From the IMG/VR virus record IMGVR_UViG_3300029319_000500, positions 1-24,290 of that record: DNA of 24,290 bases. One strand, 5' to 3'. The notes beneath the pieces were generated by a model, which was not told the DNA's origin, made no database searches, and saw nothing but the letters and a program-made list of their open reading frames with translations. Position 1 is the first letter of the stretch. Every line of letters starts with the position of its first letter. This document shows, piece after piece, positions 1 to 24,290 of the stretch. This stretch comes from a virus. Both the position numbers and the translations under genes were made by a program.

Positions 1-2576
1 GCCTTTGCAGATTTACCCTCCATCCATTCTAACAATCTTCTTTGTTGTTGTGCAGGAGTTAATAAATCACCTACATCATTTCTATATAAAAATCTAAACA
101 AATCATCATTATGTAATTTTGCTACCTCTGCTAAAAAATTCCTTAAATATTCGTTATACTCACCTGTTCTTTGACCACTAGATGCTCTACGTATAATATC
201 TTTTTTAGCAAGTATTTTATATTTATGTGGTCCTGGTTTTTTTTGTCCTTTACGTTCTCCACCAAAATAATAATCATTATTGTTTACACCTGCAATCCTT
301 GATGATGCTTGTTGTGCCTCTACTGCATCTGAAAATGGATCTCCAAATAAATCATTATACGTTACACCTTTAGAGTTCCATCTTTTAACTTTTGCTGCAT
401 CATCACTATTTGTAATAAATTGAGACATCCAAGACAAAGGTCTACTAAAAATTTGATCGTAACCTCTAGCGTACATTCTTAATTGTTCTTCACCAACAAC
501 ACGTACGGTCCAAGCACCTCTTAACAATACTAAAGGTTTCCATATTTCTGACATGTAATAGTCTGCTATTTTTGTGCTAACACCTTTTACAGATTTTTTA
601 TCTCCTAATAATTTATAAAGTTTGCCAACTTCTAAAGATTCATCAGGACCTTTAAACAAATCAGGAACAATAGATCTTAATAATCCCATACTGTTATATG
701 CTTTTGCTAATCCTTGTGCATCAGGTAACGGTATTGTTCTATTTATAAATTCTGTAAGTAATTGTGGTCCAGGTGTAGCTGTAGGTTTGCCGTCAATAAT
801 TGTTGGTACAAAGTTTGTTGTAGTTGCTACATTCTCACCTGTAACTGCATTTATCCAAAATTTTCTATATTCAGGTAGTTCTTCATCAAATATTCTTGTT
901 ATAGCCTCTGCATCAGGCCTAGACACTCCACCATCTTCTATTAGATCATTTGCTGTTCTAGCCATCATATCTCTCACTACATCAAATAATGCTGCCTCAT
1001 CTCCCTCTTCAATCCTAATTAATTGATCTAAAACTTCTGATTTATCTTTACTAGATAATGTTGTTTGATCCATCCATAATTTTGATTGTCCTATAGTTTG
1101 TTCCATCTGGTCTATATCTAAAAACCTATAAGGTAAATCTTGTGCGTAAGATGCAATAATTCTTCCTGCTCTAGAGTTTTCCATGAGACTTGCTTTTAAT
1201 ACTTTTCTTGCACCGAATAATTGTCCTGCACCTTTTAATCCTGGATCTAATCTAGAACCTAAAGCACTTTCTGCTAATCTTCCTGTAATTCTACCTAAAG
1301 CACCTACTGTAGGTCTTTCCATACCAAAACCTGCAACCATAAAAGGATTAGCTAAATATTTATCATTTAGTAAAGCACGCACAGCTTTTTCTTTATTTTC
1401 TAATGGTCTTTTAGATACTTGTATCTTTCTAAAATCATTTAATATTTCTGGATTGTTAATACCAGTTAATGTTATAAATCTATTTGTATCATCATTGCTT
1501 GCTAAAAATCTTACTAAATCTTCTCCACCCTCGTCATAATCTAAATAATTGTTTACTTGTCTTTTATTGACAAATTTATATTTACCTGTGTCATTAATAC
1601 CTAATGTCTTTTTTTGTGCATTAGTAAATTCACTAGATCCTTTTTTACCTTGTATACCTTTTTTCTTTAAACTTGCAAGTAACTCATCTGACGGTGTTAA
1701 CATTCTTCTATTTTTTGTAAGGTTTTTAATACCTAATCCAAAATAATTTGCAGGATCTAAAAACATAATTTTACCCATATCAATTATTCCTGACACTGCA
1801 TCAAAACCTTTTGTTCCTGGTTCCATAAATAAATTTGCAGTAGCACGACCAAGTGATATAGGCATGGCTACAGGTTTACCGTCTGCTCCTCTTGTAGTAA
1901 TTGTAAATTGTCCTGATTCTTCTTGCGCTCTTTGATCTAGGTCAGTAATAGGATCTCCTAAGAAATCATTAATTTTTTGTGCAGCTCTGTCTGGTGCCAT
2001 ACCTTTTTGCACCATATATTGATATTCTTCATAATACTTAGAGTTAGGATTAGTAGAATCAAACTCATCACTATCTGGTAAAAATCCCTCACCAAGATTT
2101 ACTCTATTACCTTGACGTAATTGATTTACTACTTGCCTAACAGTTGATTTGCCAGATTGTGCGTATGCATCTTGAAATGTAAGTTTGTCTGCTTGATCAC
2201 CAAATGTCGATGCAATAAATGAGTTAATAGGCCTATCTACTAAAGTTCTATATGCATCTTCTAAACCTAACAAACCAAAACGTAATGCACCTTTAAAACC
2301 ATTACCAACTCTAGCTAATAAATTTTGTTGGTTATGTTCTGTTATTCTTGCAGATACTTCTCCTAATACTTCTGCCTCTGGTTTTACTTGTAATAGTGTT
2401 AAGGCAGATATAACATCTGGTGAAAAGTTAGGATACATCCTAGATATAGAAGTAGCTCTTGTTGCATCATCTACTGATATATTATCTTTTGTTTGTTTAT
2501 ATTTTACTTGACGATTATATATTTCTTCATACAAATCACGTTCCTGTGCAGGATTGTCAAAATAAAAAACTCCCAT
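1..2576 (-). CDS. Large virion-associated protein, C-terminus beyond window (partial)
   Basis: An uninterrupted minus-strand frame of 858 codons runs from ATG at 2576 off the left edge, so the C-terminus is missing. The start overlaps the stop of the preceding gene (TAATG), indicating translational coupling. The protein begins MGVFYFDNPAQERDLYEEIY and is polar, rich in Asn, Gln, Asp and Arg, with no signal peptide and no obvious membrane segment. I recognise no catalytic motif. Its size and its place after terminase, portal and two small head-region proteins suggest a large structural or internal (ejection) virion protein. That role is inferred from position only. No competing plus-strand frame of comparable length exists. 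Confidence 0.8.
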   Translation of the reverse strand, partial: MGVFYFDNPAQERDLYEEIYNRQVKYKQTKDNISVDDATRATSISRMYPNFSPDVISALTLLQVKPEAEVLGEVSARITEHNQQNLLARVGNGFKGALRFGLLGLEDAYRTLVDRPINSFIASTFGDQADKLTFQDAYAQSGKSTVRQVVNQLRQGNRVNLGEGFLPDSDEFDSTNPNSKYYEEYQYMVQKGMAPDRAAQKINDFLGDPITDLDQRAQEESGQFTITTRGADGKPVAMPISLGRATANLFMEPGTKGFDAVSGIIDMGKIMFLDPANYFGLGIKNLTKNRRMLTPSDELLASLKKKGIQGKKGSSEFTNAQKKTLGINDTGKYKFVNKRQVNNYLDYDEGGEDLVRFLASNDDTNRFITLTGINNPEILNDFRKIQVSKRPLENKEKAVRALLNDKYLANPFMVAGFGMERPTVGALGRITGRLAESALGSRLDPGLKGAGQLFGARKVLKASLMENSRAGRIIASYAQDLPYRFLDIDQMEQTIGQSKLWMDQTTLSSKDKSEVLDQLIRIEEGDEAALFDVVRDMMARTANDLIEDGGVSRPDAEAITRIFDEELPEYRKFWINAVTGENVATTTNFVPTIIDGKPTATPGPQLLTEFINRTIPLPDAQGLAKAYNSMGLLRSIVPDLFKGPDESLEVGKLYKLLGDKKSVKGVSTKIADYYMSEIWKPLVLLRGAWTVRVVGEEQLRMYARGYDQIFSRPLSWMSQFITNSDDAAKVKRWNSKGVTYNDLFGDPFSDAVEAQQASSRIAGVNNNDYYFGGERKGQKKPGPHKYKILAKKDIIRRASSGQRTGEYNEYLRNFLAEVAKLHNDDLFRFLYRNDVGDLLTPAQQQRRLLEWMEGKSAK

Positions 2577-3016
2577 TAGTTTATATCAGGACTTTGTTTG
2601 TACACACTCCCTTGACTCATAAGTAACGATAACAATTCATCTGTAGGAAATACTTCGGCCATAGCTCTAATTAGCATCATTGAGTCATCTTCTAAATATG
2701 TTTGTTTTTCTGCACCTGTATCTGTTACAGGCATATCTTGATAATTAGTTGGTGCTGTTAAGTCAAACTCATCTACAGGATTTATTTGTGCAGGTTGTGT
2801 CATTTCTTGTGCTTGCTCTGCTTGTATACCTTGCAATGCACTATTACCTTGTTGTACTTGTTCTACTAATTCACCCTCTGCACCAAAAGTTTCGTCTTGC
2901 ATCATACTTCTAGCATCTTGTTGTGATACATTTAAATCTGTTCTTTGACTTAATGCTCCTGGTCCACTTACTGCGCCACCTCTTCTACCTCTTCTTCTAG
3001 ATGATCCATTTGCCAT
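2576..3016 (-). CDS. Gln-rich small head-region protein with Arg-rich N-terminus
   Basis: This encodes 146 aa. I chose ATG at 3016 because AGGAGG lies six bases upstream; a longer in-frame start eight codons earlier has no such site. The N-terminus (MANGSSRRRGRRGG) is strongly basic and Gly/Arg-rich. The middle is rich in Gln, Glu and Ala, and the C-terminal 40 residues look helical. The gene overlaps the upstream gene by 20 nt in another frame and couples to the giant virion gene by TAATG. The basic start followed by an acidic, Gln-rich body would fit a nucleic-acid-contacting or scaffold-like assembly protein, but no family is recognised. Confidence 0.75.
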   Translation of the reverse strand: MANGSSRRRGRRGGAVSGPGALSQRTDLNVSQQDARSMMQDETFGAEGELVEQVQQGNSALQGIQAEQAQEMTQPAQINPVDEFDLTAPTNYQDMPVTDTGAEKQTYLEDDSMMLIRAMAEVFPTDELLSLLMSQGSVYKQSPDIN

Positions 3017-3209
3017 TATCGTCCTCCTCATTAATGTCATCCATAAAATTTTGTATAGTTTTTTTAAAAATTACAAAAAAAGCAGGTAACTGTACAACTT
3101 CTTGTTCATCAGGAAAAGCATTCATGTTTTCAAACCATGTATCACTTAGTGTGCTTTTAACCATACTTTCAAATTCATAATCAATAAATTCTTGTTCACT
3201 ATCAAACAT
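2997..3209 (-). CDS. Small acidic protein between portal and head genes
   Basis: This 70-aa acidic protein begins MFDSEQEFIDYEFE and ends DDNGKWII. An AAGGAGG site, which is also the last codons of the portal gene, precedes the ATG. The start lies inside the portal 3' end (8-nt overlap). The last 20 nt overlap the next gene, whose SD it encodes. No motif is recognised. Such small acidic proteins beside the portal gene are common in marine phages, but the function here is unknown. Confidence 0.7.
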   Translation of the reverse strand: MFDSEQEFIDYEFESMVKSTLSDTWFENMNAFPDEQEVVQLPAFFVIFKKTIQNFMDDINEEDDNGKWII

Positions 3210-4965
3210 TAGGTTGTCCTCCTTGTAATAATAAAGATCTTATATCTGGTGTAGGACCTTGTGGTACAGGTGGTCCTTGTTGTGCCTGTGTTAATTGATC
3301 AAGTATTGCTTGTTCATCTTCAGGTGTCTCTTCTTCAGCAGTATAAAATTTATCTAGTATAGATGACATATTACTTGGATTTTTTCTTATTTGTACTAAT
3401 GCCATAGTGGCTTTAGGATCACCTTGTGTAGCTTGTACTTTTAATGTTTCAAACAAAACATCTTCGGCCTCATCTTTTGTAATTCTATTATTTATCTTTT
3501 GTAAATTTTCTAGACCATCCATGTTTTCTTGCAATGTCTCCCTGTCAATAATACCTGCTTGTAATAATTGTAGGCCTGATACAATTTTAGTTGGTTCATC
3601 AAATCCGGCCATAACACCATATACTCTACGAGTATCGTACTGACCTGCTATATCTGTAGATGGTACATATTGTTCTGAAAAAGCTGCTCCGTTAGCAAAA
3701 CCACTTAATGGTTTCTTTTTATCTTTATTTAATATTTCATCCATCTCTAATCTTTTTTGATCAATTTCTTCTAATGCAGTTTTTAGTGATAGTTGATATT
3801 CTCTTACATTTAAATCAACTGATGACATAAGTTCTTGTAGACCTCTACCAGTAACAAAAGAGTTTGGTGATTGTGCGTCATCAGTAACAGGATAACTAGC
3901 ACCTAATCTTAATTGTCTCTCTAATCTATCTATTTGTTGAAACATTTGATAAGGTAAGTTGTTTGTTGGTTTTACAACTTGGCTACCAGGAGATAGATAG
4001 TTTATTGCAAATCTACCTCTTTTATAATTACCTGACTCTATTTCTCCTACTATGTTTGTTTCTGTAAACACAGCATCTTCCATAGCTATAATTGATAAAA
4101 CATTTATCTTTGCCATAGCAGACATAAGGCCTAACACATGATCGTATTGTCCTTGTAGTCTGTCAAAACTAAATCTTTTAGCAATTACAAATCTTGGTCC
4201 TGTCTTTAATGGATTAGGTGTAAAGTCTAATATCTGACTTGTAGATGGTAAGTATACATAAGTACCCTCTTCGTCATAATATTCTATTAGCTCTTCACCA
4301 TCAGCAGTGTCATTCTCCCATGACCTTGACAATGCATCTTTATACAAACCTTGTTGCCAACCACCACCATAATTATTTGTACCTTGTTCGTATTCTATGT
4401 TTGCATTAGGATATAATTTTTTAATTAATCCTGACGGTACAATTCTTACTAATGCTAATTCTGTAGGTGTTTGATCAGGTCCATAGTAACCAGGAAAGCA
4501 ATCGTATGGATCACGTAGTTCTGCATGTGGATACATATTGCCAAACTGATCTTGTTTGTTTCTTATTATCCATACACAAAAACCATAACCAGGTAGCCAT
4601 CTAGCTGCTTGTGGCATTTGCATTTCTATTCTGCTTTTCTTATCGTACGAATGTACTATACGTTCTATCTTTTCTGATTTTAATTTTGCACGTTCAGAAT
4701 CTTTATTGTTATATGGATCAACTTTTAAGTCAGGCACTCTACCTAGTTTTTGTGCTAGGTGTTCTAATCCAGACTCGATCATATTAGGTATAGGTAAATC
4801 TTCGTTGTAATTTTCAGAGTTAGAACCTAGTAATGCTGATACACCTTGTGAACCACCATTAATAATTTTTCTTATTCTTGTTCTGTAATCCCAATGACCA
4901 GTATGTTCGTGTAACCCACGTAAATCGTCTACCTTGTGTGCTAGTTGACTAGCGTTTAATGGCAT
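3202..4965 (-). CDS. Portal protein
   Basis: This 587-aa protein is the expected size for a phage portal and lies immediately downstream of the large terminase gene, joined by a TAATG overlap. The portal forms the dodecameric ring at one capsid vertex, docks the terminase and lets DNA in and out. The sequence is mixed alpha/beta in its first 330 residues. A long acidic, Gln-rich helical C-terminus follows (around 470-587), typical of portal clip and tail-interface regions, ending in a Pro/Gln-rich tail. No signal peptide or membrane segment is seen. The assignment rests on size, gene order and overall character, not on a catalytic motif. Confidence 0.78.
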   Translation of the reverse strand: MPLNASQLAHKVDDLRGLHEHTGHWDYRTRIRKIINGGSQGVSALLGSNSENYNEDLPIPNMIESGLEHLAQKLGRVPDLKVDPYNNKDSERAKLKSEKIERIVHSYDKKSRIEMQMPQAARWLPGYGFCVWIIRNKQDQFGNMYPHAELRDPYDCFPGYYGPDQTPTELALVRIVPSGLIKKLYPNANIEYEQGTNNYGGGWQQGLYKDALSRSWENDTADGEELIEYYDEEGTYVYLPSTSQILDFTPNPLKTGPRFVIAKRFSFDRLQGQYDHVLGLMSAMAKINVLSIIAMEDAVFTETNIVGEIESGNYKRGRFAINYLSPGSQVVKPTNNLPYQMFQQIDRLERQLRLGASYPVTDDAQSPNSFVTGRGLQELMSSVDLNVREYQLSLKTALEEIDQKRLEMDEILNKDKKKPLSGFANGAAFSEQYVPSTDIAGQYDTRRVYGVMAGFDEPTKIVSGLQLLQAGIIDRETLQENMDGLENLQKINNRITKDEAEDVLFETLKVQATQGDPKATMALVQIRKNPSNMSSILDKFYTAEEETPEDEQAILDQLTQAQQGPPVPQGPTPDIRSLLLQGGQPNV

Positions 4966-6884
4966 TATCTATCCCACATTCTTTCGTCGTATGTACTTAA
5001 CTTATAATTGCTATAAGATGGATTATAGTCGTTGTCTACTTCTGATAGCATTAATTTAACGGTCTGGCGTACCCTTTTCATAGGAAACCAACTTGCCATA
5101 ACTAAGTCAGTTTTTGAATTTACAGACTTAGAATTTGTGCCACTAGCACTACTAAAATAAATTAATTGTTGTCTAAGTACATTTACTTTACGTTGTGTTT
5201 GTGGATTACCCCATGGTAAATTTATTTTTTGTTGTTCATACATAGGCACCATAGCTGTTACACCAAATACAGGATCCCATTTGTTTTTATATGTCTGATG
5301 GCCCTCTATCCTTACACCGTTTACACCTGCCCAGTTTTTTATTTCTTTATCTTGTCCTATAGCTTTTTGGAATCCGTTTTCTTCTACAATCCAATGCGAT
5401 AAAAAATATTGCTCATGCCATTCTTGCATAACTTTTAATGCTTTAGATATACCACCACCTAAGTCATTACGTAAATCTACTAACCATAACTGTCCAGTTT
5501 TTTGATTGTATGCCCACAATACTGCTGCTTGGTATCCTGTACTTGCAGGATCTAAACCTGCAATTAATGCAGTATGTGGTGGTACATCACCAAGTATTCT
5601 AGACCTGTCTAAACAAGAATCTATCATCTCTGCACCAAACAATTCCATACCTGCAGGTACAGCTTTGTTAAGATACACCATCTCAAATATAGCTCTACCA
5701 CCTGTTGTTTCTGCTGCTGCTAATTGTTCCATAAGCCATTTGTGTGATCGTTTACCTTTCCATAACATGTGTTCGTCTTGGTCATTTGACTCTTGGTCTA
5801 ATGGTATTTCTAAATCATGCGCTCTCTCTACTATTGTTTCCCAAGCATCATTGTTTAACAATGCATTGTACAAATCATCAGGATGCTGTCTAGAACCAAT
5901 AACAACCATACCTGTATGTTCTTCTTTTCTAGACTGTAATGTTGTTGTCCACCAGTTTTTTGTATTTTCTCTTGCACTTGGTTGCACTGTACTACCATGA
6001 TCTTCTATGTCGTCAGATATAATTAAGTCTGCATCTCTTGACAAAATTTTACCGCCCTTACCTACAGCTACCAACGTAGGTGATTTTATACCAGACACAG
6101 TTCTTGTAGCTACAGTAAATTGACTTGTACTCCAGGACTTGCCAGATTTATTCATAGGCCTAAACCCCTCGTATGTTGCATAGTCCTGTATAAGTTGTTC
6201 GTTGTTTTCTAGGTGGTCGAGTACAGAACCCACCGCGTTTTTTGCTATGTCCTCGTTACCGCCTACCCACATTATTCTCATGTTTGGATTTTTACATATC
6301 ATGTATACACAAAAGTGTGTAAGCAAGTCTGTTTTGCCATGACGTGGCGGAGACAACACCATTAATCTTTTACCATTCTTAATAGTTTCTAATATTGCAT
6401 CTATCCATCTTTTTTGGAACTCTGGTGTCTCGTACGGTACGTTCTGCTCTGTCAAAAAATATTTGTCCCTAAACTCTACAAAGTCATCGAGTGCTGCTTG
6501 TGCCTCCCCATTTTTTTGTAAGGACTCGTGATTGACTCGCAGTGCCTCGTCCTTTAGATATGCAGACAGAGATCTTGTAACAGTTGGTAAAGAACAACCT
6601 AGTATGTCAGCAACTTCTTGTTTAGTCTTTGTACCTTTTAATAAGTCGTCAAAAAAATTTTTTTTATCCATTATGGCGTAGTAGTTGCCTCTACGTTTCT
6701 GTACGTTTGTGTCTACAATCTTTTCTACCTGGTATGTATCTGTCGCTTTGTTAGCCCTGTATGCTCTTTTCTTAATTCTGTTTGCACATTTGTCAGAACA
6801 ATACTTTCTACGACCTGTCGGTAAAACGTGAGTACAGTCGTTGGCTAGGCAAAACTTGTTTTTTTCTTGTTTTGTTTTAGTCAT
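4965..6884 (-). CDS. Terminase large subunit with N-terminal zinc-finger and HTH extension
   Basis: This 639-aa DNA-packaging motor has ATPase and nuclease domains. The Walker A motif is SPPRHGKT (178-185) and Walker B is DLIISDDIED (286-295). The RNase H-like nuclease begins at GLDPASTG (443-450, D445) with further acids near E501-E502. The N-terminus is unusual: a four-Cys zinc site (C12, C17, C29, C33, with YCSDKC) is followed by a helix-turn-helix around 86-110 (KQEVADILGCSLPTVTRSL). These could supply the DNA recognition normally given by a separate small subunit, and none is seen nearby. The start has no SD; a TGGTAAACT box lies seven bases upstream, so a leaderless transcript is possible. 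Confidence 0.93.
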   Translation of the reverse strand: MTKTKQEKNKFCLANDCTHVLPTGRRKYCSDKCANRIKKRAYRANKATDTYQVEKIVDTNVQKRRGNYYAIMDKKNFFDDLLKGTKTKQEVADILGCSLPTVTRSLSAYLKDEALRVNHESLQKNGEAQAALDDFVEFRDKYFLTEQNVPYETPEFQKRWIDAILETIKNGKRLMVLSPPRHGKTDLLTHFCVYMICKNPNMRIMWVGGNEDIAKNAVGSVLDHLENNEQLIQDYATYEGFRPMNKSGKSWSTSQFTVATRTVSGIKSPTLVAVGKGGKILSRDADLIISDDIEDHGSTVQPSARENTKNWWTTTLQSRKEEHTGMVVIGSRQHPDDLYNALLNNDAWETIVERAHDLEIPLDQESNDQDEHMLWKGKRSHKWLMEQLAAAETTGGRAIFEMVYLNKAVPAGMELFGAEMIDSCLDRSRILGDVPPHTALIAGLDPASTGYQAAVLWAYNQKTGQLWLVDLRNDLGGGISKALKVMQEWHEQYFLSHWIVEENGFQKAIGQDKEIKNWAGVNGVRIEGHQTYKNKWDPVFGVTAMVPMYEQQKINLPWGNPQTQRKVNVLRQQLIYFSSASGTNSKSVNSKTDLVMASWFPMKRVRQTVKLMLSEVDNDYNPSYSNYKLSTYDERMWDR

Positions 6885-6891
6885 CTGCTAT

Positions 6892-6900
6892 AGTTTACCA
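6892..6900 (-). promoter_or_regulatory. Extended -10 box, possible leaderless promoter for terminase
   Basis: On the minus strand TGGTAAACT ends seven bases before the terminase ATG, so transcription would begin at or next to the A of the start codon. There is no SD. The shape matches the TGG-TATACT and TGG-TATAAT boxes before the two RNA genes. It is a one-site prediction without an obvious -35. Confidence 0.4.
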
Positions 6901-6929
6901 TACAAATACTTTGATTTAGATGGTTAAAA

Positions 6930-7046
6930 CTACCTAACATGTGTACAGGTAAGAGTGATCGAGACACAGAAAGTTCGGAATCGGTAATACGATAAACTAG
7001 ACAAGGCAAACCGAATACCCAAGGCACTTGACTGAATCCTAGTCAT
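6930..7046 (-). CDS. Possible 38-aa leader peptide of the late operon
   Basis: ATG at 7046 opens a 38-codon frame (MTRIQSSALGIRF...) ending in TAG. A perfect AAGGAGG lies nine bases upstream. The product is Ser, Arg and Thr-rich with three Cys. Its codon use (CGG, CGA, AGG and many TCG/TCA) differs from the surrounding genes, so it may be untranslated leader RNA rather than a gene. It sits between the predicted late promoter and terminase, a position where leader peptides occur. The SD can be enclosed by AAGAG/CTCTT complementary segments. Confidence 0.35.
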   Translation of the reverse strand: MTRIQSSALGIRFALSSLSYYRFRTFCVSITLTCTHVR

Positions 7047-7089
7047 TAAGAGTAACCTCCTTATTGGCTCGCTATTTCTCTTGGCCGGT

Positions 7090-7142
7090 AGTCCTTACTA
7101 GCACTCCTAGTCCTATGTATTTGTCCTGTACTAGCAAGGACT
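7090..7142 (-). promoter_or_regulatory. Long hairpin at the 5' end of the late-operon leader RNA
   Basis: 7090-7104 and 7128-7142 can form a 15-bp stem around a 23-nt loop. Read as minus-strand RNA the two deviations from perfect pairing are G-U wobbles; read as plus-strand RNA they are A-C mismatches. This favours a functional RNA made from the minus strand. The stem starts about six nucleotides after the predicted start site near 7148. No U-run follows, so it is not an intrinsic terminator. A leader stabiliser, protein-binding site or antitermination element are the options. Confidence 0.5.
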
Positions 7143-7154
7143 TAACCTACTTTA

Positions 7155-7163
7155 ATTATAACA
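7155..7163 (-). promoter_or_regulatory. Extended -10 promoter of the late leader
   Basis: The minus strand carries TGTTATAAT, a perfect TGnTATAAT extended -10. No consensus -35 lies 16-18 bp upstream, as is allowed for this class. The start would be near 7148, giving a leader of about 260 nt before terminase. It is arranged back-to-back with the plus-strand promoter at 7214-7222. Confidence 0.6.
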
Positions 7164-7194
7164 AGAAATAACTACTATATCTGGTACATACTAG

Positions 7195-7222
7195 ATATGG
7201 TATACACAATATATGGTATACT
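7195..7222 (+). promoter_or_regulatory. Tandem extended -10 boxes before the tRNA-like RNA
   Basis: ATATGGTATAC occurs twice, at 7195-7205 and 7211-7221, 16 bp apart. The second gives TGGTATACT (7214-7222), which places the start at 7229-7230, exactly the first G of the acceptor stem of the RNA downstream. The same string TATATGGTATA recurs before the small RNA at 15220. An inverted ATATCT...AGATAT pair (about 7177-7198) just upstream may be an operator. Confidence 0.55.
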
Positions 7223-7229
7223 GTCTACT

Positions 7230-7320
7230 GGGGATGATTGGTAACTAAAGCTAACGATCAACTAAAGATTGCCCTTGTACACAGTAGCTTTTTGACCAGG
7301 TTCGACTCCTGGCATCCCCA
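7230..7320 (+). ncRNA. tRNA-like RNA with tmRNA-like arm
   Basis: GGGGATG (7230-7236) pairs perfectly with CATCCCC (7313-7319), followed by discriminator A7320; CCA is not encoded. The T arm is perfect: CCAGG, loop TTCGACT, CCTGG (7296-7312). The remaining 59 nt do not make a standard cloverleaf. AAAGCTA (7247-7253) pairs with TAGCTTT (7285-7291). Inside it CGATC-(7 nt)-GATTG forms a hairpin whose loop has CUA in the anticodon position but A instead of U33. The D region (ATTGGTAACT) has no clear D stem. This is the layout of the tRNA-like domain of tmRNA, but at 91 nt there is no room for a normal tag. The opening GGGGATGATTGG also resembles tmRNA 5' ends. A degenerate long-variable-arm tRNA is the alternative. 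Confidence 0.65.
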
Positions 7321-7556
7321 CTACATATAGTGTATATATAGCAAAAACCTAGTTACCACCTATATTTTTGGAGATACATATATATTTACGCGACGTCCAG
7401 ATTTAACTATGTAGGTCTGTTGTGTAATGTCTAGAAATTGCAGGAATATGCACAGCTTTGATCTAAACTTATGCGCGTGTCTACTGCTAATAGGTTAATG
7501 CGCGCACGACCGCCCATAATACCCCTACATTAATTTCCTACAAGATACCCACCATA
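7321..7556. other. Non-coding stretch after the tRNA-like RNA
   Basis: No convincing gene or SD is seen here. It holds an AT-rich imperfect palindrome just after the RNA (7321-7340), TAGTTACCA (7350-7358), which is complementary to TGGTAACTA inside the RNA (7239-7247), two ATGCGCG direct repeats (near 7470 and 7498), and the weak copy of the two-part repeat. No clear plus-strand terminator was found, so the RNA's 3' end is probably made by processing. Confidence 0.4.
7460..7510 (+). repeat. Two-part GATC...GCGCACGAC element, copy 1 (weak)
   Basis: GATC at 7460 is followed 42 bases later by GCGCACGAC (7502-7510), which lacks the final ACA of the full motif. It lies in non-coding DNA between the tRNA-like RNA and the next terminator. 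It is the least conserved of six plus-strand copies. Confidence 0.45.
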
Positions 7557-7585
7557 TAAAAAAGAAGAGGAGACCAACGGCCTCC
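7557..7585 (-). terminator. Intrinsic terminator of the 9129-7632 operon
   Basis: On the minus strand GGAGGCC-GTT-GGTCTCC forms a tight 7-bp hairpin (one G-U), followed by CTCTTCTTTTTT. It lies about 47 nt past the stop of the last gene. It separates this operon from the RNA/promoter region to its left. Confidence 0.75.
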
Positions 7586-7631
7586 CCTCCTCTGTACGTA
7601 TCTAATAGAGAGAGTTATTTAGATACTTGTT

Positions 7632-8027
7632 TTATATATACCTGTAACGAAATCGACTTTGCCAATTATCATTGCATTCATCTCCTAGACTGCCGAACAT
7701 TTCATATAATGTCTGGAATCCCATGTCCATGTTGCCGAATGAACGATATATCGTCCCGCCTAGTTTATCGTTGAGACTAGCTCCAATAACTTTTGCAATA
7801 TTGTAAGTTATATCAAAAAGCCGGCCAGTCTTTAAATCAACATAATGGAACGTAAAGTAGTTTCCCCCGCTCCTTGTTGTTGGTTGTCTTTTAGCTATAT
7901 AGATCTCCGGTTTCGTCCCTCTATCTATTGCTAGTTTTTCCTGCGCTAGAAACATTTTAGTTAAATATTCCTTAGCTTTTTCAATATCGTCTTTTGTATA
8001 TTCTTTTACGTTTACTATGTTAGGCAT
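7632..8027 (-). CDS. Hypothetical early protein, 131 aa
   Basis: I chose ATG at 8027 (MPNIVNVKEYTKDD) because AGAGGAAT lies just upstream; an in-frame start 13 codons earlier lies inside the preceding gene and lacks a site. The first third is a basic helix (about 10-30), followed by mixed strands and a GN/GF-rich middle. The C-terminus is aromatic and basic (RFRYRYI). No family or catalytic motif is recognised. It is the last gene before the terminator. Confidence 0.75.
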   Translation of the reverse strand: MPNIVNVKEYTKDDIEKAKEYLTKMFLAQEKLAIDRGTKPEIYIAKRQPTTRSGGNYFTFHYVDLKTGRLFDITYNIAKVIGASLNDKLGGTIYRSFGNMDMGFQTLYEMFGSLGDECNDNWQSRFRYRYI

Positions 8028-8028
8028 C

Positions 8029-8166
8029 TTATTCCTCTTCTTTCTTGCAAATGTTTCCATCAGCATCTATATAATGACTCTCACCGCCTGCTCCGTATGT
8101 ATAATATGCCTCCTCCATAGGAGTCAAATTATTAACATCGTCATCAGTGTTCCATATTTTAGGCAT
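8029..8166 (-). CDS. Micro-protein, 45 aa, acidic
   Basis: ATG at 8166 follows TAAGGAGGAATTAA, a strong SD. The 45-aa product starts MPKIWNTDDDVNNL and ends CKKEEE. It contains GAGGESHYIDADGN, which resembles short phage proteins but matches no family I can name. The final GAAGAGGAATAA doubles as the SD for the next gene. It overlaps the upstream zinc-ribbon gene by eight bases. Confidence 0.7.
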   Translation of the reverse strand: MPKIWNTDDDVNNLTPMEEAYYTYGAGGESHYIDADGNICKKEEE

Positions 8167-8293
8167 TTAATTCCTCCTTATATTCTGGACATGTACGACA
8201 GTAAAAACTATTTTCATCTGTCTGTAATGTCTCACCTATTGCTAATTCTCTTTTACACCAGTAACAAAAAAACTTTAGCACAACCTTAGTCAT
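8159..8293 (-). CDS. Zinc-ribbon micro-protein, 44 aa
   Basis: The ATG at 8293 overlaps the previous gene's stop (ATGA). The 44-aa product has two CxxC pairs, CYWC near the start and CRTC near residue 32, about 20 residues apart. This is a classic treble-clef or zinc-ribbon spacing. It ends EEL-NA, and its last codons encode the SD of the next gene. DNA, RNA or protein binding is possible; the role is unknown. Confidence 0.72.
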   Translation of the reverse strand: MTKVVLKFFCYWCKRELAIGETLQTDENSFYCRTCPEYKEELNA

Positions 8294-8442
8294 CTTCTTA
8301 CTGCTTTATTGTATCCGGCATTTGTACAGGCTCCGCATACTTGATACTTTGTAAAAGCTATCATTAAATCGTTATCGTCTCCGCATTCAAGACAAATAAG
8401 ATTTTTTGTAATACCGTTTACAGTATATTTATTATTGGCCAC
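8290..8442 (-). CDS. Zinc-ribbon micro-protein, 50 aa, GTG start
   Basis: GTG at 8442 lies six bases after CAGGAGG, which is encoded inside the end of the upstream gene. The 50-aa product has CLEC (20-23) and CGAC (38-41), and ends AVRR. The pairing of two CxxC knuckles 14 residues apart indicates zinc binding. Together with the next gene it makes a tandem pair of zinc ribbons linked by an ATGA overlap. Confidence 0.7.
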   Translation of the reverse strand: MANNKYTVNGITKNLICLECGDDNDLMIAFTKYQVCGACTNAGYNKAVRR

Positions 8443-8947
8443 GGTATGCCTCCTGCATCTCTGCCACTGTATAGGCTTTACAGTTATTATTAATGGAGTG
8501 ATCCAGAATTAAGTTAATTAGATTTCTTGATTCTTTAAGCGTTCGACATTCCCCCCAGTGAGTAACCGGCTCAATGGTTGGATTATCTTTTCTTATAACC
8601 GGAGTTAATAACGTATATCGATAAACTTTTTCATAATCTTTGTATGAAAATATTGTTTCATCTCCGTTAATCATTCTAAAATAACTTTTATCATTCCCGA
8701 TATCTTGTAAATAGACATTACGTAAAATAAATAATCTTAGATATGCTTTATTAAACATTAACCAAGGCTTATTCTCTACGCTATCAATTAGGTCTATATC
8801 TTTTAAATCTAAATTAAAAGCTAGACCAATATCAAAAAGTTTCCCTTCATTATAAATATTGTTATGAGGACTAAACCATCTATTATTTAGACGCTTTAAC
8901 AACTCTTTGTATTTCTTTTGTCTACTTAGTGCCATAAACTGTAACAT
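8432..8947 (-). CDS. Hypothetical early protein, 171 aa
   Basis: This starts at a TAATG overlap with the stop of the preceding gene. The 171-aa protein is rich in Leu, Asn, Lys and Tyr and mixed in predicted structure. It begins MLQFMALSRQKKYKELLKRL (a basic amphipathic helix) and ends in a helical segment (VAEMQEAYRGQ). There is no signal peptide, no metal-binding motif and no recognised family. Its final codons provide the SD for the GTG-started zinc gene. Confidence 0.75.
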   Translation of the reverse strand: MLQFMALSRQKKYKELLKRLNNRWFSPHNNIYNEGKLFDIGLAFNLDLKDIDLIDSVENKPWLMFNKAYLRLFILRNVYLQDIGNDKSYFRMINGDETIFSYKDYEKVYRYTLLTPVIRKDNPTIEPVTHWGECRTLKESRNLINLILDHSINNNCKAYTVAEMQEAYRGQ

Positions 8948-9129
8948 TATTCCAGTCCCAGTTCATTAATGCGGTCCCTTATTGCTAAGAGTCCGGCCCT
9001 ATTGGCAGTTCCTCGGCCCATTAGAGAATGACTAATAACCATATTGGCGCCAATCAATGCGCCTAATCTATCAATGGCTTGCCCTGTTTCCTCTAATTGG
9101 CGAGCGTGTTCTGCTATGTTGTATTCCAC
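8947..9129 (-). CDS. Small helical early protein, first gene of operon, GTG start
   Basis: GTG at 9129 (MEYNIAEHARQLEETGQAID) has AAAGGAGGTACAAA upstream, an excellent SD. The 60-aa product is almost entirely helical (AIDRLGALIGANMV...). It heads the operon that runs to the terminator at 7557. Its SD (GGAGGTACA) is one of only three of this form in the window and is complementary to the loop of the small RNA at 15220-15296. Confidence 0.72.
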   Translation of the reverse strand: MEYNIAEHARQLEETGQAIDRLGALIGANMVISHSLMGRGTANRAGLLAIRDRINELGLE

Positions 9130-9218
9130 TTTGTACCTCCTTTATTGAAATAAACATAATTTAATTTTACCTAAATAAATAAAGAAATAAACCTTTATAT
9201 AAAAAAATTTCTTTATTG

Positions 9219-9270
9219 GATCATAAGTTTTAAAGCGAACTCATTTCGGGACTTATTAGCGCACGACACA
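9219..9270 (+). repeat. Two-part GATC...GCGCACGACACA element, copy 2
   Basis: TGGATCAT (9217-9224) is followed after 34 bases by a perfect GCGCACGACACA (9259-9270). Copy 3 has the same 8-mer, the same 34-base gap and the same 12-mer. It lies between two minus-strand operons, next to a terminator. No plus-strand gene follows. Confidence 0.75.
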
Positions 9271-9297
9271 CAAAAGCCGGCCAATCGGGAGGCCGGC
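9271..9297 (-). terminator. Intrinsic terminator of the 10592-9327 operon
   Basis: GCCGGCC (9276-9282) and GGCCGGC (9291-9297) form a perfect GC-rich stem around an 8-nt loop. Read on the minus strand it is followed by TTTTG. It lies about 30 nt beyond the stop of the last gene. The U-run is short but the stem is strong. Confidence 0.65.
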
Positions 9298-9326
9298 CAT
9301 GTGCATGCAACTTCAGCTTTACAGGG

Positions 9327-9539
9327 CTAAGTATTACTCTCCGTTGCATCATAGTTAGCTATCTCATACGCTATCATTGCTAATTGTTGTGGTGATTTTT
9401 GTACTGCATCCGTCAAAATCTTACTACTAACAATTAAATTCAAAGCAAACATCAAATCGAATTGTCCTGATGGTAAATCTTTGGTAACTTTTAATATCTC
9501 TTTAGTTACTTTTTTAACAGGTAATTCAACTTTACTCAC
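9327..9539 (-). CDS. Hypothetical early protein, 70 aa, GTG start
   Basis: GTG at 9539 overlaps the end of the preceding gene, with AGAGGTT just upstream. The 70-aa product (MSKVELPVKKVTKEILKVTK) starts with a Lys/Val-rich segment and continues in helices (FDLMFALNLIVSSKILTDAV). It has no clear membrane span and no recognised family. It is the last gene before a strong hairpin. Confidence 0.7.
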   Translation of the reverse strand: MSKVELPVKKVTKEILKVTKDLPSGQFDLMFALNLIVSSKILTDAVQKSPQQLAMIAYEIANYDATESNT

Positions 9540-9843
9540 TGATAACCTCTAACATTTCTTTGATGACAGTATTTAAATTATCTCTAAGCTCTATCATCTG
9601 CGCCAAGTTAGCTAGCAATCTAGCTTTACCACTTGACTTATCATGTAACGGCGTCCAGTGTGTGAAATGCATATCAATAGAATCGCATTTTGTTATTGTA
9701 TTTTTGACAGAAAAAAATGTTTCAGTGTTGTCAGTAACTAATTTATTCTCCTCCACAAAATTGTTATACATATCGCACCATTCTTTATTGTCTTTAGCAA
9801 TCTCGCTTATATGGTCCATGTCTTTCTTGTACATGACTCTCAT
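9532..9843 (-). CDS. Hypothetical helical early protein, 103 aa
   Basis: ATG at 9843 follows AAGGAGACATT. The protein is charged, with a central HFTHWTPLHDKSSGKARLL segment and a C-terminal helix (LANLAQMIELRDNLNTVIKE), resembling a dimerisation coiled coil. The start overlaps the stop of the upstream coiled-coil gene. No family is recognised. Confidence 0.72.
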   Translation of the reverse strand: MRVMYKKDMDHISEIAKDNKEWCDMYNNFVEENKLVTDNTETFFSVKNTITKCDSIDMHFTHWTPLHDKSSGKARLLANLAQMIELRDNLNTVIKEMLEVISE

Positions 9844-10031
9844 AATGTCTCCTTAATTCTGTCTTGTGCATCTTTAACACTTTGCACTGTCTCTTTTATT
9901 TCCTTTATAGATGTAGTAACTACTCTATCTATCTCTTGTGCAGAACTTATACACATATCAATGTCATGTGATAATGTTTCTAAGTTGCTTGCTTGCATTT
10001 CTAATTTTTGTAATAGATCACTTAATTTCAT
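9840..10031 (-). CDS. Small coiled-coil protein, 63 aa
   Basis: AAGGAGGAG lies about nine bases before ATG at 10031. Nearly the whole 63-aa product follows a heptad-like pattern (LLQKLEMQASNLETLSHDI... VVTTSIKEIKETVQSVKDAQ), with no membrane segment. It overlaps both neighbours. It probably self-associates or pairs with the helical 103-aa product of the next gene; this is inferred from sequence character and adjacency. Confidence 0.7.
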   Translation of the reverse strand: MKLSDLLQKLEMQASNLETLSHDIDMCISSAQEIDRVVTTSIKEIKETVQSVKDAQDRIKETL

Positions 10032-10326
10032 AATCTAACTCCTCCTTATTTGTAACGAACACGACACCGACTGTCTCCTCAAACATTTCAACCGGTCTAT
10101 ATTCGGTAAATAATCCCCAAATAGTTGACCAGTCCCTAGTTGTACTTTTAATTCTGTACGATGGAACAACTATCTCTGCAAACTGGACGTCTGCATCGTA
10201 ACTATTTTTTATTACGTCTGTAATGTCAGCTCCAATCTTTTCGATAGCTTGTAACCACTCAACAGAGTTCTCCTCTTTATTATTTATGTCCACATAAGTA
10301 GTAAATTTAACTCTCACGTTTTCCAT
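10018..10326 (-). CDS. Hypothetical early protein, 102 aa
   Basis: The start overlaps the stop of the upstream cysteine-rich gene (TAATG), with AAAGGAGGG upstream. The 102-aa product is acidic and rich in Val, Thr and Glu, likely an alpha/beta domain (MENVRVKFTTYVDINNKEEN). No motif or family is recognised. It lies second in a five-gene minus operon. Confidence 0.72.
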   Translation of the reverse strand: MENVRVKFTTYVDINNKEENSVEWLQAIEKIGADITDVIKNSYDADVQFAEIVVPSYRIKSTTRDWSTIWGLFTEYRPVEMFEETVGVVFVTNKEELDYEIK

Positions 10327-10592
10327 TAGCCCTCCTTTATAGCTAGTAATAATTTTGTTCTATCAGGATTAAACAACGTGGAACCACAACCCGCACCAAA
10401 AGCAGGACTAAAGTCAGCATTGTTTTCTGGCATGCCATCTATAATCTCATCGTACTTCATGCAGAAATATTCTCCCGGATTGTCTCCGCCTAGATATTTA
10501 CATGCACGATTCGTGCTACTGGTTACCTCACCGAAATAACATGGCGATTGTTTACAACAAAAACCACTTCTAACGCATGGTGCAAATTCCAA
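10326..10592 (-). CDS. YkgJ-like cysteine cluster protein, TTG start, first gene of operon
   Basis: The frame is open further upstream, but AGGAGGTACATT places the start at TTG 10592, giving 88 aa. The cysteine pattern CVRSGFCCKQSPC, then C-KYL and YFC-MKYD, resembles the YkgJ/CxxxxxxCC family, proposed to bind zinc or an iron-sulphur cluster. A further CG pair lies near the C-terminus. The function in phages is unknown. Its SD contains GGAGGTACAT, a ten-base complement of the small RNA loop (15231-15240). It heads the operon ending at 9327 and faces the plus-strand operon across a 130-bp gap. Confidence 0.75.
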   Translation of the reverse strand: MEFAPCVRSGFCCKQSPCYFGEVTSSTNRACKYLGGDNPGEYFCMKYDEIIDGMPENNADFSPAFGAGCGSTLFNPDRTKLLLAIKEG

Positions 10593-10613
10593 AATGTACC
10601 TCCTATACATATA

Positions 10614-10622
10614 AAGATACCA
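10614..10622 (-). promoter_or_regulatory. Possible extended -10 for the 10592 operon
   Basis: TGGTATCTT on the minus strand would start RNA near 10607, just ahead of the SD of the YkgJ-like gene. It matches the TGG-TATACT style of the RNA promoters at five of six core positions or fewer, so confidence is moderate. Confidence 0.4.
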
Positions 10623-10660
10623 CAAATAAAAAAAAACAAAAGACTTTATTTATAATTATG

Positions 10661-10712
10661 GATCATGATATAGTGTTAATACATATTGCGTCTATATAAA
10701 GCGCACGACACA
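10661..10712 (+). repeat. Two-part GATC...GCGCACGACACA element, copy 3
   Basis: TGGATCAT (10659-10666), 34 bases, then GCGCACGACACA (10701-10712). TATATAA (10693-10699) lies immediately before the 12-mer and the SD of the plus-strand operon immediately after it. This copy could therefore be a promoter with its start inside the 12-mer. It shares the exact 8-mer, gap and 12-mer with copy 2. Confidence 0.75.
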
Positions 10713-10724
10713 AGGAGGTACAAA

Positions 10725-11120
10725 ATGTGGACAGAGGGATTCGGTATAACCGACCATAGAAATGGTTTATGGTTACGCAGTGGATGCATACCGCCAGAAC
10801 TAGATAATTGGTTTAATAAACAATACGAATATTCTGGATGGTATGACTCCGTACAATTAGTATCGTATAGCGGTAACATTAAATCATATTGTCGTATGGA
10901 CTACAAAGGATTCAAAGATTGGCTAGAAGAGTTTAGCCCAGAGATGAACTTTAGTTATGAGACAAGCAAGATGAATTACAACGAGGGATGGCCAGATAGC
11001 ATAGACAGTCCATTCTATACAAAACCTATCGGCACAATAATTAAGTACAACAATCCTGATTACAAGCCAAGAAAACAATTCAACAGATACATTGCATATA
11101 TATTTGAGATGCACTCATGA
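10725..11120 (+). CDS. Hypothetical protein, first gene of plus-strand operon
   Basis: ATG at 10725 (MWTEGFGITDHRNGLWLR) follows AAGGAGGTACAAA; the frame extends upstream without a ribosome site. The 131-aa product is rich in Trp, Tyr, Asn and Ser and looks globular, with no signal peptide or metal motif. No family is recognised. Its SD is one of three with GGAGGTACA. The stop overlaps the next gene (ATGA). It opens the only plus-strand operon in the window. Confidence 0.78.
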   Translation: MWTEGFGITDHRNGLWLRSGCIPPELDNWFNKQYEYSGWYDSVQLVSYSGNIKSYCRMDYKGFKDWLEEFSPEMNFSYETSKMNYNEGWPDSIDSPFYTKPIGTIIKYNNPDYKPRKQFNRYIAYIFEMHS

Positions 11121-11272
11121 TTGTTTGTTACTATTGCAGAGATGGACGTAGCTTTACACATGGAGATGTAAATATATCTAGTAACAACAATTACTATCAT
11201 CGAAGTTGTTATGACAACAACGTTAGACCTATACACGAACAATATAAAAGGAGAAACAATGGCAGTATTTAG
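11117..11272 (+). CDS. Zinc-binding micro-protein, 51 aa
   Basis: ATG at 11117 overlaps the previous stop. The 51-aa product begins MIVCYYCRDGRSF and has CYYC plus a later HRSC, a CxxC...HxxC zinc-knuckle pattern with about 21 residues between. It ends in a basic tail (EQYKRRNNGSI). Its 3' end carries the SD of the next gene, whose start it overlaps by 14 nt. Too short for usual gene-finding cut-offs. Confidence 0.65.
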   Translation: MIVCYYCRDGRSFTHGDVNISSNNNYYHRSCYDNNVRPIHEQYKRRNNGSI

Positions 11273-11417
11273 AGTAGTGATAGAAGTAAATGAACCTACA
11301 TTACAGGATGCACAGGACCATATACTAAGTCTTAGTGGTAGTGATTTAGTAGATGAAATTATAGAAGTTGAATATACCAGTGTTACAAAATTAGAAAAAT
11401 TAGTAAAGGAGGAATAA
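11259..11417 (+). CDS. Small hypothetical protein, 52 aa
   Basis: AAAGGAGAAACA precedes ATG at 11259 (MAVFRVVIEVNEPTLQDAQD). The 52-aa product looks like a small beta-alpha-beta fold: a strand (FRVVIEV), a helix, and a strand (IIEVEYT), ending VKEE. The last codons form the SD GGAGGAATAATG of the next gene. No family is recognised. Confidence 0.7.
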   Translation: MAVFRVVIEVNEPTLQDAQDHILSLSGSDLVDEIIEVEYTSVTKLEKLVKEE

Positions 11418-11599
11418 TGAAGTACAAAGTATATGGACAACAAAACATGGTTGTATGGGAGGATATAGTTAAGGCAGATAGCAAACAAGAGGCTATTGAG
11501 GTAGCTTATCGCATGAATTACAAAGGTGGTTTAGGTCTAAAGTATATGGATAACTTAGAGGCAAACACAATAACTTTTGAAATACAAGAGGAGGAATAA
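11417..11599 (+). CDS. Small hypothetical protein, 60 aa
   Basis: The TAATG overlap with the previous gene and its AAAGGAGGAATA SD fix the start. MKYKVYGQQNMVVWEDIVKA and the following ADSKQEAIEVAYRMN resemble a small strand-helix-strand fold, possibly related to the preceding gene. It ends QEEE through the next SD. Confidence 0.7.
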   Translation: MKYKVYGQQNMVVWEDIVKADSKQEAIEVAYRMNYKGGLGLKYMDNLEANTITFEIQEEE

Positions 11600-11709
11600 T
11601 GGATAGGATTACTTATTTAGAAAAAGCCAATGACATTTTATGGGAGTATGTAGGAGAACATGAGATTGTAGAAGTAACTAAATTATTAGAAAAGTTAGAG
11701 GAGGAATAA
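11599..11709 (+). CDS. Micro-protein, 36 aa, acidic helix
   Basis: ATG at 11599 overlaps the previous TAA and follows GAGGAGGAATA. The 36-aa product (MDRITYLEKANDILWEYVGE) is one or two acidic amphipathic helices ending LEKLEEE. The C-terminal Glu run is encoded by the next gene's SD. Support is the identical stop-SD-start cassette at both ends. Confidence 0.6.
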   Translation: MDRITYLEKANDILWEYVGEHEIVEVTKLLEKLEEE

Positions 11710-11837
11710 TGGATAAAGATAAGATAATAAAAAAGTTAGAAAATCAAATCCAAATGATGTGGTTTGGATTTGAGGAGGGAATTTCTGTTGATGAAATGAA
11801 TGCAAGAATATTTCCTGAATCATTTAAGGAGGAATAA
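11709..11837 (+). CDS. Micro-protein, 42 aa
   Basis: ATG at 11709 lies in the repeated GAGGAGGAATAATG cassette. The 42-aa product starts with a Lys-rich helix (MDKDKIIKKLENQIQMM), followed by WFGFEEGISVDEMN, and ends ESFKEE. No motif is recognised. The same cassette marks its end. Confidence 0.6.
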   Translation: MDKDKIIKKLENQIQMMWFGFEEGISVDEMNARIFPESFKEE

Positions 11838-11971
11838 TGTTGCAATTAGGAGACATAATAGAAATAGGAGATGATTTAGACGGTGCTACCTTATGTGATT
11901 GGTGCAACATGCATTTTAAAGGAGACGGAAATATGACACGATGCAACACATGTTGGGATGACACAAGATGA
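11837..11971 (+). CDS. Zinc-ribbon micro-protein, 44 aa
   Basis: ATG at 11837 follows AAGGAGGAATA. The 44-aa product has CDWC and CNTC, about 13 residues apart, a compact zinc ribbon, after an acidic N-terminus (MLQLGDIIEIGDDLDGATL). It ends DDTR at an ATGA overlap with the next zinc gene. Confidence 0.66.
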   Translation: MLQLGDIIEIGDDLDGATLCDWCNMHFKGDGNMTRCNTCWDDTR

Positions 11972-12114
11972 TTTGTAAAATGTGTGGCAACTGGATACCT
12001 CCGGAGTTTGATTCATGTTATGTGTGCGGAGAATACAGGATCTATTTTTTTATACATAAATTGTTAAAGAAGATTAACGCACGACACAGAGAGGAGGTGA
12101 ATGATGGAAGATAA
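11968..12114 (+). CDS. Zinc-ribbon micro-protein, 48 aa, basic tail
   Basis: ATG at 11968 overlaps the previous stop. The 48-aa product has CKMC (3-6) and CYVC (17-20), followed by a hydrophobic and basic stretch (RIYFFIHKLLKKINARHREE). Copy 4 of the two-part repeat lies within its coding sequence; the 12-mer encodes ARHR. It overlaps the next gene by 11 nt and encodes its SD. Confidence 0.62.
   Translation: MICKMCGNWIPPEFDSCYVCGEYRIYFFIHKLLKKINARHREEVNDGR
12039..12088 (+). repeat. Two-part GATC...CGCACGACACA element, copy 4
   Basis: GGATC (12038-12042) is followed 38 bases later by ACGCACGACACA (12077-12088), one change from the 12-mer. It lies in the end of a zinc micro-gene and directly before the SD of the next plus-strand gene, as copy 3 does. 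Confidence 0.65.
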
Positions 12115-12295
12115 AAATATTATTAAGATAGCAGAAGTTACATTAACAGTTTCTTGGGAGGGAGACTGGGACCAACCATGGACTCCTGCTGACGAGTTGT
12201 GGCAGTATATAGGTGATAGAGATTATAATTTAGCAGAGGTATCACTGTTAAAAACTGAAGTAAAAATGAAACAACTTGTAGACAAAGACGAATAA
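12104..12295 (+). CDS. Small hypothetical protein, 63 aa, last plus-strand gene
   Basis: AGGAGG lies six bases before the second of two adjacent ATGs, so I start at 12104 (MEDKNIIKIAEVTLTVSWEG). The 63-aa product is acidic, with a Trp-rich strand segment (VSWEGDWDQPWTPADELW). No family is recognised. The gene ends back-to-back with a minus-strand gene without any gap. No terminator is seen at this junction, so readthrough antisense RNA is possible. Confidence 0.7.
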   Translation: MEDKNIIKIAEVTLTVSWEGDWDQPWTPADELWQYIGDRDYNLAEVSLLKTEVKMKQLVDKDE

Positions 12296-12505
12296 TTATA
12301 CTTTATAATTTACTGGCCTCTTATGTGGTGCGCGTGGTTTAATATTATCATCGCTCTCACATGGGAGGCCATCTACATGGTGCATGTATTTTCTACTACA
12401 AACTAAACAAGGCTCATGCCTGTTGTAATTCCAATCAACTTTAGCCATCAAGTATGTTAATTGTAAAGCGATCTTTCTTGCTACTAAATCTACATCTTTA
12501 CTCAT
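12296..12505 (-). CDS. Zinc-finger-like small protein, 69 aa
   Basis: ATG at 12505 gives 69 aa; a GTG four codons upstream is possible. No SD is visible at either. The 12-mer of repeat copy 5 sits where an SD should be. The product has CLVC followed by HH and GLPC, a possible C2-H-C metal site, then a basic Pro-rich tail (KPRAPHKRPVNYKV). It is last in the DNA-metabolism operon and may be read by coupling from the nuclease gene 16 nt upstream. Confidence 0.6.
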   Translation of the reverse strand: MSKDVDLVARKIALQLTYLMAKVDWNYNRHEPCLVCSRKYMHHVDGLPCESDDNIKPRAPHKRPVNYKV

Positions 12506-12518
12506 AGCGCACGACACA
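12470..12518 (+). repeat. Two-part GATC...GCGCACGACACA element, copy 5
   Basis: GATC at 12470 is followed 37 bases later by a perfect GCGCACGACACA (12507-12518). It points along the plus strand although both flanking genes are on the minus strand. It spans the start codon of the 69-aa gene. Confidence 0.65.
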
Positions 12519-12520
12519 GT

Positions 12521-12907
12521 CTATGGATTGTTAGGCACTGTACTCCAGAATGGTTCATCATAAAATTTATTTCCTTTTCTTGCATCTATAATCTCACAAA
12601 ATGTTTCTAATGGTAAACATACAATTATAGGTACGCCATCAGGTTGTCTTTTTTGTTTGTCAGTTTTGACAAGTCTTTTCCAAATCAATGCAGTAAAATC
12701 TGATTTACTTTTCTTCATTGCCTTGGCTAGTTCTCTTGTTACATTTAAAGATTGTCTAGCTTTACACTCTACAAAAAAGTCTATGCCGTTCCATTTAAAA
12801 ACGACATCACCTCTGTCGTACTTGCCTCCCTCCGGGAGTCTCTCTCCACCTAATAATTTTGCTACAAAGGTTTCTAACCTCGTACCCTGTTGCTTTGGTT
12901 TGTTCAT
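12521..12907 (-). CDS. PD-(D/E)XK nuclease, Holliday-junction-resolvase-like
   Basis: This 128-aa protein fits the archaeal-Hjc/phage resolvase-like restriction-endonuclease fold. An early Glu (E12, in RLETFVAKLLGG) is followed by D34 in RGDVVF, then the catalytic E47-C-K49 (FFVECKAR), giving the E...D...ExK arrangement. A basic helix (AKAMKKSKSD) and a strand (FTALIWKRLV) complete the core. It likely resolves branched DNA during phage replication or packaging, working with the annealing protein in the same operon. The exact substrate is not shown by sequence. The start follows GGAAAG. The small size is normal for this group. Confidence 0.75.
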   Translation of the reverse strand: MNKPKQQGTRLETFVAKLLGGERLPEGGKYDRGDVVFKWNGIDFFVECKARQSLNVTRELAKAMKKSKSDFTALIWKRLVKTDKQKRQPDGVPIIVCLPLETFCEIIDARKGNKFYDEPFWSTVPNNP

Positions 12908-12933
12908 TCATATCTTTCCGATTGCCCTCGGTT

Positions 12934-13410
12934 TTAAAAGTCATAGTAACTTATGTCATTCTTGTACGTAGTTACTTTGTACTCATCTTTTATCTTCATT
13001 CTTTTTTTTCTCAATGACTTACTACTATTTACTATTGTCGCAAATGCGTTAAGCCAATTTTGCATTGTCTCTTTGTAGCATCTGCCATAATCTAATTGTA
13101 TATTTTGTTTTGTATAATTAAATACATACAAGTCATTAATATCTAAAAGTATTTGTAAATCACCGTAACCTTTTGTGTTTACATAACCCATCGATATGCC
13201 ACCATGATGTCCACAATTATCAACTGGTATATCATGGCCTTGTTCTATCAACATGTAAGTTACTCCTGCATTAAAAGTATCTTTTGGTAAAAAAGAAATT
13301 CTATCACCAGGATCAATCTCCTTTATAGATACTGCACTTTCTAATACAGCGCTCGACACAAGCATTTCGTAAACTAACTTGCCACCTTTAGACTCTATAA
13401 TATCTTTCAT
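12934..13410 (-). CDS. Hypothetical protein, 158 aa, in recombination operon
   Basis: ATG at 13410 overlaps the preceding stop, with GGAGAG upstream. The 158-aa product has a Cys/His-containing centre (DNCGHHGGISMGYVNTKGYGDLQILLDI) that could bind metal or be catalytic. A basic segment near the C-terminus (SLRKKRMKIKDEYK) precedes a YYDF end. I recognise no family. The operon context suggests DNA metabolism. Copy 6 of the two-part repeat lies in its first codons. Confidence 0.7.
   Translation of the reverse strand: MKDIIESKGGKLVYEMLVSSAVLESAVSIKEIDPGDRISFLPKDTFNAGVTYMLIEQGHDIPVDNCGHHGGISMGYVNTKGYGDLQILLDINDLYVFNYTKQNIQLDYGRCYKETMQNWLNAFATIVNSSKSLRKKRMKIKDEYKVTTYKNDISYYDF
13311..13360 (+). 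repeat. Two-part GATC...GCGCtCGACACA element, copy 6
   Basis: GGATC (13310-13314) is followed 38 bases later by GCGCTCGACACA (13349-13360), one change from the 12-mer, with TAATAC just before it. It lies on the non-coding strand of the 158-aa gene, so in this copy the element overlaps codons of a minus-strand gene. Confidence 0.55.
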
Positions 13411-13685
13411 AATGTCTCTCCAATTAAATCATCAAACGTTTGCATGTAATATTGTTTCTCTTCATGTTGTGCGTTTCTGTATTTATATACATTAGCTCTA
13501 TGACTATGGTTCTCCATATCACATGGTTCACCCTCTATAACAATACGTCCATCTTTTTTCATTGATGCTTTGTTCATCTCACTAATTCTATTTCTAGCAG
13601 AGTAACCAGTTTCTTGTATAATAGATTCAATGCAATGCCATCTTCCATCAGACAATATAGATTTTATAATATCTACGTAGCTCAT
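13407..13685 (-). CDS. Winged-helix-like protein, 92 aa
   Basis: The start overlaps the upstream stop (TAATG). The 92-aa product has the order helix (YVDIIKSILSDG), WHCIESIIQETG, a recognition-helix candidate (SARNRISEMNKASM), then a wing (KKDGRIVIEGEPC). This is the pattern of a small winged-helix DNA-binding domain. A His-rich segment (ENHSHRANVYKY) follows. It may be a replication accessory or regulator; the target is unknown. Confidence 0.7.
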   Translation of the reverse strand: MSYVDIIKSILSDGRWHCIESIIQETGYSARNRISEMNKASMKKDGRIVIEGEPCDMENHSHRANVYKYRNAQHEEKQYYMQTFDDLIGETL

Positions 13686-13849
13686 TAAAATGGTGGTTCA
13701 TCACAAGGATGACCATGCATACTCACATCAGGTTTAATCCAGTCTTTAGATTCTGGTTTACCTTTACACATCTTAATTACTTTAGACAACGCATCACCGT
13801 CATCCTTTGCAGGCACTAACCATGTAACATAATACTCGTTACATGTCAT
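13685..13849 (-). CDS. 54-aa protein with SSB-like acidic C-terminal tail
   Basis: ATG at 13849 overlaps the annealing protein's stop (ATGA), and its own stop overlaps the next ATG (TAATG). The 54-aa product starts MTCNEYYVTWLVPAKDDGDA, with a strand and helix (ALSKVIKMCKG), and ends HPCDEPPF. An acidic tail ending in Pro-Phe is the hallmark by which single-strand DNA-binding proteins recruit partners. The body is too short for a complete OB fold, so this may be a tail-bearing adaptor. Confidence 0.65.
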   Translation of the reverse strand: MTCNEYYVTWLVPAKDDGDALSKVIKMCKGKPESKDWIKPDVSMHGHPCDEPPF

Positions 13850-14895
13850 TTAGACTTTGCCTCTTTTAATTTTGTAATTAAATCTGATGCATCGCCTTTT
13901 GATAATTGACCGCCCTCGACAAGTCCTTTTGCCTCCTGTGCAATTTTGTCTTGTCCTGCATCGATACACTCTGGCACTAATGTATTTAAAATAAAATTAG
14001 ATTGTGCATCTGTCATTGGATCTTGCATCCACTTACCCTCTGGTATGTCAATCACTTCTTCCTCCTTTTTATTTTCTTGTTTTATTTCTGGTTCTAATCC
14101 TGCACTTGACACTAAACTTAACAGTTCATCTTGTGCAATATCCATCATCGACTCTCCATTTTTTTCAAAATGTAAAGCAATCTTATCTAATAGTTTGTCC
14201 ATCTCGCTATCAGTATAAGTCTCAACACTGTCATCTTTCTTTAACATTCTTTGCTTGCCATAGTTTACAAGTTCTTTTATCATTCTTTGTTCTTCTTTTT
14301 CAGTCAACCCATATTTAAAAAGCAAAACATTTTTAATATAATCTATTACTCTTTTAGTATTTTTAAGACTATCTTTTGCAACTTTAGCTATGTCATCTGA
14401 ACCAGGAGATGATTTACGTTTCTGTTCTGTAACTTGTACAGACTTAGTTTCCATCACCTCCGATTCAGATTGTTGCGTTGCCTGCGTTATGGAAGAATTT
14501 TTATTAGCATAATGTTCTTCTTCTGTTGTCTCACCTGTCCATAGATGCAACCCTATTCCGTGTCTCATAGCACCTCTTTTCAATGCATCAGACATACATA
14601 ATTTTAAAAGCTCACCCTCTGTATTCTTATTACCTACATCATTGTTATCAACATCACCAATCTCGTCATGTGATACACCAAATAAAGTAAACGTAGTTAC
14701 AACTGCTCTTACAGAATTATCTTTATCTCTAACTACCTCTTTTAATATGTGGGACCATTGGCCATACGCAAACTTATTTAACCTTTTTGTTACTAGATGA
14801 TGTGGCACATAACTACCAAACTTACCTCTCGGTGCAGGCTTGACTTCATCTTTACTAAATGGTTTAGTAAGTTCCTTTTTTATTTTATCGTCCAT
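13846..14895 (-). CDS. Rad52/Sak-like single-strand annealing protein
   Basis: This 349-aa protein resembles phage Rad52-family annealing proteins, which coat single-stranded DNA and anneal complementary strands. The N-terminal core has LTKPFSKDEVKP, then GSYVPHHLVTKRLN (28-40), WSHIL (47-51), a beta sheet (VRAVVTTFTLFG), and the diagnostic LCMSDALKRGAMRHGIGLHL (99-118). From about 125 the chain is acidic, Lys/Glu-rich and helical, probably a partner-binding tail. The start follows GAGGAGGAATAATC. The adjacent small SSB-tailed protein and the nuclease form a recombination operon with it. Confidence 0.8.
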   Translation of the reverse strand: MDDKIKKELTKPFSKDEVKPAPRGKFGSYVPHHLVTKRLNKFAYGQWSHILKEVVRDKDNSVRAVVTTFTLFGVSHDEIGDVDNNDVGNKNTEGELLKLCMSDALKRGAMRHGIGLHLWTGETTEEEHYANKNSSITQATQQSESEVMETKSVQVTEQKRKSSPGSDDIAKVAKDSLKNTKRVIDYIKNVLLFKYGLTEKEEQRMIKELVNYGKQRMLKKDDSVETYTDSEMDKLLDKIALHFEKNGESMMDIAQDELLSLVSSAGLEPEIKQENKKEEEVIDIPEGKWMQDPMTDAQSNFILNTLVPECIDAGQDKIAQEAKGLVEGGQLSKGDASDLITKLKEAKSK

Positions 14896-14897
14896 GA

Positions 14898-15152
14898 TTA
14901 TTCCTCCTCGCCTGTGTCTAATCGCATGGGATCGTCGTCATACGATTTCACAATCTTATCGTTCATTTCATAATGCACCCAAATATTTGTAGTGGATCTC
15001 ACATTATATTGTAAAGTTAAATCTTTTATACTTTTCTCTTTATGATTCCATATCATATCAAATATTTTTTCGCACTCTTCTATACTGTCTGCAGTTACAA
15101 TGTAATCTCTTACACTTGTGTCTGTAAACATAATTGATACTTGTTTATTCAT
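14898..15152 (-). CDS. Hypothetical protein, 84 aa, first gene of recombination operon
   Basis: ATG at 15152 has no SD but lies exactly six bases after TATTAT, so it may be leaderless. The 84-aa product is an acidic alpha/beta protein (MNKQVSIMFTDTSVRDYIVT, then a helix SIEECEKIFDMIW). It ends TGEEE, where the Glu codons form the SD of the annealing gene. No family is recognised. Confidence 0.72.
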   Translation of the reverse strand: MNKQVSIMFTDTSVRDYIVTADSIEECEKIFDMIWNHKEKSIKDLTLQYNVRSTTNIWVHYEMNDKIVKSYDDDPMRLDTGEEE

Positions 15153-15158
15153 AATTTC

Positions 15159-15164
15159 ATAATA
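15159..15164 (-). promoter_or_regulatory. -10 box six bases before ATG 15152
   Basis: TATTAT on the minus strand, then GAAATT, then ATG. This is the geometry of leaderless promoters, in a gene lacking an SD. A second candidate -10 for the same operon lies at 15200-15205. Confidence 0.45.
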
Positions 15165-15199
15165 TATATTTTTAAAAAAAAAATCAACCTCTTATATAA

Positions 15200-15214
15200 A
15201 TTATATGGTATAAT
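15200..15214. promoter_or_regulatory. Back-to-back -10 boxes (ATTATA-TGG-TATAAT)
   Basis: A 15-bp near-palindrome carries TATAAT on the plus strand (15209-15214, preceded by TGG, a perfect extended -10) and TATAAT on the minus strand (15205-15200). Plus-strand RNA would start near 15220 and minus-strand RNA near 15193, toward the recombination operon. The two polymerases could not bind at once, so expression of the small RNA and operon may be mutually exclusive. No -35 is clear on either side. Confidence 0.6.
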
Positions 15215-15219
15215 TAACT

Positions 15220-15296
15220 ATCGAAAAATGATGTACCTCCAAGTATTGAATTAGACGATAGGTTAAAAGAGGTCTGGCAACAGACCTCTTTTTTTA
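15220..15296 (+). ncRNA. Candidate small regulatory RNA with anti-SD loop
   Basis: A perfect extended -10 ends at 15214, so transcription should begin near 15220; a strong terminator ends at about 15296, giving about 77 nt. The 5' part can fold by TATCG (15219-15223) with CGATA (15256-15260), leaving a 32-nt loop that contains ATGATGTACCTCCAAG. AUGUACCUCC (15231-15240) is complementary to GGAGGUACA(U) in the SD of three genes only: 9129-, 10592- and 10725+, each heading an early operon. A role as a trans-acting translational repressor is inferred. An eight-codon frame (15228-15254) inside has no SD. Confidence 0.6.
15268..15296 (+). terminator. Strong intrinsic terminator, probably bidirectional
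   Basis: AGAGGTCTG (15268-15276), GCAA tetraloop, CAGACCTCT (15281-15289), with T8 to 15296 on the plus strand. On the minus strand the same stem is followed by TTTT. It ends the small RNA and probably also the long minus-strand operon whose last gene stops at 15294. Confidence 0.88.
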
Positions 15297-15506
15297 TTCT
15301 TCTTCTGCATCTTTAATTGCTTGTAACATCTGTGTGTTCCACTGTAAAACAAAAACCTCACATGATGATTTTACTTTCTGCATATCATAAGCACTAAGCT
15401 CCCTACCTATAGTTGCTTTAAAACCACCTAGACTATTGTGTAAATCTAAAGCCCACTCTTTTAATTTTTGTTTGTCTGCAAACATACCATCATACGACTT
15501 CTGCAT
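15294..15506 (-). CDS. Small helical protein, 70 aa
   Basis: I start at ATG 15506 (MQKSYDGMFADKQK), eight bases after AAAGGGG; a longer start lies deeper inside the upstream gene. The 70-aa product is mainly helical (KLKEWALDLHNSL, YDMQKVKSSCEVFVLQW) and ends DAEEE. It overlaps the phosphoesterase gene by 17 nt. It is the last gene before the terminator. No family is recognised. Confidence 0.72.
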   Translation of the reverse strand: MQKSYDGMFADKQKLKEWALDLHNSLGGFKATIGRELSAYDMQKVKSSCEVFVLQWNTQMLQAIKDAEEE

Positions 15507-16719
15507 TGCTGTATCCCCTTTCTGTATCTTCAATTACCATGGTAAATAATCCTTGTTGTGTTGACTTACCTGTCTGATGTTTAAACCAAGTTGACTCATC
15601 AAGTGATGGTACTTGGAACCAACTACGAGGATCAGTTTTGTGTATGTAATGATGGTAATGACCACTTACAAGAATTTTAGAATCGCCAGGATGTTGCCAT
15701 CCAAACGCTTGGTCTCTCCACCATTTCATAACTTTTGTCTCTGGTGTTCCCCCTCCCATACCAATAGCATGGCCATGCGTAAAACTACAGACGGTTCCAC
15801 AAATATTAAATGTTAAATGTGGTTCATCTGGTATAACAAACTTAATATGTTTATATGTTTTATTCTGTGCAAATATTTCACCTAATTGTTCAAAGACTTC
15901 AAGGTCAGAGTTGTCCATATCACCTGTAGGTGCTACTCCTTTGGCCACTCTTTTAGTACCATGATTTCCGGGGACTGCGCCTACTACAACTAAATCAAAA
16001 TCTTTAGACCACTCTACTAATGCTTTGGCGATAAGTTTTCTTGCAACTTTAATTTGTGATCTGTTATCCAACTCGACTGAAAAGGTTTGATCCGGATAGA
16101 ATCCTACGCACCCCTCGACAATATCACCTAATCCCACTATGGTAAGTTGATTAAACTCCATTCCTGCTTTGCGTAAAAATTCATATCGCTCTTTTACTTT
16201 ATCTATCTTATCTAAAAATCTTTCTACGATAGCCTCTGTGCCACCACCATCACGCTTACCTAATTGTAAATCTGATATGGCTACAAAAAAAGATCGCTTA
16301 GGATTTTTAATTTTTGGTTTAGGTTTTCTTTTATGTGATTGTATCCACTTTAATAATTTATCATATTCTTTATCTGATAATGCTAAGTCATTTGCTACAA
16401 CAGTGGCACGATAATACCATGCTTGTTGTATATTTCCCTGGCCCATATTCATATCCCAGGTTCTTACTTGCAATGTGTTGTCTAGTATTGTGTAATGATT
16501 TGGATCAAATCCCCACTCTTGTAATAAGTCAGAAAACTCTGGATTAGAATTTGTCGTAGGTCTAGATGTTATCGTACCTTTTTTCTTGTCATGACTAAAG
16601 GTAACACCAGGTTCCCAACCTTGTGGATGTGTAGGTATAGGACTCTTTTCGTTGTGTGCTACGTCCTGTTGACTCTCCGTAAGTTCTTCCAACTTAGTTT
16701 GAGTTTTCTTTTTACTCAT
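15490..16719 (-). CDS. Calcineurin-like metallophosphoesterase
   Basis: This 409-aa protein has the metallophosphoesterase motifs in order: SDLQLGK (149-155, where the usual DxH has Gln for His), GDIVEG (198-203), GNHGTK (251-256), FTHGHAIG (313-320) and SGHYHHY (352-358). The family splits phosphoesters, including DNA ends (SbcD-like) or nucleotides, with two metal ions. The first 145 residues are an extra N-terminal region (Gly/Thr-rich, then helical DKEYDKLLKWIQSH) of unknown role. AAAGGTGG lies six bases before ATG. The replaced His may change metal affinity. Confidence 0.82.
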   Translation of the reverse strand: MSKKKTQTKLEELTESQQDVAHNEKSPIPTHPQGWEPGVTFSHDKKKGTITSRPTTNSNPEFSDLLQEWGFDPNHYTILDNTLQVRTWDMNMGQGNIQQAWYYRATVVANDLALSDKEYDKLLKWIQSHKRKPKPKIKNPKRSFFVAISDLQLGKRDGGGTEAIVERFLDKIDKVKERYEFLRKAGMEFNQLTIVGLGDIVEGCVGFYPDQTFSVELDNRSQIKVARKLIAKALVEWSKDFDLVVVGAVPGNHGTKRVAKGVAPTGDMDNSDLEVFEQLGEIFAQNKTYKHIKFVIPDEPHLTFNICGTVCSFTHGHAIGMGGGTPETKVMKWWRDQAFGWQHPGDSKILVSGHYHHYIHKTDPRSWFQVPSLDESTWFKHQTGKSTQQGLFTMVIEDTERGYSNAEVV

Positions 16720-16746
16720 AGAAAACCACCTTTCTATATTGTTATA

Positions 16747-17034
16747 TTATTTTGTAATTTGCTTTTTAGCATAAGTCTTTACGACTGCTAATGCTGCGCC
16801 ACCACCTGCTATTGCTGCTAGCTGAATAGATTCTGCCTCAACTCCGGCCAATGGTGCTACTACTAATGCGCCTATAAATGCCTCGATGAATGTCCAGGCA
16901 GTACGCTCTAGCATATCTTTTAAGTCATCACTCAATTTATACTCCCATGCGTCTGACCAAGGAGTCCACCATACATCTGTTTTAAACGTACCGTCCTTGT
17001 TTCTTGCTCTTTTATCTTTACTAAAGATATTCAT
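16747..17034 (-). CDS. Holin candidate (r1t-like, two membrane spans)
   Basis: I start at ATG 17034 (MNIFSKDKRARNKDG), which lies six bases after TATACT; an ATG six codons earlier has no SD and no box at this spacing. The 95-aa product has a basic N-terminus, a Trp-rich segment (VWWTPWSDAW), and two hydrophobic helices (WTFIEAFIGALVVAPLAGV and IQLAAIAGGGAALAVVKTYA), ending in KK. This is close to the r1t-like phage holin layout. Holins make membrane lesions that release or activate lysins. Confidence 0.65.
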   Translation of the reverse strand: MNIFSKDKRARNKDGTFKTDVWWTPWSDAWEYKLSDDLKDMLERTAWTFIEAFIGALVVAPLAGVEAESIQLAAIAGGGAALAVVKTYAKKQITK

Positions 17035-17040
17035 AACCTT

Positions 17041-17046
17041 AGTATA
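17041..17046 (-). promoter_or_regulatory. -10 box six bases before the holin ATG
   Basis: TATACT-AAGGTT-ATG on the minus strand. The same six-base spacing recurs at 15152, 20509 and 20835, all genes without a usable SD. AAGG is also present but only two bases from ATG. Confidence 0.4.
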
Positions 17047-17062
17047 GTACATAAATATGACA

Positions 17063-17167
17063 TTAAAATTGTTTTTTATTATAATGTTTGCATTGTTTAT
17101 TTATGCACACAAATCCGATCTCTTTTTTGTAAAGAGGTAATCTACATTTAGGACAATCTACTTTCGT
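17063..17167 (-). CDS. Zinc-ribbon micro-ORF with possible ACG start
   Basis: A 34-codon frame has CPKC (5-8), then CINKQC and KHYNKKQF before TAA, a convincing zinc-ribbon pattern. No ATG, GTG or TTG exists in the frame after the upstream stop. The only well-placed candidate is ACG at 17167, six bases after TTAAGG. Either ACG is used, or the gene lost its start, or it is made by frameshift from the Lys-rich gene. Confidence 0.4.
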   Translation of the reverse strand, partial: TKVDCPKCRLPLYKKEIGFVCINKQCKHYNKKQF

Positions 17168-17175
17168 ATATATCC

Positions 17176-17241
17176 TTAATATTTCATTTTCTTTTTACGC
17201 TTGGTTTTTTTCTTTTTCTTTTTACCGTAACCGTATGCCAT
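17176..17241 (-). CDS. Lysine-rich micro-protein, 21 aa
   Basis: ATG at 17241 overlaps the stop of the DUF5675 gene (TAATG). The product is MAYGYG followed by about fifteen residues that are mostly Lys/Arg, ending MKY. Similar tiny basic peptides occur in marine phages, but I cannot give a function. DNA binding or membrane contact are possible from charge alone. Its 3' end holds the SD-like TTAAGG for the following zinc micro-ORF. Confidence 0.6.
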   Translation of the reverse strand: MAYGYGKKKKKKTKRKKKMKY

Positions 17242-17804
17242 TATACAATGTCCTTTCCATCCAGTTTTGCGTTTAAAATTTTTAACTCACCGCTTATCTC
17301 TTGTAATTTTTCGTATGTATCTGATTGCTCTGCAGGTTTATCAAGTATTTTATTTATAGTTGTGTATTCTATTGTTACTTTCTTGCCTTGTAATAATTGG
17401 TTAGCTACCTTTGCATACATTTTTTTGTAAGCTACTGTACTAGAACCAATAAATCCATCTTTTGATATTTCTAAATCTTGTTGAGTTTCTCCTACAATAA
17501 GACAACCTGAAGTATGCTCATCGGTGTTTCCAGTGTGTATCAATATGTAAGTAAAGTTTGGTACATCTTGTACGTGCAACATACCATAGTGTGCATTCTT
17601 ATATCTTTCTGAATACTTTGCATGAAAGCCACCTGTCTTTCTAAATTCTAAATTGTATATACCCTCTGGTATACAAGTTTCATGCATAACTTTTACTGCT
17701 TGGTATTGATCTTCAAGTGTATAACATTCAAATACACCATCAATTAATAAGATACCGTTAGTTGCATCAGTTCCAAATTGTGTTCTTACTACTGTCAGTT
17801 TCAT
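17241..17804 (-). CDS. DUF5675 family protein, possible lysis function
   Basis: This 187-aa protein has the DUF5675 signature: an N-terminal sheet (LTVVRTQFG), ECYTLED, IPEGIYNLEFRKTGGF, and the core ILIHTGNTDEHTSGCLIVG (87-105). The His and Cys in HTG...SGC recall the YkuD-type L,D-transpeptidase fold, and the family is often found near phage lysis genes. A catalytic role on peptidoglycan is inferred, not shown. The C-terminal 50 residues are helical and charged. GAGGAG lies five bases before ATG. The neighbouring small membrane protein and holin candidate support a lysis cassette. Confidence 0.75.
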   Translation of the reverse strand: MKLTVVRTQFGTDATNGILLIDGVFECYTLEDQYQAVKVMHETCIPEGIYNLEFRKTGGFHAKYSERYKNAHYGMLHVQDVPNFTYILIHTGNTDEHTSGCLIVGETQQDLEISKDGFIGSSTVAYKKMYAKVANQLLQGKKVTIEYTTINKILDKPAEQSDTYEKLQEISGELKILNAKLDGKDIV

Positions 17805-17975
17805 TTATACTCCTCGATGTGAATGTACTCCGTACTTACAGTTACATATAGTTACATAAGTACCATTTCTTTTGAATGTAGTGCATTCAGATTCTTCTCT
17901 CATTCTATCTAATTCTAAATTAGCTCTATCTAATTCGTCATCAATATCATCTATTAAAACATCGTCAAACCACAT
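17805..17975 (-). CDS. Cys/His micro-protein, 56 aa
   Basis: ATG at 17975 has TTTAGGAAAT upstream. The 56-aa product has a long acidic helix (DDVLIDDIDDELDRANLELD) followed by ECTTF...CNCKYGVHSH, a compact C-C-C-H-H cluster likely to bind zinc. The gene ends with the SD GAGGAG of the DUF5675 gene. No family is recognised. Confidence 0.65.
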   Translation of the reverse strand: MWFDDVLIDDIDDELDRANLELDRMREESECTTFKRNGTYVTICNCKYGVHSHRGV

Positions 17976-17976
17976 A

Positions 17977-18159
17977 CTATTTCCTAAACCTTATAGTCAA
18001 TAGCCACACAACTAATGTTATTACTGTAGCTAATCCTGTAATTTGTTGCGCACTTCCCGTTAATGTAAGCGTTGCAATAATTAAACCGACAAGTGTCCAT
18101 GACAAATTTAATGTTTCTTTTATTGCCTCAACAATATAATCAATTATCTTTTTTATCAT
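17977..18159 (-). CDS. Small two-span membrane protein, 60 aa
   Basis: ATG at 18159 follows AAGGAGAGT and overlaps the previous stop (ATGA). The 60-aa product has an amphipathic N-terminal helix (MIKKIIDYIVEAIKETL) and two hydrophobic spans (LVGLIIATLTLTG and ITGLATVITLVVWLLTI), ending RFRK. Size and layout fit a holin, antiholin or similar membrane protein. With the 95-aa holin candidate nearby, one may antagonise the other. Confidence 0.65.
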   Translation of the reverse strand: MIKKIIDYIVEAIKETLNLSWTLVGLIIATLTLTGSAQQITGLATVITLVVWLLTIRFRK

Positions 18160-20177
18160 ACTCTCCTTGTCAACAGCATAGATGCCAAGCTAGCAATCCT
18201 TGTAATGATCACTGGTATAACAACTTCTTGTGCTTTTTCACGTTGATCTTGTGTCATATCTTGTCCTATATCTGATATTACCACATCAGACAAATCGACA
18301 TCTACTAAAGTACCTATTGGATTAGATATAAATTCTTCTATCTGGACCTCAACAACAACATCAGCAAGTGTATAATCCTCTACGTCTGCATTTTCTACTG
18401 CACGTTCTACATAAACTTCAACCGCATCTGCAATAACTTCATCTTCTTTTATAGCCTCTGCAATAATTTCTACATCTTCTGTTTGTACCTGTAATACTTC
18501 TGCTACTACTTCAACTTGTTCTTCTGTCAAATTATCTATCTCTTCTATGGCCTCTTCTACAACTGCTTGTACTATCTCTTGTACTTCCTCTGTAGCTTGT
18601 TCTAGATTTTGCACACCTATATCATTAACTTCTTCTAAGACTTCGACTACTTCTTCTGTATCTAATTCTTCTACATACTGATCTATGACTTCTTCTATTT
18701 CTTCATCAGATAAATCATCTTCTATATCTATCTCTATAACTTCTTCTAACTCTTCAGTCTCTTTGACATCTTCTTCTTGAATCTCTTCCGTTGTTTTGGT
18801 GTCATCTCCTGGTATATTTTCGTCCAACTCATCTTCTTCTATCTCTTCAAACTCTGTGTCCCAATCATCTATATCTATTTCTATTTCTTCTATGTCCTCT
18901 ATAATTACAATTTCTACTTCTTCAAAGTCTTGTAAAAATTCTTCGACTTCAATAATCGTCTCAACAAAATTCTCCAACTCCTCTTCATCTTCAAACGTAA
19001 AAATTTCAACTGTCTCTTTAATTTCAAGAATCTTAGTTTCTCTTTCAAGTTCTTCTTCAGTAAGTTCAATCTCCATAATGTCAGGTACATCAACATCATC
19101 GTAAAACTCTTCTCCGACTTCTCCCATGTCTTGTTCCTCAATGATCTCGATGTCATAATTTTCTAAATCTCCTCGTTCTATTTGTTCGTCAGTTAATTCT
19201 ACACCATATATCTCATAATTCTTTTTTCTTTCATTGTCTCGTTCTACTGTTCCGTCATCAATCTCATGTTGCTCATACTCTGCCTCTTCACCATTATCAA
19301 GTATGACAACAAATATTTCAGGCTCTGGTTCTGGTTCAGGCTCTGGTTCTGGTTCTGGTTCAGGCTCTGGTTCTGGTTCTGGTTCAGGCTCTGGAGGTGG
19401 AGGTAATGTAGTAGTAGTAGTAGTAGTAGTAGTTGGTTGTATATATTTAAATGATATGTCATCAAGCAAAGACCAGTCATTAATTGTTATTGTAAAACTT
19501 TCTATAAATGTTTCTAATGTGTCGTATATATTGTAAACAACATCTTCAAACATGTTTTCTATATCTGTATTATCTTGGCCCTCAATCACATTTACTTGTG
19601 TTGTTTCATCAGTGTGTGTATATGTAACTGTGCCATCATTGTTTAATGCACCAATTCTAAAACCAACTTCATATATATCTATATCTAGCTCTTCTTCTTC
19701 TACTGTCGTGGTTTCAGGTAGTGTAAATGTGTAATCATTACTATCGTTGCCATGTTGAAAGTAATGTAAATTCATGTGAAAGTCTGTCATACCACAACAA
19801 GACCAATTACCGTTACTATGATTACTGTCTATCTGTATATTGTTTTCAACCTCATTACCTTGACTATCTAATTCATCTTCAGGTAATTCTATATCTGTTG
19901 ATTGTTCCCATTCAGGTATTGTCGTAGTAGTTGTAGTGGTCGTAGTTGTAGTAGTGTTATCTTCTGGAACAGTTGTAGTCGTAGTAGTTTCTTCTGGTCC
20001 ATCAAATGTTTCTATTTCTTCTACTTCACCAGGAATGGTAGTCGTAGTGGTTGTAGTAGTAGTTGTAGTAGTTTGTTCTTCGTTAGCAAATACAGGTATA
20101 GGTACGAGTAGTACAGTAACTAATAGTATTCTAAAGTAATTGCTTATCCTCCTGAACAGCACCCTTGTCCACAACAA
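18156..20177 (-). CDS. Large exported Thr/Pro/Glu-rich acidic protein
   Basis: This protein is up to 673 aa. The start is either TTG 20177 or, more likely, GTG 20165, as both lead into a signal peptide: basic (FRRISNYFR), then ILLVTVLLVPIPVF, cleaved near A31. Poly-Thr linkers follow (about 36-47, 64-69, 75-86, 249-257). A beta-rich domain (about 115-247) contains WSCCGMTDFHMNLHYFQHG. An EP repeat (262-285) leads to about 300 residues dominated by Glu, Asp, Ile and Val, largely helical and extremely acidic. The end is ITRIASLASMLLTRRV, possibly a membrane anchor. Export by a phage protein suggests action outside the membrane: a cell-surface stalk, superinfection barrier or lysis factor. Confidence 0.75.
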   Translation of the reverse strand: MLWTRVLFRRISNYFRILLVTVLLVPIPVFANEEQTTTTTTTTTTTTIPGEVEEIETFDGPEETTTTTTVPEDNTTTTTTTTTTTTIPEWEQSTDIELPEDELDSQGNEVENNIQIDSNHSNGNWSCCGMTDFHMNLHYFQHGNDSNDYTFTLPETTTVEEEELDIDIYEVGFRIGALNNDGTVTYTHTDETTQVNVIEGQDNTDIENMFEDVVYNIYDTLETFIESFTITINDWSLLDDISFKYIQPTTTTTTTTTLPPPPEPEPEPEPEPEPEPEPEPEPEPEPEIFVVILDNGEEAEYEQHEIDDGTVERDNERKKNYEIYGVELTDEQIERGDLENYDIEIIEEQDMGEVGEEFYDDVDVPDIMEIELTEEELERETKILEIKETVEIFTFEDEEELENFVETIIEVEEFLQDFEEVEIVIIEDIEEIEIDIDDWDTEFEEIEEDELDENIPGDDTKTTEEIQEEDVKETEELEEVIEIDIEDDLSDEEIEEVIDQYVEELDTEEVVEVLEEVNDIGVQNLEQATEEVQEIVQAVVEEAIEEIDNLTEEQVEVVAEVLQVQTEDVEIIAEAIKEDEVIADAVEVYVERAVENADVEDYTLADVVVEVQIEEFISNPIGTLVDVDLSDVVISDIGQDMTQDQREKAQEVVIPVIITRIASLASMLLTRRV
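19318..19433. repeat. Low-complexity EP and poly-Thr coding repeat
   Basis: Plus-strand text GGCTCTGGTTCTGGTTCA repeats, followed by GGTGGAGGT and a run of GTA triplets. On the coding strand this is Glu-Pro repeats, Pro run and poly-Thr. Similar GTAGTWGT triplet runs lie near 19918-19960 and 20036-20075. Such tracts are prone to slippage and length change. Confidence 0.85.
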
Positions 20178-20182
20178 TCCAT
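20144..20182 (-). CDS. 12-aa cysteine-rich peptide, possible leader
   Basis: ATG at 20182 has AAAGGAGAATAT directly upstream, the best SD in this junction. The product is MDCCGQGCCSGG, with two CC pairs, and then TAA. It overlaps the 5' end of the exported-protein gene in another frame, and its last codons contain AGGAGG. It may be a real micro-peptide or a device coupling translation of the large gene, which lacks a well-placed start. Confidence 0.45.
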   Translation of the reverse strand: MDCCGQGCCSGG

Positions 20183-20192
20183 ATATTCTCCT

Positions 20193-20387
20193 TTACATTA
20201 AGTTGCCAACAAGTGCTGATAACGCACCGACCGCAACAATCCATCCAAACAATTCTTGCCTGGAAATTTTACTATTTACTTTTTCGTGTAATAAATCTAT
20301 TCTTTCGTTTATTTCTTTTTGGCCCTCAATGATCATGAATAACATTTCTTTTTGTGTAAATCCATTTGACACAGGTAAATTATTCAT
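20193..20387 (-). CDS. Small membrane-anchored coiled-coil protein, 64 aa
   Basis: ATG at 20387 overlaps the upstream stop (ATGA). The 64-aa product is MNNLPVSNGFTQKEMLF, then a charged helix (IIEGQKEINERIDLLHEKVN), and a C-terminal hydrophobic span (LFGWIVAVGALSALVGNLM). This is a tail-anchored layout often seen in phage lysis regions. The function is unknown. Confidence 0.65.
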   Translation of the reverse strand: MNNLPVSNGFTQKEMLFMIIEGQKEINERIDLLHEKVNSKISRQELFGWIVAVGALSALVGNLM

Positions 20388-20509
20388 GCAATCCAATCCC
20401 AATCTTCTTCTTTATAATTGTCTGGTACTTTTATATCAACTAAACTATTTAAATAATTTATAAATGTTCTTATAAAATAACCTAATAAAAACCCAATAAT
20501 ATAATCCAT
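20384..20509 (-). CDS. Small membrane protein, 41 aa
   Basis: ATG at 20509 lies six bases after TATAAT and has no SD. The 41-aa product starts with a hydrophobic span (MDYIIGFLLGYFIRTFINYL) and ends with an acidic, Trp-containing tail (NYKEEDWDWIA). It couples to the next gene by ATGA. A small phage membrane protein of unknown role. Confidence 0.6.
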   Translation of the reverse strand: MDYIIGFLLGYFIRTFINYLNSLVDIKVPDNYKEEDWDWIA

Positions 20510-20520
20510 TTATGGATTAT
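20501..20520. promoter_or_regulatory. Palindrome over -10 box and start codon
   Basis: ATAATCCAT-TT-ATGGATTAT is a 9-bp perfect dyad around two bases. It covers both most of the predicted -10 (20516-20521) and the ATG at 20509. It could be a repressor operator or, in RNA, a start-sequestering hairpin. Confidence 0.5.
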
Positions 20521-20521
20521 A
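20516..20521 (-). promoter_or_regulatory. -10 box six bases before ATG 20509
   Basis: TATAAT-CCATAA-ATG on the minus strand. No SD is present, so a leaderless transcript is predicted. Confidence 0.45.
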
Positions 20522-20532
20522 TCATAAGTGAT

Positions 20533-20835
20533 TTATGCAGGTTTTGGATTATCTGATTTAACTTTAGCTACGTGATCTTGCCAGGTTGTAGTGCTATTTA
20601 CTGCATCCCAGTACTGCATATCCATTTGATCTGCAAGCGATCCGTAAGCCTCTTGTCTTGCAGCAATGTAACCATATTGCTGTTCATCCCACTTAGAATT
20701 ACCTAAATCAATTTTAGCCTGGTCATAATCTGCATCAGAGAACTCCATTCTCTCATCATTAACTTGCTTGTATAAAGGTTTTGCTGCCTCTATCTCCGCA
20801 TCTGCTTGTGTTTGTAGTTCTTCTTTTGTTGCCAT
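20533..20835 (-). CDS. Tail-proximal small protein (XkdW-like character)
   Basis: This 100-aa helical protein (MATKEELQTQADAEIEAAKP) has a C-terminal segment ARQEAYGSLADQMDMQYWDA and a WQDHVAKVKSDNPKP end. That form is typical of small proteins encoded just after tail fibres in marine phages and resembles XkdW-type proteins. A tail assembly or chaperone role is possible. The ATG has no SD but follows TATAAT by six bases. It begins a new transcript after the fibre cassette. Confidence 0.65.
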   Translation of the reverse strand: MATKEELQTQADAEIEAAKPLYKQVNDERMEFSDADYDQAKIDLGNSKWDEQQYGYIAARQEAYGSLADQMDMQYWDAVNSTTTWQDHVAKVKSDNPKPA

Positions 20836-20841
20836 GGTGTA

Positions 20842-20847
20842 ATTATA
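20842..20847 (-). promoter_or_regulatory. -10 box six bases before ATG 20835
   Basis: TATAAT-TACACC-ATG on the minus strand in a 63-bp intergenic gap, with no SD. The predicted start is the A of ATG. This is the clearest leaderless candidate. Confidence 0.55.
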
Positions 20848-20898
20848 ACTTTTGTAATATACGTCCCTTAGATTTAAACGTAGTTATACATCAAAAAT

Positions 20899-21414
20899 TT
20901 ATTTAACAAGTCCATACAACTTAAATGTTCCACTAGCTATGTTGCCACTCTCCATAAAGAATTGTATTCCATCACTAGCACTTTCAACTGTATGAACAGC
21001 ACCACCCTGCCTACCTGTTAATGTTTGTGAAGTATTAAAAGTGCTTTCTTCAAGAGTGATAAAACTATATTCACTTGAATTGTTAAAATTAAATAAATAT
21101 AAAACACCATTATTTTGCTCTTGTGTTGCAGTTCCTAATTCTTCTGTTTCCCAATATGATTGATTGGTATTTGACCTATTGCCAAAAGTTGTACTACTAT
21201 CTAATTTTTTATAGGCTTGGTCGTAATTAGAAGTTGTATCAGCACTACCACTTTTTGTTACTCTAATTCTAAAATTTTGGGCGTCTGTATCACATTGAAC
21301 ATTATCGTAAACAACTTTGTAAACATCAAAAGTGCTATCAATACCTGTTAATGTAACAGTTGCAGTTGCAGAACTAACTGTTGTTTCTTGAATTAAAATT
21401 AAACTACCTGCCAT
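20899..21414 (-). CDS. Fibre-like paralogue, type A (copy 2)
   Basis: This 171-aa protein starts MAGSLILIQETTVSSATATV and is beta-rich, Ser/Thr/Asn-rich and without a signal peptide. It aligns with the type A protein at 22568: VTLTGIDS...DVY, NNG-LY-FN-NSSEYSF, and a GGAV...DGIQF...GTFKLYG end. The ending (LYG) is shared by all six paralogues. Such short beta proteins downstream of tail genes may be receptor-binding or fibre-tip subunits. It is the last gene of the cassette and joins the previous one by TAATG. Confidence 0.72.
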   Translation of the reverse strand: MAGSLILIQETTVSSATATVTLTGIDSTFDVYKVVYDNVQCDTDAQNFRIRVTKSGSADTTSNYDQAYKKLDSSTTFGNRSNTNQSYWETEELGTATQEQNNGVLYLFNFNNSSEYSFITLEESTFNTSQTLTGRQGGAVHTVESASDGIQFFMESGNIASGTFKLYGLVK

Positions 21415-21926
21415 TATCTAACTCCATAAATTGTTGCAGTTGTATCGTAGGTATGAGAAACACCTGCAAATCTAACACCTGTTATTTGTTCAGCAGTATG
21501 GTGTACTCCTATTGTTTTTGTTCCTCTTAAATTACTTGAATTTGTCATGGATGATTGTGAAGTAACAAAAGTAAAGCTACTTGAATCATCTGCATTAAAA
21601 ATTCTAACTAAAGCTCCTCCACCTGTGCTTGGATTACCACCTGTCAAGATTGGTGCAATTTGTGTAGTGTTCTCAGTTCGCCAAGTACTATCAAAACTTG
21701 TTTCAGATTTTAACTCCAATCCACTAAGGTCGTATTCGCTACCTGTAATCAAAGTATTTGAACTATCATAAAATTTTAACCCAATGTAGCCGTCGCCAGA
21801 AGTATCATTGATTTTTAAAAAAATATCATATTGTTGATAACCTTTATTAAAAATATTTTGTAAATCAAAATTTGTAACCTTTCCATCTGTGCTTTGTTGT
21901 TGTAAAAACTGTAAATTAGTTGCCAT
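21414..21926 (-). CDS. Fibre-like paralogue, type B (copy 2)
   Basis: This 170-aa beta-rich protein (MATNLQFLQQQSTDGKVTNF) aligns with the type B protein at 23077: IGLKFYDSSNTLITGSEYDL versus the equivalent MRFINSSGS...SSEYDY, SFTFVTSQ, and an ITGVRF...ATIYGVR end. GGAGTTTTTA lies before its ATG, overlapping the type C stop. Probable virion surface or fibre component, inferred from context. Confidence 0.72.
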   Translation of the reverse strand: MATNLQFLQQQSTDGKVTNFDLQNIFNKGYQQYDIFLKINDTSGDGYIGLKFYDSSNTLITGSEYDLSGLELKSETSFDSTWRTENTTQIAPILTGGNPSTGGGALVRIFNADDSSSFTFVTSQSSMTNSSNLRGTKTIGVHHTAEQITGVRFAGVSHTYDTTATIYGVR

Positions 21927-22567
21927 TAAAAACTCCTAATTCCATAAAGGCTAAAATTTCCACTTTCAATAGTGCCTGTATTGAAAGCCATAACTTGTAT
22001 TATATTTACTGCACTTGCTTGTGGTAAAACATTACTACCAAAAAAACTTCTATAAATATCAGAGTTACTCCAAGTTGTACTATGTTGTGTAGTAAATGAA
22101 TATTTTGTACTGTCTAATAAATTATAAAAATATAAATATCCATTTATATTTCCTCTTGGAACTGAACTTAATAAAATATTATCAGCAAACCTAAATGCTG
22201 AATTAGATGTTGATTTATTTTCTGAAAATGAACCATCAGCACCACATATTTGTCTTGCAGTATGATAAACAGAGCCACTCTCTAAAGTGCCACTTTCATA
22301 AAGTCTAAATGCTATTCCTCCGTTATCTTGCGATACAGTTCCATCATTAACTGTTAATAAATGTACATCAAAATCTTTTAAATCTGTAAATTCTACTGTT
22401 GATGTTGAACTTGAAACATTTGCAGTTTCAATTAATTCTAATTGTCCAAAATTAGTCCATTTGTTTTCTTGATCTAGCTCAATAATATCTTGTGGTGTAA
22501 AAATACCTTTATTATCTCTAAAAGCCTGTGTAACTTCTTTTCCTATGTAGCCATATTCTTTACTCAT
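21926..22567 (-). CDS. Fibre-like paralogue, type C (copy 2)
   Basis: This 213-aa protein is longer than the A and B types because of an N-terminal piece (MSKEYGYIGKEVTQAFRDNK, then GIFTPQDIIELDQ) before the common beta domain (LELIETANVSSSTSTV). The YIG...NKGI.T..E..EL start is shared with the type C protein at 23604 and may be the attachment or assembly part. The body shares FRLYESG.LE.G.VY..ARQ and GYLYFYNL...KYSF with it. AAGGTGG lies five bases before ATG. Confidence 0.73.
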   Translation of the reverse strand: MSKEYGYIGKEVTQAFRDNKGIFTPQDIIELDQENKWTNFGQLELIETANVSSSTSTVEFTDLKDFDVHLLTVNDGTVSQDNGGIAFRLYESGTLESGSVYHTARQICGADGSFSENKSTSNSAFRFADNILLSSVPRGNINGYLYFYNLLDSTKYSFTTQHSTTWSNSDIYRSFFGSNVLPQASAVNIIQVMAFNTGTIESGNFSLYGIRSF

Positions 22568-23077
22568 CTATACCACCTTATACAATGTAAATGTTCCCTT
22601 AGTAATGTTATTTGCACCACTATCATCTACAAACTGTATTCCATTGACACTATCTGTTTTAACAAAAACTCCACCACCTGCACTACCCTGTAAAGCTGCA
22701 GTATTATCTGAAGTTGCAACATTTTCAGCAGTAACAAATGTATATTCTGAACTTGAATTAGCATTATAAATGTAAAAAATTCCATTTTCTCTATCATTAG
22801 TTCCATCAATTCTTACTGAAAAATCAAATGCAGTAAATCCTGTTGAATTTCCATCAACAAAACTAGCACTTGTCCTTAACCTTTTAAAAGCATATTCATA
22901 ACTAGAAGTACTATCAGCAGTTCCACCTATTGTTAACCTCATTGGTAAATCAACTGCACCACTAACTTGTGCATTATTATAAGCAACCATATAAACATCA
23001 TCACTATCTATGCCTGTTAAGGTAACACTAGCTACTGCACTTGTTACTGTATTTGTTGCCACTTGCAATAATCCCAT
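22568..23077 (-). CDS. Fibre-like paralogue, type A (copy 1)
   Basis: This 169-aa protein (MGLLQVATNTVTSAVASVTL) is the partner of the type A copy at 20899, sharing VTLTGIDS, NGIFYIYNANSSSEYTFVT, and GGGV...NGIQF...GTFTLY. It follows the type B gene by TAATG, as in the other block. The role is as for its paralogue. Confidence 0.72.
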   Translation of the reverse strand: MGLLQVATNTVTSAVASVTLTGIDSDDVYMVAYNNAQVSGAVDLPMRLTIGGTADSTSSYEYAFKRLRTSASFVDGNSTGFTAFDFSVRIDGTNDRENGIFYIYNANSSSEYTFVTAENVATSDNTAALQGSAGGGVFVKTDSVNGIQFVDDSGANNITKGTFTLYKVV

Positions 23078-23607
23078 TATGTATCTACCCTTAGTCCATA
23101 AGTCCTTATTTTTGAACTATCAAAAGGTCTAGTTTGTGAAACTGCATAAAGTTGAAAACCTGTAATACTTGATATCTCTGTTAAAACGCCAATGCCTTTA
23201 CCTCCACCTTTGCCACTTCCAAAAGAATAACTATCTTGCCATAAAACAAAAGTGTAACTGGAACTTAAAAAAGGATTAAAAACATAACTAACAATACTTG
23301 TTCCCTCTGGCTCTTGATCGGCTTGTCCAAATTTTTCTATATATGATCCATTTGTACCTTTTTCTTCTGCAAATGGATTATATGCCTTAAGTCCTAAATT
23401 AGCATAATCATATTCACTTGAAGTAACAACACTACCACTAGAATTAATAAACCTCATAGCAACATCTGTGGAAGCTGTACCATTTGTAACCATTTGAGGT
23501 ACAACAATTTTATAAATATCAAAATCACTTGTAAAAACATCTGTAACATCAACAGTAGATACAGAACTACCAACAGTTGTTTCGTTTAAAAATCTAAGGT
23601 TACTCAT
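23077..23607 (-). CDS. Fibre-like paralogue, type B (copy 1)
   Basis: This 176-aa protein (MSNLRFLNETTVGSSVSTVD) shares VAMRFINSSGSVVTSSEYDY, YTFVLWQ, and ITGFQL...IRTYGLR with the type B copy at 21414. A Gly-rich loop (GSGKGGGKGIG) is specific to this copy. The start overlaps the type C stop by ATGA. Confidence 0.72.
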   Translation of the reverse strand: MSNLRFLNETTVGSSVSTVDVTDVFTSDFDIYKIVVPQMVTNGTASTDVAMRFINSSGSVVTSSEYDYANLGLKAYNPFAEEKGTNGSYIEKFGQADQEPEGTSIVSYVFNPFLSSSYTFVLWQDSYSFGSGKGGGKGIGVLTEISSITGFQLYAVSQTRPFDSSKIRTYGLRVDT

Positions 23608-24200
23608 TGTTTTACACCATAGAGTTTTAAAGTGCCTGTTATATTTGCAGTATCCACATTTCTAAATCTAATTCCATCTACTGCACTAGTTTGAGGTAAT
23701 ACACCACCTCCAAAAGAAAATCCATAATCTTCGATAAAACTTTGTAATGTAGCAAAACTGTACTTTGCACTATTTCCTAAGTTATAAAAATATATATAAC
23801 CCTGTGATTGCTTATTAGTCATACCAACATCTATCGGAATACCTCCAAAAGCTGTACTTTTACTTTCAGCAAATGTGCCATCTGTTTGACCTGTTTGTCT
23901 TGCATATTGATAAACATTTCCTGTTTCTAAAACTCCACTTTCATAAAATCTTATATCCATCCTTCCAACTGCTTTTTCAAATTGCCAAGTTGCAAAGTGA
24001 ACATTATATGTATTTTGTTTTATGGAAGTAAAATCAACATCAGTAACACTAGATACAGTTTGTTCTTCAATAAGTTCTAAACTACCACCTAGAAACCCCT
24101 GTCTTTCAAGATCAAAACTTTCTTGTGTAGTTAATATACCTTTATTCTTAACCTGTTGTTTGACACTTGTAGATGTGTCGCCAATATAACCAAATGACAT
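23604..24200 (-). CDS. Fibre-like paralogue, type C (copy 1)
   Basis: This 198-aa protein (MSFGYIGDTSTSVKQQVKNK, then GILTTQESFDLERQ) carries the type C N-terminal extension, then SLELIEEQTVSS and the common beta domain, ending LKLYGVKQ. Its first 50 residues look like N-terminal parts of marine phage tail proteins and may anchor the fibre. AGGTG lies four bases before ATG, so initiation may be modest. Confidence 0.73.
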   Translation of the reverse strand: MSFGYIGDTSTSVKQQVKNKGILTTQESFDLERQGFLGGSLELIEEQTVSSVTDVDFTSIKQNTYNVHFATWQFEKAVGRMDIRFYESGVLETGNVYQYARQTGQTDGTFAESKSTAFGGIPIDVGMTNKQSQGYIYFYNLGNSAKYSFATLQSFIEDYGFSFGGGVLPQTSAVDGIRFRNVDTANITGTLKLYGVKQ

Positions 24201-24207
24201 AGAACAC

Positions 24208-24290
24208 CTATGTTTGTTTCAGATAGTTAATTGTAAAATCAATACTTGATGCTGCTGAACACAGTCCCTGAATTTTGTCGCCTGTTGTCA
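24208..24290 (-). CDS. C-terminal end of an upstream gene (partial)
   Basis: The frame TTGDKIQGLCSAASSIDFTI ... NYLKQT ends in TAG at 24208 and is open to the window edge; 26 residues are visible. Short marine phage tail-region proteins have similar 'TGDKIQ..CSAAS.ID' ends. It is co-directional with and eight bases before the fibre cassette, so probably a tail gene. Confidence 0.55.
   Translation of the reverse strand, partial: TTGDKIQGLCSAASSIDFTINYLKQT

Follow-up and report, generated by a model that had tools for sequence, protein, structure and literature searches.

How does a short two-part sequence come to recur along a phage genome while always facing the same way, and what might read it there? 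The question is raised by a viral DNA record of 24,290 nucleotides (the window, meaning the whole stretch that was analysed), a 24 kb record encoding a gpA-type terminase, a portal, an annealing protein and an exonuclease, to which a 41-kb relative adds an SU10-type capsid protein. The lineage is uncultured and probably marine. The closest terminase from a cultured phage (INPHARED phage set) is ~26% identical, no near-identical DNA was found in that set, and a TerL search of bacterial and archaeal genomes for a host returned no match.

The element consists of a box, [AGT]CGCACGACACA, and a GATC lying 38-43 nt upstream of it at every copy in the window (Table 1). Exact copies of the 12-mer GCGCACGACACA lie at 9259, 10701 and 12507, those at 12077 and 13349 differ from it by one base, and a nine-base form, GCGCACGAC, is at 7502; a renewed search of the window bore out all of these positions, as well as the upstream GATC that the sequence-only reading had claimed for each of the six copies. 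Measured from GATC to CGCAC, the distances are, in order, 43, 41, 41, 39, 38 and 39 nt. The stretch TGGATCAT, said to be common to copies 2 and 3 at a 34-nt gap, reads as claimed, and the short form of element 1 (GATC..CGCACGACCGC, offset 43) is also found in two relatives, G013 (17465) and L022. All six copies are indeed on the plus strand, and so are three degenerate copies added by the present analysis (GATC at 7902, 8500 and 10016), which makes nine GATC-box pairs in the window, not six. The box of element 5 is doubled or tripled at 25-27 bp in relatives.

Table 1. Copies of the two-part element, the surrounding domain and three accompanying genes in the window.
Feature	Span	Strand	GATC	Box	Offset (nt)	Context or remark
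Element 1	7460..7513	+	7460-7463	GCGCACGAC(CGC), short box, 7502-7513	43	between terL and 7632 gene
Degenerate element	7902..7954	+	7902-7905	CGCTAGAAACA, 7944-7954	42	within minus gene 7632-8027
Degenerate element	8500..8550	+	8500-8503	CGTTCGACATT, 8540-8550	40	within minus gene 8432-8947; weakest call
Element 2	9219..9270	+	9219-9222	GCGCACGACACA, 9259-9270		adjoins T-run end of minus-strand terminator hairpin 9275-9298
Degenerate element	10016..10068	+	10016-10019	AACACGACACC, 10058-10068	42	junction of minus genes 9840-10031/10018-10326
Element 3	10661..10712	+	10661-10664	GCGCACGACACA, 10701-10712		divergent gap; followed by AGGAGG and ATG (10725) of first plus-strand gene
Element 4	12039..12088	+	12039-12042	ACGCACGACACA, 12077-12088		in plus-strand operon, just 5' of next gene's Shine-Dalgarno
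Element 5	12470..12518	+	12470-12473	GCGCACGACACA, 12507-12518		GATC in minus gene 12296-12505; box just upstream of its ATG
Element 6	13311..13360	+	13311-13314	GCGCTCGACACA, 13349-13360		within CDS of minus gene 12934-13410; codons conserved at the DNA level
Domain	7300..13560	.				all GATCs element-paired, unpaired GATC absent; from GATC counts and box scoring
Nuclease-like protein, PHROG 244, RusA-like resolvase	12521..12907	-				no homologue detected in element-less relatives
158-aa protein hosting element 6	12934..13410	-				no homologue detected in element-less relatives
92-aa small protein, winged-helix type (low-confidence model), candidate box reader	13407..13685	-				no homologue detected in element-less relatives

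That a GC-rich 12-mer should not recur in this way was supported by 40 dinucleotide shuffles, in which no such 12-mer exceeded three copies at up to one mismatch, against five in the window. A GATC 38-43 nt upstream is found for only 0.9% of positions picked at random in 7.1-13.9 kb. When each GATC of the window was scored for a box at +37 to +44, with GATCs of the other region or the other strand serving as controls, the nine in 7.3-13.6 kb (9/9) outscored all controls (113/113). The degenerate copy at 7902 outscores 113/113 window controls and 247/247 controls from a 41-kb relative, G002, and the score of the copy at 8500 is reached by 0/113 and 2/247 of them, respectively. Single 12-mers with 2-3 mismatches do arise by chance, but an artefact of chance or composition is rejected by the shuffle, control-GATC, codon and cross-lineage tests alike and may be regarded as practically negligible. 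Judged by these tests, the GATC-box pair is a real control element, non-random and two-part.

A related terminase is encoded at 45 loci in IMG/VR, a count that overstates independence, several loci being pieces of one contig; all of the data are metagenomic contigs. The box and its GATC recur in more than 20 related contigs, with order and strand unchanged and always antisense to the terminase, and their spacing of 38-44 nt is constant across these contigs despite a diverged spacer. Loss of this paired spacing in relatives, which the sequence-only reading had set against its own proposal together with a random scatter of copies elsewhere, was not seen. In G002 and G013, both 41-kb relatives, the strong copies are confined to one 5-6 kb region with none elsewhere. 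Among 16 site-by-lineage representatives, strong information is found only at the GATC and at eleven box positions, the spacer having diverged freely, and genes between the elements have been replaced in relatives while the elements remain. An element of the same type was sought in relatives with ~50% TerL identity and none was found.

The element 6 codons CTT GTG TCG [AT]GC are identical in eight genomes, while neighbouring synonymous positions vary, and two of them, GTG (34/309 Val) and TCG (9/254 Ser), are minor codons here. In L025 the protein at this position still reads LLSSN, yet the box and the GATC are both lost. The codon comparison shows selection at the DNA level on the box and GATC of element 6 within gene 12934-13410. 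At element 5 the window and L025 place the GATC in different codons (AAG ATC GCT and GTA GAT CTT, respectively), with its distance to the box kept.

All nine pairs of the window face one way, whether in the plus-strand operon (two) or within or between leftward genes (seven); not every degenerate site recurs in the other lineages, yet these sites too share the orientation. The called coding genes of the window and G013 run leftward apart from this short operon, and the box strand agrees with the dominant leftward genes and disagrees with the operon. Since a single orientation is kept over genes of both directions, it follows the genome axis or the dominant leftward transcription and not the local gene, and the elements are not simple gene-start signals, a point on which the earlier reading was correct. 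Their positions are mostly at gene or operon junctions; in L025 all of them lie in intergenic gaps except the GATC end of element 5. In all lineages read, no more than a few bases separate the start of the element 2 box from the T-run of a leftward terminator, and the box of element 1 stands at a leftward terminator exit in L011 and L025, though not in the window. The idea of an ancestral RNA element on the minus strand was given up, as elements 3 and 4 are part of plus-strand transcripts; a search of Rfam gave no RNA family match at the gathering score.

A promoter class making sense and antisense RNAs had been one of the options of the sequence-only reading, next to strand-specific replication, priming or recombination sites, with -10-like boxes preceding several of the 12-mers. 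The 7 nt before the box are AT-rich (84% AT), but the -10 claim fails: a TAnnnT-type hexamer is present at 11/30 sites against a background of 22% (p = 0.04), with inconsistent offsets. An ordinary sigma-70 promoter was rejected: TAnnnT keeps no fixed distance, and sigma-70-like sites are not in excess (35 found against 38 expected from shuffles). A leftward promoter was rejected as well, the distance from GATC to the next minus-strand gene start being inconsistent and the site sometimes lying inside the gene. What survives of the proposal is a set of phage-controlled plus-strand promoters, dependent on a phage factor, in which the GATC, near -42, would act as an activator contact or upstream contact and the AT-rich stretch as a weak -10, with transcription starting inside the box and yielding short leaders for the two plus-strand transcription units and, at the other sites, antisense RNAs. 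In favour are a Shine-Dalgarno immediately after elements 3 and 4, the location of element 3 at the place required of the plus-strand operon promoter, and the shared direction of the copies. However, a plus-strand gene is missing downstream of four of the six strong sites and of all three degenerate sites, hairpins follow immediately on elements 1 and 2, and the purge of unpaired GATC described below is left unexplained; the phage-dependent class is considered doubtful. Class II activator-dependent sigma-70 promoters have a short upstream contact ~40 bp from the start, and the likeness consists in such a contact at that distance from the presumed start; they differ in that no consistent -10 is found here and the conserved word would span the start.

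The GATC half has a further property. Unpaired GATC is absent from the domain in the window (0 against 14.4 expected, P = 5e-7) and occurs once each in the domains of G013 (21.1 expected) and L025 (19.3 expected), the P values of the three lineages ranging from 5e-7 to 1.5e-8. These P values are preferred to the z-scores of a ranking of all 256 tetramers, which are inflated by ~1.4 for GATC because the palindrome is counted on both strands; in that ranking, no tetramer of the domain is more depleted than unpaired GATC in any of the three lineages, and in the rest of the same records it is ordinary. Six of the seven domain GATCs of G013 are paired, as are 7 or 8 of the 9 in L025 (up to 13.5 kb of the reverse strand, with 8306 marginal at 2/73 controls). 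In thirteen further contigs nearly all GATCs of the available domain part are paired, the exceptions being 475 in L012/L011, 722 in L011, 581 and 1535 in L022, and 5575 in L145. The counts show a purge of unpaired GATC that is limited to the domain. To our knowledge, a four-base word purged from a domain except where it is paired with a box has no earlier description.

Restriction offers one account of such a pattern: hosts would restrict GATC, the domain entering first would purge it, and the tolerated GATCs would be covered by a bound complex. The tetramer ranking speaks for it and, suggestively, the ~50%-TerL-identity relatives have zero GATC where counted, against 38-71 expected. The purge would be explained in this way, but not the invariant GATC at every strong box, and no methylase or restriction gene was found; a restriction-linked early region is deemed distinctly unlikely. 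In phage T5, EcoRI sites are absent from the first-step-transfer DNA, and the likeness lies in one restriction-type tetramer being purged from one early segment only, whereas the two-part element here retains an invariant copy of the tetramer. It is conceivable, though not probable, that GATC is itself a signal in the early domain, where a GATC-reading activity (methylase, nuclease or tracking complex) may tolerate only those GATCs licensed by a polar, phage-specific box 40 bp off, as a two-part code co-evolving with the phage.

The box itself changes in concert between lineages. In L024 and L025 (terminase 82% identical), CGCAC[CA]CGAC replaces the usual box at the same syntenic positions in all copies, with the GATC now 43-44 nt upstream of the changed box and the element 5 box in triple copy at a 25-bp period; L012 and L011 carry CACCCGACACA at element 2. 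Pattern scans for the L012 and L025 box forms gave almost only chance matches, save one more contig of the L024 lineage. Since all copies within a genome shift together, the simplest reading would be a diffusible factor changing in step, in line with co-evolution of a phage factor and the box, and the lineage change may offer an easy way to find the box-reading protein. TerL was rejected as the co-varying reader, its zinc finger and HTH being nearly unchanged in L025.

Candidates may also be sought among the genes that accompany the element. Relatives that lack it, including those free of GATC, have no detectable homologues of 8432-8947, 12296-12505, 12521-12907, 12934-13410, 13407-13685 and 14898-15152, but keep the terminase and/or the annealing protein, the exonuclease and a holin-like gene; those at ~50% TerL identity are without most early genes. 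The product of 13407-13685 is modelled as a small winged helix (pLDDT 59) with MarR- and ArsR-like Foldseek matches at E > 0.1 (best E 0.18), and on this model the 92-aa protein is a candidate for the box reader. In L024, despite the altered box, its presumed recognition helix (SARNRISE) stayed the same. Neither an integrase nor a repressor gene was recognised; the 45 proteins of G013 compared with Pfam and PHROGs yielded no recognisable repressor, the Crp/HTH matches being tied to no gene and TerL itself matching HTH_23. A structure search with the 171-aa protein of 8432-8947 gave no match at E <= 0.001.

The same gene content bears on polar sites of replication, recombination or fork control, at which a phage or host enzyme would load, nick or stop at a GATC with a correctly oriented box and thereby give the genome a direction. 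The RusA-like nuclease and a CxxC/HH small protein are both absent from the relatives detected without the element, the annealing protein (~47-85% identical) and exonuclease being kept there; an orientation that follows the genome and not the genes, and the persistence of the elements through gene replacement, would fit as well. Against this, the 41-kb relative gave no recognisable initiator, polymerase or helicase gene, a 6-kb spread at 0.4-1.7 kb spacing is unlike known phage origins, and strand skew does not shift at the elements beyond gene direction. Sites of this kind are thought rather unlikely.

The best guess sees in the GATC-box a binding site of two parts and specific orientation, at which a phage-encoded regulator of early-region transcription would act. 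We infer a protein reader, encoded by the phage and acting on transcription: the 11-base box would be read by a factor that co-evolved with it, the strictly kept GATC, about four helical turns away, would be read by the same or a second protein, and the element, confined to the early/accessory region, would act as polar operators or roadblocks on leftward transcription. The box at the leftward terminator exit, the single orientation and the co-evolving box make dispersed operators or roadblocks of a stoperator-like kind, regulating transcription through the region, the first choice, held tentatively and at less than even confidence. Fixed pairing, junction positions, selection within a gene, restriction to one strand, terminator adjacency and a winged-helix-like protein found only with the element would support the same choice, alongside the concerted change. 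The stoperator-like model has its weak points in a reader that is a candidate, a weak winged-helix model, the unaltered helix in L024 and the failure to recognise an integrase or repressor gene; it accounts for neither the GATC nor its domain-wide purge, and under it element 4 faces against its own operon. The element provides a clear example of phage control sites that are both dispersed and directional, in a lineage with no close cultured relative, and it offers a concrete means, open to testing, of approaching early gene control or genome polarity in phages that are uncultured.

Two groups of mycobacteriophage sites invite comparison. Cluster A stoperators (L5, TipsytheTRex) are short asymmetric phage-specific sites in many copies in and between genes, of one orientation and with lineage-specific versions (PMC9283540; PMC6550527); those of the L5 type comprise >20 13-mers over the genome, oriented with transcription and inactive when reversed (PMC9283540). 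An asymmetric 12-16 bp site recurring in the genome is found here too, but as 5-9 sites in one 6-kb domain instead of >20 genome-wide, all on one strand, in agreement with the dominant leftward genes but not with the plus-strand operon; each has its GATC ~40 bp off, and unpaired GATC is purged. L5 stoperators are bound by a repressor with HTH and Stoperator domains, and no repressor of the L5 type was recognised among the 45 proteins of G013. The SAS/ESAS of Cluster K are asymmetric 13-bp repeats, mostly of one orientation and limited to the non-structural half, about half of them with a second upstream part, and the SAS, in which AGGAG is present, is found 3-7 bp from start codons (PMC3203893). 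The likeness extends to asymmetry, a main orientation, restriction to a region and the two-part form seen in about half of SAS; in contrast, only two of the six strong sites here precede a sense-direction start, and the box is without a Shine-Dalgarno. Since the stoperator features are shared in part and those of SAS fail, the element is filed with neither, and by analogy it is comparable to the mycobacteriophage stoperators and not a member of them.

In three of the terminase-related IMG/VR loci (L023, L156 and L025), the box of element 5, the copy of the GATC-plus-box element adjoining a small minus-strand gene, is found in tandem as two or three copies with a period of 25-27 bp, while its GATC remains single. 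The product of this small gene resembles a short zinc protein of the HNH type. It matched no Pfam family, and no homologue was detected in the relatives lacking the element.

GATC is missing altogether from L035, L037, L042, L043, L045, L226-L233 and other relatives, against up to 71 occurrences expected. CATG is also absent from L042 and L045 and occurs once in L043. These counts suggest restriction systems in the hosts of the GATC-free relatives.

A tRNA-like RNA of the window was also found in the relatives with terminases at least 82% identical whose sequences cover the upstream region. Its acceptor stem is GGGGATG/CATCCCC, plus A, its T-arm carries a TTCGA loop, and its long stem, AAAGCTA/TAGCTTT, becomes ATAGCTA/TAGCTAT in L024/L025, being altered on both sides. 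ARAGORN returned no match to this RNA, and the Rfam tmRNA model scored 19 bits (E 5e-6), below its gathering threshold of 47; its appearance is that of a tmRNA tRNA-like domain lacking the message portion.

No separate small terminase was recognised in addition to the large subunit, whose own N-terminal zinc finger and HTH matched PF11706 and PF13384, each below cut-off. The six successive minus-strand frames may be tandem paralogues coding for proteins of the tail or an appendage.

Coordinates of the features (window unless a locus is named)
Feature	Position	Strand	Remarks
Element 5 boxes, L023	3421, 3448		
Element 5 boxes, L156	6957, 6983		
Element 5 boxes, L025	929, 954, about 979		
Terminase large subunit	4965-6884	-	N-terminal zinc finger and HTH
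tRNA-like RNA, 91-93 nt	7230-7320	+	Acceptor, T-arm, long stem
Small protein	12296-12505	-	Contains HEPCLVC..HH[VI]DGLPCE
Long low-complexity acidic protein	18156-20177	-	Thr-run and Pro/Glu-type repeats
Six successive reading frames	20899-24200	-	169-213 aa each; alike in size and look
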